Of a DNA stretch of 64,000 nucleotides, positions 1-64,000 are shown piece by piece (position 1 is the first letter of the stretch; each line of letters begins with the position of its first letter). The DNA lies in contig NC_015948.1 of the NCBI RefSeq assembly GCF_000223905.1, positions 1,116,001 to 1,180,000 of the forward strand, given 5' to 3'. The position numbers and the translations under genes are program-made. The notes under the pieces were generated by a model. It was not told the origin of the DNA and did no database searches. It worked only from the letters and a program-made list of their open reading frames with translations. The stretch comes from Haloarcula hispanica ATCC 33960 (lineage in GTDB: Archaea > Halobacteriota > Halobacteria > Halobacteriales > Haloarculaceae).

Positions 1-2337
1 GGTCGGGCGCTCCCGGACGTTCGAGACGGTCTCAAACCCGTCCATCGGCGCATCCTCTACGCGATGCACGAGATGGGTGTCTCCTCGAACACCGCCCACC
101 GGAAGTCCTCCTCAATTGTCGGCGACACGATGGGTGACTACCACCCGCACGGCGGCTCAGCCATTTACGACACGCTCGTCCGGATGGCACAGGACTTCTC
201 CATGCGGTATCCGCTGATAGACGGCCAGGGGAACTTCGGCTCGATGGACGGCGACCCCGCGGCCGCCATGCGGTACACGGAGGCCCGGATGGACCCCATC
301 GCCGAGGAACTGCTCGAAGATATCGAGAAGGACACCGTCGATTTCTCCAGTAACTACGACGACCGCCTGCAGGAACCCGACGTGCTGCCGTCGAAAGTCC
401 CGAACCTCCTGTTGAACGGGTCCTCGGGGATTGCCGTCGGGATGTCGACAAACATCCCGCCGCACAACCTCGGCGAACTGGTCAACGCGACGGTCCAACT
501 GCTGGAAAACCCCGACTGCACGGTCGAGGACCTGATGGAGCATATCAAGGGGCCGGACTTCCCGACCGGCGGCAACATCGTCGGCCGCGACGCCATCTAC
601 TCGGCGTACGCGACCGGCCGCGGCCGCTTGCGGGTTCGCGCCGAGTATGAGGTCGACCCCGAGGAGGGTCGCATCGTCATCAGCGAACTCCCCTACCAGG
701 AGAACAAGGCCCGCGTCGTCGAGCGCATCGCCGACGACGTGAACGAGGGGAAAATCGAGGGCATCGCCGACCTCCGTGACGAGTCCGACCGCAACGGCGT
801 CCGCATCGTCGTCGAACTCAAGCGTGGGGCGAACATCGACGTGGTCGAGAACCGCCTGCTCGACCACCATCTCGAATCCACCTTCGGCGTCATCAACCTC
901 GCGCTGGTCGACGGCCAACCGAAAGTCCTCTCGCTAAAAGAGACCCTGCAGCACTACATCGACCACCGCCGCGAGGTCGTCCGCCGGCGCTCCGAGTACG
1001 ACCTCGCCGAAGCCGAGGACCGCGCACACATCCTCGAAGGCCGGCTGAAGGCGCTGGAAAACGTTGAGGACGTGGTCGAGCTCATCCAAAACAGCGAGGA
1101 CCGCGACGCAGCCCGCACCGGGCTACAGGAGTCCTTCGAGTTCTCCGAGGAGCAGGCCGCTCACATCGTGCGGATGCAACTCGGCTCGCTCACCTCGATG
1201 GAAGCGACGGAAATCGAGGAGGAGTACGAGGACGTACAGAACACTATCGACTACCTCGAATCTGTCCTCAACAGCCGCGAGAAGCTCGACAGCGTCATCG
1301 CAGACGAACTGCAGGAAGTCAAAGACGAGTACGGCGACGACCGCCGGACGAGCATCATCGAGGACGAGGGCCAGGTCACCCACGAGGACCTCATCCCCGA
1401 GGAAGACTGCGTCGTCGTCATCACCGAGGACGACTACATCAAGCGGATGCCGGTCGAGAACTTCGATCCCCAGAACCGCGGCGGCAAGGGGATCATCGGG
1501 GCCGACCCCAAGGAGAACGACCGCGTCTCGAAGGTGTTCCGGGCCAACAGCCACGACTACCTGCTCTGTTTCACCAATCAGGGACAGGTCTACCGGCTCA
1601 AGACCTACGAGATCCCGGAAATGTCCCGAACCGCACGGGGCAAGTCCGCCATCAACCTCATCGACCTCGACGACGGCGAGGAACTGACCGCCGTCGTCTC
1701 GACCGACGAGTTCGGCGAGGACGAGTGTATCACGATGGTGACCCGGAACGGCTACGTCAAGCGGACCTGCTGTTCGGAGTTCGAGAACATCCTTTCGACC
1801 GGAATCATCGCCGCCAAGCTCGAAGACGGCGACGAACTCATTGACGTGGACGTCACCGACGGCACCGGCGACCTCGTCATCGCCACGGAGGCGGGGATGA
1901 CCATCCGCTTCAGCGAGAGCGAAGTCAGCGAGATGGGTCGGTCCGCACGCGGCGTCAACGGCATCAAACTGCAGGGCGACGACAGGGTCGCGGCGATGGT
2001 CGCCACCGACGGCGACGACCGCCGCTCGCTGTTGACTGTCACGGAACACGGCTTCGGCAAGCGCACCAAACTCGACGAGTATCGGACCCAATCCCGCTAC
2101 GGCAAGGGCCTCATCGACATCAAGACCGACGACCGCAACGGCCGGGTGTCGACCGCCAAGGCCGTCACTGACGAGGACCATCTGGTCATCATGTCCGAAC
2201 AGGGCCAGATTATGCGTATCCGCGCCGGCGACGTGTCCCAGGTCGGTCGGAACACAAAGGGTGTGACGATTATGGGACTCGAAGAGGATGACCGCGTGGC
2301 GAGTGTGACGGTTGTGCCGGCAGAAAGCGAGAAGTAA
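1..2337 (+). CDS. gyrA: DNA gyrase subunit A, 3' part (5' end outside window)
   Basis: Catalytic subunit of type II topoisomerase, which breaks and rejoins DNA to introduce negative supercoils; works with GyrB, expected just upstream of the window. The frame is open from base 1 ([17 protein letters not shown]), so the true start is missing. The [10 protein letters not shown] segment matches the quinolone-determining region, with Gly where Escherichia coli has Asp82. The active-site tyrosine is the TAC codon at 274-276 in [10 protein letters not shown]. After a long helical region the last third holds beta-propeller repeats, including a GyrA-box-like QNRGGKG at 1471-1491 and related [15 protein letters not shown] and RYGKGLI motifs. 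The C-terminus is intact. Confidence is very high. Confidence 0.97.
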
Positions 2338-2400
2338 TCGCGAGCGAAGCGAGCGGCCTTTTTCGCCACCGAAAGACTCGCGTCGCTCGTCTTTCGAGCC
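2338..2400 (+). terminator. Candidate terminator region after gyrA
   Basis: Directly after the gyrA stop comes a GC-rich stretch followed by five T at 2359-2363, which would suit archaeal intrinsic termination. A stem with 8-base arms (CGAAAGAC 2370-2377 with GTCTTTCG 2389-2396) follows. Predicted only from sequence. Confidence 0.4.
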
Positions 2401-2442
2401 TTGCTTCACTTCGTTCAGCAAGACCACGTTTTTGCCGCGAGT

Positions 2443-2459
2443 GGTGGCCTACGGCCACC
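2443..2459. repeat. Perfect short hairpin between gyrA and the reductase gene
   Basis: GGTGGCC-TAC-GGCCACC: 7-base arms and a 3-base loop. It lies in the 178-base gap between two same-strand genes. Role unknown; it may be a terminator or processing stem. Confidence 0.4.
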
Positions 2460-2515
2460 CGAGCGGGAAAAAGGTGGTGGGCTAGACATACCCGTGTCGG
2501 TGTCGTACCCCGTCT

Positions 2516-3562
2516 ATGGACTTGCCGCGGCATCTCTCACAGCACGACCGGGCGGCGCAGTTGCCGCTGGTGACCGAGGACGCGCAGGTGACGCTCGTCG
2601 AACCGATGGACCGTAACCGCAACAACGAGGTGTTGTCCGCGGTCCGGGAGCAAATCGCACCTGTTGGAGACCGGTCGTGGTTGGCGGCCGCCCGAAACGG
2701 CTCGACAATCCGGTGGTCGGCGTTGTTCGACCGTTTGCGCGATGCCGGGGCGTCGAAACGGCGGCTCGCGCGAATCGAGACGCTTGCCGAGCGCTTTGAC
2801 CGCCCCTACCCCTCCCTGCTGCGACTGCGTGTTAAACCCGACGTGGACCTCGATTTCGCGCCCGGCCAGTACGTGACGCTCAGGCTTCACGGCACGCCGC
2901 GGGCGTACTCGCTTGCGAACTCGCCCAGCGAGGACGAACTGGAGTTCTGCATCCGACTGGTCCCCGGCGGGAAACTGACCAGTGGGCTGTTCGAACACGT
3001 CGACGTCGGCGAGGATGTCGTCGTTCGCGGGCCGAACGGCGACATGGTACTGGACCCGCCATCGAGCCGGGATATGGTCTTTCTGGCCACCGGGACCGGC
3101 GTCGCGCCGTTCAAGAGCATGATCGACTACACGTTCGAGCAGGGGCGGGACGTGGTCGACGGCGAGCCCCGCGACATCTGGCTGTTTCTGGGCTGTGGCT
3201 GGGAGGACGACCTGCCCCACCGTGAACACTTTCGGCGACTCGACGCCGAGTACGACCACTTCCATTTCGTTCCGACGCTTACGCGCGAACCGCTGCTGAC
3301 CGACTGGGACGGCGCGACCGACTACGTCCAGTCGGTGTTCGTCAACTACGTCGCAAACGACGCGCTGGAGGGTGCGGACCTGCCGGCGCGGTTCGACGCC
3401 GTTCGGGAGCAGCGCCCCCAGTCCGGCGTCGACGCCCGCATTGATCCGTCGAACGTCGAACTGTACGCGTGCGGTATCAGTGCGATGGTATCGACGCTGG
3501 TCCGGGCCGCGCGAAGCGTCGGGATTCCCGAGTCCGAAATGCAGTACGAGGGGTTCGGATAG
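2516..3562 (+). CDS. Flavodoxin/ferredoxin reductase-like FAD/NAD(P)-binding oxidoreductase
   Basis: Member of the ferredoxin-NADP reductase superfamily, transferring electrons between NAD(P)H and an unidentified redox partner through FAD. The FAD domain begins near residue 95; RAYSLANSP around residue 130 is the flavin-binding RxYS motif. The nucleotide domain starts near residue 190 with ATGTGVAPFKSM, and YACGISAMV near residue 317 is the usual C-terminal cysteine-glycine motif. The first 90 or so residues, rich in Arg and Asp, match no domain I recognise and have no cysteines for an iron-sulfur cluster. It ends one base before the convergent arginase gene. The partner and physiological role cannot be told. 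Confidence 0.85.
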   Translation: MDLPRHLSQHDRAAQLPLVTEDAQVTLVEPMDRNRNNEVLSAVREQIAPVGDRSWLAAARNGSTIRWSALFDRLRDAGASKRRLARIETLAERFDRPYPSLLRLRVKPDVDLDFAPGQYVTLRLHGTPRAYSLANSPSEDELEFCIRLVPGGKLTSGLFEHVDVGEDVVVRGPNGDMVLDPPSSRDMVFLATGTGVAPFKSMIDYTFEQGRDVVDGEPRDIWLFLGCGWEDDLPHREHFRRLDAEYDHFHFVPTLTREPLLTDWDGATDYVQSVFVNYVANDALEGADLPARFDAVREQRPQSGVDARIDPSNVELYACGISAMVSTLVRAARSVGIPESEMQYEGFG

Positions 3563-4477
3563 CTACAGCACGCGCTTGCCGAAGGCGCTGGCGACGAGTT
3601 CACAGCCCAGTTCGGCGGTGCGGTTGTGTTCGTCGAGAATCGGGTTCACCTCGACCATTTCCATCGAGCGCAGTTGGTCGTGGTACTCGGCGACGTACTC
3701 CATCGCGATGTGGGCCTCACGGTAGGAGACACCGCCGCGAACCGGCGTGCCGACGCCGGGGGCTTCTGTCGGGTCGAGCCAGTCGAGGTCGAGCGAGACG
3801 TGTATCCCGTCCGTCCCGTCAGTCGCGATTTCTAGTGCCTCCGCGACGACCTCCGGTGCGCCGCGGGTGTCGATATCCGACATCGTGAACGCGGTCACGT
3901 CGCTCTCGTACAAACGGCGGCGCTCTCCGTCATCGACATCCCGTAAGCCGACGAGAACAACATTCTCCTCGCGCACCGCAGGGGTGTGGGCCCAGTCGTG
4001 GTCGGCAAATGCCCCGTCGCCGAGGACAGCCGCCAGCGACATCCCGTGGATGTTCCCGCTTGGCGTGGTCTCCGGCGTGTTGAAATCGCCATGTGCGTCA
4101 AACCAGATGACACCCAGTTCCTCACCATCACGGGCCGCGCCGGCAATGGTCCCGATACCGATAGAGTGGTCGCCGCCCAGCACGAGCGGGAACTGGCCGT
4201 CCATGAGCGTGGCGTCGACGGCCGTTGCCACGTCTTCGCACACTTCTTTCGTCTCTCTGAAGAACTTGGCACGACCGGATGGGAGACCGCCCGCGTCCGG
4301 GTCGGATTCCTCCGGTCGCGGCACAGCGATGTCACCGCCGTCGATACAGTCGATACCGGCACTCGCCAACTGGTCGGCGAGGCCGCCGTACCGTATCGCT
4401 GACGGCCCCATGTCGACGCCGCGCCGGTCGGCGCCGAGGTCCATCGGAACGCCGAGGACGCGAACCTGTGTGTCCAT
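3563..4477 (-). CDS. rocF: Arginase (ureohydrolase family)
   Basis: Binuclear manganese hydrolase cleaving arginine to ornithine and urea. The metal-binding signatures are all present: GGDHSIGIG near residue 100, DAHGDFN near 127 and SLDLDWLDPTEAPGVGTP near 228. At 304 residues it has the usual length, and the N-terminus VRVLGVPMDLGADRRGVDMGPSAIR is more typical of arginases than of agmatinases, although agmatinase or formimidoylglutamase activity cannot be excluded by eye. The gene is followed by a convergent reductase gene with no spacer and lies 56 bases downstream of the sugar epimerase gene on the same strand. Confidence 0.88.
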   Translation of the reverse strand: MDTQVRVLGVPMDLGADRRGVDMGPSAIRYGGLADQLASAGIDCIDGGDIAVPRPEESDPDAGGLPSGRAKFFRETKEVCEDVATAVDATLMDGQFPLVLGGDHSIGIGTIAGAARDGEELGVIWFDAHGDFNTPETTPSGNIHGMSLAAVLGDGAFADHDWAHTPAVREENVVLVGLRDVDDGERRRLYESDVTAFTMSDIDTRGAPEVVAEALEIATDGTDGIHVSLDLDWLDPTEAPGVGTPVRGGVSYREAHIAMEYVAEYHDQLRSMEMVEVNPILDEHNRTAELGCELVASAFGKRVL

Positions 4478-4533
4478 ACTCGTGCTTCGACGGGCCAGGA
4501 CTAAATATCAGTGTTTGCCTGTTCTCCGATAAC

Positions 4534-5451
4534 TTACGTGTAGGGCGCACAGACCAGTTCGATGCCTTCTTCGAAGCTGATCTCCGGTTCCCAGCCTGTC
4601 GCGTCGTGCATCCGCGAGAAGTCAGCGCAGGTGTCGTGGACGTAGACGTCCTCGGGAATCGGGTTCTCGACGTACTCCGGTTCGATATCTGTTCCGAGTT
4701 CGTCGTTCAGCATCTCGACGACGGTGTTGAAGTCGTAGGCCTCGCCGGTCCCGAGGTTGTACACGCCGTTCAGTTCGTGTTCGGCGGCCAGGACGAGCCC
4801 GCGGACGATGTCGTCGACGTGGGTGAAATCGCGGGTCTGCTCGCCGTCGCCGTACAGCTTCGGCGCGTCGCCGCCGGCAAGGTCGTCGGCGAACTGGGCG
4901 ATGACGTTCGCGTACTCGCCCTTGTGTTCCTCCGCGCCGCCGTAGCCCTGGTACACCGAGAAGAAGCGCATCCCGGCCAGCGTGAGGTCGTAGTGGTTCT
5001 GGAAGTACTCCGCGTACGTCTCCCGGGCCATCTTCGAGGCCTCGTAGCCGGTGTTGACCGTCACGTCCATGTCCTCCGGCGAGGGTTCGGTCCGGCTGCC
5101 GTAGATGGAGGACGTCGAGGCGTAGACGATGGTATCACAGCCGTCGTCCCGGGCCTGCTCGACTGTGTTGACGAACCCCTCGACGTTCACGCGAGCGCCG
5201 TGGGTCGGATTGTCCTCGTGCATCGCGTAGGACGATAGGGCCGCGAGGTGGAATACCACGTCCACGTCGGTCGGCAGGTCGTCCGCAAGCACGCTCTGCT
5301 CGACGTACTCTACGTCGTCTGATACGTTCTCCGGCGTGCCGAGATAGCCGTCGTCCAGAGCGACGACATCGTTGTTCTCGGCCAGTTTGTTCGCGAGGTT
5401 TGCCCCGATGAACCCGCCACCGCCGGTCACCAGAACGCGCTGACTTTCCAT
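4534..5451 (-). CDS. NAD-dependent sugar epimerase/dehydratase, GalE-like
   Basis: Extended short-chain dehydrogenase acting on nucleotide sugars, probably a UDP-glucose 4-epimerase or relative. The Rossmann motif TGGGGFIGANLA is at residues 9-20, the catalytic serine region VYASTSSIYG at 109-118, and the YxxxK pair is Y136/K140 (GYEASKMARE). Length 305 is typical. The substrate-binding C-terminal part gives no decisive residue. It may supply a sugar nucleotide to the S-layer glycosylation genes that lie about 14 kb further on, but this is inference; no glycosyltransferase is adjacent. Confidence 0.85.
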   Translation of the reverse strand: MESQRVLVTGGGGFIGANLANKLAENNDVVALDDGYLGTPENVSDDVEYVEQSVLADDLPTDVDVVFHLAALSSYAMHEDNPTHGARVNVEGFVNTVEQARDDGCDTIVYASTSSIYGSRTEPSPEDMDVTVNTGYEASKMARETYAEYFQNHYDLTLAGMRFFSVYQGYGGAEEHKGEYANVIAQFADDLAGGDAPKLYGDGEQTRDFTHVDDIVRGLVLAAEHELNGVYNLGTGEAYDFNTVVEMLNDELGTDIEPEYVENPIPEDVYVHDTCADFSRMHDATGWEPEISFEEGIELVCAPYT

Positions 5452-5530
5452 ATCTGTGTCAGGTCAGCGCTGGAATAAAGTACTAACGTTTTCCGCGATT
5501 CTGGGACGGTTCCAGACGGTTTACCGTCGC

Positions 5531-5536
5531 ATTTAA
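5531..5536 (+). promoter_or_regulatory. TATA box of the winged-helix gene, leaderless start
   Basis: ATTTAA centred 28 bases before the ATG at 5562, the spacing expected when transcription begins at the start codon. Confidence 0.5.
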
Positions 5537-5561
5537 GGACGGCTGTACCGAACAACAGATT

Positions 5562-6095
5562 ATGTCATCTATCGAACTGACACCCAGTCAAAAGAACATT
5601 CTGCAGGAACTGGTAAATCTCTATCGGGAAAGTGAAAGCGCTGTCAAAGGTGAAGACATCGCCGAAAAAGTCGACCGTAACCCGGGCACGATTCGCAACC
5701 AGATGCAGAGTCTCAAAGCCCTGCAGTTGGTCGAGGGCGTCCCCGGTCCCAAAGGTGGGTACAAGCCTACCGCCAACGCCTACGACGCACTCCAGATTCA
5801 GGACATGGACCAGGCCGCGGAGGTCCCGCTACGCCACAACGGCGAGCTCGTCGAACACTCGAACGTCGAGGAAATCGACCTGACTAGCGTCCACCACCCC
5901 GAGGAGTGCCGCGCGGAGATTCAGCTACAGGGCACGATGTCCGAATTCCACGAGGGCGACTCGGTGACGGTCGGACCGACACCGCTGTCGAAGCTTCAGA
6001 TTATCGGGACCCTCGAAGGGAAAGACGACACCAACAACAAACTCATCCTCGCTATCGACGATATGCGGGCACCGGCGGGCGAGCCGGAACACTAG
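5562..6095 (+). CDS. Winged-helix transcriptional regulator (Rrf2-like)
   Basis: The N-terminal 75 residues form a winged helix: SQKNILQELVNLYRES, a GEDIAEKVDRNPGTIRNQMQSL recognition region, and a wing PGPKGGYKPT. The C-terminal 100 residues (HHPEECRAEIQLQG onwards) look like a small beta-rich ligand or dimerisation domain. No cysteine cluster of the bacterial IscR/NsrR type is seen; only one Cys is present. Haloarchaeal homologues are often labelled Rrf2 family. The NADH dehydrogenase gene lies 145 bases downstream on the same strand and could be a target; this is inference. Confidence 0.75.
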   Translation: MSSIELTPSQKNILQELVNLYRESESAVKGEDIAEKVDRNPGTIRNQMQSLKALQLVEGVPGPKGGYKPTANAYDALQIQDMDQAAEVPLRHNGELVEHSNVEEIDLTSVHHPEECRAEIQLQGTMSEFHEGDSVTVGPTPLSKLQIIGTLEGKDDTNNKLILAIDDMRAPAGEPEH

Positions 6096-6240
6096 TACGT
6101 GTCACTGGTCTTTTGAATTGTTTTCCTGCGGTCACCGGGGCCGCGACATACCGTACTTGCCACGAGTCTCGCTGGAGAATTGTTCCCCCGCTGAGAGGGA
6201 TTTCAAAGGGTTTGTATCAGTCGGTTGCGGAGTCTCCGGT

Positions 6241-7410
6241 ATGACAGAGAACGTGGTCGTACTCGGTGCGGGGTACGCTGGCGCGGGGGCAATAAAGAGT
6301 TTAGAGGACGAGCTAGACGGTGTGACGGACGTCGATGTAACCTGGATTTCTGAGACGGACTATCACCTGGTCTTACACGAGTCCCACCGCTGCATTCGGG
6401 ACCCGAGCGTTCAGGAGAACATCGCTATTCCCGTCCACGAGATCAAACAGCCCTCGACCTCGTTCGTCCAGGACGAGGTCGTCGGCATCGACACCGACGC
6501 TCAGGAAGTGGCCCTCGCCGATTCCGACACCATCGAGTACGACTACCTGCTCGTGGGGCTGGGCTCGCAGACCGCATTCTTCGGCATCGACGGCCTCGAA
6601 GAGCACGCGCTGACGCTCAAGAGCCTCGACGACGCGCTCGACATCCACGACAACATCCAGCAGGCCGCTCGTGACGCCTCCACCAACGACCCCGCGCAGG
6701 TCGTCATCGGCGGCGCTGGCCTTTCGGGCATCCAGACCGCCGGCGAAGTCGCCGAGTTCCGCGACGAACACAACGCGCCCATCGACATCCACCTCGTCGA
6801 AGGGCTCGATCAGGTCCTGCCAAACAGCGACCCCGAGCTTCAGGGTGCCCTGCGCAAGCGCCTGGAGGCCGCCGACGTGAACATCAAGTGCGGGGAGTTC
6901 ATCGGCGAGGTCGACGAGGAGACGGTGTACATCGGCGACGAGGACGAACTGGACTACGACGTGCTGGTCTGGACTGGCGGCATCACCGGCCGCGATTGTA
7001 TGCAAGATGTCGACCTCGACAAAGACGAGCGCAACCACCGCGTCCACGCGGAAGGGAACTTCCAGACCGACGACGAGCACGTCTTCGCTATCGGTGACTC
7101 GGCGCTGATTGACCAGCCGGGCGACCAGCCCGCCCCGCCGACCGCCCAGGCCGCCTGGCAAGCCGCCGAAGTCGCCGGCGAGAACCTGGCTCGTGCGGTG
7201 CGGGGCCAGCCGCTGAAGACCTGGACCCACAAGGACAAGGGGACGGTTGTGTCGGTCGGCGAGAAAGCCGTCGCCCACGACGTTGTGAACATGCCCATCG
7301 AAACCTTCGGCGGGATGCCCGCGAAACTGCTGAAAAAGGCGATTGCCGCCCGCTGGATCAAGGACGTTACTGGCGTCGGTCGGGCCGTCAAGGCCTGGCC
7401 CGACATGTAG
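6241..7410 (+). CDS. ndh: Type II NADH dehydrogenase / FAD-dependent pyridine nucleotide-disulphide oxidoreductase
   Basis: Single-subunit membrane-associated NADH:quinone oxidoreductase that feeds electrons to the respiratory chain without pumping. The start chosen (MTENVVVLGAGYAGAGAIKSL) places the first GxGxxG directly at the N-terminus; the frame is open further upstream to 6118 but that extension is not protein-like. A second dinucleotide fold, VVIGGAGLSGIQTAGE, begins near residue 157, and the FAD motif VFAIGDSALI lies near residue 282. 389 residues suits the family. The C-terminal region (GGMPAKLLKKAIAARWIK) is a probable amphipathic membrane anchor. A sulphide:quinone reductase is a less likely alternative, as the paired cysteines of that family are absent. 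Confidence 0.87.
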   Translation: MTENVVVLGAGYAGAGAIKSLEDELDGVTDVDVTWISETDYHLVLHESHRCIRDPSVQENIAIPVHEIKQPSTSFVQDEVVGIDTDAQEVALADSDTIEYDYLLVGLGSQTAFFGIDGLEEHALTLKSLDDALDIHDNIQQAARDASTNDPAQVVIGGAGLSGIQTAGEVAEFRDEHNAPIDIHLVEGLDQVLPNSDPELQGALRKRLEAADVNIKCGEFIGEVDEETVYIGDEDELDYDVLVWTGGITGRDCMQDVDLDKDERNHRVHAEGNFQTDDEHVFAIGDSALIDQPGDQPAPPTAQAAWQAAEVAGENLARAVRGQPLKTWTHKDKGTVVSVGEKAVAHDVVNMPIETFGGMPAKLLKKAIAARWIKDVTGVGRAVKAWPDM

Positions 7411-7529
7411 TACCTTTTTACTTCGTCGGGTGTCCTCACGCGCTCTTCGAGCGCGCTGCGGGCACCACTCCTCGCAAAAATCTACGCTAAAAACGACCGT
7501 CTCGCTCCCGCTGGTCGCGAGACGTAAAA

Positions 7530-7550
7530 CCGCGCGCCGATGGCGCGCGG
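7530..7550. terminator. Strong hairpin between convergent ndh and udp
   Basis: CCGCGCGCC-GAT-GGCGCGCGG: 9-base perfect arms with a 3-base loop, preceded by four A and followed by GTTT. It lies between convergent genes and could end transcripts from either side. A T-run (CTTTTTA) also follows the ndh stop directly. Confidence 0.5.
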
Positions 7551-7652
7551 TATGCTGTTTCTACCGCGTTGCGACTGCACAGCGCCCGCCGCCGCTACCG
7601 CTCTGCTACTGCAACAGCACCTGCTGGCGGCTAGCAGCGGTTAGAAATCGGA

Positions 7653-8477
7653 CTAGCGGTCGATAGAGAGGCCGGCGTGCCACCCGTCGGCGTCGGCCTC
7701 CTCGACGGCCGCGTCCATCTCGGCGAGATAGGAGACGGCGAGGCTGGCGCATTTCGCTGCCTTGCGCTCGCCTTCGGTTCGGAACTCGCCGGTGACGCGG
7801 TTGGCGTACACCGTACAGACAGCGCCGGCCCGCAGGCCGTACAGGTTCGCGAGCGTGAGAATCGTCGCGGCCTCCATCTCGAAGTTGAGGACGCCGGCCT
7901 CTTGAAGCGCCGCGATGCGTTCGTCGCTGCCGCTGGCCTCGAAGTCCTCGAACCCCGGGCGTGACTGCCCGGCGTAGAAACTATCCGTCGAGCAGGTGAC
8001 GCCGAGGTGGTAGTCGTAGCCGAGTTCCTCGGCGGCGGCGACGAGTGCCGAAACGATCCGGTGGTCGGCGCTGGCGGGGTAGTCCTCGCGGACGTACTCC
8101 TTGCTGGTCCCCTCCTGCCGTACTGCGCCAGTCGTGATGACGAGGTCGCCGATACTGGCTTCCTCCTGAATTGCGCCACAGGACCCGACCCGGATGAACG
8201 AGTCAGCGCCGACGCGGGCCAGTTCTTCGAGCGCGATTGCGGCCGACGGGCCGCCGATACCCGTCGAGGTCACAGAGATGGGCGTGCCGTCGTGAGTGCC
8301 CGTTGCCGTGCGGTACTCGCGGTGCTCGGCGACGATGTCGTGGTCGTCCCAGTAGTCGACGACCTTTTCGACGCGTTCCGGGTTCCCCGGCAGCAGGACG
8401 CTGTCGGCCACGTCGGCCTCGCTCACTTCCAGATGGTACTGTACGTCGTCGTTCGGGTCTTCACTATCGCTTGTCAT
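7653..8477 (-). CDS. udp: Uridine phosphorylase
   Basis: PNP/UDP phosphorylase family (NP-I), converting uridine and phosphate to uracil and ribose-1-phosphate. LLPGNPERVEKV near residue 30 is the phosphate-loop signature; SVTSTGIGGPSAAIALEEL and FIRVGSCGAIQ follow; FEMEAATILTLANL is the nucleoside-binding Glu-Met-Glu segment typical of uridine phosphorylases. 274 residues is normal. Its ATG overlaps the TGA of the cytidine deaminase gene (ATGA at 8474-8477), so the two are translationally coupled; cytidine is deaminated and then phosphorolysed by neighbouring products. Confidence 0.9.
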   Translation of the reverse strand: MTSDSEDPNDDVQYHLEVSEADVADSVLLPGNPERVEKVVDYWDDHDIVAEHREYRTATGTHDGTPISVTSTGIGGPSAAIALEELARVGADSFIRVGSCGAIQEEASIGDLVITTGAVRQEGTSKEYVREDYPASADHRIVSALVAAAEELGYDYHLGVTCSTDSFYAGQSRPGFEDFEASGSDERIAALQEAGVLNFEMEAATILTLANLYGLRAGAVCTVYANRVTGEFRTEGERKAAKCASLAVSYLAEMDAAVEEADADGWHAGLSIDR

Positions 8478-8860
8478 TTGTCGAGATGGTCGCTGGTGAT
8501 TGTTGTCGGCAGGAGCTCCCCGAGCTCGTACACCGTCGGCTCGTCGCCGTCGGTGATGATCTCGAACGACTCGTCACAGAACTCGCTGAACGTCTGTCGG
8601 CACATCCCACAGGGAGTGACGCCGTCGCGCTTGCCAGAGGTGACGGCGACGCGTTCGAACGACCGGTGCCCGTCGCTGACAGCCGCACCGATGGCCACTT
8701 CCTCGGCGTGCAAGCTGTTGCTGTAGTTGGCGTTTTCGATGTTACAACCGGTGTAGACGCTTCCATCACTCGTTTCGAGCGCCGCGCCGACCGTGTACTC
8801 CGAGTACGGCGCGTACGCCTCGTCAATGGCGTCTCTCGCTGCGTCGAGGAGGTCCTCCAT
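8474..8860 (-). CDS. cdd: Cytidine deaminase
   Basis: Zinc-dependent hydrolytic deaminase turning cytidine or deoxycytidine into uridine or deoxyuridine. The start at 8860 gives MEDLLDAARDAIDEAYAPYS, 128 residues, the length of homotetrameric enzymes. The zinc site is H51-A-E53 with C84 and C87 (TPCGMCRQ); CNIENANYSNSLHAEE is the substrate loop. It is odd that the ligand is His as in the long dimeric E. coli enzyme rather than Cys as in most short tetrameric ones. Located between a phosphomutase gene (64 bases upstream) and udp (4-base overlap), so part of a nucleoside salvage operon. Confidence 0.92.
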   Translation of the reverse strand: MEDLLDAARDAIDEAYAPYSEYTVGAALETSDGSVYTGCNIENANYSNSLHAEEVAIGAAVSDGHRSFERVAVTSGKRDGVTPCGMCRQTFSEFCDESFEIITDGDEPTVYELGELLPTTITSDHLDK

Positions 8861-8924
8861 GCACTGGGCGTCGAAGGGCCGTGTAGAAATTCTATCGGTC
8901 TCGGTAGCAGTCGGTGCTCGGGCG

Positions 8925-10292
8925 TCAGGCGTCAGCGGCACTGACGACCGCGACGGCGTCGCGGACCGCCTGTGTGGTGTCCGCGACCAGCGCGTCGATG
9001 TCGTCGCTCTCTGCGTACACCCGGACGTACGGCTCGGTGCCACTCGGCCGGACGAGCGTCCACGACCCGTCGTCAAAGGAGAGTCGGACGCCGTACTCGG
9101 TCGAGACGTCGGCCTCGGGGAACGCGTCCGGCAGGTCGGATTCCAGTTGCTCCATCGTTTCGGCTTTGGCGTCGTCGGGGCACTCCACACTTACTTTCTC
9201 ATAGGGTCGCTCAGAGATGACAGCCCGCCTGTCGCCCACACTCTCTCCGGCGAACAGGCGCGTCAGCACGGCTGCGCTAGCAACGCCGTCGATCCAGCCC
9301 CCGAAGGCGGTGTGGATATGCTTCCAGGGTTCTGCGGCAAAGACGACCTCAGTTTCGTCGGTCGCGTCCGCGCGAACGTCGGCGATTCCGACGTGGAGCG
9401 AGCCGAGGTGGATGCGTTCGACACGGCCGCCGGCGGCTTCGACCCGTTCATCGATGCGGCCAGAGGCGTTGGGCGTCGTTACGACCACAGGGTCCGAAAC
9501 GTCCGCAGTACGCGTGTAGTGTTCGGCGAGCATCGCGAGTATCGTATCCTCGTGGATGACATCGCCGTCGGCATCAACGACGACGATACGGTCAGCGTCG
9601 CCGTCGTGGCCGAACCCGAAGTCGGCGTCGGATTCGGCGACGAACTCGCGGAAATCGGCCAGTGTCTCCGGCGTCGGCTTGCTCTCACGGCCGGGGAAGG
9701 TTCCGTCGACGTTCGCCTCCGTCGCCAGCACGTCGGCACCCAGTTCTCGGAGGACCTGCGGCGTCGCCACGCTGGCCATGCCGTTCCCGCAGTCAACGGC
9801 GACTGTCAGCCCCGACGGGTCGCCACCGAGCGACTCGGCGTAGTCGGCGACAGCGCCTCGATACTCGTCGAGGTAGTCGACCGACTCCGTGTCGCCCCAG
9901 TCGCGCCAGGCTGTCGGTGTCGAGCCGTCCTCGATTCGCCCTTCGATGCGCGTCTCGTCGTCGTCGCCGTACTCGGTGCCGTCTGCAAACAGCTTGATGC
10001 CGTTGTCGGTCGGTGGGTTGTGGCTTGCGGTAATCATCACGCCGTGGCGGCCCTGTGAGGCATACGCCAGCGTCGGCGTCGGTACGCGGCCGATTCTGAC
10101 GACGCGCGCGCCGGCGCTTTGCAGTCCCGCGGCCATCGCATCAGCGAGTGCTGGCGAGGTTACGCGCCCGTCGTACCCCAGCACGAACGTCTCGCCGTCT
10201 CGGCCAGTCGCCTGTCCAACTCGCAGTGCAAGGTCCGGCGTCACCTTCGATACGACATCACCGCGGATTCCCGCGGTCCCGAACAGTTCCAT
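8925..10292 (-). CDS. Alpha-D-phosphohexomutase-family enzyme, candidate phosphopentomutase
   Basis: Phosphomutase that moves a phosphate between carbon atoms of a sugar through a phosphoserine. The start at 10292 gives MELFGTAGIRG, the family's N-terminal signature; 455 residues. The catalytic serine is S90 in TASHNP, metal ligands are DGDADR at 230-235, and the phosphate-binding RPSGTEPYVRVY lies near the C-terminus. The sugar-recognition loop, usually GE(x)SGH, is instead AAEPWKHIH (E321, H325), so a hexose substrate is doubtful. It heads an apparent operon with cdd and udp, whose product is ribose-1-phosphate; a pentose-phosphate substrate is my inference. Generic databases would call it phosphomannomutase or GlmM. 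Confidence 0.85.
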   Translation of the reverse strand: MELFGTAGIRGDVVSKVTPDLALRVGQATGRDGETFVLGYDGRVTSPALADAMAAGLQSAGARVVRIGRVPTPTLAYASQGRHGVMITASHNPPTDNGIKLFADGTEYGDDDETRIEGRIEDGSTPTAWRDWGDTESVDYLDEYRGAVADYAESLGGDPSGLTVAVDCGNGMASVATPQVLRELGADVLATEANVDGTFPGRESKPTPETLADFREFVAESDADFGFGHDGDADRIVVVDADGDVIHEDTILAMLAEHYTRTADVSDPVVVTTPNASGRIDERVEAAGGRVERIHLGSLHVGIADVRADATDETEVVFAAEPWKHIHTAFGGWIDGVASAAVLTRLFAGESVGDRRAVISERPYEKVSVECPDDAKAETMEQLESDLPDAFPEADVSTEYGVRLSFDDGSWTLVRPSGTEPYVRVYAESDDIDALVADTTQAVRDAVAVVSAADA

Positions 10293-10336
10293 ACCGGCGA
10301 TGCGGAAGCCGACCGTATAATTCTCTCGTTCGGCCC

Positions 10337-11137
10337 TCACTTCTTCCCGATGAGGAATGTGTCGCCCTTGCCGTCACGGATGACCCGTTCGGCCACAGCA
10401 AAACCATGGCCCTCCAGTTGACTCCGGATGCCAGCGACGGAGTGGCCATTGGCTTCGAGTCGGTCTCCGTGGACTTCACAGTAGACGAGTCGGCACGAGG
10501 GCTGGTCGAGCGTCGTCGAGAGACCATTGAGAACAGCGCCCTCCGTTCCTTCGACATCGATTTTAATTGCGGTTGGTGTCGGCAGTTGGTTGTCGGCGAT
10601 GAACTCGTCGCCGTGTCGCTTGCTAATTGTGATTGTCTCGTGCGTGTTGGCTGTCGTCACCAGTGAATGCCCGGCTGAACCGACTTTTTCGAGCGTAATG
10701 GAGAGTTCTGCCTCACCGTTTTCATCGACCAGTGCGTGTTCGAATAGCGAGATATCGGTCCGGTTGTGTTGCATATTCTGTCGCAACCGCTCGGCGTTGT
10801 CGGGATGTGGTTCGAACGCGATGACCGGGTTGTCGGTCACCTGCGATGCCAGACAGGCGTACAGGCCGATATTGGCCCCGATATCGTAGAACACGTCGTC
10901 GGGCCGGAGTTCCCCCAGTAGATCGGCGAGTACCGGCCGTTCGTCTATTTTCCAGAGGTCAGTAAACTCGTTGTAGGTTGGTATCAGAAACTCTGTGCTG
11001 ACATCACCGACCGTGACCGCGTACGTGTCCCCGGCGAGGCGGTAAGAGAGAGACCGATAGCTGCCGTAAGCGTAATCGAGAGGTTTCCGGAATCCGAAAC
11101 GAGACGCCATCTGAACGACGATATCGGAAGACATCAT
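10337..11137 (-). CDS. FkbM-family SAM-dependent methyltransferase
   Basis: Class I methyltransferase, usually O-methylating sugars. The SAM motif I is VFYDIGANIGLYACLAS, followed by IAFEPHPDNAERLRQNM; TAIKIDVEGTEGAVLNGL is the FkbM signature. The start at 11137 (MMSSDIVVQMASRFG) is preferred over 11158 because a TATA-like CATACGTAAC lies about 27 bases before it. A possible target is a hexuronic acid of the S-layer glycan, since methylated glucuronic acid occurs in haloarchaeal N-glycans, but the glycosylation island lies 8 kb away. It is upstream of, and on the same strand as, the phosphomutase gene (44 bases). Confidence 0.82.
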   Translation of the reverse strand: MMSSDIVVQMASRFGFRKPLDYAYGSYRSLSYRLAGDTYAVTVGDVSTEFLIPTYNEFTDLWKIDERPVLADLLGELRPDDVFYDIGANIGLYACLASQVTDNPVIAFEPHPDNAERLRQNMQHNRTDISLFEHALVDENGEAELSITLEKVGSAGHSLVTTANTHETITISKRHGDEFIADNQLPTPTAIKIDVEGTEGAVLNGLSTTLDQPSCRLVYCEVHGDRLEANGHSVAGIRSQLEGHGFAVAERVIRDGKGDTFLIGKK

Positions 11138-11172
11138 TGGAGAACACAATTCAGGCATGTTACGTATGCCTG

Positions 11173-11196
11173 TCGAATCAAGGTCGCTTGATTCGA
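11173..11196. promoter_or_regulatory. Perfect inverted repeat upstream of FkbM gene
   Basis: TCGAATCAAG-GTCG-CTTGATTCGA: two perfect 10-base arms around 4 bases. It lies just outside the TATA-like element of the minus-strand FkbM gene, where an operator or activator site would be; it could also form an RNA tetraloop hairpin. Confidence 0.55.
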
Positions 11197-11291
11197 GATA
11201 TGCACACGCTCTTTTCAGACGGCGGTACCTCGGGCCACAGTTGCCCGTACCAGGGGTTCGAGCGCGCTCTTACGGAAGCCAGTCTCGGCAT

Positions 11292-11297
11292 AAAAAA
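11292..11297 (-). terminator. T-run downstream of psmB
   Basis: Six consecutive T on the minus strand, 42 bases after the psmB stop codon, a likely archaeal terminator. Confidence 0.45.
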
Positions 11298-11338
11298 CGG
11301 GTCCGATATCCGGGAAACAGCCCGTGTAACGCTTGTTG

Positions 11339-12061
11339 CTACAGCAGTTCGTCGAAGTCGTAGCCGTTGATGTCGACACCCTCGCTCGTGACATCAGCCA
11401 GGAAGATGCCGTTGCCGGACCCGGTGTCACGCTCGGCGGCGGCGTTAATCGAGGCGGCAGCGACTTCCTTGGCCGCTTCGTTGGTCATGTCTTCCTCGTA
11501 GCGGTCTTCGAGGGTCCCGTACGCGACGGTGAGCCCGGAGCCGGTGACGGTGTAGTCGTCCTTCATGACGCCGCCGGCCGGGTCGATGGAGTAGACGTGG
11601 TGGCCGTCGTCGTCGACGCCACCGAGGATAGGGTTGATGGCGAAGAAGGGGCCGCCGCGGGCGAAGTTGCCGGCCAGCGTCGAGAGGGCCTTCATGCTGA
11701 TGTCCTCGCCGCGTCGTGCTTCGTAGAGGTTGACCTCGGCGCGAAGCGTCCGGATGAACGACTGTGCGCCGCCGACGCTCCCGACGAGGGTCAGCGCCGC
11801 CGTGGGGTGAATCTGCTCGACCTTCTGGACGTTCTTGTTCGAGACGAAGCGACCACCGAGCGAGGCGCGCATGTCAGTCGCGATGACGACGCCCTCGGAC
11901 GTGCTGATGCCGATGGTGGTCGTCCCGGTCTTGTTCACCTTCTCCGAATCCTGTGCGGACTGTTCGGGGAGCTCGCCGACTTCGGGCGCGTACGGGTCGC
12001 TCTGGAACTCGTCAGCAGCCTGGGGTCCAGAAAGCTCCGGCCCCGGAGTCATATCTCGCAT
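11339..12061 (-). CDS. psmB: 20S proteasome beta subunit
   Basis: Catalytic subunit of the archaeal 20S proteasome, an N-terminal threonine hydrolase. A 46-residue propeptide (MRDMTPGPELSGPQ...) ends at KTG, and autocleavage would expose T47 of TTTIGI. The mature part has the family features TDMRASLGGRFVSNKNVQKV and SVGGAQSFIR. 240 residues is usual. A TATA element (TGATAAAACC, near 12090) is placed about 29 bases upstream of the ATG. The alpha subunit and the regulatory ATPase are not in this window. Confidence 0.96.
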   Translation of the reverse strand: MRDMTPGPELSGPQAADEFQSDPYAPEVGELPEQSAQDSEKVNKTGTTTIGISTSEGVVIATDMRASLGGRFVSNKNVQKVEQIHPTAALTLVGSVGGAQSFIRTLRAEVNLYEARRGEDISMKALSTLAGNFARGGPFFAINPILGGVDDDGHHVYSIDPAGGVMKDDYTVTGSGLTVAYGTLEDRYEEDMTNEAAKEVAAASINAAAERDTGSGNGIFLADVTSEGVDINGYDFDELL

Positions 12062-12154
12062 TACTGTGCGATACTAGTCGGGCGCTGATAAAACCTCTTT
12101 TCCTAGTGGGGCCTGACCGCCACCGTCCGGCCAGGCGGCTATCGGCTGCCCGCG

Positions 12155-12325
12155 TTACGCGCTCGCCTGGTCGTAGGCCTCGTTGAGTCCCGACACGGCC
12201 CGGTCCATCGGCAGTCGGAGACCGAACTGCTCCGTGAGCATCGCCACCGGCAGCAGCATGATGCCCAGCAGCAGGGTGAGTTGATACAGTGCGAACAGCG
12301 TTGCGGTGTACAGTCGAGCTACCAT
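12155..12325 (-). CDS. Small hydrophobic protein, 56 residues
   Basis: Reading MVARLYTATLFALYQLTLLLGIMLLPVAMLT on the minus strand, then LPMDRAVSGLNEAYDQASA and a TAA stop. One membrane helix at residues 8-30 is followed by a short amphipathic acidic tail. A TATA-like CTTATATA (12355-12362) lies about 33 bases upstream. It sits between psmB and a divergent DUF555 gene. I recognise no family; the good promoter and compositional plausibility support a real gene. Confidence 0.6.
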   Translation of the reverse strand: MVARLYTATLFALYQLTLLLGIMLLPVAMLTEQFGLRLPMDRAVSGLNEAYDQASA

Positions 12326-12598
12326 CTTCCTCGGTCGTTCCAGAGTGAGTCTGGTATATAAGTCTTGTCGCCGGATTTCAGTTGCGGACTATCGATTGTG
12401 AAGAACTACTGGCCCGCTGTCTTGCGGTTTGCTGAAATGCCTGAGAAAACGGACGACTACCCGAACGACTCCCCGATCAGACATAATGGGAACGTGAGTC
12501 AGAGGGCTGGTTCACATAAGTTATAGAGATAGTAATGGTGACGTGCGCAACAGAAGCGAATCAAAACTATCGAATAGTCGGGCCACGAGAGCTAGTGT

Positions 12599-12970
12599 AT
12601 GAACTACCTCGTGGCGATGGAAGCAGCCTGGCTGGTTCGTGACGTAGACGACATCGACGACGCTATCGGTGTCGCAGTGAGTGAAGCGGGGAAGCGGCTC
12701 AACGAGGCCGAGATGGACTACGTCGAGGTCGAGGTCGGCGCGACCGGCTGCCCGGCCTGTGGCGAACCGTTCGACTCGGCGTTTATCGCGGCCGACACGG
12801 CGCTTGTCGGACTGGTGCTCGAAATGGACGTGTTCAACGCCGAATCCCCCGAACACGCACAGCGGATCGCCAAAAGCGAAATCGGTGGCGCACTTCGGGA
12901 CGTCCCGCTGAAAGTCGTTGAGGTGTTTGAGACCGAAGCCGACGAGGACGAAGCCGAAGCCGAAGCATAA
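12599..12970 (+). CDS. DUF555 (UPF0212) family protein
   Basis: Conserved archaeal protein of unknown function found in methanogens and haloarchaea. The N-terminus [16 protein letters not shown] is characteristic. A single CPAC pair (C51, C54) could bind a metal together with other residues or in a dimer. The last 20 residues are a haloarchaeal acidic tail ([11 protein letters not shown]). The gene stands alone, followed by an XRE-CBS regulator 70 bases downstream that has its own promoter. Confidence 0.85.
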
Positions 12971-13010
12971 TCGCGCTCCACATGATTCGCCCGCCGCAGT
13001 AGCCGTGGGC

Positions 13011-13020
13011 TTTTTATATT
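13011..13020 (+). promoter_or_regulatory. TATA box of the XRE-CBS gene, leaderless start
   Basis: TTTTTATATT centred 26 bases before the ATG at 13041. Confidence 0.6.
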
Positions 13021-13040
13021 ACCTCTGGTAATTAGCGGAT

Positions 13041-13583
13041 ATGGACTTACCGACGCCACAGGATCTGCGGGAGCGCCGCAACGAACTCGGGCTAACTCAG
13101 AGCGAACTGGCGGAACGGGCTGACGTCTCTCAGCCCCTTATCGCTCGTATCGAAGGTGGCGACGTGGACCCGCGGCTGTCGACACTCCGGCGGATTGTGA
13201 CCGCCCTCGAAGAGGCCGAAGGCGGTATCATCAAGGCCCGCGACCTGATGAACTCTCCCGTTGTTGGCGTCGCACCCGACGATTCCGTCCACCAGACGAA
13301 GGACCTGATGGACGAGAAAGGGTACTCGCAAGTCCCCGTCATCCGTGACGGGGCACCGCAGGGACTCATCGGGAACTCCGACATCCGCCAGCGACCCGAA
13401 GAGAACGTCGGCGACCTTCCGGTGGCTGAAGTGATGAACGAATCTATCGCGACCGTCGAGCCCGACGCACCCATCGACGAAGTCGATGCTTACCTGAACC
13501 ACAATGCCGCCGTGATGGTCGTCGAAGGCGGGGAAACTATCGGTGTCATAACCGAAGCGGACATCGCGCGTACGGTCAGCTAA
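13041..13583 (+). CDS. XRE-type HTH regulator with two CBS domains
   Basis: Residues 8-60 are a classical lambda-repressor helix-turn-helix (LRERRNELGLTQSELAERADVSQPLIARIEGG). Residues 65-180 form a pair of CBS motifs: RDLMNSPVVGVAPDDSVHQTKDLMDEKGYSQVPVIRDG and VMNESIATVEPDAPIDEVDAYLNHNAAVMVVEGG. CBS pairs bind adenosyl ligands such as AMP, ATP or SAM, so this is probably an energy- or SAM-sensing repressor. 180 residues is the normal size of this archaeal family. Its targets are unknown; it stands between DUF555 and a small acidic protein gene. Confidence 0.85.
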   Translation: MDLPTPQDLRERRNELGLTQSELAERADVSQPLIARIEGGDVDPRLSTLRRIVTALEEAEGGIIKARDLMNSPVVGVAPDDSVHQTKDLMDEKGYSQVPVIRDGAPQGLIGNSDIRQRPEENVGDLPVAEVMNESIATVEPDAPIDEVDAYLNHNAAVMVVEGGETIGVITEADIARTVS

Positions 13584-13640
13584 CTCCGATTCTCAGATGC
13601 GCGAACCGCGATAGTGACTCCGTAATGCCCGTAGGAGGGG

Positions 13641-13647
13641 CTTAAAA
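13641..13647 (+). promoter_or_regulatory. TATA box of the 59-residue ORF
   Basis: CTTAAAA centred 26 bases before the ATG at 13670, supporting that ATG as a leaderless start rather than the in-frame ATG at 13703. Confidence 0.45.
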
Positions 13648-13669
13648 CCGAAAACGGTGTCAGGGGTAT

Positions 13670-13849
13670 ATGTCTATTCTCACCAATGAGAGACGTATCG
13701 ACATGCCCAATCCCAGCGACCCACTGTATGCCGAACTCGAAAAGGCCCTCGAGAACGCTGAAAGCGAAGCGGCCAGATACCACATCCGGCAGGCACTCCA
13801 GATACGGATCGCGGAGGAGACCGCCGGCAAAGACATCTTGTCCGCCTGA
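13670..13849 (+). CDS. Small acidic hypothetical protein
   Basis: The frame reads MSILTNERRIDMPNPSDPLY and continues ELEKALENAESEAARYHIRQALQIRIAEETAGKD to a TGA; 59 residues, or 48 if the ATG at 13703 is used. It is one predicted helix of mixed charge, with haloarchaeal codon use (third positions G or C). A short protein of this kind could be a helical adaptor or DNA-linked regulator; no family is recognised. It is convergent with purM. Confidence 0.6.
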   Translation: MSILTNERRIDMPNPSDPLYAELEKALENAESEAARYHIRQALQIRIAEETAGKDILSA

Positions 13850-13876
13850 TCGGTTTCTGTCAGCTCTTCGAACCGC

Positions 13877-14893
13877 TCAGTCGGTGAGTTCGAGCCCGTG
13901 AATCGCGACCGCCTCGTCTCCGTCAGCTACCGTCCCAATCACGCGAGCGTCCTCGCTTTTCTCGACGATCTCGTCGGCGTCAGCTTCGGGGACTGCGGCG
14001 ACGAACCCAGTACCCATATTGAACGTCCGGTGCATCTCTTCGTCGGTTACCTCGCCTTCCGCCTGAACGAACTCGAAGACGGGCTGGGCCTCGAAGGGGT
14101 CCGTGATCTCGTACCGGTGACTCCCCATCCGCGTGAGGTTCGTCCAGCCGCCGCCAGTGACGTGGGCGGCCGCGTGCGTCTCGTTGGCTCGGAGCGGCTC
14201 CAGTACCTCACTGTAAATCCGTGTCGGCGTCAGCAGCTCTTCGGCGATGGTTCTGTCGGGGTTCGGCGGGAACGGGTCGGTGTACTCGTGGTCGCGCGTG
14301 ACCGCCTCGCGTGCGAGCGTGAGGCCGTTGGAGTGGATGCCGGAGGACGGCCAGCCGACGATGGCGTCGCCGGGTTCGGCCTCGCCGGGGAAGACGGCGT
14401 CTTTCGGTGCCAGTCCGGCGCAGGTGCCGGCGATATCAAGCCCCTTGATGACGTCCGGCATCACGGCAGTTTCGCCGCCCACGAGCGCCACGCCGGCCCG
14501 CTCGGCCCCCGTCCGGAGCCCCGCGCCGATGTCCTCGCTCGTCTCCTCGTCCGGCGTCTCGACTGCGAGGTAGTCGACGAACGCCACCGGCTCGACGCCG
14601 GTCGCGATGAGGTCGTTGGCGTTCATCGCGATGCAGTCGATACCGATAGTCGAGTAGTCGTCGACGGCCTCGGCGACGAGGAGCTTGGTGCCGACCCCGT
14701 CCGTCGCGAGCGCGAGGTACTGGTCGCCGATGTCGACGAGCCCCGCGTAGTCGCCCTCGAACTCGCCGGCCGCGCCGATAAGCGCCTTCGTTGCCGCCTC
14801 GCTGGCGTCGATATCCACGCCCGTCTCCGCGTAGGTCAGCCCATCCGCGTCTTCCTCGTCCGTGTCGTCGGTCTCGGGTTCACCGTCGGTCAT
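13877..14893 (-). CDS. purM: Phosphoribosylformylglycinamidine cyclo-ligase (AIR synthetase)
   Basis: Fifth step of purine synthesis: ATP-dependent ring closure of FGAM to AIR. The chosen start at 14893 gives MTDGEPETDD, an acidic extension, before LTYAETGVDIDASEAATKAL. DGVGTKLLVAEAVDDYSTIGIDCIAMNANDLIATGVEPVAFVDYLA is the PurM signature, and GGWTNLTRMG the C-terminal glycine-rich motif. 338 residues. Same strand as the protease genes upstream (60-base gap), so it may be read through from them. Confidence 0.94.
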   Translation of the reverse strand: MTDGEPETDDTDEEDADGLTYAETGVDIDASEAATKALIGAAGEFEGDYAGLVDIGDQYLALATDGVGTKLLVAEAVDDYSTIGIDCIAMNANDLIATGVEPVAFVDYLAVETPDEETSEDIGAGLRTGAERAGVALVGGETAVMPDVIKGLDIAGTCAGLAPKDAVFPGEAEPGDAIVGWPSSGIHSNGLTLAREAVTRDHEYTDPFPPNPDRTIAEELLTPTRIYSEVLEPLRANETHAAAHVTGGGWTNLTRMGSHRYEITDPFEAQPVFEFVQAEGEVTDEEMHRTFNMGTGFVAAVPEADADEIVEKSEDARVIGTVADGDEAVAIHGLELTD

Positions 14894-14953
14894 ACCCGAG
14901 AGCGTGCGTGGCGCGGGCAAAAGAGCGTCGTTCCGGCGGAGCGTTGCGCCCGC

Positions 14954-15628
14954 TCAGAGAACGAACAGCGCGCCGACTCCGAGCAGAATCGACGGAACCG
15001 CCACGGCGAGAAACACCGGTGTGCTCCATTCCCGGACCGTTCGGCCGTCGAGCGGACCGAACGGCAGCATGTTGAAGCCGGCGAGCAGGAGATTGATCTG
15101 CAGGCCCATCCGCGCGACCTCCCAGAGGAAGCCGCCCGTACTCGACAGGAGCGCCGCGACGAACGGCACGAGGAACACGACGGCGAGCGCGAGGTTCGTT
15201 ACCGGTCCGGCGACGGCGATGAGGCCGTGTTGCTTCGCCGTGAGACGGCCACGATGAACGACCGCGCCCGGCGCGGCGAACAGGAAGCCGACGAGGCCGC
15301 CCAGGACTGCGAACCCGAGCATCCGGTAGTCGGCCTTGAACGCGGCGATCTGACCGAAGCGGACGGCGACGACCTTGTGGGCCAGTTCGTGCAACAGGAA
15401 GCCGACGCCGACGGTCAGCAGGCTGACGGCGAACGTGCTGGCGATTTCGGCCGTCGACAGCCCGCCGAACTGGCCGAAGACGATGCGGCGGAACTCTCGT
15501 TCGAGGAAGAACGTAAACGCCAGTCCGAGTGCGAGCCAGGCGACGAGGAGGTCCCGGAGTTCGCGCTGGCTGAAACTGAGGCCGCCGACGGTCCGGCCTC
15601 CAGCGGTTCGCTGTCGTCGACCCGCCAT
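14954..15628 (-). CDS. M50-family (site-2 protease-like) membrane metalloprotease
   Basis: Zinc protease that cuts within or next to membrane helices. HELAHK gives the metal motif H80-E81-x-x-H84 inside a hydrophobic helix (LTVGVGFLL before it), and PFGPLDGRTV near residue 194 supplies the third ligand Asp in the usual N/P-x-x-DG segment. At least five hydrophobic segments are present and no PDZ or CBS domain. Its ATG overlaps the stop codon of the TraB-family gene (ATGA at 15625-15628 region), so both are made from one message and probably act in the same membrane process. Confidence 0.88.
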   Translation of the reverse strand: MAGRRQRTAGGRTVGGLSFSQRELRDLLVAWLALGLAFTFFLEREFRRIVFGQFGGLSTAEIASTFAVSLLTVGVGFLLHELAHKVVAVRFGQIAAFKADYRMLGFAVLGGLVGFLFAAPGAVVHRGRLTAKQHGLIAVAGPVTNLALAVVFLVPFVAALLSSTGGFLWEVARMGLQINLLLAGFNMLPFGPLDGRTVREWSTPVFLAVAVPSILLGVGALFVL

Positions 15629-17157
15629 CAGAGGACCCCCAGAAGTATCTGCGTTCCTTCATTGACGCCCTGCCAGAGCAGGCGCGAGACGCCCTGCATC
15701 CCGCCGATGTCCGACGAGATGTACGGGATCAACACCGGGAAGACGACGTATGAGGCGATTGCGCTGCCGACGTTCGTCAGCGCGACGACGAGGATCAGCC
15801 GGAACAGCGGCACGCCGCGCATCTGGCTGACGAGGTCCATTACCGGCGACTCCTGGTCGTTGAGTATCTCGTTGAGCGTCGCGATATCGCTGATGTTAAC
15901 GGAGATGTATCGCAGTTCGACGTAGCCCGCGAACCAGCCGGCGGCAAGCAGCGGAAACAGGCTCGTCAGCCAGCCGAACGCGCCGGCGGCGGCCGCACTC
16001 GACCAGTGAGCGCCGGCCACCTTCGCCAGACCGCCGGCTAGCACGGCGTTGACGGCGACCAGCGCGACGAACAGCTCTAGCAGCACCGCCTGGCTCGCGC
16101 CACCGAGGATGAGCAGGCCGAAGAAGACGAGGAAGACGACGCCGAAGCCGTAGCCGACGAGCTTGTACAGTGAAAAGCGACGACCGCCTTCGGTTCCAGT
16201 GAGCGACTCCATCGGTGGGAGCGTCTCCGGGTCGTCGAGATAGCCCTGAATCCCCTCGCGGTGGCCGGCTCCGACAACGGCGAGGACGTGATAACCGGCC
16301 TCACGGAGGGCGATGAGCCGATGGGCGATGAACGCGTCGCGTTCGTCGATGAGCGCCTCCGCGCCGCCGGGGGAGAACTGACGGAACTCCTCCATCATCG
16401 CGCTGACGACATCAGTGTCGGTCAGTTTCTCCATGTCGAACTCCTCGACGTCGGCCTCACCGCGGAACCGGACCAACAGGGCGGCGATGGGAATCCCGAT
16501 GCCGGCCGCGACGACACAGATGAGCAACAGCGTGTCGAGCAGGCCCTCGGCCGTCCCGCCAAGACCACCCGGCAAAACCGAAAGGGCACCGCTCGGAACG
16601 ATGAACGGGCCACCGAAGGCCCCGGCGACGACCGCAAACAGCCCGCCGAAGACGGCACCGATGGTCAGCCCGACGGTCAACGGCGGCCCCATCTCGGCTG
16701 CGAGGCTGCCGACGAGCTTGAGTTTCTCGACGGCCGTCAGCCGCGCCCAGAACCGCTGGACGGTCGTCTGAATGTCTCGGTCGACGAGTGCGACGCCCAG
16801 ACCGAGCCGTTCGGCGGTGTCGATACCCGCCTTCATGTCCGCACCCGGCTCGATGTCGAACCGGTCGCCCAGTCTGGTCTGGATGTACGACAGCATCCAG
16901 TACGCGAGGAACTGAAAGACGGTGTTCCCGCGAAGAAGATCGCTCGCATCGAGATCGTCAGGCGTTTCACCCTTGATCTGGCGATACCGGCCCTCGTCGA
17001 GTTCGACGGCGACGATATCGGGCTCGGATTCTTCGATCGCTGATTCCACTTCCTTGACGCTGTGCTCGGAGACGTGGGCGGTTCCGACGACATCGACGCG
17101 TCCCGCTCCTGACGGGTCCGGGAACTCGTCTGCCGCCGACTCCGCGTGTTCGGTCAT
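15628..17157 (-). CDS. TraB/Tiki-superfamily membrane protein
   Basis: Homologue of the enterococcal pheromone-shutdown protein TraB/PrgY. The start at 17157 gives MTEHAESAADEF; the frame is open upstream but less protein-like. The N-terminal 300 residues carry the TraB domain with two GxxH motifs, GTAH (H28) and GAGH (H299), which the Tiki/TraB/GumN superfamily uses for a proposed metal site; VAVELDEGRY holds the conserved Glu. Hydrophobic helices occur at about 150-230 and several more after residue 320 up to the C-terminus. Function in archaea is not known; a metal-dependent peptidase is plausible. It is coupled to the M50 protease gene. Confidence 0.83.
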   Translation of the reverse strand: MTEHAESAADEFPDPSGAGRVDVVGTAHVSEHSVKEVESAIEESEPDIVAVELDEGRYRQIKGETPDDLDASDLLRGNTVFQFLAYWMLSYIQTRLGDRFDIEPGADMKAGIDTAERLGLGVALVDRDIQTTVQRFWARLTAVEKLKLVGSLAAEMGPPLTVGLTIGAVFGGLFAVVAGAFGGPFIVPSGALSVLPGGLGGTAEGLLDTLLLICVVAAGIGIPIAALLVRFRGEADVEEFDMEKLTDTDVVSAMMEEFRQFSPGGAEALIDERDAFIAHRLIALREAGYHVLAVVGAGHREGIQGYLDDPETLPPMESLTGTEGGRRFSLYKLVGYGFGVVFLVFFGLLILGGASQAVLLELFVALVAVNAVLAGGLAKVAGAHWSSAAAAGAFGWLTSLFPLLAAGWFAGYVELRYISVNISDIATLNEILNDQESPVMDLVSQMRGVPLFRLILVVALTNVGSAIASYVVFPVLIPYISSDIGGMQGVSRLLWQGVNEGTQILLGVL

Positions 17158-17404
17158 CACCCGCGTTACACATTCGTTTCCTTTACCCTTGTCGGGTCCG
17201 GGTGACTGCCGAGAAACGGCGGTCGAAATCATGTTTGCGGCATTGTATGTTCCCGTTACGCGGCGAAGCTATTACCGACTCTCGTGTTAATACAGCCACA
17301 GATGCCGTGGTAACTACTGGACGGTGTCGGGGTTTGTAAATACGCAATAGATTTGCCGATTCAAAAGACTGATATGTACAGGGTCAAACTGTATCGGATA
17401 TACG

Positions 17405-17680
17405 ATGTATGACCTGACTGGATTCCAGCGGGACCTGCTGTACGTCATTGCAGGCCTTGACGAGCCCCACGGGTTAGCGATCAAGGAAGAACTCGAAAAC
17501 TACTACGAGAGCGAAGTCAACCACGGCCGACTGTATCCGAACCTTGACACGCTCGTCGAAAAGGCGCTTATCGAGAAGGGCGAACGCGACCGCCGAACGA
17601 ACTTTTACACGCTGACCAAGCGCGGCCAGCGCGAACTCGACGCCCGGAAAGAGTGGGAAGCGCAGTACGTTTCGGCATAG
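17405..17680 (+). CDS. PadR-family transcriptional regulator
   Basis: Short winged-helix protein of 91 residues: LTGFQRDLLYVIAGLDEPHGLAIKEELENYY then VNHGRLYPNLDTLVEKALIEKGERDRRTNFYTLTKRGQRELD, the PadR pattern, with the conserved GRLYPNLDTL recognition helix. It lacks the C-terminal dimerisation helix of larger PadR proteins, as is normal for the haloarchaeal branch. A thioesterase gene follows 57 bases downstream on the same strand without an evident promoter of its own, so the two may be cotranscribed. Confidence 0.87.
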   Translation: MYDLTGFQRDLLYVIAGLDEPHGLAIKEELENYYESEVNHGRLYPNLDTLVEKALIEKGERDRRTNFYTLTKRGQRELDARKEWEAQYVSA

Positions 17681-17737
17681 CCACGTTTTCGACGCCCGTC
17701 CGACAGACTCAACCCAGGTGCTGGCCAACCTCGCGCC

Positions 17738-18181
17738 ATGCCGACGGTACTGGAAACCTATATCGAGAACCGCTGGATGGTTCAGCCCAACCACTCGAAC
17801 CACCTGGGTTCGACTCACGGAGGGAACGTACTGAAGTGGATGGACGAACTCGGGGCGATGTCGGCGATGCGCTTTGCCGGCGAGACCTGCGTCACCGCGC
17901 GGATGGACCAGGTGAACTTCAAACGGCCGATACCTGTCGGTGACACAGCTCTCATTGAAGCGTTCGTCTACGACACGGGCGAAACGAGTGTCAAAGTTCG
18001 ACTTCGAGTCGCCCGAGAGAACCTCAGAACCGGCGAGACTGAGTCGACAGCGGAGTCGTACTCGGTGTACGTCGCGGTCGACGAGGACAGGGACCCGGTT
18101 CCCGTTCCCGACGTGACGGCCGAGACTGACCGCGGGGAACGACTGCGACAGCGCGCCCTCGACGGGGAAGCGAACCGCTGA
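17738..18181 (+). CDS. Acyl-CoA thioesterase, hotdog fold
   Basis: Hydrolyses acyl-CoA esters. STHGGNVLKWMDELGAMSAMRFAG (around residues 30-55) is the catalytic Asp-containing segment of YciA/Acot-type enzymes, followed by CVTARMDQVNFKRPIPVGDTALIEAFV and VKVRLRVARENLRTGE. 147 residues is a single hotdog domain. The acyl specificity is not evident. Placed after a PadR regulator. Confidence 0.88.
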   Translation: MPTVLETYIENRWMVQPNHSNHLGSTHGGNVLKWMDELGAMSAMRFAGETCVTARMDQVNFKRPIPVGDTALIEAFVYDTGETSVKVRLRVARENLRTGETESTAESYSVYVAVDEDRDPVPVPDVTAETDRGERLRQRALDGEANR

Positions 18182-18262
18182 TACTGTCTGCTGTACTCAC
18201 GCAATGGATATTGCCACCTCGGAGTGACGACGACCGTCAGAGAGACAGCCAACAGTACGACC

Positions 18263-18268
18263 TTTATT
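18263..18268 (+). promoter_or_regulatory. TATA box of the 151-residue ORF
   Basis: TTTATT centred 27 bases before the ATG at 18292; suits a leaderless transcript. Confidence 0.45.
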
Positions 18269-18291
18269 CCGCTCCGCTGCCAACCACGACT

Positions 18292-18747
18292 ATGACACTG
18301 GATGTCGAGACGCCGGAACGGCCGGAACTGTCCACCGGCGTCGCTGCCGACGAGTACGACGACGCCGAAGTACAGGGCGACGAATACCGGCGCGAGGAGC
18401 TCGCCGCGGCCCTCGACGACGGCGCGTGGGCGGAGGCCTTCGAGGAGTGGGCCGCGGACGCGTCGCTCGATGCCGACCAGTGGGCCATCGTCACGGATCT
18501 AGGCCTCATCGAGGAGTTCGATTTCTTCTGGGACTCCTTCGCGGGCCGTGTCGGCTACCATGCCCCGGGCTTGCCCGAGGACTGGCGTGAACGGGAGATT
18601 CACCCGGACATCGACTCCTGGGGCACTGTCTCAGGTATCAACGCCGGACTGACCGAGTTCGGACAGGTCGTCTGTGAGGTGCTGGCCGACGAGTACATCG
18701 ACTGGGAAGCGGAGGAAGTCGGTGCGGACGACCTCCCGGACTTTTGA
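18292..18747 (+). CDS. Conserved haloarchaeal hypothetical protein, acidic
   Basis: A 151-residue, very acidic soluble protein (MTLDVETPERPELSTGVAAD...). Aromatic-rich middle section DFFWDSFAGRVGYHAPGLPEDW and the C-terminus DEYIDWEAEEVGADDLPDF. No membrane helix, cysteine pair or catalytic motif is seen. The start at 18292 is favoured by TATA spacing over an upstream in-frame ATG at 18211. Family not recognised. Confidence 0.72.
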   Translation: MTLDVETPERPELSTGVAADEYDDAEVQGDEYRREELAAALDDGAWAEAFEEWAADASLDADQWAIVTDLGLIEEFDFFWDSFAGRVGYHAPGLPEDWREREIHPDIDSWGTVSGINAGLTEFGQVVCEVLADEYIDWEAEEVGADDLPDF

Positions 18748-18877
18748 GCGTCGTATCGTTTGCACTACCCGGGAGTCAGTGTCGGTACAGCACACCCACG
18801 GCGTCGGTTGCGAATCGCTTCGGACAGCCCGGTCAGGGACCGGCAGCCTGATAACGACCCACGCGCTTGCACCAGAT

Positions 18878-19057
18878 ATGGCTGAAATCGTCACCCCACG
18901 CAAACGCGAGTGTGAGCGGTGTGGGCGGGTCGACGAGTGGGACCCAGAACAACACAGTTGGCGCATCGTCACCGACGACGACACCAAGCAGTCCGGTGAC
19001 CCGCACTGCCTCCACGAGTGGGACATCAACGGCACGTTCAATCCGCTAGCCGAGTGA
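18878..19057 (+). CDS. HEWD-motif small zinc-ribbon-like protein
   Basis: 59 residues, starting MAEIVTPRKRECERCGRVDEW. A CxxC pair (C12, C15) and a C-terminal C44-L-H46-E-W-D make a probable metal site; the HEWD tetrapeptide names a haloarchaeal small-protein family of unknown function. The true start is at 18878; the longer frame beginning at 18674 overlaps the previous gene and is not protein-like. A T6 run follows the stop at 19079-19084. Confidence 0.78.
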   Translation: MAEIVTPRKRECERCGRVDEWDPEQHSWRIVTDDDTKQSGDPHCLHEWDINGTFNPLAE

Positions 19058-19078
19058 GCGCGGTACCGCTGCTGTCGG

Positions 19079-19084
19079 TTTTTT
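19079..19084 (+). terminator. T6 run after the HEWD gene
   Basis: Six T preceded by GC-rich GCTGCTGTCGG; likely terminator facing the convergent aglB. Confidence 0.45.
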
Positions 19085-19190
19085 CGCGAGCATGGACCAC
19101 TGCTAGAACGCGGCCCGTCGACGAAATCCTGTAAAAATTCTCAGTTGGACCGAACAGTCGGCCTGACGGTGACTGACCGCTGGGACTCCG

Positions 19191-22016
19191 TTATGCGCCC
19201 GCTTCAGCCGCGTCCTCGGTCATCGGGGTGCGCGATTCACCGCTGGTCTCGTCGCCCTGCTGAATCGTTATCGGCTCCAGTTCGACGGTTGCGGCGGAGT
19301 CGTCCTCGCCGATGACCTGTCCTTCGGTCACCTCGGTCGTGCCGGTAAAGCCGGTCCGGTTCCCGTCGTTGGTCCCGATTGCTGTGAACTGGTACTGAGT
19401 CTCGGCACGGACGCTCACGTTCGTGTAGCCCTCGTCGGTCCCCCAGTCGTCGTATCCGGTAGTCGAGTAGGGAACGGTCATCTCGAAGTTCCCGTTCTGG
19501 TCGGTCTGGGTCCGCTGGCGGTAGACGAACGTCTTGTTCGTGGCCGGGTTACGCATCTCCACGGCGGTCCGCACTGTCGTGTTCGCCGGTCCAGTCCCTT
19601 CGACCGTCGCACCGGGGACGCGCTCGAATATCTTCGTCCAGGCCGAGTGCCGGTACTGCGAAGTGTCTGGGAACGCCTCGGTCTCACTGGACCCAACCAG
19701 GCGGTAGTGCTCCATCGCCGGAACCCGCTCGGGTGGAGCGCCACCGTACCCACCGAGTTGTGAGGTCGTGTCCTGTTCGACGTACTGACGGGCTTCCTCC
19801 ATGCTCTGGAACTGGCGAACGATCTGTCCCTGCCGCTGGCCCTCCGGTTCCTCTTCGTTGGTCGGCGCACCACGGTACTGGCCTCCTTGGCGAGTCTCCT
19901 TGTTCTCCCAGTCGATGACAATCGGTTGCGGCTCCGCGGCACTGCCGTGGAACCGGTACAGCCGAGTGACCATCGTCTCGTAGTAGGCCTGCTGCTGGAA
20001 CGTCACCTGCTGGACACCGCCGCCCCGAGACTGGACGTACATTCGACTGTAGAAGTCACTGGCCTGCACCCCGTCGACGAATGCCGATGGAGCGAAAAAC
20101 TTGCCACGGTAGGGGTCGTTCCCGTTCGTCTCGACCATCCGCCAGTCGACGGCCACGTACCGCGTCTTCGCGTCATCCTCGTCTGTGCTGTCGAGGACAT
20201 CGTTCGCCCGCGTTTCGTTCTGTGCAACTAGGAACGGGGCAGCCGTGTCCGTTCCCTGCTGGAAGGGGTTCGCATTCGGGACGCGCTCGGCCCTGGTAGT
20301 AATCCAGTGCCCGTAGTCCCACCACGACAGGACGCCGTACTGCCCTTCCTGATAGTCGAAGTCCTCCTGTTGATCATAGGTACCGTAGTAATCGAGCGTC
20401 GCGTCGCCACCGGAGCCGTACGCGCCCTCCGCAGGCGTGTTCCCTTCCATCCACTGCAGGCTCTCGTCCCAGCCCTGAATAGCCGGTCCGGGACCGGTCT
20501 TGCCAGCCTCGACCGGCGATGTCGTACCAAAGGCGAACAGCGGGACGACGATGACGAGGAGTACCGCGAGAATTGTTATGACCTGATAGTATTCGATCCC
20601 GTCGTCGGCACTGAAATCGAACCAGAGTATAAACCGACCGACGACCATCCCTGACAGCACTGCGATTGGCGCAGCGATATAGTACGCGAACCGCTGCTGG
20701 GTGAACGTAGCAAGCAGAATGAACAGCGCCCAGACGACGACGAGTAGCTCTTCGGCGGGGGCGTCGTCGGAGAGGAGCTGCTTTCCGAGCAAAAACAGGC
20801 CACCGATCGCCGCAACGATGACAGCGAAGCCGTGTGCGTTAAACAGAACGCCGGCGTCCCGCAGTGGGGCCGCTTCGCCGACGGTGCTGGCCGTTTCGCT
20901 GATGGAGAATCCGATGACCCGCATTACGTTTCGCGTAAAGAATTCCCACAGAGTAGGGGTCAAGACGGCCATCAGGACAGCCCCGATAGCGAGAATCCCG
21001 AACACGGTCGCAGGGTACACGTACCGGCCGTACTCGCGCTGCTCCATGAATCGGGCCAGCCATGCCATGAACACGCAGCCGAGGCCAACGGCCAGTGCCA
21101 GTCCCGGCTGTAGCAGCGACTGAGAGGTCGCTGTGATTTCAAGGACGGTGATTCGAGACGCGCTCACTACAGCGGTAGTTATCATCGTGATTGCGCCCGC
21201 GATGGCCGTGTGTTCCGGGCTGCTGTCGTGAACATACTCCAGACACAACCGGAGCAGGAAGAAGACACCGAGAATCCCGAGAAGGAGTACACCCGGCGGC
21301 CAAACCCAGAGATACAGGGCAATCGCCACACCGGCCAGCATGGACCAACTGATGGTGTCCCGCAATGCATCGATATCTCGCTCAAGGAACTGCTCGTAGA
21401 TCGGCTTGTCCCGCGCGGCGACGCTGACAGCCACCATGACTCCGAGGACACCGAGTACCTGAAAGAGCGCTTCAGCGACGTGGTGGTCGGAGAAACCGAC
21501 GAGGCTCCGTTGCAGGAGCCACCCCGTCGAGAATGCCATCACAGTAACTGCAGTTACACCGCCGAGGCGGCCGCCGAGTCGCCGTCCGATGAGGTACGTC
21601 GGAATCGCAACGAGTGTTCCGAACACGGCTGGCGCGAACAGGACCGTCATCGCGACCGTCTGGTCGCTGGGTGAACCCAGACCGATAATCAGGGCCACTG
21701 TCGCGATGATCTGGTCGAACAGCGTCCCGAACTGCCCGTTACTGGTTCCGTATGGGAAATTCGTCCAGGGGTCGAACGGCATCGTCGAGGGCCAGTTCTG
21801 GACCACGTACTGCGTCGAACGGTAGTGGTACCAGGCGTCGTTCCCGCTGAAGAGCACCTCGCCGTCAACGATAAAGTTCTGCCAACTCCGGACACGATTC
21901 CACAGCATGAACCCGAGCAGTACCAGGAGGACCGGAACGTGGTACCAGCGCTCGGCCCACTCCAGGGCGGACTCGAGTTCGGGGTTGTCGTCAAGATAGC
22001 CCCGTGATTGACTCAT
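19191..22016 (-). CDS. aglB: Archaeal oligosaccharyltransferase (STT3/AglB)
   Basis: Transfers the dolichol-phosphate-linked glycan to Asn of N-x-S/T sequons in S-layer and other exported proteins. The start at 22016 (MSQSRGYLDDNPELES) gives 941 residues; the longer frame upstream is unlikely. An acidic N-terminal cap is followed by a GND region (SGNDAWYHYRSTQY) with the first catalytic Asp in the external loop, then about 13 membrane helices to residue 520. The catalytic WWDYGHW is at 565-571 in the soluble domain. The last 250 residues are a beta-rich extracytoplasmic domain. It shares a 57-base divergent promoter region with the aglG-like gene. Confidence 0.96.
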   Translation of the reverse strand: MSQSRGYLDDNPELESALEWAERWYHVPVLLVLLGFMLWNRVRSWQNFIVDGEVLFSGNDAWYHYRSTQYVVQNWPSTMPFDPWTNFPYGTSNGQFGTLFDQIIATVALIIGLGSPSDQTVAMTVLFAPAVFGTLVAIPTYLIGRRLGGRLGGVTAVTVMAFSTGWLLQRSLVGFSDHHVAEALFQVLGVLGVMVAVSVAARDKPIYEQFLERDIDALRDTISWSMLAGVAIALYLWVWPPGVLLLGILGVFFLLRLCLEYVHDSSPEHTAIAGAITMITTAVVSASRITVLEITATSQSLLQPGLALAVGLGCVFMAWLARFMEQREYGRYVYPATVFGILAIGAVLMAVLTPTLWEFFTRNVMRVIGFSISETASTVGEAAPLRDAGVLFNAHGFAVIVAAIGGLFLLGKQLLSDDAPAEELLVVVWALFILLATFTQQRFAYYIAAPIAVLSGMVVGRFILWFDFSADDGIEYYQVITILAVLLVIVVPLFAFGTTSPVEAGKTGPGPAIQGWDESLQWMEGNTPAEGAYGSGGDATLDYYGTYDQQEDFDYQEGQYGVLSWWDYGHWITTRAERVPNANPFQQGTDTAAPFLVAQNETRANDVLDSTDEDDAKTRYVAVDWRMVETNGNDPYRGKFFAPSAFVDGVQASDFYSRMYVQSRGGGVQQVTFQQQAYYETMVTRLYRFHGSAAEPQPIVIDWENKETRQGGQYRGAPTNEEEPEGQRQGQIVRQFQSMEEARQYVEQDTTSQLGGYGGAPPERVPAMEHYRLVGSSETEAFPDTSQYRHSAWTKIFERVPGATVEGTGPANTTVRTAVEMRNPATNKTFVYRQRTQTDQNGNFEMTVPYSTTGYDDWGTDEGYTNVSVRAETQYQFTAIGTNDGNRTGFTGTTEVTEGQVIGEDDSAATVELEPITIQQGDETSGESRTPMTEDAAEAGA

Positions 22017-22040
22017 TGCACGGAAAAACTGCCAAGGCGC

Positions 22041-22053
22041 GCATAAGCCTTTT
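22041..22053. promoter_or_regulatory. Shared divergent promoter of aglB and the aglG-like gene
   Basis: GCATAAGCCTTTT lies 28 bases before the ATG at 22074 on the plus strand, and its complement (CTTATGC) about 28 bases before the ATG of aglB on the minus strand, so the two TATA boxes overlap in the 57-base gap. Confidence 0.5.
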
Positions 22054-22073
22054 GACCTCTGTGCGAGCGCAGG

Positions 22074-23048
22074 ATGGAAACGCCTAACAGCACCGGTGGC
22101 ACACCACCGACCATGCGAGTCTCGGTCGTGCTCTGTACGCACACGATGGAGCGGTACGACGACTGCCGGGCGGCGGCCGAGAGTGTCTTAGCCCAGACCT
22201 ACGACGACGTGGAACTCGTACTGGTCTCGGATGGTAACCAAGAAGTGTACGAACAGTACGACTCTGACTACGGCGACCGGGACGCTGTCATGACTCACTG
22301 CAACGATGCAAACGTCGGACTGCTAGAGAGCCGGAACAACGGGGCCGGAGTCGCCACCGGTGACGTAGTCGCGTTCATCGACGACGACGCAATCGCCGAT
22401 GAAGAGTGGGTCGCGGCGCTAGTCGATGCCTACGAACGACACGACGCCCTCGCGGTCGGCGGCCGAATGACGCCGGCGTGGGTCGCCGGCAAACCGAGCT
22501 TTCTCCCCGAGGAGTTCTACTGGCTCATCGGCGTCACCCACCGTGGCTTTGGCCCGAATGGCGACCCCGACGAACCCGGCGTCGTCCGCAACACCTTCGG
22601 CTCGAACATCTCCTTCGACCGGGACGTGTTCCTTGAACTGGGCGGCTTCGACGACGATATCGGCGGCCGCCAGGGCGAGAAGAACCTCCAGGGCGGGGAG
22701 ACGGAACTCTGTGCGCGCTTGCGAACGGAATACGACGAGGGAGTGTACTACACCCCGGACGCGCTCGTCGCGCACAAGATATTCGACTACCGAACCGACC
22801 CCGGGTGGCTCGTCGACCGCGCGTTCTGGCAGGGGTACTCGAAGCGCGGCATGGAGGTGTTTGTACCGGAATCGACCGGCGAGGAGTCCGATTTCCTCAG
22901 CGACCTCCTGTTTCGGTTCCTCCCGTTACGTCTCCGTGGACTCGTCGAATCTCCGTCGCTCGGCGCAGTCCTGCAGCTGGTCTTCCTGTTTCTTCTCACC
23001 AGCAGTGTCGGCGTGGGATACCTTTACGGAATGTACGTCTGGAGATAG
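22074..23048 (+). CDS. aglG: GT2 glycosyltransferase, AglG-like
   Basis: Inverting GT-A enzyme adding a sugar, probably a hexuronic acid, to dolichol-phosphate glycan on the cytoplasmic side. VSVVLCTHTMERYDDCRAAAESVLAQTYDDVELVLVSDGN is nearly diagnostic of AglG/AglI proteins; DVVAFIDDDAIADEEW carries the DxD metal motif, and GGETELCARL the acceptor-site Glu. A C-terminal helix (LGAVLQLVFLFLLTSSVGVGYLYGMY) anchors it in the membrane. The ATG at 22074 is used because of TATA spacing; MRVSVVL at 22113 is the alternative. AglG assignment is by resemblance, not by tree. Confidence 0.8.
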   Translation: METPNSTGGTPPTMRVSVVLCTHTMERYDDCRAAAESVLAQTYDDVELVLVSDGNQEVYEQYDSDYGDRDAVMTHCNDANVGLLESRNNGAGVATGDVVAFIDDDAIADEEWVAALVDAYERHDALAVGGRMTPAWVAGKPSFLPEEFYWLIGVTHRGFGPNGDPDEPGVVRNTFGSNISFDRDVFLELGGFDDDIGGRQGEKNLQGGETELCARLRTEYDEGVYYTPDALVAHKIFDYRTDPGWLVDRAFWQGYSKRGMEVFVPESTGEESDFLSDLLFRFLPLRLRGLVESPSLGAVLQLVFLFLLTSSVGVGYLYGMYVWR

Positions 23049-23072
23049 CACTGACCGGTCTACAGTACGACG

Positions 23073-24176
23073 TTACTCAACGTATCCAAGGTCCTGAAGT
23101 CGCTCTTGGACCTCTTCTGCCTGTTCGTTCCTTTTGACATGGGTATCAGTACCTGCTTCCGTCATCGATACACGTCCATCGGTGCTGGTAACGGTGTAGT
23201 CGTTGGTTGCGAGTCGGAGTGAAGCCGTATTGTGCCAGGGCGCAATTGTCAGCGTATACGACCTGGATTCTGATCGAATATCGATACCGTTCCACTCCTC
23301 GGGCGGATCTATGCCGGCTTGAGTAGCGATCATCGGCCCAATGTCGAGGAGACTACACCGATCTCCAGTAAGCGAAATATCGTTGCTGACAATGGGAACG
23401 GTGACCAGCTTATCGGCTGTTCGCCTGCGCTGTGGTTGATGATAGTAGTACCCCTCTTCCCCGAATTCATCGCCGTGATCTGAGGTGAATATGAACGTCG
23501 GATCACCATCGAGATCCATCAAAAGATCTTCAATGACGGTATCGACTCTTGAGAGGGCATTTTTATAGGCCGATGTAATCTCTTGGTGTTCGGAATCCTT
23601 GAGCGAGGACGGTGAAAACAAGGCTTTCCTATCGAGTGACCTCGAAATGGCGTCATCACCACGGCCATATGGCCGATGGCTACCCATTAAATGCACCCAC
23701 ATGAACCGAGGCCCAGTAGCTTCGTTGAACTGCTCTATTGCTTGCTCGACAACCGCTTTATCAGTCGGAAGATCGGACATTTTCGCATGTGGCGGAAAGA
23801 AGCGATGGTAGACTTTTCGAAGAAGATCAAACTGCCCGAGAATCTCCCGTCGGTTGCTGCCGCGATTGCCTGCATCAACGAAATTCTCGTACTTATCGAA
23901 CCCCTGATTGAAATTGAACACTTCGTCAAGTTGTGGGCTCGGAGCTAGACCGATTGTCGTGTACCCGGCGTTCGACATGACTTCGGGTATTGTTGGTCCA
24001 GCTACAGCCGACTTCATCGTTGCCTGGTACTGACTAGACAGGAGGCCTGCTAGACTCGGCCTGGTGTAATGGCCGACTGTCGTTCCCGATTGTGTTGGGA
24101 ATCCCGAAAGAAACTCCATCTCTTCGATGTAGTCATACCGGACCGAATCAGCTGTAATCAGCACGATATCGTTCAT
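23073..24176 (-). CDS. Alkaline phosphatase/sulfatase-superfamily protein
   Basis: N-terminal NDIVLITADSVRYDYIEEM gives the first metal Asp; FTSDHGDEFGEEGYYYH near residue 240 gives the DH metal pair. The nucleophile segment is GHYTRPSLAGLLSS, with Thr (not Cys) before RPS, so the formylglycine of true sulfatases cannot form here. 367 residues, no signal peptide or membrane helix, hence cytoplasmic. It ends in LQDLGYVE. AT-richer than aglB, in a run with the next two genes. Possible roles are transfer or removal of phosphate- or sulphate-linked groups on glycan precursors; unproven. Confidence 0.8.
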   Translation of the reverse strand: MNDIVLITADSVRYDYIEEMEFLSGFPTQSGTTVGHYTRPSLAGLLSSQYQATMKSAVAGPTIPEVMSNAGYTTIGLAPSPQLDEVFNFNQGFDKYENFVDAGNRGSNRREILGQFDLLRKVYHRFFPPHAKMSDLPTDKAVVEQAIEQFNEATGPRFMWVHLMGSHRPYGRGDDAISRSLDRKALFSPSSLKDSEHQEITSAYKNALSRVDTVIEDLLMDLDGDPTFIFTSDHGDEFGEEGYYYHQPQRRRTADKLVTVPIVSNDISLTGDRCSLLDIGPMIATQAGIDPPEEWNGIDIRSESRSYTLTIAPWHNTASLRLATNDYTVTSTDGRVSMTEAGTDTHVKRNEQAEEVQERLQDLGYVE

Positions 24177-24232
24177 TTACTTGGGATTGACAGTCGGGCA
24201 TTATATCCCTTCTTGAATCAGGTTTCGAAGTT

Positions 24233-25198
24233 TCAGGAACGGAGAGTATGAACGGCATATACGGCGCCACCGATAATATTGTTTATTACTCGGAGAATAA
24301 GCTGCATTACGACTCCGAACGTCAACGCGACACCGTCTCCGACTCCCACCGAAGTGAACAGATATAGATACGCGCTCTCACGCACCCCAAAGCCTTGGAT
24401 TGATATCGGCAAAAAGAGGAAGAGTTCCACTAGTGGAATAAATACAAAAAAGTACACGAGTGGTATCTCAATCCCAAGCCCCAAGGCGACGACGTAGTTG
24501 CTGGCGATCAGTAAGACTCGGAACACGACCGAAAGTAAAAGTGCAATGACCACTGCTCGTTTGGCTTGACGATACTCGTACACTGCAGTGTACAATCTTT
24601 CAGCCCGGTTCCCGATGTCGAGCACTTGTATGTCAAAAATCGTTGTTTCTAGGACTGGACGTAACAGGTCAGTAAATAGCAATAGTGGTATCGTAATTAT
24701 CCCGACCGCACAGCCGAGGAGTACCATATCTGCGATCCGAGTCGGAACTAGTTCGTAGCCAAATGCGACCGCAACCAAAACGATACACAAGATCGAGTAG
24801 AGGCCAGCAATCCGCTCAATCACGACAGAAGAAACTGATGCGGATCCGTCGTTTGTATCCGCATAGAGGTAGTACATCCGTGCAGTGTCTCCACCGATAA
24901 TTGATGGGAGGAACGCATTGAAGAACTGGCCGATGTAGTAATAAACCCAAGCGGTGAGGAGCGTTAATTTTATACCTTTCACAGAAAGCAGAACTCGCCA
25001 CTTCCAAGCGCTGAGGCCGACACCAAGAACACTTAGTCCAACAGCGATAATTAGTGTGACTGGCTCAAGCGTTTGGAGATGTTCAATGAGTGTGTCGAAT
25101 CCGACTCTACTGATCACATACCAGAGTAGTATTACACTGATAGAAACGCGAAGCAAAGCCGAGAGGATGCTACGGATGTCTGTGTTTCTTCTTGACAT
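24233..25198 (-). CDS. UPF0104 / lysylphosphatidylglycerol synthase-type membrane protein (AglD C-terminal half-like)
   Basis: 321 residues with about eight membrane helices: VSISVILLWYVISRVGF, LIIAVGLSVLGVGLSAWKWRVLL, then the family signature YYIGQFFNAFLPSIIGGDTARMYYL, and more helices to the C-terminus. In Haloferax AglD, a domain of this type is fused behind a GT2 domain; here the adjacent upstream gene encodes the GT2 part. A flippase or lipid-carrier function is likely. Reads on the minus strand 25 bases after the GT2 gene, so cotranscribed. Confidence 0.8.
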   Translation of the reverse strand: MSRRNTDIRSILSALLRVSISVILLWYVISRVGFDTLIEHLQTLEPVTLIIAVGLSVLGVGLSAWKWRVLLSVKGIKLTLLTAWVYYYIGQFFNAFLPSIIGGDTARMYYLYADTNDGSASVSSVVIERIAGLYSILCIVLVAVAFGYELVPTRIADMVLLGCAVGIITIPLLLFTDLLRPVLETTIFDIQVLDIGNRAERLYTAVYEYRQAKRAVVIALLLSVVFRVLLIASNYVVALGLGIEIPLVYFFVFIPLVELFLFLPISIQGFGVRESAYLYLFTSVGVGDGVALTFGVVMQLILRVINNIIGGAVYAVHTLRS

Positions 25199-25223
25199 AC
25201 TAATACAGGGTGTCAGCTATAGG

Positions 25224-26258
25224 TCACTTGTTTTCCGCGCCACCGCCGATAACTACTTCCACACGGTAGGGGTCTCTCTCAATGTAGTGTAACTTTGTAA
25301 TCATCTCCGCCAGAAATCCGAACATAATCAAAATAAGGCCAAATAGAACGAGTGCAACCGTTAGTACAAGTCGGGGAAGATTTGGCAGTAGCGGGACACC
25401 CAATACGTACTTCGAGAACACTGCATGAATCCCGATTAGCATCCCTATCCCAAACGAAACCAATCCGAACCCACCGAGGAAGTGAACCGGTCGGGTTGAG
25501 TACCGGTTCCAGAATACCTGAAACAAGAGGTCAACAAAGCCCCTTATGAGTCGTTTCGTGCCGTATTTTGAACTGCCCTCCGTCCGGGGGCGATGGTTAA
25601 CTGGGATTTCTGTAATTCTGTAGCCCCGGTTGTACAATTTTGCCGGAATATACCGGTGACCCTCTCCATACAACTCTATTTCGTTAAGAGCATCTGACCG
25701 ATATGCCTTCAGAGTACAACCGAAATCGTGGATATCTGGCCCGGTCCAGCGTGCCATCCGTGTCTGTATCGCGGATGGTATCGTCTTTGTCAACGGGTCG
25801 TTCCGGTCTCGCCGCCAGCCACTGACGCAATCATAGCTATCGGATTCGCTGTCCCCACTTATCAACATATTGAGGAGGTCCGGAATGTCTTGTGGGTCGT
25901 TCTGTCGATCAGCATCAAGAGTTACGATAAATTCGCCAGTTGCTTGTTTGATACCCGCGTTCAAGGCTGCACTTTGTCCAAAGTTGCGGGACAGTAATAA
26001 TCCGAGAACGTTCTCATTGTGTTCTGCCAAGTCACGGATAACGCTCCTAGTACCATCGGTACTACCATCATCAACGATAACGATGTTATATGGCGAAAAT
26101 GCCGGTTCGTCCTGGAATACTGACTGGATTTCCTCGATTAGTGGCTCGACATTATCCACTTCATTGTACGCTGGCAGTACAACGGAGGTTCGAACCTTGT
26201 CATGGTCTTCACCTGTGAATTCACTTGCGTTACCCCGTACGTCCTCTGTCGTCGCCAT
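25224..26258 (-). CDS. Polyprenyl-phosphate GT2 glycosyltransferase (DPM1/GtrB-like)
   Basis: Loads a sugar, probably mannose or glucose, onto dolichol phosphate. TSVVLPAYNEVDNVEPLIEEI and IVIVDDGSTDGTRSVI start the GT-A fold, and VTLDADRQNDPQDIPDLL gives DxD. IPVNHRPRTEGSSKYG is the membrane-interface motif of the DPM family. Two C-terminal helices (FLGGFGLVSFGIGMLIG and LVLTVALVLFGLILIMFGFLAEM) match the GtrB group. 344 residues. It is followed by the UPF0104 gene and preceded by a TATA-like TAATAAACCT at 26291-26300. Confidence 0.86.
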   Translation of the reverse strand: MATTEDVRGNASEFTGEDHDKVRTSVVLPAYNEVDNVEPLIEEIQSVFQDEPAFSPYNIVIVDDGSTDGTRSVIRDLAEHNENVLGLLLSRNFGQSAALNAGIKQATGEFIVTLDADRQNDPQDIPDLLNMLISGDSESDSYDCVSGWRRDRNDPLTKTIPSAIQTRMARWTGPDIHDFGCTLKAYRSDALNEIELYGEGHRYIPAKLYNRGYRITEIPVNHRPRTEGSSKYGTKRLIRGFVDLLFQVFWNRYSTRPVHFLGGFGLVSFGIGMLIGIHAVFSKYVLGVPLLPNLPRLVLTVALVLFGLILIMFGFLAEMITKLHYIERDPYRVEVVIGGGAENK

Positions 26259-26476
26259 TATGTGATGCCGTGACTGTGATTCTTCAAGCAGGTTTATTAA
26301 CAGTTGTCATTCACAGTACTGCCCACGATAGAAATCATATAGAGTCGTTGTATCGGTAGTTGTTAGTAATTGTCTTCTGGGGCTGGAGAAGACTCAGTAA
26401 TCTCAGCACGAAGAACAAGTTATGATAACCATGTGCAGAGGGTACTCTCGTAAAATCGCACAGACTATTACAGTCA

Positions 26477-28195
26477 GTGGGTAATCAAGAAGAAATGCCC
26501 TCTAATCTGTGGAACAGAATCAGTAAGTCGGTCCGACGTGAGCCGGTTGTCCCGATCATTGCGCTCGCTGCGTTCCTGTTGATGTTCTTCGGTACCTGGC
26601 GACTGCGGCCGCATCTGACGTTTCCGGACGAAACCGGCGCTATCGAACTCGCTCTCAGGATGGGATACGAGCAGAACCCCTTCATCGATAACTTCCGGAA
26701 GGGTGGGAACCTTCACCTCTACCTTCTGGCGCTCTCTTTTGTCCCGGTGACGCTGTACTGGCTCGTGACCGGACAGTTCGGCGACATCATGTCGGGCGCA
26801 GCTAGCGTCGGCAGCTCGCCGAGCTGGGGTGTGTCGCCTGATCTTCTCACAGCCTTCTACGACGTGCTGTTCGCCGGTCGGCTAGTATCTGTCCTGTTCG
26901 GTGTTGGGACTGTTGTCGTCCTCTATTACCTCGGTAGAGAACTACTGGACCGCCGTGCCGGAATCCTTGCGTCCGTTTTTCTCACGACTTCTGTCGGGTA
27001 TGTCCTCACCGCCCACTACGCAACTGAGGACGTCCCGATGACGTTCTTCCTCATGCTCGGGTTCCTGCTAACGGTTCGTGCGTTTCATTCGAGAGAGACC
27101 AGAACGCTGTTGGCTGCCGCACTGGTCGCTGGCCTGGCAGCGTCAACGAAAGCAACGGCCGGGCTCCTCGTTCTTCCGATCGCTATCGTCATCATCGAAC
27201 GCCACTGGGACGGGTCGAGGACCGTTGGTGAGTTCGTCAAAGCGGTTTGGAGGTACCCGACGCTAACTATACTCAGCTACGTCACTACAACGCCATCGAT
27301 ATTCGTCCATCCGGGTTCATGGGCCGACGAGATATCTCGATATATCTACCGAAGTACGAGCGATTCTGTTGCGTACAATTGGTCGGACCCGGGGTGGCTC
27401 ATCCAGCTCGCACACCTCGCCGAAGGGCAGGGAATCATGCTATTCCTGTTTTCTATACTGTCCGTACTGCTTGTCATCGCCTTCCTCTTGCGGGGTACCC
27501 TCGACAGTGCGGTTTGGCTGTTGCTCGTCTATGCCATCCCGTACTTCATCGTCATCACGCAAGGGAATATGACACAGTTCCCTCGGGTAATGCCGCTCTT
27601 CCCGATTCTCGCGGTCCTCGCTGGTATCGCTGGCTCGGAGTTGAGTCAGTTCTCCCATCCGGTCCGTCTAGCCGGGATCGGACTTCTAACGCTTGTCATT
27701 GTCTTTTCTGGCGTACACACGACCGTTGGTGTCGCAGATATTAACGAATCACGTCAGGAGGCCACGGCGTGGACACACGCCAACCTAGATAGCTCCGACA
27801 CTGTTGACGTGTACTCGCAGCAAGTGTATCTCCCAGAATTTCCAGACGAGACAACTGTGAACCGATATGAAATCCACTCCACCTTCCCCCGAGAAAACTG
27901 GCAGCCAGGGCTTGAACGTCTGGACTGTAACGCGCCCGAGTACGTCGTGCTCTCCAGTTACCACTACTTCCGCTTTTTCAAGGATCCGTCCGTGTTCCCG
28001 GATGTGACTGAACGCATGTCGGCGCTGTTTGCCGAGGAAGACTACGAAATCGTCCGGACGTTCGGTCCGCCGGTGAACACCGAACTCAGCGCGGAGCGAA
28101 AGTTCAGAGACAGCGCCGGACTTTCGTCGTTCCCCGAGGACGGAAATCCGACTATCCTCGTGATGAAGCGGATAGACGATGAACCGACCTGTTAA
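26477..28195 (+). CDS. GT39/ArnT-like membrane glycosyltransferase (AglS-like)
   Basis: Polytopic GT-C enzyme using a polyprenyl-phosphate sugar on the outer face. A first helix (VVPIIALAAFLLMFFGTWRL) is followed by RPHLTFPDETGAIELALRM, which holds the catalytic Asp-Glu of the first external loop, and about ten further helices; the last 150 residues form an extracytoplasmic domain. 572 residues. In Haloferax, AglS transfers the last mannose from dolichol phosphate to the glycan; the neighbouring DPM-like and flippase genes would supply that donor. The annotated GTG at 26477 may be replaced by the ATG at 26495. Confidence 0.78.
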   Translation: MGNQEEMPSNLWNRISKSVRREPVVPIIALAAFLLMFFGTWRLRPHLTFPDETGAIELALRMGYEQNPFIDNFRKGGNLHLYLLALSFVPVTLYWLVTGQFGDIMSGAASVGSSPSWGVSPDLLTAFYDVLFAGRLVSVLFGVGTVVVLYYLGRELLDRRAGILASVFLTTSVGYVLTAHYATEDVPMTFFLMLGFLLTVRAFHSRETRTLLAAALVAGLAASTKATAGLLVLPIAIVIIERHWDGSRTVGEFVKAVWRYPTLTILSYVTTTPSIFVHPGSWADEISRYIYRSTSDSVAYNWSDPGWLIQLAHLAEGQGIMLFLFSILSVLLVIAFLLRGTLDSAVWLLLVYAIPYFIVITQGNMTQFPRVMPLFPILAVLAGIAGSELSQFSHPVRLAGIGLLTLVIVFSGVHTTVGVADINESRQEATAWTHANLDSSDTVDVYSQQVYLPEFPDETTVNRYEIHSTFPRENWQPGLERLDCNAPEYVVLSSYHYFRFFKDPSVFPDVTERMSALFAEEDYEIVRTFGPPVNTELSAERKFRDSAGLSSFPEDGNPTILVMKRIDDEPTC

Positions 28196-28300
28196 TGACA
28201 ACTATATGTCTAGATCACTCCCCGGGACCCGTTCTCTCCACCCACGGACACTACAGGGTAGCCAGCGAATCACCCGTGACACTGGGCGAAAGTGGCATCT

Positions 28301-29446
28301 ATGACTGACGAATCGCTCCAGAGCGTCTGCGTCGTGACCCATCCCCTCGCCGCTGCTGGCGAGAACGCCACACGAAGCCTACTCGACATCCTGTCGGCTG
28401 TGACATCAGTCGCGCTCGTGACGGCTGACCTGCCGGCTGATTCCGAGATTCGCGACCGGCACGAACTCGTTGAGCTCACGCGAAAAGGCGCGGGCGACTC
28501 CGTCGTCACCGCCGCCGTCCGGTTCCTGCTGAACCAACTCCGGATGTGTCGCGTTATTGCTGACCGTGACGAAGACGTAGTCCTTTTTTTCGGCGCAACG
28601 TCGTACCTGCTTCCCATTATCGCGGCTCGGTTGCTCGGTAAAACGGTTCTCGTCGAACCCCGCGGCGACGTGCCGCTGACGCTCCGGCTGAACTGGGAAC
28701 AGCAGTTGCCGGACCCGGTGGCTGCCGGGCTCGCCGGTGCCGTCCGTGCACTCGAACGAGCCGGCTTCGCCGCGGCTCACGGGGTCATCACGTACACGCC
28801 CGAGATGGCCCGCCAACTGGACCTGCATCCGGAATCCCCGACCGTGTATCCGATGGGGGCGCGCTACGTCCGGACGGACGAATTTCGCGTCCAGCAGCCC
28901 TACGCCGACCGCGACCGCGTCGTTGGGTTCCTCGGACGGCTCGACGAAGAGAAGGGCATCCGGGAACTCGCTTCTGTCGCCGCGGAACTACCTGGTGACG
29001 TGACGTTCCGGTTCATCGGCGACGGTGACCTCCGTGAGTGGCTGGAAACCGAACTCGCGTCTGAAATCGAACGTGGCGCAGTCGAACTCACCGGCTGGGT
29101 TGATCACGACGACGTACCCGATCAACTCAACGATCTCTCGCTGCTCGTGTTGCCGTCACAGCCGACGGAGGGACTACCGACGACAATTCTGGAGGCGCTG
29201 GCCTGCGGAACGCCGGTACTGGCCTCGCCGGTTTCGGGCGTTCCAGACGTTGTCCGCGAGGGCGAAACCGGCTTCCTGCTCGATTCACGGGAGCCGGCGG
29301 CGCTTCGACAGACAATACTCGATATTCTGGACCGAGACGACCTCGACAGCATCAGCGAGAACGGACGCGATCGAATCGATACCGAGTACAGCTTTGAGGC
29401 GGCCTGCGAGCGGTACAGGTCGATACTTGTGGCGTGCAATCGGTAG
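28301..29446 (+). CDS. GT4 glycosyltransferase
   Basis: GT-B fold, retaining. The ATG at 28301 (MTDESLQSVCVVTHPLAAAGENATR) is preferred to the GTG nine bases earlier. VVGFLGRLDEEKGIRELASVAAEL begins the nucleotide-sugar domain near residue 205; LVLPSQPTEGLPTTILEALACGTPVLASPVSGVPDVVREGETGFL is the donor-binding E-x7-E segment of the family. 381 residues, no membrane helix apart from a hydrophobic stretch near 100. GC and codon use match the chromosome, unlike the genes 1 kb away. Sugar specificity cannot be read. Confidence 0.88.
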   Translation: MTDESLQSVCVVTHPLAAAGENATRSLLDILSAVTSVALVTADLPADSEIRDRHELVELTRKGAGDSVVTAAVRFLLNQLRMCRVIADRDEDVVLFFGATSYLLPIIAARLLGKTVLVEPRGDVPLTLRLNWEQQLPDPVAAGLAGAVRALERAGFAAAHGVITYTPEMARQLDLHPESPTVYPMGARYVRTDEFRVQQPYADRDRVVGFLGRLDEEKGIRELASVAAELPGDVTFRFIGDGDLREWLETELASEIERGAVELTGWVDHDDVPDQLNDLSLLVLPSQPTEGLPTTILEALACGTPVLASPVSGVPDVVREGETGFLLDSREPAALRQTILDILDRDDLDSISENGRDRIDTEYSFEAACERYRSILVACNR

Positions 29447-29449
29447 GCG

Positions 29450-30850
29450 CTACACCATCTGTAACACGCGCTCTCTGATTTCGCGGTCCGTTGCCATGCC
29501 GAGACCGTACGCGACGACGCCGAGTGCGACTAAGCCACCAAGCTTCAAAAGCGTCGATGGCGGGAAGATGGTTGACGCCGCGTACACCACTGCGCCCATC
29601 ATTAACGCTGTGACCGTCTGCCTTCCGAGCGCCCGCCAGTTTGCTGTCACAGTGATGAACCGCCGGAGATACGCGATCTGAATGACGAGCGCGATGCTGA
29701 CTGTCGTTATTGTTGCCGCCGCTGCACCGAACGATCCGAGTTCCGGGACCAGTAACAGATTGAGTACAACGTTTGCAACGAGGGTCAGCGCTGCCGTCCG
29801 GAATACGAGATTCGGGTGGCCGATCCCCGTGAGCGTCCGCTGGATCAGGATTCTCGGGGCCTGCAACAACTTCTCCGCCATCAGGAGGATGAGGATTAAC
29901 CCACCCGTGTCGAAGTCATAGACGAGTTGCATGAATGGATCGGCGAGTATCGCTACACCGACTACGGCGGGGATGACAAGCAGGAGACCATATGTGAAGC
30001 CTTCGCTTAGGGCCGTTTCAATGCGACTGTACTCATTGCGTGACGCCCACTCGCTGATAGATGGAAACACTGCCTGGCTTAGGGCTTGGCTAGCCATTAC
30101 TGCGACTACACTGACCTTCCAAGAAGCCTCGTATACGGCAACAGCGGTCTTTGACGCGAAGTATGCCAACACGAGCGTGTCTGCCCAGTTGTATGCTAGG
30201 GAACTCACACTATTGAATGATGTATACTTCGAGAAACTCCAGAGGTCTCTGACAGTTTCCCAAGTTGGGATAGATAGCGTACTTGATAAGGCGAAGTAAA
30301 ATATGACAAACTTCACGACAACTCCAATCAAGACACCATATAACAGAGCAAATATCTTCAACCCGGCTATGATTAGCGCGATACTTGTTACTATACGAAT
30401 TACTTCACCAAAGAGTTCGATAAGAGAGCTAAGCGCCACTCGCCCTTCACCACGAAGGGCTGCTCCGGTAAGCCATCTCCCGGTACTGGAAATAATAAAT
30501 ACAATCAGTAAGGGTACGGCCGCCACACCAATGTATTCGTCTACATAGCCTTCAAGTACGAACAATCCGAGAGACATAATTACAATTGGAGCGAGTGTTA
30601 TGAGGTATCCTGCAGTCAAGTACGACCCACGCTGTTGAGTTGTCGTTTCGCTGATTCGCTTCTCTATCCCTGTATCGACTCCAAGCCGCGCTCCGGTCAT
30701 CAACACGCTCGTGACCGCATCAAAGGTGAAAAAGATTCCAAGAACCGTTCCTCCGAGAGTTTGAGCAAAATATGCGGTTCCAACAAAACCAATTAGACTC
30801 AGTACGATATTACTGGCGTATATAACAACACTTGACCGGTCGATATCCAT
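29450..30850 (-). CDS. Wzx/MOP-superfamily oligosaccharide flippase (AglR-like)
   Basis: 466 residues and about 14 membrane helices, starting VVIYASNIVLSLIGFVGTAYFAQTLGGTVLGIFFTFDAV, the usual Wzx opening. It should move a lipid-linked sugar or glycan from the inner to the outer face of the membrane for AglB or the GT39 enzyme. Composition changes within the gene: the part encoding the N-terminal half (about 30.0-30.85 kb) is about 35-42 % GC, that encoding the C-terminal half about 57 %. Convergent with the GT4 gene with a 3-base gap. Confidence 0.85.
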   Translation of the reverse strand: MDIDRSSVVIYASNIVLSLIGFVGTAYFAQTLGGTVLGIFFTFDAVTSVLMTGARLGVDTGIEKRISETTTQQRGSYLTAGYLITLAPIVIMSLGLFVLEGYVDEYIGVAAVPLLIVFIISSTGRWLTGAALRGEGRVALSSLIELFGEVIRIVTSIALIIAGLKIFALLYGVLIGVVVKFVIFYFALSSTLSIPTWETVRDLWSFSKYTSFNSVSSLAYNWADTLVLAYFASKTAVAVYEASWKVSVVAVMASQALSQAVFPSISEWASRNEYSRIETALSEGFTYGLLLVIPAVVGVAILADPFMQLVYDFDTGGLILILLMAEKLLQAPRILIQRTLTGIGHPNLVFRTAALTLVANVVLNLLLVPELGSFGAAAATITTVSIALVIQIAYLRRFITVTANWRALGRQTVTALMMGAVVYAASTIFPPSTLLKLGGLVALGVVAYGLGMATDREIRERVLQMV

Positions 30851-32500
30851 CGATATCTGTGGATTTCTTCCATATGTTTATTATTCTGTCCTTATTAAAA
30901 CAACGAGGGTTCTTAGCGATGCTAGATATTGTCTCTCAACTCGACTCTCCAATTGTACCGTATTTAATCATCCGGGCCTGGACAGGGTGCCATTTCAAAA
31001 CATTCATTCGACCACCAAATCAACACAGTACAGATGAGCTTCTCTGATTGGTTTTTTGATACAGTGGACCGCCTACAATCAGATCCTTCTCCAAAGAATC
31101 TCGAGATAGCACTCAGAAAGTTATGGGCCGGCTTGCTCGGGAGATTCGCTCCAAAGCAACAGGAAGGGCAGGTGGTTTGGGACGAAGACTGGGATATATT
31201 GGTCATCTTGGACGGATGCAGGGCTGATGCCATGGAAGAAATCATACAGGGAACTTCTTATCAATCTCTTTTTGCTGATAGCAAACTCGAGACGCGCTGG
31301 TCAGTCGGCGGTACCAGCTCTGAATGGATCAAAAAAACGTTTAATGAAAGACATTCAGCAGAGATCCAAGAAACCGCATATATCACAGGCAATCCATATA
31401 CGGACCAGATACAATACGATGAGTTTTCAGAGTTCACTCATTTTGGGATCGCCAGTACGGAGTATGATATTCGGACGGTTTCGCCTCGGAAACTGACTAA
31501 TCACGCGATTAACACTTGGAGAAAACGCGACGAGAAGGGCGTTGATAGAATGATTGTTCATTACATGCAACCACATGCACCCTTCCGGTCGCGACCAGAG
31601 TGGTTTCGTGAATTCAAGGGCACAAAGAAGTTCGGTAGCAAAGTCTGGTGGCGCCTCTGTGATGGCACCGTTTCGCACGATGACTTCTGGACTGCATATA
31701 TTGACAACCTAGAGTGGATACTGGAAGAAGTTAGTATCCTCTCAACGTCTATTGATGGCTCCATCGCTCTAACCGCTGACCACGGCAATGCAAAAGGTGA
31801 ATGCGGGGTATATGGCCACCCGAAAGGAGTTCCGGTCAGTGCTGTAAGAGAGGTCCCGTGGATTACACTAGACGGGATAGATACTGAGGAATATACCCCT
31901 GAGTATAATGTCTCTGATAGCGGCGGAGATGATCAAAAGCCTGCCCGTGAATCGCAACTTGAAGCCTTAGGTTATAAGTGATAATCATATCTGAATACAC
32001 TCCATGGCTATCTGGCTAGTAGAGAGACGACAAGAATAACTGTTAATTCCCCCATCTCCCACCATCAGTATGCCGCGAGTTCTCATCGGACCGACCAAAA
32101 CAGACATTCATAACAACGAATACGGGAAGAGTTACAATCTCCTGAATAACCTGTACGACGATAATTTTACTGTCGATATATACACGAGATCAGTTTCTGA
32201 TACTCTTAGACCGGAAAACGTTACTGTGTATCCGCTTGGGGGCTCTAACAGGATCTCGTTCTATAGTTATTTGTATTATAGACTTTTAAGAGAACTTCGG
32301 GAGGGATCTGTTGATATATATCACCACATGAATCTCAGCTACAGGTGGTTCAATCCAATCCTCGTTTCAGAGCTTCATGACAATGTTCCTGTCGTCGTTG
32401 GACCGTGCCAAACAGGGCATGCCATCATGGCTGAGGAATTCAATCGGATGCTTTCTTCTTGGGTAGGGAGAAACCTTCCGAGGCCATTTACCGATCCACT
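30000..32500. other. AT-rich mosaic block inside the glycosylation island
   Basis: Hand counts on 60-base lines give 35-42 % GC at 30301, 30361, 30781, 31321, 32161 and 32221, against 57-60 % at 29521, 29701 and 32941. The block contains the N-terminal half of the flippase, a whole AlkP-superfamily gene and the 5' half of a GT4 gene. No transposase or attachment site is visible at either edge. Confidence 0.7.
31034..31981 (+). CDS. AlkP/sulfatase-superfamily protein, AT-rich
   Basis: VILDGCRADAMEEI near residue 58 supplies the first metal Asp; ALTADHGNAKGE and VYGHPKG near 250 supply the Asp-His and His ligands. The nucleophile region appears to be SVGGTSSEWIKKTF, offering Ser or Thr but no Cys. 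315 residues, cytoplasmic. The C-terminus ESQLEALGYK fits the tail shared by the other three members in this island. Its GC is clearly lower than that of the flanking chromosome, pointing to recent acquisition. Confidence 0.76.
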   Translation: MSFSDWFFDTVDRLQSDPSPKNLEIALRKLWAGLLGRFAPKQQEGQVVWDEDWDILVILDGCRADAMEEIIQGTSYQSLFADSKLETRWSVGGTSSEWIKKTFNERHSAEIQETAYITGNPYTDQIQYDEFSEFTHFGIASTEYDIRTVSPRKLTNHAINTWRKRDEKGVDRMIVHYMQPHAPFRSRPEWFREFKGTKKFGSKVWWRLCDGTVSHDDFWTAYIDNLEWILEEVSILSTSIDGSIALTADHGNAKGECGVYGHPKGVPVSAVREVPWITLDGIDTEEYTPEYNVSDSGGDDQKPARESQLEALGYK

Positions 32501-33251
32501 TCACACAATTGTTGACGCGACTCGCGATGTAATCCTTGATCCACCTCGGATGGATTTGTTCAAGCGAACGCTTGACGCCGCAGACCGAATTGTGGTTGTC
32601 GATCAAGAAGCCTACGAGATGTATGCTGACCTCGTTGACGAATCGAAGCTCCGGACGATCCCGCTGGGCGTTGATCCGGACGTCTTCGAGTACAGTGAAC
32701 CGGACGACTCACATGAACTCGTGGCCATCGGTAGCCTTCGGGAACGGAAAGGCTATGATATCTTGATCGAAGCACTTGATCAAATCCAGCAGGAATATCC
32801 CGAAGTCCAGCTCCACGTCTTTGGTGACGGGCCGCAAGAAGACGAATTGGTCGCTCAGGTCAAGCATCTCGATCTAGACGAAAACGTCACGTTCCACGGG
32901 TATGTTGACCAGTCTATTGTCCGAGAACACTTATCCCGAGCACGTGCCTTCGTCCACCCTTCTCGGTCAGAGGGCTTTTCCATGGTCCGTCTGGAAGCCA
33001 TGTCGACCGGCTGTCCAGTGGTCGTTACCAATGTTTCTGGAGCAAACGAAATGGTCCGCGACGGGGAGGAGGGCTTTGTCGTTCCGACAGAGGAACCGGA
33101 ACCAATCGCAGACGCCGTCACCACCTTGCTCTCCGATTACGAACTCACGAAACAGATATCCAGACAGGCACGAGACCGTGTTGAGGAGAAGTACGACTGG
33201 CGGAAAATCGCGGAGGAGTACCTCGACCTGTACCGTTCGCTGTCTGGCTAA
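32070..33251 (+). CDS. GT4 glycosyltransferase with mosaic composition
   Basis: GT-B fold enzyme of 393 residues: MPRVLIGPTKTDIHNNEYGKSY is the start, HELVAIGSLRERKGYDILIEALDQI the beginning of the C-terminal domain near residue 215, and ARAFVHPSRSEGFSMVRLEAMSTGCPVVVTNVSGANEMVRDGEEGFVV the donor-binding part. The 5' half (to about 32.5 kb) is near 35-40 % GC, the 3' half near 60 %. Since the N-terminal domain binds the acceptor, such a hybrid gene could change acceptor choice while keeping the donor. TATA-like TAACTGTTAATT lies about 30 bases before the ATG. Confidence 0.88.
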   Translation: MPRVLIGPTKTDIHNNEYGKSYNLLNNLYDDNFTVDIYTRSVSDTLRPENVTVYPLGGSNRISFYSYLYYRLLRELREGSVDIYHHMNLSYRWFNPILVSELHDNVPVVVGPCQTGHAIMAEEFNRMLSSWVGRNLPRPFTDPLHTIVDATRDVILDPPRMDLFKRTLDAADRIVVVDQEAYEMYADLVDESKLRTIPLGVDPDVFEYSEPDDSHELVAIGSLRERKGYDILIEALDQIQQEYPEVQLHVFGDGPQEDELVAQVKHLDLDENVTFHGYVDQSIVREHLSRARAFVHPSRSEGFSMVRLEAMSTGCPVVVTNVSGANEMVRDGEEGFVVPTEEPEPIADAVTTLLSDYELTKQISRQARDRVEEKYDWRKIAEEYLDLYRSLSG

Positions 33252-33319
33252 GGTCGTACCGCCGTCTATCGCGTGCATCGAAAGGTCTTAAGCCGTCGAC
33301 TGAGACGTTCAGGGTAGAT

Positions 33320-34297
33320 ATGGTCCTCGTAGTGCTGGGTATCGATGCACTCGACCCGGAACTAGTAGACTCGACGGCACATCCGAATTTGACGCTCGCT
33401 GACCACCACGCTATCGAGACGATCAGGAGCGTCGAGGGCGGCCCCAGCACGCACGAACTCTGGCCGACGATCATTACCGGGCTCAGGCCCCCGGAACACG
33501 GCATCACGCTTGACGACGGCGTTGCCTGGGAGAACCCCGTCCTCCGGTTCGGGAGTGCTGCCGCGGACTACCTTCTCCCGTCGGGGCTGCAGACGCGTCT
33601 CGGCGCGTGGCTACTGAACAACACCGAACAGGACGCGTTCCGGATCCCGGCGACCTACTACGAGGAGAACGGCCTGTCGACAGTGTTCGACGGCCGGGAG
33701 GCGGCTCCAATCGGCATCCCCAACTACGTCATCGACCCGGACACGGAGGACCGCGAACACAGCCTCCGGCGGAACCTCGGCGACCTCTTCGAGCGCGACC
33801 TCGAAGCGAAAGGCGGCCACTCGTCGACAGACCCGGCGCTGTTCTACGAGCAGTGCCTCGAAATGTCGATGGTTCGCCTCGCTCGCGCACGTCGGGCGCT
33901 CAGAGGTGGGCGACACGAACTGGTGTTTGCATACACGAGCGGGCTCGACCTCATCGGCCACGTTGCGTACGAACAACCGTCTCTACAGGACCGCGCCTAT
34001 GAAGAACTCGACGAGTTCGTCGGCGAGGTTCGAGACGACCTCGGTGACAACGACGAGCTACTGCTCGTCAGCGACCACGGTCTGCAGGACGGCGTCCACA
34101 CCGATGAGGCGATGGTTGCGGGGACCGACGCAGCCATGGTCGACGCAATCGAGAGTGTCGTCGACGTCCGGGCGGCTATCGAAGCCGAACTCGACGAAAC
34201 AGACCACACGTCGACACCGCAGGTGACGGCGTCGGACGACGGCGACCGGTCGGGGGAGGAAGTCAAAGAGCACCTCGAAGATCTCGGGTATATGTAG
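33320..34297 (+). CDS. AlkP-superfamily phosphodiesterase-like protein
   Basis: MVLVVLGIDALDPELV gives the first metal Asp; STHELWPTIITGLRPPEHGI holds the probable Thr nucleophile in the pattern of nucleotide pyrophosphatase/phosphodiesterases; LLLVSDHGLQDGVHT gives the DH pair near residue 255. 325 residues, no signal peptide. It ends VKEHLEDLGYM and its stop lies two bases before the ATG of the next AlkP-superfamily gene, so the two form an operon. Confidence 0.8.
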   Translation: MVLVVLGIDALDPELVDSTAHPNLTLADHHAIETIRSVEGGPSTHELWPTIITGLRPPEHGITLDDGVAWENPVLRFGSAAADYLLPSGLQTRLGAWLLNNTEQDAFRIPATYYEENGLSTVFDGREAAPIGIPNYVIDPDTEDREHSLRRNLGDLFERDLEAKGGHSSTDPALFYEQCLEMSMVRLARARRALRGGRHELVFAYTSGLDLIGHVAYEQPSLQDRAYEELDEFVGEVRDDLGDNDELLLVSDHGLQDGVHTDEAMVAGTDAAMVDAIESVVDVRAAIEAELDETDHTSTPQVTASDDGDRSGEEVKEHLEDLGYM

Positions 34298-34299
34298 CC

Positions 34300-35754
34300 A
34301 TGTCGGGCGATCCAAACATCTTGCTGGTCATCCTCGACAGCGTCCGTGCACAGAACCTCAGCGCCTACGGCCACGTCAACGAGACGACGCCGTTTCTGGA
34401 CTCGTTCGCCACAGAGCGGGCGACGCTGTACGAGCAGGCCCGAGCGCCTGGTGCGCGGAGCGTCACGAGCCACGCGAGCATTTTCTCCGGGTTGCACGTC
34501 GAAGAACACGGTATCGTCTCGGCGGGGCATCGGCTCGACCCGTCGGCGTCAGTCTTCGCACAGCTGCGAGAAGACGGGTACAGCACCGGCGTGTTCACCG
34601 AAAATGACTGGCTGACGGCCGTCGATGTCGGACTCCGGGACGGGTTTGACGAGATCGTCGGGGCGCGGAACGTCCCGTTCCCGGGCGCAGTCAACCCCCA
34701 CGAGTTTGTCTCGAACGAGGGACGGGGACAGTACGCGGAGTTCGTCAGACTCGCGCTGACAGACGACGCGCCGCTCCGGTCGCTGGCAAACGGTGTGGCG
34801 ACGAAACTCCAGTCCGATTACAAGCGGTTCCTCCCGGATAGCGTCAGAGCATCGACGCCGGCGGACGTCTACGTGGATTCGCTGCTGGACTGGAGCGACC
34901 GACAGGACGGGCCGTGGGCGGCGTGTCTCAACCTGATGGACGCCCACATTCCGTACGAACCGATGCCGGACTACGACCAGTGGGGGGGCTCGGAGGCGTC
35001 GTCGTTGCAGGCTTCCTTCGAGGACCAGAAGTGGGACTTCAACGGCGGACACCGCCCGTGGTGGCAGAAGAAGGCGGTCGAGTCGCTGTACGACGGGGGG
35101 ATTCGCCAGATGGACGCGGAACTCGAACGGCTCGTTTCGTCGCTCGAACGGCGTGGTGAGCTTGATGACACGCTTCTCGTCATCACGAGCGATCACGGCG
35201 AGGGCTTCGGCGAACAGAGCGACGTTCGGCCGGGTGTCCGGGTCGCCGAACACGGCGTCGCGATTCACGACAGCGTACTCCACGTCCCGCTCATCGTGCG
35301 CTATCCGGGCCAGACCGAGTCTCATCGGGTCGACCGTCCCGCGTCGCTGGTCGAATTTCCGCGGGTCGTGAACCGGCTTCGGGCCGACGATCAACAGACT
35401 GCCGGCTTCTGTCCCGACGGACCGGTCCTCGCTACTGCGGTCGGCCTCGACGAGCCGCTGCAGGAACGCGCCGGTGCGTACGTCGGGGACCTGTCGCCGT
35501 GGACCGCCACGTCGCGAGCGGTGTTCAAAGACGACAGTGAGGGAGTTGTCAAGTACTGTACTAACCGCGACCGCGCCGCCACCGTCGTCAGCCGCGACGC
35601 CCAGACGTCGTACAAAGTGTCCGACGGCGGTGCGGAACACGTCGACAGCGCATTCGAATCGATAGAGGAACTCGACGTCAAGACGACGGGCGAGGACTTC
35701 GACGACCTCGACGACGGGACGTACCAGCGGCTGGAAGACCTCGGCTACGTCTGA
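34300..35754 (+). CDS. Sulfatase-like AlkP-superfamily hydrolase
   Basis: 484 residues. ILLVILDSVRAQNLSAYGHVNETTPFLDSFA is the sulfatase-family opening; GARSVTSHASIFSGLHVEEHG is the active-site segment with Thr/Ser where sulfatases have the modifiable Cys; LLVITSDHGEGFGEQSDV gives the metal DH near residue 295, followed by AEHGVAIHDSVLHVPLIVRYP. The tail YQRLEDLGYV is shared with its neighbours. No membrane segment. It follows the previous AlkP gene by two bases and its last 10 bases overlap the convergent TrmB gene. Confidence 0.84.
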   Translation: MSGDPNILLVILDSVRAQNLSAYGHVNETTPFLDSFATERATLYEQARAPGARSVTSHASIFSGLHVEEHGIVSAGHRLDPSASVFAQLREDGYSTGVFTENDWLTAVDVGLRDGFDEIVGARNVPFPGAVNPHEFVSNEGRGQYAEFVRLALTDDAPLRSLANGVATKLQSDYKRFLPDSVRASTPADVYVDSLLDWSDRQDGPWAACLNLMDAHIPYEPMPDYDQWGGSEASSLQASFEDQKWDFNGGHRPWWQKKAVESLYDGGIRQMDAELERLVSSLERRGELDDTLLVITSDHGEGFGEQSDVRPGVRVAEHGVAIHDSVLHVPLIVRYPGQTESHRVDRPASLVEFPRVVNRLRADDQQTAGFCPDGPVLATAVGLDEPLQERAGAYVGDLSPWTATSRAVFKDDSEGVVKYCTNRDRAATVVSRDAQTSYKVSDGGAEHVDSAFESIEELDVKTTGEDFDDLDDGTYQRLEDLGYV

Positions 35755-36593
35755 TGGGCCGTTTCGACGCTCTCGTACTCCCAGATCAGATCGAAGTACC
35801 GCTTCATCCCGGCGACGAACGACCCGTTGTCCGTAATCGCGGCCTGGCGCATGTGGTTGGGAACGTCCGGCTCCTCGACCAGTAGAATCGCCTCGCCGCT
35901 GTCGTAGTCCATGCTCGGGTCGACGAGCGTGCCGCGCCAGGGGAGTTTCTCCGTGCTGAACCGCAGGTCGACAGCGGGGAACTCCGCCGTCAGCCGCTCG
36001 ACGATGTCAGCCTGGATGGCTGCCTTCTCCGGTGGGAGTTCGTCGGGATGCAGGAAGAGAACGCTGACTTCGACCCCACGGTCGAGTGTCTTGGCCAGTG
36101 CACGCTCGACGTTGTCGAGGTAGGCGAAGCTATTGGTGATAACCCGAAGCGTCTCGGCGGCGTCGTCGTATAGCCGTCTGGTCTCGCGTTCGCTCGGTTC
36201 ACCCACGTCGACGACGTGGAACAGTTCGGCCGTCGGCGAGATGTCCTCGCTGGCGCGGTCGAACCGCGGTTCGTACTCGGCGAGGAACGCATCGCGGTAG
36301 GAGTCGATGTCGGCGGCGAACGATTCGTATGACTGTCTGTGGTTCTCGACCGCCCGGTCGAGGATTTCGCCGGGCGATTTCGGCTGGTATTCCTTGGGAC
36401 GACCGGGAATCACCTTGATGAAGCCGCGGTCGGACAGCGCCTCCAGCACGCCGTAGACGCGGGCCTTCGGGATGCCGCTCGCTTCAGCGAGATTCGGGGC
36501 CGTCGTCCGGCCGAGCGAGAGCAACTGTTCCAGCGCCGTCGCCTCGTATTCGGTCAGCCCGACCAGGTCGAACACGTCCGCAGGGTCGCTCAT
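35745..36593 (-). CDS. TrmB-family transcriptional regulator
   Basis: 282 residues. The N-terminal TrmB winged helix is clear: DLVGLTEYEATALEQLLSLGRTTAPNLAEASGIPKARVYGVLEALSDRGFIKVIPGRPKEYQPKSPGEIL. The rest is the TrmB C-terminal regulatory domain, which in characterised members binds sugars. Located between the sulfatase-like pair and aglJ; control of glycosylation or sugar-nucleotide supply is a reasonable guess. Divergent from a 35-residue Cys-containing protein gene with an inverted repeat in the 95-base gap. Confidence 0.88.
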   Translation of the reverse strand: MSDPADVFDLVGLTEYEATALEQLLSLGRTTAPNLAEASGIPKARVYGVLEALSDRGFIKVIPGRPKEYQPKSPGEILDRAVENHRQSYESFAADIDSYRDAFLAEYEPRFDRASEDISPTAELFHVVDVGEPSERETRRLYDDAAETLRVITNSFAYLDNVERALAKTLDRGVEVSVLFLHPDELPPEKAAIQADIVERLTAEFPAVDLRFSTEKLPWRGTLVDPSMDYDSGEAILLVEEPDVPNHMRQAAITDNGSFVAGMKRYFDLIWEYESVETAHQT

Positions 36594-36667
36594 ACACGCT
36601 CATGTGTGGCAGGGGATGTAAAACGCGTCGCCCATCGCCGGAACCTATTAGTGGGTGGCTGTGAGTA

Positions 36668-36688
36668 GTTACTCGCAGAGTGAGTAAC
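36668..36688. promoter_or_regulatory. Inverted repeat at the start of the 35-residue gene
   Basis: GTTACTC-N7-GAGTAAC, ending at the base before the ATG at 36689. A second overlapping repeat GAGTA-GT-TACTC (36663-36674) shares its left arm. It may be a TrmB operator or an RNA stem over the translation start. Confidence 0.45.
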
Positions 36689-36796
36689 ATGACTGCGACA
36701 TCCCAGACCGAAGAAGACGATCACCTGGCAGACATCGAAGACGGCTGTGGCTGCGCGGAGGTCTGGGAGCACATGAGCGAGCAACGCGACGACTGA
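36689..36796 (+). CDS. Small CxC protein, 35 residues
   Basis: The frame reads MTATSQTEEDDHLADIEDG, then CGCAEVWEHMSEQRDD and a TGA. Two cysteines (C20, C22) and a His (H28) could bind a metal. Very acidic, as expected for a haloarchaeon. A possible TATA (CCTATTA) lies about 40 bases upstream. It is too short for most gene callers. Similar CGCAE-W-EH micro-proteins are, as far as I remember, common in haloarchaea; no function known. Confidence 0.6.
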   Translation: MTATSQTEEDDHLADIEDGCGCAEVWEHMSEQRDD

Positions 36797-36886
36797 CACG
36801 GCTGTTATCAGTTGCTTCCGACTGTCGCCGCTTGCTTGCCGATGACTGCGGGAACTTAAAACAGAATCCGCACGCGGCCAGACCCG

Positions 36887-36895
36887 CATTTATTT
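36887..36895 (+). promoter_or_regulatory. TATA box of aglJ
   Basis: CATTTATTT centred about 31 bases before the ATG at 36922. Confidence 0.5.
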
Positions 36896-36921
36896 GCCTT
36901 CGCGTGGATGACGTTGAATCA

Positions 36922-37992
36922 ATGGCCGACCGAGACGACGTCTGTATACTGTTGCCGACATTCAACGAGGCAGAGACTATCGAGTCGGTCGTGTCCGGGT
37001 TCCGCGAGCAGGGCTTCGACGACGTCCTCGTCATCGACGGTGGGTCAACCGACGGGACACAGGACATCGCCGAATCGGCCGGCGCGCGGGTCGTCGAACA
37101 GTCCGGCTCGGGGAAGGGGCAGGCCGTCAGGGAGGCGGTGACGCGCCACATCGAGCAGCCGTACGTCCTGATGGCCGATGGGGACGCGACCTATCGGCCC
37201 GACGAGGCGGACAGGCTCCTCAAGCCGCTGTTGTCGGGTCAGGCTGCCCACGTCATCGGGAACCGGTTCGCGGATATGCAACCCGGCGCGATGACGAAGC
37301 TGAACCAGATCGGCAACCGCATCATCAACAGGGCCTTCGAAACGATTCACGGACGGGACCTCACCGACATCCTCTCGGGGTATCGAGCGTTCACGCGTCA
37401 GTCGTTCCAGCGGAGTTCGCTGACGGCGTCTGGCTTCGGTATCGAGACGGAGATGGCCGTCGAGTGTGTCAAACATAACGTCTCGACGGCGGTGGTGCCG
37501 ATCACCTATCAGCCCCGACCAGACGAGTCCGACACGAACCTCCGTCCGTTCCGGGACGGCGCGACGATCATCCTGACGCTGTACCAAATGGCGAAGACGA
37601 ACAATCCGCTGTTTTACTTCGGAAGCGTGGGCCTCGGGAGCACCGTGGTCGGGTTCCTACTTGGAGCGTACGTGGCCTACGACTGGGTCGTCAACAGTAT
37701 CTCACACGAGGTGATTGCCGTTGTCGGCTCGTTCGCCATTCTACTGGGGATTCAGCTCCTCATGTTCGGCGTCCTATCGGATATGCTCGTGGCGGTGAAT
37801 CGCGAGCAGACGCGCCGGTTAGAGGACATCGCAGTCCAGCTCACACACGAGAGCCGTAGTCGGCCGGTGGATGTGTTCGACGACCAGCGGGTCGGCGACG
37901 CAGAGCACGGCAAGAAGGGCGACGCGGAAGACACCGGAGACAGCGACATAGAGACAGAGCCGGCGGTGTCCTCCCACAGTTCCGACGAGTAG
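36922..37992 (+). CDS. aglJ: Dolichyl-phosphate glycosyltransferase AglJ
   Basis: Adds the first sugar to dolichol phosphate in S-layer N-glycan assembly. The start at 36922 gives MADRDDVCILLPTFNEAETIESVVSGFREQGFDDVLVIDGGSTDGTQ; DGDATYRPDEADRLL holds the metal motif, and LSGYRAFTRQSF and ITYQPRPDESDTNL are typical of AglJ. Two C-terminal helices (LFYFGSVGLGSTVVGFLLGAYVAYDWV, VIAVVGSFAILLGIQLLMFGVLSDML) anchor the enzyme. 356 residues; the last 55 are a charged tail. The frame is open to 36832 but the TATA box lies inside that extension. Confidence 0.88.
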   Translation: MADRDDVCILLPTFNEAETIESVVSGFREQGFDDVLVIDGGSTDGTQDIAESAGARVVEQSGSGKGQAVREAVTRHIEQPYVLMADGDATYRPDEADRLLKPLLSGQAAHVIGNRFADMQPGAMTKLNQIGNRIINRAFETIHGRDLTDILSGYRAFTRQSFQRSSLTASGFGIETEMAVECVKHNVSTAVVPITYQPRPDESDTNLRPFRDGATIILTLYQMAKTNNPLFYFGSVGLGSTVVGFLLGAYVAYDWVVNSISHEVIAVVGSFAILLGIQLLMFGVLSDMLVAVNREQTRRLEDIAVQLTHESRSRPVDVFDDQRVGDAEHGKKGDAEDTGDSDIETEPAVSSHSSDE

Positions 37993-37993
37993 C

Positions 37994-38320
37994 TCAGAAC
38001 GGGACCAGCGCGCGTAGCTGGGAGAGAATACTGTTTCTGGTGGCTTCCCGTTTCCGTTCGAATATCGGATGAAGGTCGTTGAGTAGCTCCTGCTCGTTGT
38101 CGAACTCCGTGGCGGTCGTCTCCTCGAGTGCCTCGGCGACGGTCATCGAGTGGCCCGACGCGTCGAACGGGACCGCGATGTGGCCGGCGGCGTCCCGGAC
38201 CTCCCTCGCCGTCGCGGGATACTCGATGTCCACGTCCGACAGGCGGGCGTCGAGTGCCGCGATACCGAACTCGATGACGTCTGGCTCGTCGCTGTTATCG
38301 GCTGGTGGCCGTACTCCCAT
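37994..38320 (-). CDS. Conserved haloarchaeal hypothetical protein (DUF5789-like)
   Basis: 108 residues starting MGVRPPADNSDEPDVIEFG. The segment ALDARLSDVDIEYPATAREVRDAAGHIAVPFDASGHSMTVAEALEETTATEFDNEQELLNDL resembles the small haloarchaeal DUF5789 proteins (LD..L.D..YP...ELR...GD.......G....L...L....F....E). Convergent with aglJ with one base between. Function unknown. Confidence 0.65.
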   Translation of the reverse strand: MGVRPPADNSDEPDVIEFGIAALDARLSDVDIEYPATAREVRDAAGHIAVPFDASGHSMTVAEALEETTATEFDNEQELLNDLHPIFERKREATRNSILSQLRALVPF

Positions 38321-38366
38321 TGGTAAAGCGATGGGGCCGGGGGATAGAAAAGTCTGCGTTGTCGGA

Positions 38367-38717
38367 TCAGCTCTGGCAACCGGCCAGCCACTCCTCGGCC
38401 CAGTCCTCGATTTCGTCGAACACTGGACAGAGGGATTCGCCCTTGGGCGTGAGCTGGTAGTACGTCGCGACGGGGGCGTCCTCTTCGAGCCGCCGGTCGA
38501 CGAAGTCCATCTCCTGGAGGTCGTCGAGGACCCGCGAGAGGGTTCGGGAGCTGGCGTCGGTGGCGCGCTTGAGTTCGTTGAACCGCTGTTCACCGTTCTG
38601 GAGTTCGTGGAGCACGACCAGCCGCCAGCGCGACCCGATCTGTTCCAGCGACTCGATGACGGCACACGGCCCGCTCTCTTCCTCCTCGTCCGCGGTGGTG
38701 AATACTTCAGATGACAT
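38367..38717 (-). CDS. HxlR-family transcriptional regulator
   Basis: 116 residues: CAVIESLEQIGSRWRLVVLHELQNGEQRFNELKRATDASSRTLSRVLDDLQEMDFVDRRL is the HxlR winged helix, followed by YYQLTPKGESLCPVFDEIEDWAEEW. C18 is the single N-terminal cysteine which in some members senses oxidants or electrophiles. The start at 38717 is the first ATG giving a family-like N-terminus. Divergent from a doxX transcription unit with a palindrome between them. Confidence 0.87.
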   Translation of the reverse strand: MSSEVFTTADEEEESGPCAVIESLEQIGSRWRLVVLHELQNGEQRFNELKRATDASSRTLSRVLDDLQEMDFVDRRLEEDAPVATYYQLTPKGESLCPVFDEIEDWAEEWLAGCQS

Positions 38718-38759
38718 CGGTGCTACCTGGTATCTCCCTTGTCCGGGAACGTACAAATA

Positions 38760-38775
38760 GGTTCGCATACGAACC
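38760..38775. promoter_or_regulatory. Palindrome between hxlR and doxX
   Basis: GGTTCG-CATA-CGAACC, perfect 6-base arms. It abuts the TATA-like CAAATAG (38754-38760) placed 29 bases before the ATG at 38786; probable HxlR operator. Confidence 0.5.
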
Positions 38776-38785
38776 AAGTAACGTA

Positions 38786-38854
38786 ATGAAACTACCAATC
38801 GCGGTTCGACAGTCTCGTAGCGAAACCACTCCTGTACCGGCGGTGAGCGCCTGA
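38786..38854 (+). CDS. Short leader ORF coupled to doxX
   Basis: MKLPIAVRQSRSETTPVPAV-SA, 22 residues, ending TGA in TGATG, which overlaps the doxX ATG. The ATG has leaderless spacing to a TATA-like CAAATAG. It may be a real micro-protein or only a device for translating doxX by reinitiation. Confidence 0.4.
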   Translation: MKLPIAVRQSRSETTPVPAVSA

Positions 38855-39273
38855 TGGCGTTCGAGTCCGCTGGTGCGGGCGAACTGTTCCTGCTGGGACG
38901 AATCCTGTTCGGCGGCGTCCTCGCCTTCATGGGCCTGAACCACTTCCAGAGCGCTGAGCAGATGGCCCCCTACGCGGAGGCAAAGGGGCTCCCGGCACCG
39001 GTGGCGTCGGTCTACGGGAGCGGCGGACTGCTCCTCGTCAGCGGTATCCTCGTTATCCTCGGTGCGTACCCCGTCATCGCAGCCGGGGCGCTGGCGACGT
39101 TCCTCGTCGCCTCCGCCGTCATGATGCACAACTTCTGGGCGGTTCCGGACGACCAAGTACAGGACGAGATGACGCAGTTCCTCAAGAACGTCGCCCTCGC
39201 CGGCGGCGCGCTGTCCCTGCTTGCAGTGGCCGGCACGTCGTGGCCGTACAGCGTCGGTATGTCCCTGTTTTGA
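38854..39273 (+). CDS. DoxX-family membrane protein
   Basis: 139 residues with four helices: ELFLLGRILFGGVLAFMGLNHF, the DoxX opening motif, then SVYGSGGLLLVSGILVILGAYPV, AAGALATFLVASAVMMHNFW and NVALAGGALSLLAVAG. The family is often linked to quinone or thiosulphate redox chemistry and to HxlR-type regulators, as here. Substrate unknown. Its ATG overlaps the stop of a short leader ORF. Confidence 0.87.
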   Translation: MAFESAGAGELFLLGRILFGGVLAFMGLNHFQSAEQMAPYAEAKGLPAPVASVYGSGGLLLVSGILVILGAYPVIAAGALATFLVASAVMMHNFWAVPDDQVQDEMTQFLKNVALAGGALSLLAVAGTSWPYSVGMSLF

Positions 39274-39388
39274 GGTGACGTATCTGGCTGGCACGGTTGC
39301 CTGATTCCGGTCCGCTCCCCGTTCGTCACTGCTGGAGAGTGACACCTGCCGCCATCCATAAGCCGTCCCGTACCTGAACTGTGCATGA

Positions 39389-41047
39389 ATGATGCAGTCG
39401 CTGCCGACGCCGGCCATGCCCGCGTGGCTCCCGTGGCAGGAAGCGGTCGTCCTCATTGTGGTGCTCGCCGTCCTCGTTGCCGTCCGCCGCCTGTCGGCCG
39501 CGCGACCTGGCGACGGCGTACGGGCGCGCCTCTTCCTCGGCGTTCCGTGGGGGACGCTGCTGACGATGGCCGGCGTCCTGGCGGTGTATCTGTTCCTGCA
39601 GGGCGCGTGGTGGCACCCGCGGAACCCGCTTGTCACGCCGTTCCGGACGTGGTCGTACTTCTACCCGTTCGGGATGCTCACCGGGGCGTTCACCCACGGC
39701 AGTCAGGGGCACATCACGGGGAACCTCATGGGCACACTGGTGTATGGGACGGTCGCGGAGTACGTCTGGGGCCACTACCCCCGCAAGCGTGGCGTCCAGA
39801 CCTTCACGTCGCTGCGGACGAACCCGCTCGCCCGGATTCTGGCCGTTCCCGTCGCCATGTTCGTCGTGGGCGTGTTCTCCGCGGTGTTCGCTATCGGGCC
39901 GATTGTGGGCTTTTCCGGCGTGGTGTTTGCCATAGCCGGGTTCGCACTCGTGACGCGGCCGACGCTGTTTCTCGGCGCGTTTCTCGGGAACCGCGTACTC
40001 GACCTCCTGTATTCGGCGCTTCGCTACCCGGTGTCGACGGCCTCGGGCCAGACCCGGTTCGTGACGCCGTGGTGGTCCAACATCGCCATCCAGGGCCACG
40101 CCATCGGCATTCTGGCTGGCGTCATCGTGGCCCTCGCGCTACTGTGGAACCGGGACGAACGCCCCGACACGCTGCGGGTGTTCTTTGCGACGCTCGTGTT
40201 CGCCGTCGCGCAGGGACTTTGGGCGGTGTACATACCGCTTGGCGGCGGCCGGTTTCGGCTGTTCCGCTGGGCCGGGACGGCACTGGTGTTCGTTCTGGCG
40301 CTCGTCGTCGCCGCGTCGACCGTCGGCTCCGACCGCGAATTCCGTCCTGGATTCGATCGTCGCCCGGCCTCACTCGCAGTGGTGGTCCTGCTCGTCGTCC
40401 TCGGCGCACTGAGTCTTGCCGCCGTCCCGACGAACATCGTCGACCTGGAGGACGACCAGCTCCCCGAAGACGGCATCGAGGTCGGAGACTACGTGGTGAC
40501 CTACGACGAGAACGTCCCGAACGCGTACTTCGAGAGCATCTGGGTCCCAACGCAGCGGGAGGGGGCGAGCGTCAACGCCAGCGGTGTCATCGTTGCCAGC
40601 GCGGAGCGTGAGGTCTGGATCGCCGCCGTCCAGCCGGGCCGGCTCGCGGTCAACGGCAAGGAGCGAGTCACGGTCGGCGGGGCGACCTGGCGCGAGTCGG
40701 TCTACGCGAACCGGACGGACTGGTCGGTGCTCGGCAACGACAGCGTCTATCGGGTCCAACTCAGGCGTGAGGGCGGCCAGCCCCGGACGGCCTACACCTC
40801 GGAGCCGTCGACGGCGGACGTGATACTGGACGGGCGGAACGTGACAGTGGCTGCCCAGCAGAACGGGTTCGACGTGAGCGTAACACGGGGGAACGAAACG
40901 GTCGGGCAGGCACCGCTCCCGGCGAACATGACGCGGGCGCGGATCGGCGGGCTGACCTTCGAGCGGAACCGCTCGCGGCTGTACGCACGGACCGACGGCA
41001 CTCGCGTCAAGATCGCGGAGCGTCGCCAGCAAGCGGCGCGGAGCTAG
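39389..41047 (+). CDS. Rhomboid-family intramembrane serine protease
   Basis: 552 residues. The rhomboid core has HGSQGHITGN (H108, N112) in one helix, GFSG with nucleophile S176, and QGHAIG with catalytic H237. Additional helices follow to about residue 350, then a beta-rich C-terminal domain of about 200 residues (VPTNIVDLEDDQLPEDGIEVGDYVVTYDENVPNAYF...) probably outside the cell, with several N-x-S/T sites that AglB could glycosylate. Such a C-terminal domain is typical of haloarchaeal rhomboids. The last four bases overlap the convergent methylase gene. Confidence 0.85.
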   Translation: MMQSLPTPAMPAWLPWQEAVVLIVVLAVLVAVRRLSAARPGDGVRARLFLGVPWGTLLTMAGVLAVYLFLQGAWWHPRNPLVTPFRTWSYFYPFGMLTGAFTHGSQGHITGNLMGTLVYGTVAEYVWGHYPRKRGVQTFTSLRTNPLARILAVPVAMFVVGVFSAVFAIGPIVGFSGVVFAIAGFALVTRPTLFLGAFLGNRVLDLLYSALRYPVSTASGQTRFVTPWWSNIAIQGHAIGILAGVIVALALLWNRDERPDTLRVFFATLVFAVAQGLWAVYIPLGGGRFRLFRWAGTALVFVLALVVAASTVGSDREFRPGFDRRPASLAVVVLLVVLGALSLAAVPTNIVDLEDDQLPEDGIEVGDYVVTYDENVPNAYFESIWVPTQREGASVNASGVIVASAEREVWIAAVQPGRLAVNGKERVTVGGATWRESVYANRTDWSVLGNDSVYRVQLRREGGQPRTAYTSEPSTADVILDGRNVTVAAQQNGFDVSVTRGNETVGQAPLPANMTRARIGGLTFERNRSRLYARTDGTRVKIAERRQQAARS

Positions 41048-41670
41048 GTCCAGTCGATGCGGTACACTTCCGCGGTGATCGCCTGCCGGTCCGATTCGTG
41101 GAACTCGAACTGTCGCGGTAGGTCGAACTCCGTCTCGAAGGCGTGGGTCACCTCGCCGCCGTTGTCGGCGGCGAAGGACTCGACGAACGACTGGCTCCCC
41201 TCGTTGTGAATCGAGTAGGAGACGCCCGTGATGGACGCGGCGGTTTCGAGGAACCGACGGTCGGCATGTTCGTTGTCCGACTGCGCGCCGAAGGGTGGGT
41301 TCATCACGACGGTGGTTTCCTCGGTGGGCGGACACAGCGGGGCTGTGGTGGCATCCGCTCGAACCCACGACACTGGCGTCGTCGACCCGACCTTCCGCTC
41401 GTTTTCGCGCGCCGTCGACAGCGGTGCGGGGTCGATATCTAGCCCGACCACCCGTGCCGGCGACCGCAGCGCTGCACCCAGCGCCAGCATCCCGGTGCCA
41501 CAGCCGAGGTCGACGACCGTCTGTCCCTGGATATCGTCCTGGAGGTCCGCAGTATGGACCAGATGCGCTGCCAGGTCCGGCGGTGTCCGGTACTGTTCGA
41601 GACTGGCCCGTGGGTTGTCGAACCCGGCGACAACGGCGAGTTGCTGGGCGAGCGCACTCTTTGTCGGCAT
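41044..41670 (-). CDS. METTL5-like RNA/protein N-methylase
   Basis: 208 residues from MPTKSALAQQLAVVAGFDNP. LEQYRTPPDLAAHLVHTA is a conserved N-terminal motif of the archaeal METTL5 group; VVDLGCGTGMLALGAAL is the SAM motif I, and VMNPPFG the catalytic NPPF of N6-adenine methylases. It probably methylates an rRNA adenine. The longer frame starting at 41697 is less likely. Ends overlapping the convergent rhomboid gene by four bases. Confidence 0.85.
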   Translation of the reverse strand: MPTKSALAQQLAVVAGFDNPRASLEQYRTPPDLAAHLVHTADLQDDIQGQTVVDLGCGTGMLALGAALRSPARVVGLDIDPAPLSTARENERKVGSTTPVSWVRADATTAPLCPPTEETTVVMNPPFGAQSDNEHADRRFLETAASITGVSYSIHNEGSQSFVESFAADNGGEVTHAFETEFDLPRQFEFHESDRQAITAEVYRIDWT

Positions 41671-41720
41671 TACTGGAGATACGCCCGATTCATTCAAAAA
41701 CGTTTGGAAATGCCCAGTAG

Positions 41721-43280
41721 TTATTCAGATGGGAGTGCGACGACGAATTCGCTGCCGCCGAGGTCGCTTTCTTCCACCCAGATGTCGCCGCCGTAGCTGT
41801 CGACCATCACCGACACGAAGTAGAGTCCGAACCCAGTCCCCGTCGACTCGGTTCCCCGCTCCCCCTTCTCGAAGATAGCGTCGCGCTCTTCGGGCGGTAT
41901 CCCAGGGCCGTCGTCCGCGATGCGAAGGTGGACCATCGAGTCGACGCGTTCCGTCGTCACCTCGATTGTGGTGCCTGAACCGCCGTGTTCGACGGCGTTC
42001 GTCAAGATGTTCCCGACAACATCGTCGAGGAGGTCGTCAGCCACGACCTCGATGCCGTCAGGGATGTCTGTTTTGAGTGTGCAGTCCTCGTCCATCGAGG
42101 CCGCTTTTCTCGTGGCCCCTTCGACGACCGGCCCCAGTGCGATCGTCTCTGCCTCGGTCAGGCCGTCGTCAGACATCGTGCTCAGCACGCTCCGGACCTT
42201 CTGTGTGAGGTCGACGATATCCCGACTCCAGTCCAGAATCGTTTCGGCGTACGTCGCCTGTGTCCCGCCGAGTGCGTCTGCAAGCGTTTCCGCACGCGCT
42301 TCGATGACGGTCATCCCGTTGAGGATGTCGTGTCTGAGGATGCTGTTGAAAAACTCCATCTGCTCTTCGCGGCGCTTGAGATCCGTGATGTCTGTCCCCT
42401 CGACGATTATTTTCTGCACGGTACCGTCGACCGCTACTGGTCGGGCCACGACAGCGGTCGAGATCCGCTGGCCGTCTGCGCCGATATGCTCGGCCTCGAA
42501 CCTGACCATCTCACCGTCCATCGCCCGCTCGACAGCATCCTGACAACGGTACGCCACTGCCTCACTGTGGTTCCACCAGGGCGTGTCCCAGAACGGTTCC
42601 CCGAATATGGCTTCGTCATCAGCATCGACGAACCCGAGCGCTGTTTCGTTCGCTCTGAGGAGGTTTCCGTCAGCGTCGAGGATACCGATGAACGTCTCCG
42701 GTGAGTTGAACGTCGCTTCCAACAGCTGCTGGCTCTGCTCGCGTGTGTCGACAGCTAGCTCGCGTTCGATCTCCGCTTCGACCCACTGCGTGAGATGCTC
42801 GAACAGCGTCTGTTGCCAGTCCGAGAACTCCGAAATCGCCTCGATGTCGTTGACGAAACACAGCGTTCCGTACTCCGCCCCGTCCGCCCGAAGCGTCGTG
42901 CCGACGTACGCCTCCAGTCCGAACCGCTCGTAGGCGGGGTCAGTCGACATTGACTCGCTCGCGTTGGTGACGATGTGTATCCCGGATTCGTCGAGGGTGT
43001 GTCTGCAGTACGTCTCGGAAAGTGGTGTCTCGTCCCCCGGCGTAATCGTCGAAGACAGGCCGCTACTGGCGACAATTGTGTGTTCGTCGCCGGAGACGAC
43101 CGCGATATGCCCGTTCGGAAACCCCAGGTGTTCTCGACCGACGTCCAAGACTGGCTCGACACGCTCCCGAAACGAGGTCCCGCTGGCCGCCATCGCTGCA
43201 GTGAGGTCCTGCATAGCTGCCAGATAGCGATCTCGCTCCTCCGAGTCGCTACCCTCGGGACAGTCCAGCGGATCATCCAT
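41721..43280 (-). CDS. GAF-PAS sensor histidine kinase
   Basis: 519 residues, no membrane helix. GAF domain about 30-175 (VLDVGREHLGFPNGHIAVVSGDEH...), PAS about 185-305 with its C-terminal EGTDITDLKRREEQ, phospho-acceptor H317 in FFNSILRHDILNGMTVI, and a HATPase domain with NILTNAVEHGG (N box), DDGPGIP (G1) and GTGFGLYFVSVMV (G2). The last gene of a four-gene signalling cluster; 96 bases behind the REC-kinase gene. The kinase core is very similar to that of its neighbour. Confidence 0.9.
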   Translation of the reverse strand: MDDPLDCPEGSDSEERDRYLAAMQDLTAAMAASGTSFRERVEPVLDVGREHLGFPNGHIAVVSGDEHTIVASSGLSSTITPGDETPLSETYCRHTLDESGIHIVTNASESMSTDPAYERFGLEAYVGTTLRADGAEYGTLCFVNDIEAISEFSDWQQTLFEHLTQWVEAEIERELAVDTREQSQQLLEATFNSPETFIGILDADGNLLRANETALGFVDADDEAIFGEPFWDTPWWNHSEAVAYRCQDAVERAMDGEMVRFEAEHIGADGQRISTAVVARPVAVDGTVQKIIVEGTDITDLKRREEQMEFFNSILRHDILNGMTVIEARAETLADALGGTQATYAETILDWSRDIVDLTQKVRSVLSTMSDDGLTEAETIALGPVVEGATRKAASMDEDCTLKTDIPDGIEVVADDLLDDVVGNILTNAVEHGGSGTTIEVTTERVDSMVHLRIADDGPGIPPEERDAIFEKGERGTESTGTGFGLYFVSVMVDSYGGDIWVEESDLGGSEFVVALPSE

Positions 43281-43376
43281 AGCAGGTGACTCGGTCTCCC
43301 GGGAGTTGAAGATTCGGACCCGTTTCTCAGGAGCTGAAATGCACCCGAGCGATGACGGTGTGACAAGCAGCCACCC

Positions 43377-44450
43377 CTACAGAGTCGCGTGCGGGAGTTC
43401 GACGTAAAACGCTGCGCCACCGAGGTCGCTGTCCTCGACCCAGACATCGCCGCCGTAGCTCCGGACCATCGTGGCCACGAAGTAGAGGCCGAAGCCAGTA
43501 CCGCCGGACTCAGACCCTTTCTCGCCACGTTCGAAGATGCGGCGGGCCTCGCTGTTCGAAATCCCGTCCCCGTCGTCCGCTAAACAGACGGTCACGACGC
43601 CTTCCTTGACCGTTGTCGTCACGTCGATGGTCACGTCTGGTCCGGCGTGTTCGACCGCGTTCAGAAAGAGGTTCCCGAACACGTCATCGAGCAACTCGTC
43701 AGCGACGACAGTGACCACCTGTGGCTCGATAGTAACGGTACAGTCGTCGCTGACTGACCGGGCGCGGTCCGCCGCATCGTCGAGGACAGTCTGTAGCTCC
43801 CGGTGTTCGTGGTCCCGCCCGCCCTCCTCAGTGACCGTCTCCAGCACCGCCCGGACCTTCTCGGTGAGTTCGATGAGGTCGTCGCTCCACTGGACGATGG
43901 TCGACGCGTACTCGCGTTCCTCGCTGTCGAGCGTGTCTTCAAGGAGCTCGCCACGCGCCCGGATGACGTTCATCCCGTTGAGGATGTCGTGTTGCAGGAT
44001 GCTGTTGAAGAAGTCCATCTGGTCGGTCTGTCGCTGAATGGCACGCTGCTGGCGGCTCCTGACGACTGCGTACCGGAGCGCTCTCACGAGTCGGTCGCCG
44101 TCCAAGTCCTCTTTCGGCAGGTAGTCCTGTGCGCCCCGGTTGATCGCTTCGATAGCCACCTCCCGGTCCTGCATCCCGGTGAGGACGATGATCGGCACTC
44201 CCTCCACGATCTCGGTTGCCCGGTCAAGGGTCGCAAGCCCTGTTGACTCGGGGAGTCCGAGGTCCAGCAGTACCACGTCGTAGGCCGCCTCCGAATGCTC
44301 GGCGACCGGCGCAAGCGATTCGACGTGGGAAATCGTCACGTCGTCGACGAAGTGCGCCACCGCCGGCGAGTTCAGGTGATGCTCGACGAGGCGGGCATCG
44401 CCCGGGTTATCCTCGACGAGGAGCACGTCGAGATGCACCGTCTCAGCCAT
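43377..44450 (-). CDS. Response regulator-histidine kinase hybrid
   Basis: 357 residues: a receiver domain at 8-125 (D63 in VVLLDLGLPES, T91, K113) followed by a kinase with H154 in FFNSILQHDILNGM and a HATPase domain (NLFLNAVEHAG, DDGDGIS, GTGFGLYFVATMV). Receiver first and kinase second means that its activity can be set by phosphotransfer from another kinase, likely through the stand-alone receiver or the 643-residue kinase upstream. Starts two bases after the receiver gene ends. Confidence 0.9.
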   Translation of the reverse strand: MAETVHLDVLLVEDNPGDARLVEHHLNSPAVAHFVDDVTISHVESLAPVAEHSEAAYDVVLLDLGLPESTGLATLDRATEIVEGVPIIVLTGMQDREVAIEAINRGAQDYLPKEDLDGDRLVRALRYAVVRSRQQRAIQRQTDQMDFFNSILQHDILNGMNVIRARGELLEDTLDSEEREYASTIVQWSDDLIELTEKVRAVLETVTEEGGRDHEHRELQTVLDDAADRARSVSDDCTVTIEPQVVTVVADELLDDVFGNLFLNAVEHAGPDVTIDVTTTVKEGVVTVCLADDGDGISNSEARRIFERGEKGSESGGTGFGLYFVATMVRSYGGDVWVEDSDLGGAAFYVELPHATL

Positions 44451-44452
44451 CG

Positions 44453-44899
44453 TTATTTCGGCGGCCGCTTGACGACCGTAAGGAAGAAATCTTCAATGCT
44501 GCTCACGATGTCGACGAAGCCGTCGAAGTCGACCGGTTTCGTCAGGTAGGCGTTCGCGTGGAGATCGTACGATTCGATGATGTCCTCTTCCGCCTCGGAA
44601 CTGGTCAGCACGACGACCGGAATCCGCCGGAGCGACTCGTCGCCTTTCATCTCTTCGAGGACTTCCTGCCCTCCTTTGCGGGGCATATTGAGATCGAGCA
44701 ACAGCAGGTCCGGCCGCGGTGCGTCGTCGTACTCACCTTCCTGCCGGAGGAACGCAAGCGCCTCGACGCCGTCGTTGACGACGTGAAGGTTGTTCAGCAC
44801 CTTCCCCTTCTCCAGGGCTTTCTCGGTCAGTTTGACATCGCCGGGATTGTCCTCCGCCAGCAGAATCTCCACCGGCCGCCCCTCGCTGGAGTCAGTCAT
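44453..44899 (-). CDS. Single-domain response regulator (Rcp1 type)
   Basis: 148 residues from [33 protein letters not shown]69 in [13 protein letters not shown] is the phosphorylation site; VVVLTSS and [11 protein letters not shown] hold the Thr and Lys. The extended alpha4-beta5 region is that of Rcp1 proteins, which often work with PAS/GAF kinases. The start at 44899 overlaps the end of the upstream kinase gene by 8 bases. Confidence 0.92.
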
Positions 44900-46823
44900 C
44901 GCCATTCACCTCCGTCACCGCGGGCAGCGTAAATTTGAATATCGCGCCGTCGTCGGACGGTTCGACCCAGATGCGGCCGTCGTGGCGCAGGACGATTCGC
45001 TGGCAGACGGCCAGCCCGATGCCGGTGCCCTCCGTGTCGTGGGCACCGGCGCGGTGGAAGATGTCGAACACCTCCTCACGGTCCGCCGCCGGAATCCCCG
45101 GCCCGTTGTCCGAGACGGTGAACGTCACCATGCCGTCGTCTTCTTCGGCGCTGACCTCGATACGGGGTTCGATGCCGGCCTCCGTCGCGTACTCGATGGC
45201 GTTTTCCAGCAGATTCTGGAACACTTGGCCGACCTGGTTCGAGTCGGCGTCGACGCGTGGCAGTGACTCTGCCGTGATGGTAGCGTCCACCTCCTCTATT
45301 CGCATCTGTAAGGCGTCCAGCGTCCGGTCGAGGACCGCTTCCGGGTCCGTCTCCTCGAAGTCACCCGCCTTCGTCTCGACGCGGGAGTACCGGAGCAGGG
45401 CGTCGACCATCTCCTGCATCCGGTGGGCACCGTCGACGGCGAAGGCCATGTACTCGGCGGCCTCCTCGTCGAGGTCGTCGCCGTATTCGCTGTCCAACAG
45501 GTCGACGTAGCTCGACACCATCCGGAGCGGTTCCTGCAGGTCGTGGGACGCGATGTAGGCGAACTGCTGGAGCGCCTCGTTCGAGCGCTCTAGTTCGGCC
45601 TGTTTCGATTTGAGCCGCGTCTCGCGTTCGATTCGCTCCAGCGCGGCAGCCGCCGTACTCGCGAGAATCTCAAGCAGGAACCGCTCGTCGCCGTCGAACG
45701 ACGCCACGGTCTCGGACCCGATACACAGCATCCCCTGGTCATCGAGCGGGAGACACAGGAGCGTCCGCATCGGCATCGCCGGCGCTGACGGGTTCGACAG
45801 TTTTTGATAATCCTCGATAACGGTCGGCTCGCTGGTGTGGAAAATACGGTTCTCGTCGCTGTCTGGCCCCATCGGCGGGAGATCCGCCGCCGTTTCCACG
45901 CCGGCGAAGTCGGTCGCCTTTGCCGTCGCGCCGATTGGATAGAGCGTGTCGTCGCCGCTGTCGTGGGACCATATCGCGGCGAGCGGCTGGTCGACGATAC
46001 GCTGTGCAATCTGTGTGACTGTGTCCGCGGCCGCAGTCTCTGTGCGGCTGTACAGCAATTCGTTCGTCGCGTCGCTGAGCGCCTCGACGCGCTCCTCGCG
46101 GCGTTTGAGGGCGGTGATATCTCTAGCTACACTGACGACCTGTTTGAGTTGTCCGCTGTCGTCGAACACCGGTCGATACCACGTCTCGAAGACGAGGTTG
46201 TCGACTTCCTGTGTCACGCGGACTTCCTCCCCGTCGAGGGCCTTCTCGACGGCGGTGATGATGTCCGGATACTCACTGTACGTCTCGAACACCGATGTCC
46301 CTTCGAGGTCGCCGGGTTCCATTCCGAGCCCTTCCAGCCCCTTCCCGGCTGAATACGTGAACACGCCGTCCGGGTCTAGCGTAAACACCACGACAGGGAG
46401 ATTCCCCATCAGGGTGTGGAGCTGTTCGCTCTGTTCTGCGTGTTTTCGTTCCCGCTCGCGGATGCTGGTCACATCGTGAATGAACGCCACAACACGGGTC
46501 TCGTCGCCGAGAGCAGCTCGCTTGAGCGTTACCTCGACCAGTTGGTCCGTGCTGTCGGGTCCCTCCGTTGCCCACTCGACCTGCGCCGAACCTGACGTGG
46601 CTGCCTCGGCTATCAGGTCGTTTGCGTCCGCCGTGGAGAACCCCGGCGGACTGAACTCGCCGACGTGCATCCCGACGATGTCGTCCGGAGTACACCCCAG
46701 GAGCGCGCCCGCGGCCTGGTTGGCCCGGACGACGGTTCCGGTGTCGGCGTCGTGGATCATAATCGGGTCCGGACTCGCCTCAAAAACGTCCTGATAGATA
46801 ACAGCGTCCTCTGTAGAAGCCAT
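44892..46823 (-). CDS. PAS-PAS-GAF histidine kinase
   Basis: 643 residues, soluble. PAS 1 about 5-125 and PAS 2 about 133-245, GAF about 250-400, coiled-coil linker, then phospho-acceptor H427 in [23 protein letters not shown], and a HATPase with [17 protein letters not shown] and [13 protein letters not shown]. It is the first gene of the cluster and is of the phytochrome-like SHDLQEPLR kinase type, unlike the other two kinases. No bilin- or haem-binding Cys/His is evident in the GAF domain; the signal is unknown. Confidence 0.92.
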
Positions 46824-46887
46824 GGACCGTATCAGCGCCCGCGCTACAAGACAGTACGCCCCTTGTTATCAGCGGTGAAAACTGGCG

Positions 46888-47934
46888 CTACCAGGTACCG
46901 TGAAAGGTGTCGAACTCCAGGGATTCGAGCGGTTTCTCGCCGATAGCGATTTCGTACTCGCCCGGTGTGAGCATCGGCTTCTTGAACTGCGGGCCGTCGT
47001 CGGTGGTGATCCGGGGACAACCGGTGTTGACGTAGGCGTCCATCCCGAAGTTCGTCAGCCGGTCCGGCGTGACTTCGTCCATGGTTATGAGGTAGGCGTT
47101 CTCGTTGTTCTCGACGATCTCCTGGGCCTTGTCCCAGCGTCCCTGACCGATCTTGGTACAGAAGATGACGCCCCAGGACTCGGCGTCCATCGCGCGGTGG
47201 ACCGCGCCGTAGCGTTGCTTCATGAACTTCTCCGTGTCGGCGACGGTGACGACGTTGTTCACCGGATCCGCGATGACGACGTGTTTCTCGGGGTGTTCCA
47301 TCGCCAGTCCGAGAGGGTGGAACTTCCCGCCACCCACGTACAGCATCTGGTCGGCGTCTACGTCGGCGCTGGCGTAGTTACAGCCCAGCACCTGTCCCTC
47401 GTGGGTGAGCCGCTCGTCGCCCCGGCGCGTGTGGACTGTGTAACCGCGCTCCTCAAGCCACTCGCGCATCTCGTCGAACTTGTTCATATGCTGGGCCGTC
47501 GTCACCAGCCCCACGTCAGGGTCCTCTTCGGGGTCCGCGAGCTGTTCCTCGCGGGCCTGCTCCATGATGGGGAAGACGTCGACGTTCGAGAACAGCGGTA
47601 CGTAGATGATCTTGTCCGATTCCTTCATCGGCGAGTGGCCGAAGTGGACGAACACGTCCGTCCGGCGCATCATGTACGTGTCGAGGTCGCAGGCCCCGTA
47701 ACACGGCTGGCCCGAGAGCAGCACCGTCACGTCGTCGGGGAGGTTCTCGCGGAGGTCATCGGCGACGGCCGGGCCGCGGCGCTTCAGCCCCTCGGGGAAC
47801 TGCAGGCCCACCTTCTCGGCGTCTCGCTCTTCGACGGCTTCGACGATTCGGTCGAGCTCGTAATCCCACTCGCGGTCGTGTTTGAGCGACAGTCCGGTGT
47901 TCCGGAGGTCGCCGTCAGTCCGCTCTTGACTCAT
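46888..47934 (-). CDS. dph2: Diphthamide synthase subunit Dph2 (archaeal)
   Basis: Radical-SAM-like enzyme with a [4Fe-4S] cluster that moves the 3-amino-3-carboxypropyl group of SAM to a histidine of elongation factor 2. The three cluster cysteines are C82 in GQPCYGACD, C185 in VLGCNYASADV and C306 in NTGCPRITTDD, matching the archaeal triad. 348 residues. It stands 64 bases upstream of the kinase cluster on the same strand and may be read through into it. Confidence 0.93.
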   Translation of the reverse strand: MSQERTDGDLRNTGLSLKHDREWDYELDRIVEAVEERDAEKVGLQFPEGLKRRGPAVADDLRENLPDDVTVLLSGQPCYGACDLDTYMMRRTDVFVHFGHSPMKESDKIIYVPLFSNVDVFPIMEQAREEQLADPEEDPDVGLVTTAQHMNKFDEMREWLEERGYTVHTRRGDERLTHEGQVLGCNYASADVDADQMLYVGGGKFHPLGLAMEHPEKHVVIADPVNNVVTVADTEKFMKQRYGAVHRAMDAESWGVIFCTKIGQGRWDKAQEIVENNENAYLITMDEVTPDRLTNFGMDAYVNTGCPRITTDDGPQFKKPMLTPGEYEIAIGEKPLESLEFDTFHGTW

Positions 47935-47988
47935 TGCAACCCTGTATCGGTTCGAGCGGCATAACCCCCGTGTTTCGGCGAGCGACAG

Positions 47989-49305
47989 TTACTCCATAAT
48001 CTCGGCAAGCTGTCGCTCGACCCGCTCGACGTTCTCCTCTAAGTCACGAGCCATCTGGTGTTGCGTCCCGTTGGCGTCAGCCAGTTCGTCGATAGACTCG
48101 GAGACCTCGGCGGCACGCTGGGCGATCTCGTCGATCATGCTGGCGATTTCTTCGGCGCTTGCGGCCTGGTCGTCCGTCGCCTCCGCGACCTCGCTGATAC
48201 CCTGTTCCGTCTCCGAGGTCGCGTCGAGGATGGCCTGCTGGTTGTCTAGCACCGTCTCCAGATCGGTGAGGGCTTGCTGAACCGCATCGGTCGTTTCTTC
48301 GACGTTTTCGGCGGTGTTGTCGGCCATCTCGCGGACCTCGCCGACGATGCGCTCGACCTCGTCGGCGTGCTGTTTGGACTCGTCGGCCAGTTCCTTGATC
48401 TCGTCGGCGACGACCGCGAACCCGTCGCTGTCGCTGTTGCTCCGCGCGGCCTCGATGTTGGCGTTCAGCGCCAGCATGTTCGTCTGGTCCGCGATGTCGT
48501 TGATGACCTCGACGAACTCGTCGATCTCCTCGATGTGGCCGCGGAGTTCCGTCGAGTCCGACGCGACCTGTTCGGCGGACTCAGTCGCGTCCTCGACGCG
48601 TTCGATGGTTTCTTCGGCTGTCTCGACGGACTCCTCGGCGAGCTCCCTGGCCTCGCCGCTCTGACTGCTCACTTCCTCGGCGCTGGAGGCGATTTCCTCG
48701 ACTGTGGCGCTGAACCCGGAGACCTCGGACTGGACCTCGTCGAGGTTGTCGGACTGCTCGCCGGCCATGTCTTTGATCTCGTCGGACTGCTCGGTAACGG
48801 CCGCGGCGGAGTCGCTGATTTCGCCGACCGCCGACTCGACGTCCGTCGCCATCTGAGACTGGAGGTTCTGGAGCGCTTCGCGCTGTTCGACGATATCGCT
48901 GAAATCGATCAGTAGCTCTAGCGCACCGATAGCGTCCCCGCCGGGACCCATGAGCGGGATCGCCACTGCCCGCGCGTGTGCCATCGTCCCGTCGGGTCGT
49001 TCTGCGGAGCGGAACTCGTCTTCCCGGACTGGCTCCCCGGTTCTGATGACCTCCTGGGCGAGCGTCTCGTCTTGGCCTTCCGTGCCAAACACGTCGTAGG
49101 CGTTCATCCCGACCGCCTTGCTCGCCGGGAGCCCGAGCATACCTTCGACCGTGTCGTTCCAGTGTGTGATATCTCCGTCCGCGTCGACCACAAACGCCGC
49201 TTCTGGTAGATCTTCGACAAGCGACTCGAACGCGTGGAGCCAGAATTCTCCGCTGTTGTCCATAGATTCCGGCAGCAGTTCCCCCGCTGTAGCTTGTTTA
49301 GCCAT
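47989..49305 (-). CDS. Soluble PAS-domain chemotaxis transducer
   Basis: 438 residues from MAKQATAGELLPESMDNSG, with no membrane helix. A PAS domain (FVVDADGDITHWNDTVEGMLGLPASKAVGMNAYDVF) covers residues 30-145, followed by a long methyl-accepting coiled coil. DQTNMLALNANIEAARSNSDSDGFAVVADEIKELADES is the conserved CheA/CheW-contacting hairpin tip. Cytoplasmic transducers of this type report energy or redox state to the archaellum motor. The PAS domain has no obvious haem-binding His, so the ligand is open. Confidence 0.9.
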   Translation of the reverse strand: MAKQATAGELLPESMDNSGEFWLHAFESLVEDLPEAAFVVDADGDITHWNDTVEGMLGLPASKAVGMNAYDVFGTEGQDETLAQEVIRTGEPVREDEFRSAERPDGTMAHARAVAIPLMGPGGDAIGALELLIDFSDIVEQREALQNLQSQMATDVESAVGEISDSAAAVTEQSDEIKDMAGEQSDNLDEVQSEVSGFSATVEEIASSAEEVSSQSGEARELAEESVETAEETIERVEDATESAEQVASDSTELRGHIEEIDEFVEVINDIADQTNMLALNANIEAARSNSDSDGFAVVADEIKELADESKQHADEVERIVGEVREMADNTAENVEETTDAVQQALTDLETVLDNQQAILDATSETEQGISEVAEATDDQAASAEEIASMIDEIAQRAAEVSESIDELADANGTQHQMARDLEENVERVERQLAEIME

Positions 49306-49538
49306 TATTGTAAACAGCAATGAACCGGATAAATGATTTCTGGCCGATTACAACCACTGATAACTCCGGCTCGCCATATCGAGACCGAGCAAGGCTGGCT
49401 ATGTGCAACTGGAACTACAGTTCCGGGTCCCACCCAACGTAACAGACGCAGCCTATTGTGCTAGCACTGAGGCACTGTCCTGCGTATAACAACCCGGTTT
49501 CGGCAGGCCTATACCGCCCGAGTCCATACGATATAGCG

Positions 49539-49937
49539 ATGAGTATCGAGACCGATACCGCCGCTGACATCGACGGTGACCGCGTCGAGGCACTCGCTAC
49601 AGAGTTCGGCGAAGCAATCGCCGAGCTCCCAGTGTACCAGCGATTCAAGGAGACGAAAGACGCCGTCGAAAACCATGACGAGGCGCAGGCGGCCATCAAG
49701 GAGTTCGAGCAGATCCGCGAGGAGTTCATGCTCGCCCGCCAGACCGGGAACGCCTCTCAGGAGGACCTCCGGAAGGTCCAGCAAAAGCAGGAGGAACTTC
49801 ACGACATCCCGGTGATGAGCGACTATCTTGAGGCCCAGAACGAACTCGAGCTGCGCCTGCAGGAACTCAACGAGATCGTGTCCGAGGAACTGGCTGTCGA
49901 CTTCGGCCAGAAAGCCGGCGGTTGCTGCGAGGACTGA
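49539..49937 (+). CDS. YlbF/YmcA-family protein
   Basis: 132 residues from MSIETDTAADIDGDRVEALATEFG. Helical throughout (ELPVYQRFKETKDAVENHDEAQAAIKEFEQIREEFMLARQTGN), the YlbF pattern. The C-terminus GQKAGGCCED has two adjacent cysteines, which in Bacillus homologues help bind an iron-sulfur cluster in a complex affecting RNase Y; archaea lack RNase Y, so the role here is unknown. The frame is open upstream to 49458, but the ATG at 49539 fits the family. Confidence 0.84.
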   Translation: MSIETDTAADIDGDRVEALATEFGEAIAELPVYQRFKETKDAVENHDEAQAAIKEFEQIREEFMLARQTGNASQEDLRKVQQKQEELHDIPVMSDYLEAQNELELRLQELNEIVSEELAVDFGQKAGGCCED

Positions 49938-50049
49938 ACCCCGGTATTTTTCGCGGTCGTACTTTTCGCCGACCCTGAAGCTGCCGGTCAGGAGCGCCGA
50001 TGCCGCCGACAGCTATTGCCAGTCAGCGAAACACTTGACCGACTGAGGG

Positions 50050-50499
50050 TTACTCCTCGACTTCGGTTTTCACCACGACCGCTGGTCGCTCGCTCAGCCT
50101 GAGCACTTTGTCGGTGATGCTGCCGAGGAGACTCCGGTACTCCGCCGGCCGCCGCTTCGTCCCGAGCACGAGCAGATCGACGTCCGCCTCGTCGGCGGTT
50201 TCGATGATGGATTCGGCCGGCCGTCCGTGTTTCAGGGTCGTCGTTGCGTCGACGCCCGACGCCTCCGCGTCGGCCTGTATCCGGGCCAGCGTCTCCTGAC
50301 CCGTCTCTTCGAGACCATGCTCGGGCCCCTCCGATTCGTCGACGTATTCGTCACCGCTGTAGGCCGTGTACACGTCCTCGTCAACGACATACAGCACGTG
50401 GAGGGCCGCACCGTGTTCCGCTGCGAGGGAAATCGCGTGGGACTCGGCGTTGGTTGAAGCTTCTGTTCCATCCGAGGCGAGGAGAATGTGATCGTACAT
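50050..50499 (-). CDS. Universal stress protein A family
   Basis: 149 residues from MYDHILLASDGTEASTNAESHA. LVLGTKRRPAEYRSLLGSITDKVLRLSERPAVVVK contains a variant of the ATP-binding G-x2-G-x9-G(S/T) motif in which the first glycine pair is replaced by GTKRRP, so nucleotide binding is uncertain. Single domain. Convergent with the YlbF gene and divergent from the metallo-hydrolase gene. Confidence 0.9.
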   Translation of the reverse strand: MYDHILLASDGTEASTNAESHAISLAAEHGAALHVLYVVDEDVYTAYSGDEYVDESEGPEHGLEETGQETLARIQADAEASGVDATTTLKHGRPAESIIETADEADVDLLVLGTKRRPAEYRSLLGSITDKVLRLSERPAVVVKTEVEE

Positions 50500-50696
50500 A
50501 CAGGTTGTATTTCTCTCAGTTGGTAAATAAACCGATGGCTCCGTTCTCAGACAGCGAGAGGCCCCACGACGACCGAAAGCCATCGGCGACTGCGGAGGTC
50601 GGTTCGAATTGCTGGCCAAGTATCCGTACAGCAGCCAGCGACCGACGGCCCGGCGTCTTCGAAACATCTTAGCGACCGGGCGTGGCATCTCCCGAC

Positions 50697-51530
50697 ATGA
50701 CAGTCGAATCTGATTGGGACGACTGGCTCCCGCGTGCGGTGGAGTCGGCGACACCCGACGGACTGGCGATCTGGTATCTGGGCTGTAACGGCTTCATCGT
50801 GAAATCCAGTGGCGGGACGACCGTCTTCATCGACCCGTATCTCGGCACGGGCGACCCGCCGCGAACCGTCCGGATGGTCCCAGTGCCGTTCAATCCCGAA
50901 GATATCACCGAGTGCGACGCGGTTCTGGGTACCCACGAGCATACCGACCACGTTCACGGGCCGTCACAAGCGCCGATTCTCGCCGGGACGGGCGCGGACT
51001 ACTATACGACTGACAGTGGTCACGACGTTATCCGAGAGGAGGCGTGGCTGGAGAACTATAGCGTCACCGACGACCAGCTCCACGAAGTCACGGAGGGGGA
51101 CACGCTCGAAATCGGCGACCTGACAGTTCACGTCGAACCGGCCAACGATCCCGACGCCGAGCACCCGGTGTCGTACGTGTTCGAACACGACGCCGGTACG
51201 TTCTTCCACGGCGGCGACGCCCGCCCCGGCGAGTTCGAGTCTGTCGGCGAGCGCTACGACATTGACGTCGGCGTTCTCGCGTTCGGGACGGTCGGGATGA
51301 TCGACGACAAGGAGACCGGCGAACCGACGCGAACGCAGTGGTACAACGACGAGAACATGATTATCGAAGCCGCGAACGAACTCCAGCTGGACACCCTCAT
51401 CCCGACCCACTGGGACATGTGGAAGGGAATGACGACGGAGCCGACCGTCCTGCACAACCACGCCAACAGCTTCGCGCATCCCTCGACGCTTTCAATCGTT
51501 GAAATCGGCGACCGGTACGATCTCGACTGA
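50697..51530 (+). CDS. UlaG-like metallo-beta-lactamase-fold hydrolase
   Basis: 277 residues from MTVESDWDDWLPRAV. The metal motif is GTHEHTDHVHG (H80, H82, D84, H85), preceded by FIVKSSGGTTVFIDPYLG. FFHGGDARPGEF and LIPTHWDMWKG give the later ligands, matching the UlaG (L-ascorbate-6-phosphate lactonase) group; archaea do not use that pathway, so the substrate is not known. The GTG 15 bases upstream is a less likely start. Confidence 0.87.
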   Translation: MTVESDWDDWLPRAVESATPDGLAIWYLGCNGFIVKSSGGTTVFIDPYLGTGDPPRTVRMVPVPFNPEDITECDAVLGTHEHTDHVHGPSQAPILAGTGADYYTTDSGHDVIREEAWLENYSVTDDQLHEVTEGDTLEIGDLTVHVEPANDPDAEHPVSYVFEHDAGTFFHGGDARPGEFESVGERYDIDVGVLAFGTVGMIDDKETGEPTRTQWYNDENMIIEAANELQLDTLIPTHWDMWKGMTTEPTVLHNHANSFAHPSTLSIVEIGDRYDLD

Positions 51531-51660
51531 CAACGGTCTGCCAGTGTCGCACGGACGGTCTGTCCGTCTTTGCTGGCTCACGTCCTGTTCGTGTTACTGA
51601 GGTTACGTCTCTATATTATATTAATCAGTATCGTATAGAAAAAAGGTGTAAATGTTGGTC

Positions 51661-51672
51661 AGGTACGTACCT
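51661..51672. promoter_or_regulatory. 12-base palindrome at the BRE position of the coiled-coil gene
   Basis: AGGTACGTACCT, perfectly palindromic, ending on the first T of the TATA box TTTAATA (51672-51678), which is centred 27 bases before the ATG. A protein bound here would hide the TFB element. Confidence 0.55.
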
Positions 51673-51701
51673 TTAATACTATTGCTGAGACCATACAGAC
51701 C

Positions 51702-52799
51702 ATGAGCAATTCGCAAGCCTACGACGAAGTCACTGTCACCGCAGATGGCGTGACAGTGACCAAGCGGTTCGAGGCGGACGAGTTCCCCGTACCCGCGATA
51801 GCGTTCAATCTCACTTCACGGCGGTCTGTTCCGGTGACGGTCAGGCTAGTCGACACCGTTCCAGAAGACGTAGCAGTCGAGGATCTGGGCTTTCACCCCG
51901 AGTACGGCAGCGAGTACTGGGACATCAACGAAAACCGGATCGCCTTCGAGAAGGAACTCGAACCCGAAGCTGACTACACGACCGTCTACGGTATCCGTGC
52001 GACGGGCACCGACGACGTCGAGAAGTTCCTGACGGAACCCGAAATCGAGAGTGTGAACCCGCCTCTGGACGAGGACGAGGAAGACCTCGTCGGTGGCGGC
52101 GACGAGGCTGTTCGGGACGTCATCGCCGGTGACGCCGACAGCGTTCCCGGTCTGGAAGACGATGACGACGAGGACATCGAGACGCTGGACCTCTCGGACC
52201 CGAACAACCCGGACTCAAGCGTCGAAGCCCCGGAAGAGAGCAACGCCGCACCGGCAGATTCCGAGGTCCAATCCGGCGCTGTCGTCGCGACGATGGCACA
52301 GGAAATCCGCGATCAGAACGTCTCCCCCGAAGACGTGAAGCTCCTCAAGCGTGCGCTCGACGCCGTCTCCGAGGACAACAGCGACGCCGGCGGCGTCAAC
52401 GACGCCCGGATCCAGCGCATCCAGGGTGACATCGCGGACCTCCGTGCGTACACCGACGCTCTCGAGGAGTTCCTCGAAGAGAACGGCACCGGCGAGGACA
52501 TGATTCAGGAGTTCGGCGAGCGCCTCGATTCCTTCGAAGCGACTCTAGAGGATTTCGAGGACGAGGTCCAGTCGGCGACTGATGCAGCCACGTCCGCCTC
52601 CGATCAGGTCGACGACCTCTCCGGGGATGTCGAGAGCGTCGAAGGGCAGCTTGACGCCCTCGAAGACGATATCGAAGCTGTCCGCGAGGAGATCGACGAC
52701 GGCGAACTCGCCGACCGGATCGACGAAACCGAATCGGAGATCGAAGAGCTCAAACAGTGGCGCGAACAGCTGTCGTCGGTTATCGGCGGCGGCGAATAA
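51702..52799 (+). CDS. Unrecognised protein with beta domain, acidic linker and coiled coil
   Basis: 365 residues. Residues 1-110 look like a beta-sandwich (DEVTVTADGVTVTKRFEADEFPVPAIAFNLTSRRSVPVTVRLVDTVPEDV). Residues 115-190 are a low-complexity acidic linker (DEDEEDLVGGGDE, DDDDEDIETLDL). Residues 200-360 form long heptad helices (IQRIQGDIADLRAYTDALEEFLEENG; ATLEDFEDEVQSATDAATSASDQVDDLSGDVESVEGQLDALEDDIEAVREEI). No signal peptide or membrane helix. The neighbouring gene starts 39 bases later on the same strand. I recognise no family; a scaffold or filament role is only a guess. Confidence 0.7.
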   Translation: MSNSQAYDEVTVTADGVTVTKRFEADEFPVPAIAFNLTSRRSVPVTVRLVDTVPEDVAVEDLGFHPEYGSEYWDINENRIAFEKELEPEADYTTVYGIRATGTDDVEKFLTEPEIESVNPPLDEDEEDLVGGGDEAVRDVIAGDADSVPGLEDDDDEDIETLDLSDPNNPDSSVEAPEESNAAPADSEVQSGAVVATMAQEIRDQNVSPEDVKLLKRALDAVSEDNSDAGGVNDARIQRIQGDIADLRAYTDALEEFLEENGTGEDMIQEFGERLDSFEATLEDFEDEVQSATDAATSASDQVDDLSGDVESVEGQLDALEDDIEAVREEIDDGELADRIDETESEIEELKQWREQLSSVIGGGE

Positions 52800-52838
52800 C
52801 CGAACTCGTTTTACCGATCCCCCGTTTGTGCCTGCATA

Positions 52839-53735
52839 ATGACGACGACGAGAGTGGCCGTGCCGCGCAAGGGCCGGCCCCTCGAAGCAGTGCTGGAGCG
52901 ACTCGCCGGGCGCACGGGGACCGCCGACCTGGCCGACGAGATAATCTCGACGCTTCGCTACGAGAAGGCCGTCACCAAGGGCAAGCAAGACGCGGTCGCC
53001 GACGTGTACCATCGCATCAGCGACTACTCCTCGCTCGATGAGCCATACGAGCCAGAATACACGCTGCTCCGCGACGACCGCGACGGGATGCCACGGCGGA
53101 TCGTCTTCGACAGCGTCACTGTCCCGACCGAACACGGTGACGTCCAGCTGGTCGGTCGCGAGGAGCCGTTCCGGGCGCTCCGGACCCACGAGTTCGCGCT
53201 CGGGTTCGACAGTGCCGACCTCGTTCTCGAAGAGGTCGTCCAGCTTCGGGACGAACCGCTGACCGCCATCGACGAAATCAACGACCGCATCGACCCGCTG
53301 GATACGGACGTACGGGTCGTGACCGGGCTGGGCGATACGGTGTACCACACGTTGCTGGCAACGCCGGATGTCATAGACACACAGGACGGCCCCCTCGACC
53401 GGGCCTTCGTCACCAACTACGAGGGCGAGCTCTGCATCTCACCGCGCTACGAGCGGCTCGTCGAAGCCGTTCTCGGAACCAGCGCGCTCGATGGCATTTC
53501 CTTTACCTATCCGACGGAGGGCGGCGAAGAAGAGGAAGACATCGCGGCGACCGGCCTCGGCGTCTACCTCACCGTCACGGGGTCGACCGCGCGCGACCAC
53601 GGCCTCGAACTCGGCGAGCAGTTGTTCCCCAGCGAGACCGTGCTTCTGGAAAACGCCCACGAGCGCACCGAGACGACGAAACAGGTCGCCAGTCTGTTCG
53701 AGGAACCGGAAGAAACAGCGCTGCAGTCGGTCTAA
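52839..53735 (+). CDS. Unrecognised protein with HisG-like N-terminus
   Basis: 298 residues. The start TTTRVAVPRKGRPLEAVLERLAG resembles the N-terminus of ATP phosphoribosyltransferase HisG (MR-A-P-KGR-LE--L-LL---G), and FALGFDSADLVLEEVVQL recalls the HisG segment in which ADLGI--DVL occurs. The usual phosphate-binding loop of HisG is not visible, and the C-terminal part (GVYLTVTGSTARDHGLELGEQLFPSETVLLENAHERTETTKQVASLF) is unfamiliar. It follows the coiled-coil gene by 39 bases, with a possible operon. Not enough to assign a reaction. Confidence 0.65.
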   Translation: MTTTRVAVPRKGRPLEAVLERLAGRTGTADLADEIISTLRYEKAVTKGKQDAVADVYHRISDYSSLDEPYEPEYTLLRDDRDGMPRRIVFDSVTVPTEHGDVQLVGREEPFRALRTHEFALGFDSADLVLEEVVQLRDEPLTAIDEINDRIDPLDTDVRVVTGLGDTVYHTLLATPDVIDTQDGPLDRAFVTNYEGELCISPRYERLVEAVLGTSALDGISFTYPTEGGEEEEDIAATGLGVYLTVTGSTARDHGLELGEQLFPSETVLLENAHERTETTKQVASLFEEPEETALQSV

Positions 53736-53743
53736 AACCGTTT

Positions 53744-54688
53744 TCAGAGACGGCGTCGCTGGATGAGTTTCGCAGCGACACCGACGGGCACGACGACCCA
53801 CGCCGCAAGCGCCGCGGTGACCATCGGCGTGGTCAGCCCAGCTTGGGCCAGCACACTGCCGAAGCCGCCGGCGACCACGTCCACCTGTGAGAGCGCGAGC
53901 ACGCGGAAGCAGTCCACGGGGTTGAGCAGTATCGCCGCGGCGATAGCGCCGGACCCGAGGTCGAACCCCGCGACGGCCCCCAGTGCGACCAGGTCGTGCA
54001 ACAGCGCGACCCACAGCCAGATGGCGAGTGCGGCCCCGAGCGCGTGGGTTTTCGTCCGCGCGACCGTTGAGATGAGTACCGCCACGCCGAGCATCGCACA
54101 GGCGGTCAGCACCGCTGCGAGTGCGACGGCCGCGTACTGGCCGACGCTGGCGAGACCGATGTAGCGGACGGTCAGCAGCGCGCCGGGGACGAAGCCCAGC
54201 AACATTGCGCCGGACAGCACCGCCGCCCGGCCGACGGCGGTCCCGACGACGACACGGCCTTTCGTCACCGGGAGCGCGAGCATGAGTTCGAGCGACCCGC
54301 GCTCGTCCGCCCCGACGATGGCGTCGTAGCCGACCGCCAGCGCGGTCAGCGGAACGAGGTAGACGCCGAGTTCGGCGATAGTCGCGATCACCGCGTCGAA
54401 GCGACCCGGGCCGACCGAACTCGCGCCGAACTGGACAACCGCGGTGGTGAAGAGACCGAACAGCAGCGCCACGCCGAGCGCCCACCGGCTCCGCACGGCC
54501 AGCCGGTACTCTCGACGAGCGATGGTGAGCAGACTGCTGTCGGCGATCCGGGCGAGCGCCGATTCGTCGGCAGCGTCCGTGGCCGTACTTCCCTCGGTTC
54601 CGCCGTCGTGCAACCGGGTAGCCGGAGCGTCGACCGAAACGACGCCGCCGTCCGGGGTCGGATCTGTCGAGGAGTCGCCCTCGCTCAT
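53744..54688 (-). CDS. nosY: Nos ABC transporter permease
   Basis: 314 residues. A cytoplasmic N-terminus of about 70 residues (MSEGDSSTDPTPDGG...) leads to ABC-2 type helices: ALGVALLFGLFTTAVVQFGA, IAELGVYLVPLTALAVGYDAIVGADERGSLELMLALPVTKGRVVVG, and further ones to the C-terminus. Together with NosF and NosD it forms the complex needed to mature the copper-sulphide CuZ centre of NosZ. Its ATG overlaps the nosF stop (54685-54688). Last gene of the operon. Confidence 0.86.
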   Translation of the reverse strand: MSEGDSSTDPTPDGGVVSVDAPATRLHDGGTEGSTATDAADESALARIADSSLLTIARREYRLAVRSRWALGVALLFGLFTTAVVQFGASSVGPGRFDAVIATIAELGVYLVPLTALAVGYDAIVGADERGSLELMLALPVTKGRVVVGTAVGRAAVLSGAMLLGFVPGALLTVRYIGLASVGQYAAVALAAVLTACAMLGVAVLISTVARTKTHALGAALAIWLWVALLHDLVALGAVAGFDLGSGAIAAAILLNPVDCFRVLALSQVDVVAGGFGSVLAQAGLTTPMVTAALAAWVVVPVGVAAKLIQRRRL

Positions 54689-55686
54689 GCCGGCTCACCT
54701 CCGGAGTCCTCGGTCGCCGCCTCCGCAGCCGCCGCCGTGCTGTCGGAGCCGGTGTCATCGCTGTCGTCCGCCCCGACGGCCTCGTGGAACGCGGCCTCAA
54801 GGCCGGGTTCGCGGACCTCGAAGCGGTCGATGTCGTACCCCTCACCGACGGCGGTCAGCAGGTCGTAGGCGTCGGTCGGCGTAGTCCGTGCCGTCACCGC
54901 CGCGCCGGAGCGGCTGACGCTGGACACTGCCTCGTGGTCCCCGAGGTCGGTCGCCGCGTCGCTCGCAGCCGCCTCGGACGCGAGCGACAGCGACACCGTC
55001 ACCTCGTCGGCGGCGGCGCGGCGAAGCTCCTCGACCGGTCCCGCCGTCGCCACCTGTCCGTCGGCGATGATGACTGCCTCCGAGCAGAGCCGCTGAATCT
55101 CCCCGAGTGCGTGCGAAGAGAAGACGATAGTCACGTCCGTCTCGGCTGCCAGGGATTCCACGACCTCGTGGAACGCCCGGATGCCGTCGGGGTCGAGCCC
55201 TGCCGTCGGTTCGTCGAGTATCAGCACGGCCGGTTCGCCGACGAGCGCCGTGCCGAGTCCGAGCCGACGGTTCATCCCGTTGGAGTAGCCGCCGACGCGG
55301 CGGTCCGCGGCGTCCGCGAGTCCGACGGTGTGCAGGATGCGCTCGACGTGGTGTGCCCGGTCTTCCCGGGGCACCGAGCGCATCCGGGCGTGGAAGCTGA
55401 GTATCTCGCGGCCGGTCAGGCTCGGCGGGAAACCGGCGTGCTCCGGCAGGTAGCGCACTCGCTCGCGGACGGTGGTCCCGTCGGTCGGGTCCGCGCCGGC
55501 GACGGAGACGCTGCCAGCGTCCGGTCGGTTCAGCCCGACGAGCAGTTTGAACAGCGTCGTCTTGCCGGCCCCGTTCGTGCCGAACACGCCGAGGGTGGCC
55601 CCCTGTTCGACAGACAGACTCAGTCCGTCGAGCGCCTGCACGTCGCCGTACGCTTTCGATACGTCGTCGACATCAATCACGTTCAT
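54685..55686 (-). CDS. nosF: Nos ABC transporter ATP-binding protein
   Basis: 333 residues from MNVIDVDDVSKAYGDVQALDGLSL. Walker A is GTNGAGKTTLFK near residue 36, the signature GGYSNGMNRRLGLG, and Walker B AVLILDEPTAGLD. Beyond residue 220 there is an acidic, Ala-rich extension. Drives the NosDFY export machine that supports CuZ assembly. The start lies 14 bases inside the 3' end of nosD, so coupling is likely. Confidence 0.9.
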   Translation of the reverse strand: MNVIDVDDVSKAYGDVQALDGLSLSVEQGATLGVFGTNGAGKTTLFKLLVGLNRPDAGSVSVAGADPTDGTTVRERVRYLPEHAGFPPSLTGREILSFHARMRSVPREDRAHHVERILHTVGLADAADRRVGGYSNGMNRRLGLGTALVGEPAVLILDEPTAGLDPDGIRAFHEVVESLAAETDVTIVFSSHALGEIQRLCSEAVIIADGQVATAGPVEELRRAAADEVTVSLSLASEAAASDAATDLGDHEAVSSVSRSGAAVTARTTPTDAYDLLTAVGEGYDIDRFEVREPGLEAAFHEAVGADDSDDTGSDSTAAAAEAATEDSGGEPA

Positions 55687-57058
55687 AGTAGCTCCTCCAG
55701 TTCTCGTGGGGTGGTTCGGTGAGCGGGCGGGCGTCGACGACACCGGGCGACTGGACGACGGGCACGGACGACTCGGCCAGCCGAACGGCGTCGAAGGCCG
55801 GGCTACTGGCGAACACCCGCGCGGCGGGCTTTTCGGCAGTCACTTGCTGGACGGTCCCGGCCGGCTGGTAGCGGGTGTCGCCGACGCCGTCGTCGTCAAC
55901 ATCGGTCGGGTTCGCCCGGGACCAGTAGTTCCCGACGCTCTCGTTCCAGTGGACCTGGTCGCTCATCACCGCGAGCACCGGCCGGTTGTTGCGGATGAAA
56001 CTGTTCTCGGTCACGGTTCCGTCGGTGCTCCCCGCGGCGATGTGGACACCGATATCGTTGCCGACGACGAGGTTGCCGACGATGCGATTGCTGACGGAGT
56101 TGTAGACGAACAGCCCGTTCTCGTTGTCGACGAGGTGGTTGCCGCGGATGTCCGTGTCGTCGATGCTCTTGACGAGGATGCCGTGGCCGGACTGCCCGCT
56201 GTTGTTGACCGCGACGTTGTCCTCGATGACGAGGTGTTTCGACACCATCAGCGCGTACCCGACGTCGTTGTTGAAGGCGGTGTTGTCCCGCAGGTGCGAG
56301 TCGTCCGAGTACATGTAGTGGACTCCATAGCGGAGGTCCCACATCGTGTTCTCGCTGGCGTTGACGTCTTTGGCCCAGTTGAAGTACAGTCCGTCCCGGA
56401 CGGTGGTGATGTCGTTGTTCCGGATGACGCTGTCCTCGGTCTTCCAGATCTGGACGCCGTTGCCGCGTTTGGTCAACTGCGTTATCTCCTCGCGGCCGAC
56501 GATGGTGTTGTTGCGGATCTCGGCGTCGTCGACGCCGTCGAGCCAGATGCCGAAGGTCATGTCGGTCACGCGGCTGTCGCGGACGGTGACGTCGCTTCCG
56601 TTGACGAATATCGCGGCGTCGTTCGTCGCGGCGCTGTAGCCGCTGTTGCGGACCCAGAGGTCCGCCACGGTGACGCCCTGCGCTTCGACGGCGAGCACGT
56701 CGCCCTCGCCGTCGCCGTGCAGCAGCGCTGACCCGGGACCGTTCCCGGACAGCGTGACGTTCCGCGTCGTTACGACGAGAGTCTCGTCGAAGCGACCGTC
56801 AAGCGTGACGGTGTCGCCGGGGTCCGCCGCGTCGACTGCCGCCTGTGCGCTGTCGTAGGTCTCGCCGTCGACCGTTGCGGTGCCGTCGGCCGACGGGGCG
56901 GTGAACGAGTCGGTCTCGGGCACGTCGGGGTTGAAGGCGAGGTCGTCGCTGCCGGTCGGGCCGGCGCTGGCCATCCCGACAGCCACGACCGACAGCACGA
57001 GCAGGACCGCGGTAGCGACGGCGAACACGCGCTCGAAATCGTGGGACAGTGGGCTCAT
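55673..57058 (-). CDS. nosD: Nos periplasmic-type maturation protein
   Basis: 461 residues. A signal helix (RVFAVATAVLLVLSVVAVGMASAG, residues 10-33) precedes a right-handed beta-helix built of short repeats such as AEIRNNTIVGREEI, SVIRNNDITTVRDGLYF, SHLRDNTAFNNDVGYAL, LVIEDNVAVNNSGQSGHGI and TDIRGNHLVDNENGLFV (carbohydrate-binding/NosD repeats). NosD works outside the membrane and hands over material from NosFY to NosZ. Its ATG overlaps the stop of the preceding membrane-protein gene (57055-57058). Confidence 0.92.
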   Translation of the reverse strand: MSPLSHDFERVFAVATAVLLVLSVVAVGMASAGPTGSDDLAFNPDVPETDSFTAPSADGTATVDGETYDSAQAAVDAADPGDTVTLDGRFDETLVVTTRNVTLSGNGPGSALLHGDGEGDVLAVEAQGVTVADLWVRNSGYSAATNDAAIFVNGSDVTVRDSRVTDMTFGIWLDGVDDAEIRNNTIVGREEITQLTKRGNGVQIWKTEDSVIRNNDITTVRDGLYFNWAKDVNASENTMWDLRYGVHYMYSDDSHLRDNTAFNNDVGYALMVSKHLVIEDNVAVNNSGQSGHGILVKSIDDTDIRGNHLVDNENGLFVYNSVSNRIVGNLVVGNDIGVHIAAGSTDGTVTENSFIRNNRPVLAVMSDQVHWNESVGNYWSRANPTDVDDDGVGDTRYQPAGTVQQVTAEKPAARVFASSPAFDAVRLAESSVPVVQSPGVVDARPLTEPPHENWRSYYERD

Positions 57059-57855
57059 GAGTGGGTTTCTGGTTGGTCAGATTTGACCGCGGTGGTCGTG
57101 GGGCGGTGCGGGGCGTCATCCTCGTCGTCGGTGTCGCCGTCACGGCCGAGGCGGTCCCGAACGGCGTCGGGAAGCCCGGTGAGCCCGCTACGGAATCGGG
57201 CCGGGAGTTCGCTGAACGTCGCCGCCTGGTCGCGGTAGTAGTACGAAACCGCGAGCAGTCCAACGGCAGCTGCGGCCATGTACGCGCCGAGGCCGAACCG
57301 GGAGACGCTCGTGATGTTGGCGACCTGATACTGGCCCCACAGCGGCGGCGTGAAGCCGTCGACGCCCATCACCGGCGCGCCCGGGTCGAGCGTGTGGCCG
57401 GCCTGCCAGAGCCGGTACTGGATATCGGCCAGCATCACGGTGAACACCAGCACGGTGCCGCCGAACTGGTATTTCAGGCCGCGCTTGAGCTTCTCGGTAG
57501 TCGGTGCGACGGCGACGAACACCGACAGCAGTGACACGCCGATGAACGCAACGGGCCCGAGCGCCCACTCGGGCACGTCGATGGCGTTCTCCTCAACGGG
57601 GAAGTTGGGCTCGACTAACACCGGGTCGGGGAAGTAGAACCCGACGTAGTGGTTCAGCCGCGCCATCTCGATGAAATCCCCAGTCAGGTGGGGGTAGGCG
57701 TACAGGGAGACGTGCAGCGTCGTGCTCGGATACTGGACCGCGTCGACGCTGATGTGCCACATCGGGAACGCGAGCGCCGCGACGAACAGCAGCGCCGCTC
57801 CCACGGGGAGGCCCCGTCGAATCTCGCGGAAGTCGTCGATGGTGGGTCGTTGCAT
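57055..57855 (-). CDS. Multi-pass membrane protein at the nosB position
   Basis: 266 residues with four or five membrane helices: LPVGAALLFVAALAFPMWHISV near the N-terminus, VAFIGVSLLSVFVAVAPT, YQFGGTVLVFTVMLADIQYRLWQAGH, and FGLGAYMAAAAVGLLAVSYYYRD. The external loop contains conserved His residues (HVSLYAYPHLTGDFIEMARLNHYVGFYF). It lies between nosZ and nosD, exactly where clade II denitrifiers have nosB, a membrane protein of unknown function. I infer a NosB-like role from position and topology only. Confidence 0.7.
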   Translation of the reverse strand: MQRPTIDDFREIRRGLPVGAALLFVAALAFPMWHISVDAVQYPSTTLHVSLYAYPHLTGDFIEMARLNHYVGFYFPDPVLVEPNFPVEENAIDVPEWALGPVAFIGVSLLSVFVAVAPTTEKLKRGLKYQFGGTVLVFTVMLADIQYRLWQAGHTLDPGAPVMGVDGFTPPLWGQYQVANITSVSRFGLGAYMAAAAVGLLAVSYYYRDQAATFSELPARFRSGLTGLPDAVRDRLGRDGDTDDEDDAPHRPTTTAVKSDQPETHS

Positions 57856-57885
57856 GGCTGAACACCTCCGAAATGGGTTGTGTCG

Positions 57886-59868
57886 CTACCCCTCCGCCGG
57901 TTCGACGATCATCCGGCTGCGCATCTCAAGGTGCAGGGCGCTACAGAAGTACGTGCAGTAGATCCAGTACACCCCGGGGTCGTCAGCCGTGAACGTGACT
58001 TCGCGGGTGTCCTGTGGGGCCACGGCGTAGTTGATGTCGTGCTCGGGGATGGCAACGCCGTGGATGATGTCCTGTACGCCCTCGATGTTGGTCGTGGAGA
58101 GTTTCACCTCGTCGCCCTCCTGAACCGTGAAGTCCGGCAGGCCGAACTCCGAGCGCTTGGTCGTCATTTTGACGTGGACGCTGTTCTCGCCCGTGCGCTC
58201 GACGCCGGAGTCCTCCTCGGTGATGTAGGTCTCCTCGTAGTCGTCCTTGTCGTAGACCTTCTTGGCGTCTATCTTGTCCTTGTGGGCGAACACGCAGTCG
58301 TGTGGCTCGGGGTAGGCCGGGTGGTCCGCGACCAGTTCCATCTCCTCCTCGCCCTGCCCGATGTGGATGAGCTGGTCGTTGTCGGGCATAATCGGGCCGA
58401 CCGGGAGGAACCGGTCCTTGGAGAGTTTGTTGAGGCTGACGAGCCACTCCCCGTCGGGGTCGGTCGTCATCGCCTCGAGGGCCTGAATGTGCCCGGGGTT
58501 GTAGTGGACGTCCTGCTTCTCGATGATGGGGTCCTCGGACCCTTCTTCGGCCTCGACGGCCGCCTCGATGTCCCACTTGACGGCCTGTGAGTCGATGAAC
58601 AGCGACGTGTAGGCGTGTCCGTTGCCGTCGAAGGTAGTGTGTAGCGGGCCGAGTCCGACGCGTGGTCGCCCGGCGACGACATCTTCGGGGTCGGAGGAAT
58701 CGGCCAGCGCGTTCAGGTCGATCATCGTCACCGTCGGCGAGAGCTTCCCCGCGACGAAGGCGTAGTCGCCGTTCGGGCCGACCTCGACACAGTGGGGGCT
58801 TTTCGGCGTCGGAATGTACTTCACGATGGGGCGGTCGCCCTGGTTGAGCGAACTCCCCTGCGTGCCGTCGACGACGGGGATGCCGTTGACCTCCTCGTAG
58901 TTGCCGTTCTCGACGGCCTGCTCGATGGCCGGAATGTCGAACGCCTTGACGTTGTCCCGGTCGTCTTTCGTCATGCCCTGGATGTCGGTGGCCTCCTCGC
59001 TGTTGTACGCCGAGGAGATGGCCCACCGACCCTCTTTGCCGGTGTCGACGATGTCGAGGTTCCCGTCGACTTTGACCTGCCACTGGGTCTCCATCGACTC
59101 GGGGTCGACGGCGACGAACAGCGACGTGTAGTTGTCCGGGTTCTTCGCGTCGGTCCCGTCGTTGGGCAGCGGCACGCGGAACTCGCCGTTGCCCAGCACA
59201 TACTTCGTGTCCGGCGAGAGGACACAACAGCCGTGGATGGCCTGCATGTTCGGGACGTCCGTGATGGCGTCCGTCTCGAAATACGTGAGGTTCACACGGG
59301 CGATGCGGCCGTTGGCCTTGTCGTTGACGTACAGGTATTCGCCGTCGTAGTCACCGTCCGTCTCCGAGAGGTTCGGGTGGTGATTGTCACCCCAGCTATA
59401 CCCGCCGCCCTCTTCCAGCATTTCCTGAGTCCCGTCAGTGAACCCATAGCCCGACGCACAGTCGGTGTTGAACACCGGAATGCGGGTGAGCTCCCGCATC
59501 GACGGGATGCCGATGACCCGCAGTTCGCCGGAGTGGCCGCCGGACCAGAAGCCGTAGTATTCGTCGTGTTCGCCCGGTTCGACCGTGTGGCTCGCGCCGC
59601 TGCCCGAGGGTGTCGACTGGCTGCCGGCACTGCCATCGCCACCGCCGGTCAGCGCTGAACAGCCAGCGACGGACCCCATCGCACCGGCGGCGACGCCGGC
59701 CTTCATGAAGTCCCGGCGGCCGAGCGAGAGGCCGGGCAGTCCCAGCGAGAGGTCGTCGTCCGCAGTCGATTCGTCCGGAGACTCGACCTCCACCAGTACC
59801 GAGTCGAGGGTTTCTTCGTACTCTTCGAGGACTTCGTTCGGATCGCGTGGGGTTTCGTTTTTGCTCAT
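57886..59868 (-). CDS. nosZ: Nitrous oxide reductase
   Basis: Terminal reductase of denitrification, reducing N2O to N2 outside the membrane. 660 residues. A Tat motif with twin arginines R51-R52 (GRRDFMKAG) and a lipobox ending at C70 (VAGCSA) follow an unusual 50-residue acidic prefix. The beta-propeller carries CuZ histidines, e.g. DNHHPN (H163, H164), GPLHTTFDG and HDCVFAHKD. The CuA site is complete: C638-x3-C642-x3-H646-x2-M649. The 5' neighbour, one base away, encodes a blue copper protein that may be its electron donor. Confidence 0.97.
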   Translation of the reverse strand: MSKNETPRDPNEVLEEYEETLDSVLVEVESPDESTADDDLSLGLPGLSLGRRDFMKAGVAAGAMGSVAGCSALTGGGDGSAGSQSTPSGSGASHTVEPGEHDEYYGFWSGGHSGELRVIGIPSMRELTRIPVFNTDCASGYGFTDGTQEMLEEGGGYSWGDNHHPNLSETDGDYDGEYLYVNDKANGRIARVNLTYFETDAITDVPNMQAIHGCCVLSPDTKYVLGNGEFRVPLPNDGTDAKNPDNYTSLFVAVDPESMETQWQVKVDGNLDIVDTGKEGRWAISSAYNSEEATDIQGMTKDDRDNVKAFDIPAIEQAVENGNYEEVNGIPVVDGTQGSSLNQGDRPIVKYIPTPKSPHCVEVGPNGDYAFVAGKLSPTVTMIDLNALADSSDPEDVVAGRPRVGLGPLHTTFDGNGHAYTSLFIDSQAVKWDIEAAVEAEEGSEDPIIEKQDVHYNPGHIQALEAMTTDPDGEWLVSLNKLSKDRFLPVGPIMPDNDQLIHIGQGEEEMELVADHPAYPEPHDCVFAHKDKIDAKKVYDKDDYEETYITEEDSGVERTGENSVHVKMTTKRSEFGLPDFTVQEGDEVKLSTTNIEGVQDIIHGVAIPEHDINYAVAPQDTREVTFTADDPGVYWIYCTYFCSALHLEMRSRMIVEPAEG

Positions 59869-59869
59869 A

Positions 59870-60382
59870 TCAGACCACCTTGATTGTGCCGACCATCCCG
59901 TTCATCTCGTGGGGGATGCAGTAGTACTCGTAGGTCCCCGTCGTCTCCAGCGTGACCTCGTAGCTCTCGCCTTTCGGAATGTTGCCTTCCTGCCCGTTAC
60001 TGTAGCCGTCTTTCGCGGCCTGCAGGGAGTCGAACCCGCCGGACGCGAAGTAGTCCGCGCCGTCGGGGATCTCCTCCTCGTAGGCCGTCACCGTGTGGCC
60101 GATGCTGCCGACGTTCTCGAACGTGACCGTCGTGCCTGCCTCGACCTGGATTTTCTTCGGCTCGTATGCCAGTTCGTCCGTCATTTCGACGGTGCTCGTC
60201 TCGGTCCATTCGGACCCGCTCCCGCCGTCACTGGACTCGGTCTCGCCGCCGTCTGATCCGTCACCGCCGCTACCTGAGTCGCCGTCACCGCTACTGTCGG
60301 AGCCGCCGCCCGATGAACAGCCAGCTAGCGCGACTCCAGCCGCGAGACCCAGACCGCGAACGAATGTTCTACGCGTTTCCAT
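59870..60382 (-). CDS. Halocyanin-like blue copper protein (Tat lipoprotein)
   Basis: 170 residues. TRRTFVRGLGLAAGVALAGC is a Tat lipoprotein signal with R4-R5 and lipidated C22, followed by a Ser/Gly/Asp-rich tether (residues 23-60). The cupredoxin domain has copper ligands H96 (IGHT), C155, H158 and M163 (CIPHEMNGM). Probably delivers electrons from the membrane chain to NosZ; it heads the nos operon, one base before nosZ. Confidence 0.92.
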   Translation of the reverse strand: METRRTFVRGLGLAAGVALAGCSSGGGSDSSGDGDSGSGGDGSDGGETESSDGGSGSEWTETSTVEMTDELAYEPKKIQVEAGTTVTFENVGSIGHTVTAYEEEIPDGADYFASGGFDSLQAAKDGYSNGQEGNIPKGESYEVTLETTGTYEYYCIPHEMNGMVGTIKVV

Positions 60383-60416
60383 GGTAGCTCACGGCTGCAA
60401 CTCGAAGACCAACCTG

Positions 60417-60424
60417 TATATATA
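60417..60424 (-). promoter_or_regulatory. TATA box of the nos operon
   Basis: TATATATA, centred 39 bases upstream of the first ATG, giving a leader of about 12 bases. Confidence 0.6.
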
Positions 60425-60454
60425 GGGAACCGCACTCTCATCTCGCAGGAAGCG

Positions 60455-60472
60455 GGGCGAATATGTTCGCCC
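60455..60472. promoter_or_regulatory. Inverted repeat upstream of the nos promoter (NarO-like site)
   Basis: GGGCGAA-TATG-TTCGCCC, perfect 7-base arms, about 40 bases upstream of the TATA box on the minus strand. It contains CGAA-N4-TTCG, which I recall as the motif required for NarO-dependent anaerobic induction of denitrification genes in Haloferax. Confidence 0.6.
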
Positions 60473-60624
60473 GGAGATAGTGAATGGTGTCCTCTCGTGA
60501 CGGTTGCCGCGGAATACAACGACTGTGTACTCGTCTCAGTACTCCTCAAGTTGGGAGGGTGTGCCGGCGTCCAGTTCACCGCGCTTCAGTGACGCCTACA
60601 CCTGTCTGCCAGAGAGCCGCCCGT

Positions 60625-61350
60625 TCAGCTGTCCACAGATTCCTGTAACCGCGCGAGACTGGTCAACACCGGATACGTCCAGAGTTGCTCTTCGTACATG
60701 TACGTACAGAACTCGTGTGTCTCGAACCGGTAGACGCTTGAGTGGAGCTGGTCCTGGCGCTCCTGTAGAAGCGCAGTAACGTCACTCTGGAACGTCTCGC
60801 GATACCACTCGGGCACGACTGTGCTGTCGAGCGTCTCGATGATCTCCTGCAGACTGCTGCGGTACTCCAGCATCGACTCCTGTTCGATTTTGACAGCGCG
60901 GTCCAGCGAGGTCCGTTCGTCGATTGCTTGCTCGGTCGCTGCCACCAGCGAGCGTTTGAGCGGCGGCGAGAACCCGACGTTCGTCTCGGGGTGAAACAGC
61001 GCTGCGTAGTCCGGCCCAAACTCGATAGCGACGTTCTCGACCAGCGATTCGTCGTACACTGACTCGTAGTGGTCGACAGCCAGCACCGTGTCGGCGTAGG
61101 CGTCCCGTAGCGCTTCGACGGGGTCTGATGCGGACTGTCGACCTCGCGCACCGACGGGGGAGGAGGGCTGGTCGGCGGGGTCGACGGCACGCAGGCGCTG
61201 GAGGAAGTCTTCGAGACCATTTTGCTCGGCCGCAAGCTCCGTATGCTCCACGTCAAGCACGGAGAGAGCCGTCTCTATCGGCTCGAGAATGTGGTCTCGC
61301 CATGTATGCAGGAACCACTGCGTGCCGTCCTGCGCAGGCGTCGTTGACAT
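60625..61350 (-). CDS. Haloarchaeal coiled-coil protein of unknown function
   Basis: 241 residues, helical and soluble: WFLHTWRDHILEPIETALSVLDVEHTELAAEQNGLEDFLQRLRAV, then DAYADTVLAVDHYESVYDESLVENVAIEFGPDYAALF. A haloarchaeal-only family (possibly the DUF7260 type; not verified). The promoter (TTATTG near 61380) lies about 30 bases before the ATG. It is not obviously part of the nos operon, from which it is separated by 240 bases. Confidence 0.68.
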   Translation of the reverse strand: MSTTPAQDGTQWFLHTWRDHILEPIETALSVLDVEHTELAAEQNGLEDFLQRLRAVDPADQPSSPVGARGRQSASDPVEALRDAYADTVLAVDHYESVYDESLVENVAIEFGPDYAALFHPETNVGFSPPLKRSLVAATEQAIDERTSLDRAVKIEQESMLEYRSSLQEIIETLDSTVVPEWYRETFQSDVTALLQERQDQLHSSVYRFETHEFCTYMYEEQLWTYPVLTSLARLQESVDS

Positions 61351-61885
61351 ACTAGTGTCTCGTTCAGTAACAACAATAAGTGTTTTAGTTACCGGACAAC
61401 ACCCCCGTGTTCTGGACGACTATTTATATATCCTTGTCGGCTAGCACCACCGTCTCCGGGACCCATCGTGCGGTTTCGATCTAGCAGCGATTACGGTACT
61501 GTAGAACAGCAGCAGATTCTATCAGAGGTAACTATATCTGTATTCATCATTTCTGGATAGAAAAACAGACTATATTAGAGACGATCCCGAACTTTCAATC
61601 TAGAAGTGCGATATACGATATTGAAATTGATATCTTAAGGATAAATAACTCGTTAGTAGGTGCAAATTGACCGTCAATCTGAACGCCTCGATAAGACAGC
61701 GCCCTACGGCTCACAGCACAGACACACTCACAGCTCGGCTGTTACCGATTCTGTCCGCAATGAGTCGGACGGTCATACTGTGCGTGGCATTACTCCCTGT
61801 CGGTCGGTAGCGTCCAAGCGGGTGTTCCGGTCGCTCATCGCTCACATCCGGGTTTTTAAATAATGACGGCAACTCTACTGGGGTA
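61351..61885. other. 535-base AT-rich intergenic region
   Basis: Holds the promoters of the two divergent genes. The central part (61480-61660) is very AT-rich with repeated GATAT words around 61610-61640. The only frame of note (61660-61863) has no haloarchaeal character. No tRNA or insertion sequence was recognised. Confidence 0.6.
61853..61862 (+). promoter_or_regulatory. TATA box of the IclR gene, leaderless start
   Basis: TTTTTAAATA centred 29 bases before the ATG at 61886. Confidence 0.6.
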
Positions 61886-62692
61886 ATGACCGACGACGCC
61901 GACACACAAAACACGGGCCGGCGGATACAGTCCGTGGAGAACGCCTGCGAGATCATCGAAGCCGTTCAGGAGTCAAACAGCGCGACGTTGCAGGAACTGA
62001 ACGAGCGAATCGAGCTCTCCCAGGGAACGCTTCACACGTATCTTGCGACGCTGACCGACTGTGGCTTTCTCACGAAGGACGACGACACGTACCAGCTCGG
62101 TTTTCGGTTCGTCACGATGGGCGAACACGTCCGCAACGAGACGGAACTCTACACCGCTGGACAGGAGGAAGTGGACAAACTAGCGGACAGGTCCGGCGAG
62201 TACGTCCATCTGGTCGTCGAAAACGACGGGCGCGAAGTCGCCATCTACGAGCGGCGAGGGGAACACGCCGTCGGGATGGACTACCACCTCCAGTTGCGGG
62301 AGGCCCCACAGCACCTCCACGACAGTGCTTCGGGGAAGGCGATCCTCTCGTGTCTCCCGTCCGAACGCGTCGAGGAAATAATCGACCGTGAAGGGCTCTC
62401 GCGACAGACACAGCACACGATTACGGACCGAGAGACGCTCTGCGACGAGCTAGAGACCATCCGGGAGCGAGGGTACGCGACGAACGACGAGGAAGAGATT
62501 CGCGGCCTTCGGGCGGTCGGTGCGCCGATTCTGGACAACGACGGGACCGTCGTCGGCGCGGTCAGTGTGACTGCACCGACCAGCCGTCTGAAAGGGACCC
62601 GTTTCGACACCGAAATCCCAGAGATGGTGATGGAGGCCGCGAACCTCATCGAAGTCAATCTCGAAATGACCTCGTTTGACCGGGGCACGTAA
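61886..62692 (+). CDS. IclR-family transcriptional regulator
   Basis: 268 residues. The winged helix at 10-70 (RIQSVENACEIIEAVQESNSATLQELNERIELSQGTLHTYLATLTDCGFLTKDDDTYQLG) is followed by the IclR effector domain at 90-255 (VHLVVENDGREVAIYE, LHDSASGKAILSCLPSERVEEI, RGYATNDEEEIRGLRAVGAPILDNDGTVVGAVSV). These proteins bind small metabolites; the gene it controls is not clear. The next gene, glutamate dehydrogenase, lies 733 bases downstream. Confidence 0.93.
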   Translation: MTDDADTQNTGRRIQSVENACEIIEAVQESNSATLQELNERIELSQGTLHTYLATLTDCGFLTKDDDTYQLGFRFVTMGEHVRNETELYTAGQEEVDKLADRSGEYVHLVVENDGREVAIYERRGEHAVGMDYHLQLREAPQHLHDSASGKAILSCLPSERVEEIIDREGLSRQTQHTITDRETLCDELETIRERGYATNDEEEIRGLRAVGAPILDNDGTVVGAVSVTAPTSRLKGTRFDTEIPEMVMEAANLIEVNLEMTSFDRGT

Positions 62693-63425
62693 CGACGGTG
62701 TCGGACACTCGTCTCCATCTGTCGGCGACGACCACGAAACGACGACGGCGTCCGGTCTCCGACATTTGGATAGCTCAAATCTCGGCTGTGCTACTGTGAC
62801 CGTCGAACGGAGCGATTCACCCAGCAAATGAGCCACAATAACAGTCGTACCATCGTTAGTAAGAGGTCGAGGTAGCGTATCAGGCCCGATAGCCAAGCCT
62901 GCAGGCTGTTTCCGGCGGGTCGCCGCGGGAGTTATACCTGTCGTGGGTGGTCTCTCTCAGTACAGTGCTCCGACACTGCTGTGCCAAGTCTATTTTTGAG
63001 ATAGTCAAAGCACGGGGAAATTCTCTGTTCAGTACTAGGCCATGGTATAGCACGTCTGCGTCGATATTCTGCTATCCGGCGTGGCTTCATCTGACCAGTG
63101 TGGCCTCGCCTATGTTGAGCATATCAAAGCTATATTTATCGGATATTCCGCAAATACGCCACTAATCTGGCCCATAATACTCTATAAGCGACGAATGAAG
63201 ATGTCTGCTTGGTTTTGCTATGTTCAAACTATTTGTCCCGCAGACAGTCCCAAATATTTATTAACAATACCGGTATTGGTGCCGATACACTGTCTCACTC
63301 CAGCCGTCGGATGTTGACAGTCAGGACGGAAGCAGCGTGCTGAACGACGCAGCGTACTCGCCCCATTGGTCCCGAAGCGAACGGGCGTACGCACCGGAAC
63401 CAAGAGCCGAATCCACCAACCAATC
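62693..63425. other. 733-base intergenic region upstream of glutamate dehydrogenase
   Basis: From about 62950 to 63270 the composition turns AT-rich, unlike the flanks. Short frames occur on both strands (for example 62947-63165) but resemble no protein I know. An insertion-sequence relic is possible; no terminal inverted repeats or target duplication were found. The part near 63250 holds a probable gdhA promoter. Confidence 0.5.
63252..63278 (+). promoter_or_regulatory. Candidate gdhA promoter with a 14-base palindrome
   Basis: AAATATTTATTA (63252-63263) is a strong TATA-like element; directly after it comes the perfect palindrome CAATACCGGTATTG (63265-63278), between TATA and the expected transcription start. 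The leader to the ATG at 63426 would be about 140 bases. Confidence 0.5.
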
Positions 63426-64000
63426 ATGAGCACACAGAAGGAGCCATCAGAACAAGCACCAGACGACGATGAATCGCCAATCGCGACAGCCCGCCGCCAA
63501 CTGGAGCGGGCGGCCGAACACCTCGATCTCTCCGAGGGGCTGCTTGAGCAGCTCCGTCACCCATCGAAAACCGTCGAGGTGTCTGTCCCGATCCGCCGAA
63601 CCGACGGGAGCGTCGAGGTGTTCAACGGCTATCGCGTCCAGCACTTCGAGGTCAGAGGGCCGTACAAAGGCGGCATGCGATACCATCCGAGCGTCTCCGC
63701 CGAGGAGTGTACGGCGCTGGCGATGTTGATGACGTGGAAGTGTGCGGTGATGGACCTCCCCTTCGGCGGCGCGAAAGGCGGCATCGTCGTCGATCCGTCG
63801 ACGCTCGACGCACAGGAGACCGAACAACTGACCCGTCGGTTCGCCGAGGAGCTCCGCGAAGTCGTCGGGCCGACGAAAGACATCCCAGCACCCGATATGG
63901 GGACCGACGAACAGACCGTCGCCTGGTTCATGGACGCGTATTCGATGCAGGAAGGCGAGACGGTCCCCGGCATCGTGACCGGCAAACCGACAGCGGTCGG
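63426..64000 (+). CDS. gdhA: Glutamate dehydrogenase, 5' part (3' end outside window)
   Basis: Glu/Leu/Phe/Val dehydrogenase family, hexameric enzyme linking glutamate and 2-oxoglutarate with NAD(P). 191 residues are visible from [38 protein letters not shown]. The substrate lysines are K81 in [12 protein letters not shown]105 in [18 protein letters not shown] and K117; [18 protein letters not shown] follows. The NAD(P)-binding domain lies beyond the window, so cofactor preference cannot be judged. The acidic N-terminal 20 residues are a haloarchaeal trait. Confidence 0.93.

Follow-up and report, generated by a model that had tools for sequence, protein, structure and literature searches.

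The ppm gene of Haloarcula hispanica ATCC 33960 encodes an alpha-phosphohexomutase-superfamily protein that we believe, with a probability of about 0.9, to be a phosphopentomutase of the TK1777 type; most likely, it represents the general phosphopentomutase of the haloarchaea, distributed across the class. The gene lies beside cdd and udp in the stretch of 64,000 nucleotides analysed here (the window; NC_015948.1, positions 1,116,001 to 1,180,000), and the features of the locus are collected in Table 1. An earlier note on this DNA had proposed that the substrate was probably not a hexose phosphate and that ppm could be the haloarchaeal phosphopentomutase. Both proposals are supported by a sugar-binding loop like that of TK1777, by a clade shared with this enzyme and by conserved nucleoside-related neighbours, all of them evidence read from sequence.

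Table 1. Features of the ppm-cdd-udp locus (positions in the window)
Feature	Position	Strand	Remark
ppm, alpha-phosphohexomutase-superfamily, predicted phosphopentomutase (455 aa, ATG)	8925..10292	minus	
Catalytic serine S90 codon, in TASHNPP	10023..10025	minus	position from sequence
Metal-binding DGDADR, ppm residues 230-235	9588..9605	minus	
Altered sugar-binding loop EPWKHIH, ppm residues 321-327, AA before	9312..9332	minus	
ppm-cdd gap, 64 nt, putative cdd-udp promoter	8861..8924	minus	function inferred
TAGAAATTCTA element within the ppm-cdd gap	8884-8894		24-34 nt before cdd
cdd, cytidine deaminase (128 aa)	8474..8860	minus	TIGR01354 over cut-off
udp, uridine phosphorylase family (274 aa), ppm-linked type	7653..8477	minus	

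The order phosphomutase-cdd-udp, with short gaps and an ATGA overlap, was found as previously described: a gap of 64 nt precedes cdd, and the ATGA at 8477-8474 is common to the cdd stop codon (TGA) and the udp start codon (ATG). The stretch delimited in the earlier note takes in ppm and cdd, with udp lying outside it. In NCBIfam, cdd reached 141.1 bits (TIGR01354 cut-off, 113.65) and udp 263.9 bits, slightly below the uridine phosphorylase cut-off of 280.3. The ppm protein has relatives at 96-97% identity in Har. vallismortis, japonica, argentinensis, amylolytica and mannanilytica. The element TAGAAATTCTA in the ppm-cdd gap, which looks like a TATA-type element or an operator, was identical in five further Haloarcula loci and differed by one change in a sixth. 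Its conservation makes a separate promoter for cdd-udp possible, and in Haloarcula these two genes may be transcribed apart from ppm. Of the operon that had been postulated, the gene order stands and the single three-gene transcript is left in doubt.

Comparison with solved structures placed the ppm protein closest to 9ix8, the TK1777 phosphopentomutase (PPMTk) of Thermococcus kodakarensis (302.1 bits; 49 solved sequences matched), the next match being the hexose enzyme 9du5 at 186.5 bits. The ppm protein shared 176 of 411 aligned positions with TK1777 (43%), versus 136 of 406 with the hexose enzyme TK1108 and 134 of 406 with PH0923. The catalytic S90 (in TASHNPP) and the metal-binding DGDADR named in the earlier note were both confirmed; DGDADR is followed by an E248-D249 pair, which corresponds to E249-D250 of TK1777, and motif IV, VRPSGTEP, starts at residue 414. 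The loop EPWKHIH (E321-H327) does replace the hexose loop, and in the alignment AAEPWKHIH of ppm faces AAEPWKLVH of 9ix8. None of the hexose enzymes compared (PH0923, TK1108, 2f7l and the P. aeruginosa enzyme) carried it. Profile searches are consistent with the suspected mis-annotation as GlmM, in that the top NCBIfam model was the archaeal GlmM TIGR03990, with a score of 375.5 bits that falls below its cut-off of 439; DeoB (TIGR01696) gave no match among the NCBIfam models. Pfam detected domains I, II and IV in ppm, and did not detect domain III, which holds the loop. The AlphaFold model had a mean pLDDT of 93.0, and the first three Foldseek rows obtained with it were 9ix8; no PGM2-named chain appeared among the structure matches listed. 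The VIA-align Z-scores were tied (48.7 for the pentose enzyme 9ix8 versus 48.4 for the hexose enzyme 9du5), so that pentose and hexose cannot be told apart from the fold alone, and we dropped this score as a discriminator.

The tree of phosphohexomutases with the loop marked, which the earlier note had proposed as a check, contained 55 rows, with 32 of the 197 EPWK loci included (4 forced and 28 taken at random). All 32 haloarchaeal EPWK proteins formed a single clade with TK1777 (support 100/99), apart from 22 homologues, namely 20 other archaeal phosphohexomutases, TK1108 and PH0923. The EPWK loop was present in 197 of 197 related loci, a figure that combines 116 sampled Halobacteria genomes, all of them positive, with 80 named loci and one duplicate; the window's own ppm is counted twice (L004, L005), some organisms occur in both sets, and the named loci, unlike the sampled genomes, were fetched in part with a search pattern that included the loop. 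The 20 other phosphohexomutases all lacked it (L002 and L211, with no open frame by the motif filter, were left out of this set). The catalytic serine was found in all 197 EPWK rows and in all 20 others. Glutamate at the E248 position was present in 196 of 197 EPWK loci versus 6 of the 20 others, and TK1108 and PH0923 have glycine there. The proline of RPSGTEP also occurs in 13 of the 20, so this motif is not diagnostic for the TK1777 type. Taken by the traits of each class, ppm displays TxSHNP, DxDxDR, AAEP(WK), the E-D pair, RPSGTEP and the TK1777 clade, and has neither a TIGR03990 score above cut-off nor the GE-x-N/S-G hexose loop of archaeal GlmM/PGM-PMM; the TK1777 type is further defined by activity on pentose 1-phosphates, none on hexose phosphates, and a tetrameric state.

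A relative of the ppm protein was found in each of the 116 sampled Halobacteria genomes, which represent 46 genera. In a phylum-wide sample of 196 genomes, matches from outside the class had at most 40% identity among the matches listed, and the loops read in 11 relatives from outside Halobacteria were all other than EPWK. The genome of Har. hispanica carries three further superfamily members. Relatives on plasmid records (15 of 324 matches) were 37-39% alike and all named glmM, which is uninformative on the naming of ppm's own clade. Canonical deoB was over its cut-off in 0 of the 116 genomes, with three weak sub-threshold matches; the possibility of a DeoB elsewhere in the Har. hispanica genome was rejected, as no match was found there. 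By contrast with deoB, deoC exceeded its cut-off in 115 of the 116 genomes. The R15P isomerase did so in 74, leaving 42 in which it was not over cut-off, all 8 Haloarcula among them. A search of the Har. hispanica genome for transketolase gave no match.

The gene neighbourhood was conserved as well. On the same strand, ppm stood beside cdd, udp or a Bmp/PnrA-type nucleoside transporter gene in 100 of the 116 genomes, the nucleoside gene being downstream in 98 and upstream in 2 (L188 and L189, where udp directly precedes ppm). The nearest such gene downstream was bmp in 54 genomes and cdd in 44. No nucleoside gene was found beside ppm in the remaining 16, within flanks of about 8-10 kb in 11 of them and of only about 1.5 kb in 5. 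The pattern recurred in 72 of the 80 named loci, whose genera include Halomicrobium, Halosimplex, Natronomonas, Haladaptatus, Natrinema, Haloferax and Halorubrum. A transporter fills the roughly 5 kb that separate ppm from cdd in several loci, those of Natrinema and Haladaptatus among them, and in the Haloferax copy Pfam recognised Bmp, ABC_tran and two BPD_transp_2 domains. A complete Bmp-type ABC transporter is encoded elsewhere in the Har. hispanica genome. In L189, cdd, udp and ppm follow one another in this order, with a divergent deoC near cdd, which would set every step of deoxycytidine breakdown side by side in this one genome. As a control, other neighbours were counted downstream on the same strand in the 116 genomes, of which 55 offered no more than about 1.5 kb of flanking sequence: psmB, c12599, cbs, purM, ndh and hth were found in none, epim in 4 and speB in 1. 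The corresponding figures in the 80 named loci were 24 each for epim and speB, high because many of these loci come from closely related organisms that share synteny, and 1 each for psmB, ndh and hth. The upstream FkbM gene, considered as a conserved partner, was rejected on finding it in 2 of 116 genomes. The presence of the loop in all sampled genomes and of nucleoside-related neighbours in 100 of them is thus not due to chance. In T. kodakarensis, the nucleoside transporter NupDABC, whose binding protein is described as PnrA-like with its halves swapped, has recently been tied to nucleoside-dependent growth (PMC12628685).

Har. hispanica has two udp genes, 44-47% alike. The window copy grouped with 11 ppm-linked copies (100/100), and the second with 5 copies from R15P-isomerase loci (100/100), udp having been found in 5 of the 9 such loci fetched. 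According to a 2022 survey (PMC9700705), haloarchaeal Urdpase1 is a guanosine phosphorylase adjoining the R15P isomerase, the substrate of Urdpase2 was left open, and the Urdpase2 genes form no operons with pentose bisphosphate genes. The split between linkage to ppm and linkage to the R15P isomerase agrees with the published one, and by this linkage the window udp is probably Urdpase2. The survey obtained no clue for nucleoside degradation in 19 halophiles, and mentions Haloarcula, Haloplanus and Halohasta in this context (PMC9700705). The ppm gene is a specific candidate for the nucleoside-sugar step in Haloarcula, a genus with no recognised route in that survey, and a predicted partner for the second uridine phosphorylase.

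It is established for the superfamily that the catalytic serine transfers phosphate through a 1,5-bisphosphate. For ppm itself, we infer the activity, the preferred substrate, the direction of the reaction, the pathway and what becomes of its products as follows. The phosphoserine S90, with Mg2+ on DGDADR, would shuttle phosphate between the C1 and C5 positions of ribose or deoxyribose through the 1,5-bisphosphate. Hexose enzymes carry a loop such as GGEENGG or GE-x-SGH; with AAEPWKHIH at this site, Trp and Lys would occupy the positions at which Ser/Asn and Gly point towards a hexose, and the pocket would consequently accept a pentose phosphate. The probable path would lead from (deoxy)cytidine to (deoxy)uridine, then to uracil plus (deoxy)ribose-1-phosphate, and on to (deoxy)ribose-5-phosphate. 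Deoxyribose-5-phosphate would pass to DeoC, and ribose-5-phosphate most likely to PRPP and salvage, since no transketolase was found in this genome. The earlier note had drawn the path as ending in ribose-5-phosphate; its pentose step is supported as a prediction, and ribose-5-phosphate is not obviously the sole end product, given the near-universal deoC and the lack of a transketolase match. Deoxyribose-1-phosphate (dR1P) may be as important as ribose-1-phosphate.

A pentose rather than a hexose substrate is supported by the TK1777 loop, the tree and the conserved nucleoside-related neighbours. Weighing against a phosphopentomutase are the 16 genomes in which ppm lacks a nucleoside gene at its side, the tied structural Z-scores, the purely computed docking contacts of TK1777, the possible separate promoter of cdd-udp in Haloarcula and the Bmp-type transporter encoded away from ppm. 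It is highly improbable that ppm is a conventional hexose mutase (phosphoglucosamine, phosphomanno- or phosphoglucomutase) placed by chance beside nucleoside genes, its loop being a neutral variant: the protein has all the catalytic motifs of the superfamily and its top model is the archaeal GlmM, but its score stays below the cut-off of that model, its loop fits the assayed pentose enzyme and none of the four hexose enzymes compared, the three other superfamily members of this genome can cover hexose work, and its neighbours are conserved. The loop, the tree, the sub-cut-off score and the neighbours led us to rule out a hexose mutase. A narrower reading, compatible with a TK1777-type phosphopentomutase, is that dR1P is the chief substrate, ppm and DeoC burning deoxyribose derived from DNA, while most ribose-1-phosphate from ribonucleosides would take different exits, for example the pentose bisphosphate pathway in species that have it. 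We regard this as possible, though the odds are rather against it. The distribution of deoC, its position next to cdd-udp-ppm in one genome, and the lack of a transketolase match speak in its favour, as does the specific activity quoted for TK1777, 210 umol/min/mg, which is on dR1P (PMC11641776). However, the 42 genomes without an R15P isomerase over cut-off, every Haloarcula included, need another exit for ribose-1-phosphate; furthermore, ribose-5-phosphate can be used for PRPP synthesis, and neither the cdd nor the udp family discriminates between ribo- and deoxyribonucleosides.

The direction of the reaction can also be questioned. Phosphopentomutases catalyse a reversible reaction, in which the 1,5-bisphosphate formed on the way is identical to R15P; both facts would suit an enzyme working mainly in reverse, making ribose-1-phosphate from ribose-5-phosphate for nucleoside synthesis or R15P formation. 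This is improbable, since the neighbouring genes, for nucleoside import, deamination and phosphorolysis, point to breakdown, and ppm is universal in the sample even where the R15P isomerase is missing. We consider it an evenly balanced question whether ppm-cdd-udp, together with a PnrA-type importer, constitutes a core pyrimidine (deoxy)nucleoside-degradation module throughout the class Halobacteria and the missing nucleoside-sugar route where no pentose bisphosphate pathway is found, as in Haloarcula. If so, the second uridine phosphorylase (the ppm-linked clade) would be the source of R1P and dR1P, and in genomes with an R1P kinase its product R15P could prime the mutase, joining both pathways. 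The motif AAEPWKHxH would provide a one-line diagnostic for a class-wide phosphopentomutase, and its use would correct the GlmM-like scoring of a gene found in every sampled Halobacteria genome.

A search confined to open-access papers found no phosphopentomutase assignment for haloarchaea; in a purple-bacteria paper, phosphopentomutase is mentioned only in an enzyme table (PMC8307300). The haloarchaeal non-carboxylating pentose bisphosphate pathway resembles the predicted ppm route in carrying nucleoside-derived ribose-1-phosphate onwards, but starts from Urdpase1, a guanosine phosphorylase, together with an R1P kinase beside the R15P isomerase (PMC9700705). The window udp belongs to another udp clade, and the R15P isomerase of Haloarcula is below cut-off. 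DeoB (TIGR01696, COG1015) would share the predicted reaction and pathway position of ppm, but belongs to a different family. Archaeal GlmM/PGM-PMM enzymes (TIGR03990; TK1108, 9du5; PH0923, 1wqa; ST0242, 2f7l) have the fold, serine and metal motif in common with ppm and differ in their loop, GGEENGG or similar in place of AAEPWKHIH, TK1108 and PH0923 falling in a separate clade. For TK1777, published work reports no significant activity with G1P, M1P, F1P or glucosamine-1-phosphate and a motif III of AAEP replacing GEEN, to which the authors propose a role in specificity; ribose-5-phosphate was placed on E249-D250 by computational docking, and the assignment as phosphopentomutase is cited there as dating from 2004 (PMC11641776). 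TK1777 (9ix8) and ppm are alike in the alpha-phosphohexomutase fold, TASHNPP, DGDADR, AAEPWK, the E-D pair and RPSGTEP; in contrast, ppm is haloarchaeal, stands beside cdd and udp, has a predicted function, and continues its loop as HIH where TK1777 has LVH. A phosphopentomutase of this type is already known in archaea, and the idea is not new: rather than a new kind of system, ppm is a class-wide addition to a known enzyme type.

The 64 nt gap between ppm, the predicted phosphopentomutase gene, and cdd contains a short element, TAGAAATTCTA, of which exact copies were found in five other Haloarcula loci (L035-L038 and L040), while a sixth (L039) carries it with one change. The flanking sequence, unlike the element itself, varies among the Haloarcula loci compared. 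TAGAAATTCTA is a candidate TATA element or operator for cdd-udp. On the other side of ppm lies an FkbM-family methyltransferase gene. Just 2 of the 116 sampled Halobacteria genomes had a relative close to ppm, which makes this gene a local neighbour.

Features flanking ppm (window coordinates)
Feature	Position	Strand	Remarks
FkbM-family methyltransferase gene	10337-11158	(-)	ends 44 nt upstream of ppm, same strand
TAGAAATTCTA element	8884-8894		in ppm-cdd gap; conserved across Haloarcula loci

The ppm proteins of some loci, Halorubrum included, were longer than the others (L095, L111 and L192-L200), several having an open frame that spans about 490-530 aa. In these longer proteins the match was broken in two in the region of residues 222-245, suggesting that extra sequence has been inserted there. 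The two most divergent copies were those of L137 (genome G002, 53%) and L139 (G021, 50%), and neither had a nucleoside-gene neighbour of ppm within the 1.5 kb of flank examined. G002 was also the sole genome of the 116 sampled to lack deoC.

In many haloarchaeal genomes (e.g. G010, G070 and G092), as judged by eye from coordinate lists and not by a scripted count, deoC directly adjoined the R15P isomerase gene. In Haloarcula the isomerase was below the cut-off, despite the presence of deoC and the second, R15P-type udp about 2.5 kb apart; in H. hispanica itself, these lie at 6764-7462 and 9984-10724 of locus L226. The product of this deoC, for which a Pfam search returned no match, was matched by TIGR00126.

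Follow-up and report, generated by a model that had tools for sequence, protein, structure and literature searches.

A mosaic surface-polysaccharide island in Haloarcula hispanica, probably shaped by homologous recombination between Haloarcula species

The window analysed here, a stretch of 64,000 nucleotides of Haloarcula hispanica ATCC 33960 (NC_015948.1, positions 1,116,001 to 1,180,000), contains an AT-rich block with edges inside two genes, which raises the question of how this block came to its place. The initial annotation had proposed that a cassette of surface-glycan genes was exchanged in a single event, with borders at both GC steps, by homologous recombination within a flippase gene and a GT4 glycosyltransferase gene. 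GC content of positions 30000-32500 was 46.1%, with 44-48% in 500-bp windows over ca. 30.0-32.5 kb and 58-65% in the flanks. The drop is hence real, but the earlier estimate of 35-42% was too low, values of 39-44% occurring only in isolated 250-bp or 60-codon windows of this block, and the flanks were not at 57-60%. GC windows and GC3 change points agreed in locating the change within the flippase and GT4 genes, as had been claimed. It should be added that this is not the sole AT-rich block, since a larger one at 23.05-26.45 kb (23051-26450, 48.9% GC, similar to genomes G023 and G007) had been missed. Across the same genome, 3.1% of 1128 background windows of 2.5 kb had a GC content equal to or below that of 30000-32500; among the windows below 50% GC listed, all belonged to a single island elsewhere (C3, 1602.5-1614 kb), where genes for three glycosyltransferases of GT4 type lie together with a flippase gene and sulfatase-like genes. 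Co-occurrence of this second island with the present one among genomes was patchy, matches to two of its stretches (81-85%) being confined to H. japonica, and gave no firm link.

With a probability of about 0.86, we regard the region of ca. 22.8-35.7 kb as a replacement-type surface-polysaccharide island that Haloarcula species have exchanged and rearranged through homologous recombination. Conserved anchors delimit it, with aglB/aglG to the left and the gene of a TrmB-type regulator to the right. Between them, the H. hispanica island is a mosaic of two versions, an AT-rich one that H. sebkhae and H. japonica also have and a GC-richer one also found in G030 and its kin, set in a chromosome closest to that of G001. 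Crossovers are located in conserved genes or beside them, namely at the 3' end of aglG, twice in a PMT-family gene, in the glycosyltransferase gene 28292-29446, at the 3' junction of this gene with the flippase gene at 29.43 kb and in the GT4 gene at ca. 33.0 kb, and an older exchange would account for a discontinuity midway along the flippase gene. Import into H. hispanica is the probable direction, and the succession of these events is likewise our reconstruction.

The locus corresponds to the H. hispanica cluster HAH_1202-HAH_1214, the very same one in which AepG was studied (PMC9943897). Its conserved left anchor is the gene of the AglB oligosaccharyltransferase (19191-22142, minus strand; AglB Pfam domains; TIGR04154 at 929 bits against a cut-off of 450), followed by an AglG-type GT2 gene (22074-23048, plus; NF041394), so that aglB and a pathway glycosyltransferase occur together with both models above their curated cut-offs. 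Further rightwards are a sulfatase-like gene of the alkaline phosphatase superfamily (23073-24176, minus; Pfam Sulfatase, 3.2e-23), a gene for a membrane protein of the LPG_synthase_TM family (24233-25198, minus; Pfam, 2.3e-40) and aepG (HAH_1206; 25224-26258, minus), identified by exact matches of three published primers and encoding the dolichol-phosphate glucuronosyltransferase of acidic exopolysaccharide. These are succeeded by the PMT-family gene (26477-28195, plus), a GT4-type glycosyltransferase gene (28292-29446, plus), the MOP-type polysaccharide flippase gene with an AT-rich N-terminal half (29450-30850, minus; Pfam), an AT-rich gene (31034-31981, plus) and the hybrid GT4 gene (32070-33251, plus). 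The product of the AT-rich gene is a distant sulfatase/alkaline-phosphatase-like protein with conserved D/H motifs and weak, sub-threshold sulfatase (Pfam Sulfatase 0.0016, below cut-off) and Mcr-1-like matches. The island closes with a phosphodiesterase/alkaline-phosphatase-superfamily gene nearest to G030 (33320-34297, plus; Pfam, 1.4e-13) and a sulfatase gene nearest to G030-type loci (34300-35754, plus; Pfam, 1.4e-35), of which H. japonica has only a remnant. The TrmB-type regulator gene (35745-36593, minus; Pfam TrmB) is the conserved right anchor, with the outer border at ca. 35.70-35.77 kb.

According to the AepG study, aepG serves the synthesis of acidic exopolysaccharide and has no role in S-layer glycosylation, N- and O-glycans of the S-layer being the same after its deletion (PMC9943897). 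Since aepG of the same island has such a role, the flippase, the 31034 protein and GT4 may also make or export the acidic exopolysaccharide.

In the comparison, made with one genome per species, 25 relatives had differing gene sets of similar functions at the same place, from the aglB/aglG anchors to the regulator gene. The core sister of H. hispanica is G001, with 96-98% nucleotide identity against 90-93% for other close species, and with support of 1.0 in trees from both the gene 64-2337 and a distant locus. Nevertheless, related DNA was absent from G001 at 23.05-28.2, 29.42-33.2 and 34.2-35.6 kb, and identity was only ca. 74% at 33.2-34.2 kb, before returning to 97-98% to the right of the island, at the TrmB anchor. 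Instead of being conserved in all relatives, which would have spoken against a replacement, the AT-rich block was present as a whole in three of 32 genomes, and carriers of the H. hispanica-type island were scattered over the core tree. From left to right, the nearest relative along the island changed from G023/G007 to G030, G023, G030, G023/G007, G030 and, finally, G001; the segment of 22.8-35.7 kb thus alternates between the H. sebkhae/H. japonica-like version, which includes both AT-rich blocks, and the G030-like one. Identity to G030 in island segments was 94-97%, exceeding the core level of 91-92%, and third-position identity between island versions was 22-50%.

Haloarchaeal mobile DNA is often AT-rich, and the composition of the block could for this reason be taken to indicate that a mobile element or plasmid had brought it in. 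This is the least probable origin among those considered: in line with what the initial annotation had stated, scans of the island region found no tRNA, no repeats of at least 20 bp across 22.5-36 kb and, in those genes that were scanned, no domain of a transposase or integrase, and the islands of relatives occupy the same place.

The switches of the nearest relative could be followed into individual genes. Within aglG, it changed from G001 to G023 (triplet test, extreme at 22793, p 0.0002), and this marks the left outer border at ca. 22.8 kb. The PMT gene was G030-like, G023-like and again G030-like (triplet p 0.0002), with crossovers at ca. 27274 and ca. 27898. In the glycosyltransferase gene 28292-29446, the part at ca. 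28.40-29.03 kb was nearly identical to the sister G001 (98-100%), and both ends were G030-like (triplet p 0.0002); trees of its parts conflicted, the middle part grouping H. hispanica with G001 (98%) and the 3' part rejecting this grouping (AU test, p 1.8e-113). The left border of the AT-rich segment against loci of G030, G003 and G019 type was located at 29428, alignments stopping at 29427; this is the point where the 3' ends of the glycosyltransferase and flippase genes meet, and it is not inside the flippase gene.

These data also bear on the notion of an old polymorphic island, of which versions were long retained and differentially lost with little recent transfer. The deep divergence of the versions in third positions agrees with it, but identities to G030 and, in the tract of 98-100%, to G001 are at or above the core level, and G030-like and G001-like segments coexist in one gene; we hold this scenario to be very improbable.

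GT4 is a true hybrid, as was initially suggested, with a crossover at ca. 33.0 kb and not at the GC step at 32.5 kb. Its GC3 rose from 0.46 to 0.63 at ca. codon 180 (p 0.017), a loosely placed position with a 95% range of codons 64-324. The 5' part was G023/G007-like and the last ca. 65 codons G030-like, third-position identity to G030 rising from 0.49 to 0.98 at codon 328 (319-331); this step and the triplet bins define a crossover zone at 32950-33060, the right border of the AT-rich segment. Accordingly for the two ends, the first 480 bp grouped H. hispanica with G007 and G023 (support 100) and rejected its grouping with G030 (p 1.5e-6), and the last 195 bp grouped it with G030 (support 90) and rejected its grouping with G007 and G023 (p 0.03). 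The AU tests were based on quickly built trees, and p was in some cases only 0.01-0.03. The initial annotation had named identical trees from the two halves of a border gene as evidence against its proposal, and this outcome was not obtained for GT4. For the AT-rich half of GT4, a half-gene search for donors across 342 genomes of the order returned only the known Haloarcula set and a few distant genomes.

One might argue that no recombination took place and that the steps reflect domain-specific composition or rate, in membrane lobes of the flippase and in acceptor and donor domains of GT4. A mild amino acid step in GT4 was indeed seen at the same place in the distant outgroup G061, and the milder 5'/3' contrast against G003, G019 and G004 is for this reason partly a matter of domain rate. 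Change-point comparison with orthologues nonetheless led us to reject the rate and composition explanations: the orthologues of G004, G052, G030, G003, G019 and G020 had no GC3 step, the switches of nearest relative and AU tests are independent of rate differences between domains, and the sister G001 lacks the locus. We deem such an origin scarcely credible.

In the flippase, a discontinuity was found near codons 200-210 of 466 (ca. 30.2 kb). GC3 was 0.42 up to ca. codon 219 and 0.68 beyond it (p 0.001, the lowest value attainable with 1000 permutations), and a step at codons 193-219 was present in H. hispanica, G007 and G023 and lacking in G004 and G052. Amino acid identity to G004 was 0.70 before and 0.92 after codon ca. 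210; no significant amino acid step was detected against G007, G023, G052 and G220, and the change point of third positions, at codon 297, lay at a distance from that of the amino acids, at codon 210. Separate trees of the halves, compared with FastTree and on a fixed tree of eight taxa, had the same topology for this group and discordant branch lengths, the path from the H. hispanica clade to G004 being lengthened several-fold in the tree of the N half. By likelihood ratio (2 x 34.8, 12 df), separate branch lengths for the halves were favoured, and BIC slightly favoured proportional ones (9533.3 vs 9537.5). Among 342 genomes of the order, nothing outside this group was closer to the halves than G004 (N half, 69%). 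The discontinuity is also present in H. japonica and H. sebkhae and is probably older.

The flippase border initially proposed holds as a discontinuity at a GC step inside the gene, and not as the recent left border of the segment. A single AT-rich cassette, replaced recently and in one step between the two GC steps, might still be advocated, given that the flippase step coincides with loss of similarity to G004 and that in G004 only 112 bp separate the two border genes, the 31034 gene being absent there. As a single event this is contradicted by the data, and we find it very improbable: the flippase step, which H. japonica and H. sebkhae have as well, predates the H. hispanica-specific crossover, the recent GT4 crossover is at ca. 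33.0 and not 32.5 kb, loci of G030 type place the left border at 29.43 kb and more crossovers are present. What endures of the earlier proposal is that surface-glycan genes were replaced by homologous recombination, with intragenic crossovers (aglG, PMT, 28292-29446 and GT4), the exchanged unit being ca. 22.8-35.7 kb with several further crossovers.

Surface-gene shuffling of this kind is known, and the H. hispanica locus is a new example of it. It shares with replacement flexible genomic islands (Lopez-Perez et al. 2014, PMC4033161) differing surface gene sets at one chromosomal place and homologous recombination in similar flanks without marks of mobile elements; different gene sets at the same place, homologous exchange and no integration hallmark were all found here. 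In the published cases, the complete cluster was swapped between strains of one species, a feature of these cases rather than a formal definition, whereas in H. hispanica sub-segments were exchanged, with intragenic crossovers, among species of ca. 91% core identity. The island hence works like a replacement flexible genomic island at finer grain, without matching every published case. Island GI1 of Haloquadratum walsbyi, likened to capsular switching (PMC4535781), is also a haloarchaeal surface island made mosaic by homologous recombination, but there the genes are those of the S-layer and cell wall of a single species and mobile elements contribute, unlike in the exopolysaccharide/glycosylation cluster beside aglB in H. 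hispanica. Haloferax N-glycosylation clusters likewise have variable gene sets near aglB, and recombination was reported inside aglJ and aglD; the major cluster is mostly vertical among close Haloferax strains (PMC5867893), whereas even the sister species of H. hispanica has another version. The AepG study, in the parts considered here, concerns the function of the cluster and does not discuss its mosaic origin (PMC9943897).

It is conceivable, albeit unlikely, that the flippase break at codons 200-210 separates N- and C-terminal lobes, that crossovers tend to swap functional halves and that the imported N half alters the lipid-linked sugar exported, hybrid flippase and GT4 being then the way in which species switch from one polysaccharide type to another. 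Trees built from one such glycosyltransferase or flippase gene alone may be misleading and call for caution. The mapped crossovers show a piecewise, through-gene reshuffling of surface-polysaccharide genes between species in a model haloarchaeon. H. hispanica is genetically tractable and its exopolysaccharide mutants are published, so that it could be tested directly how each imported segment affects the polysaccharide, virus sensitivity and mating.

The surface-polysaccharide island (approximately 22.8-35.7 kb) is laid out, from left to right, as AglB, an AglG-type GT2, a sulfatase-like protein, LPG_synthase_TM, AepG, a PMT-family protein (26477-28195), a GT4-type transferase (28292-29446), a flippase (29450-30850, reverse strand), the product of 31034-31981 ("31034 protein"), a further GT4 (32070-33251, forward strand), a phosphodiesterase-like protein, a sulfatase and a TrmB regulator. 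The aglB/aglG and regulator sides were conserved within the genus, with variable gene content between them. The hispanica-type set was present, whole or partially, in seven genomes (H. hispanica, H. sebkhae JCM 19018, H. japonica DSM 6131 and the related G030, G003, G019 and G004), which were dispersed over the core tree, while G001 and several others carried a different set. By core DNA, G001 is the sister of H. hispanica (96-98% identity, support 1.0; other close species 90-93%), yet its alignment to the window revealed no related DNA at 23.05-28.2, 29.42-33.2 and 34.2-35.6 kb, whereas H. sebkhae and H. japonica were colinear with the window as far as 34.2 kb, at 79-96% identity. Together with the dispersal of carriers, these data argue for exchange rather than descent. 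The comparison comprised one genome per species; we infer the direction of exchange and the order of events. Of the sulfatase gene matching 34300-35754, H. japonica keeps the first 75 bp only (92%; approximately 13961-14035 in the oriented copy of its locus), and a similarly degraded start is visible at the right outer border of the H. sebkhae locus; these are deletion remnants.

Per-tile comparison resolved the island into a mosaic. The nearest relative was G001 to approximately 22.6 kb, H. sebkhae/H. japonica to 26.4 kb, G030 to approximately 27.1 kb, H. sebkhae/H. japonica again to 27.9 kb, G030 to 29.4 kb (interrupted by a G001-like tract at 28.4-29.03 kb), H. sebkhae/H. japonica to approximately 33.0 kb, G030, together with the related G003 and G019, to 35.6 kb, and G001 beyond. 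Triplet permutation, with a lowest attainable p of 0.0002, gave that value for switches in aglG (near 22793), the PMT-family gene (27274 and 27898) and the transferase gene 28292-29446 (28402 and 29035), and for GT4 32070-33251; the phosphodiesterase-like gene was not significant (p 0.58).

The initial annotation had proposed a single AT-rich cassette with borders inside the flippase and GT4 genes. Such a block does exist at 30.0-32.5 kb, albeit with 46.1% GC (44-48% per 500-bp window; flanks 58-65% on both sides) instead of the 35-42% claimed, and a second, larger one at 23.05-26.45 kb (48.9% GC) had been overlooked. The latter includes aepG and resembles H. sebkhae/H. japonica; its right edge coincides with the start of continuous G030 alignment. 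Across the H. hispanica genome (3,890,005 bases, three contigs), 3.1% of 1128 background 2.5-kb windows were equally AT-rich as 30.0-32.5 kb, and those listed with less than 50% GC all came from a single other island, at 1602.5-1614 kb of contig C3. That polysaccharide island (approximately 41% GC, patchy across the genus) has genes for a flippase, sulfatase-like proteins and transferases of the GT4 type, together with a distantly related homologue of the 31034 protein and a similar neighbour gene; it possibly corresponds to the EPS cluster published as HAH_1661-HAH_1667 (PMC5467301). The proposed composition change within both border genes was borne out, GC3 stepping from 0.42 to 0.68 in the flippase (p 0.001) and from 0.46 to 0.63 in GT4 (p 0.017, both by permutation). 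Because orthologues in G004, G052, G030, G003, G019 and G020 lacked such steps, the protein domains themselves do not account for them. Both AT-rich blocks are H. sebkhae/H. japonica-like and the GC-richer parts mostly G030-like, and therefore the GC map largely tracks the version map.

The H. hispanica GT4 is a hybrid gene, with ends that group in conflicting ways. Over the first 480 bp, H. hispanica clustered with H. japonica and H. sebkhae (support 100; grouping with G030 rejected, p 1.5e-6), and over the last 195 bp with G030 (support 90; grouping with H. japonica and H. sebkhae rejected, p 0.03), in AU tests based on quick trees. At codon 328 (319-331), third-position identity to G030 rose from 0.49 to 0.98, placing the crossover near 33.0 kb, inside the gene as proposed, but to the right of the original estimate. 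Half-gene searches across 342 genomes of the order found no donor of the AT-rich halves.

Alignment to G030, G003 and G019, whose flippases differ from that of H. hispanica over the whole length, ended at 29427, 19 bp short of the end of the transferase gene 28292-29446; against these genomes the left border lies at the junction of two convergent genes, and not within the flippase. Against G004, flippase amino-acid identity was 0.70 up to codon ~210 and 0.92 beyond, with no significant step against four other homologues. Trees of both halves placed the H. hispanica clade and G004 as sisters, at a several-fold greater distance in the N-terminal half; the likelihood ratio (69.5, 12 df) preferred separate branch lengths and BIC, slightly, proportional ones. 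The step is common to H. japonica and H. sebkhae and hence predates the GT4 crossover. In G004, 112 bp and no gene separate flippase and GT4, an arrangement that fits the initially proposed entry of a segment between them, although in an ancestor of the version shared by H. hispanica, H. japonica and H. sebkhae.

Elsewhere in the window, the histidine kinase region at 45400-46800 is possibly another recombination tract: H. japonica (81-91%) equalled or exceeded G001 (79-96%) in most tiles, others reaching mostly 76-82%. Parts of AglB (19400-20800) were only 78-92% identical to G001, against mostly 92-99% around them. The gene at 10337-11158 (lower GC, 56%) had matches in H. sebkhae, H. japonica and G024, and none in the compared regions of G001 and G030. 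A short dispersed repeat at 2339-2478, 3' of gene 64-2337, has copies in many Haloarcula genomes.

The window contains exact matches to three primers published for aepG (HAH_1206) of H. hispanica (PMC9943897), at 26237-26258, 25224-25243 and 25722-25741. According to that paper, AepG produces dolichol-phosphate-glucuronic acid for an acidic EPS, and S-layer N- and O-glycans are unchanged upon its loss. The flippase, the 31034 protein and GT4 would presumably serve the same acidic EPS. The 31034 protein has sulfatase/alkaline-phosphatase-like motifs, with sub-threshold Pfam and PDB matches; its family is widespread in the order, occurring in 258 of 293 genomes, and the best relatives outside the genus are 35-48% identical. 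Over the part encoded by the 3' end of its gene, the GT4 protein of H. hispanica is approximately 92% identical to either version, and the functional effect of the crossover may therefore be small. In aquatic microbes, one archaeon included, homologous recombination is described as the means by which replacement flexible genomic islands are exchanged (PMC4033161), and recombination in surface genes is reported for Haloquadratum GI1 (PMC4535781) and Haloferax glycosylation clusters (PMC5867893). The mosaic island of H. hispanica belongs to this known kind, but its exchange is finer-grained and occurs between species.
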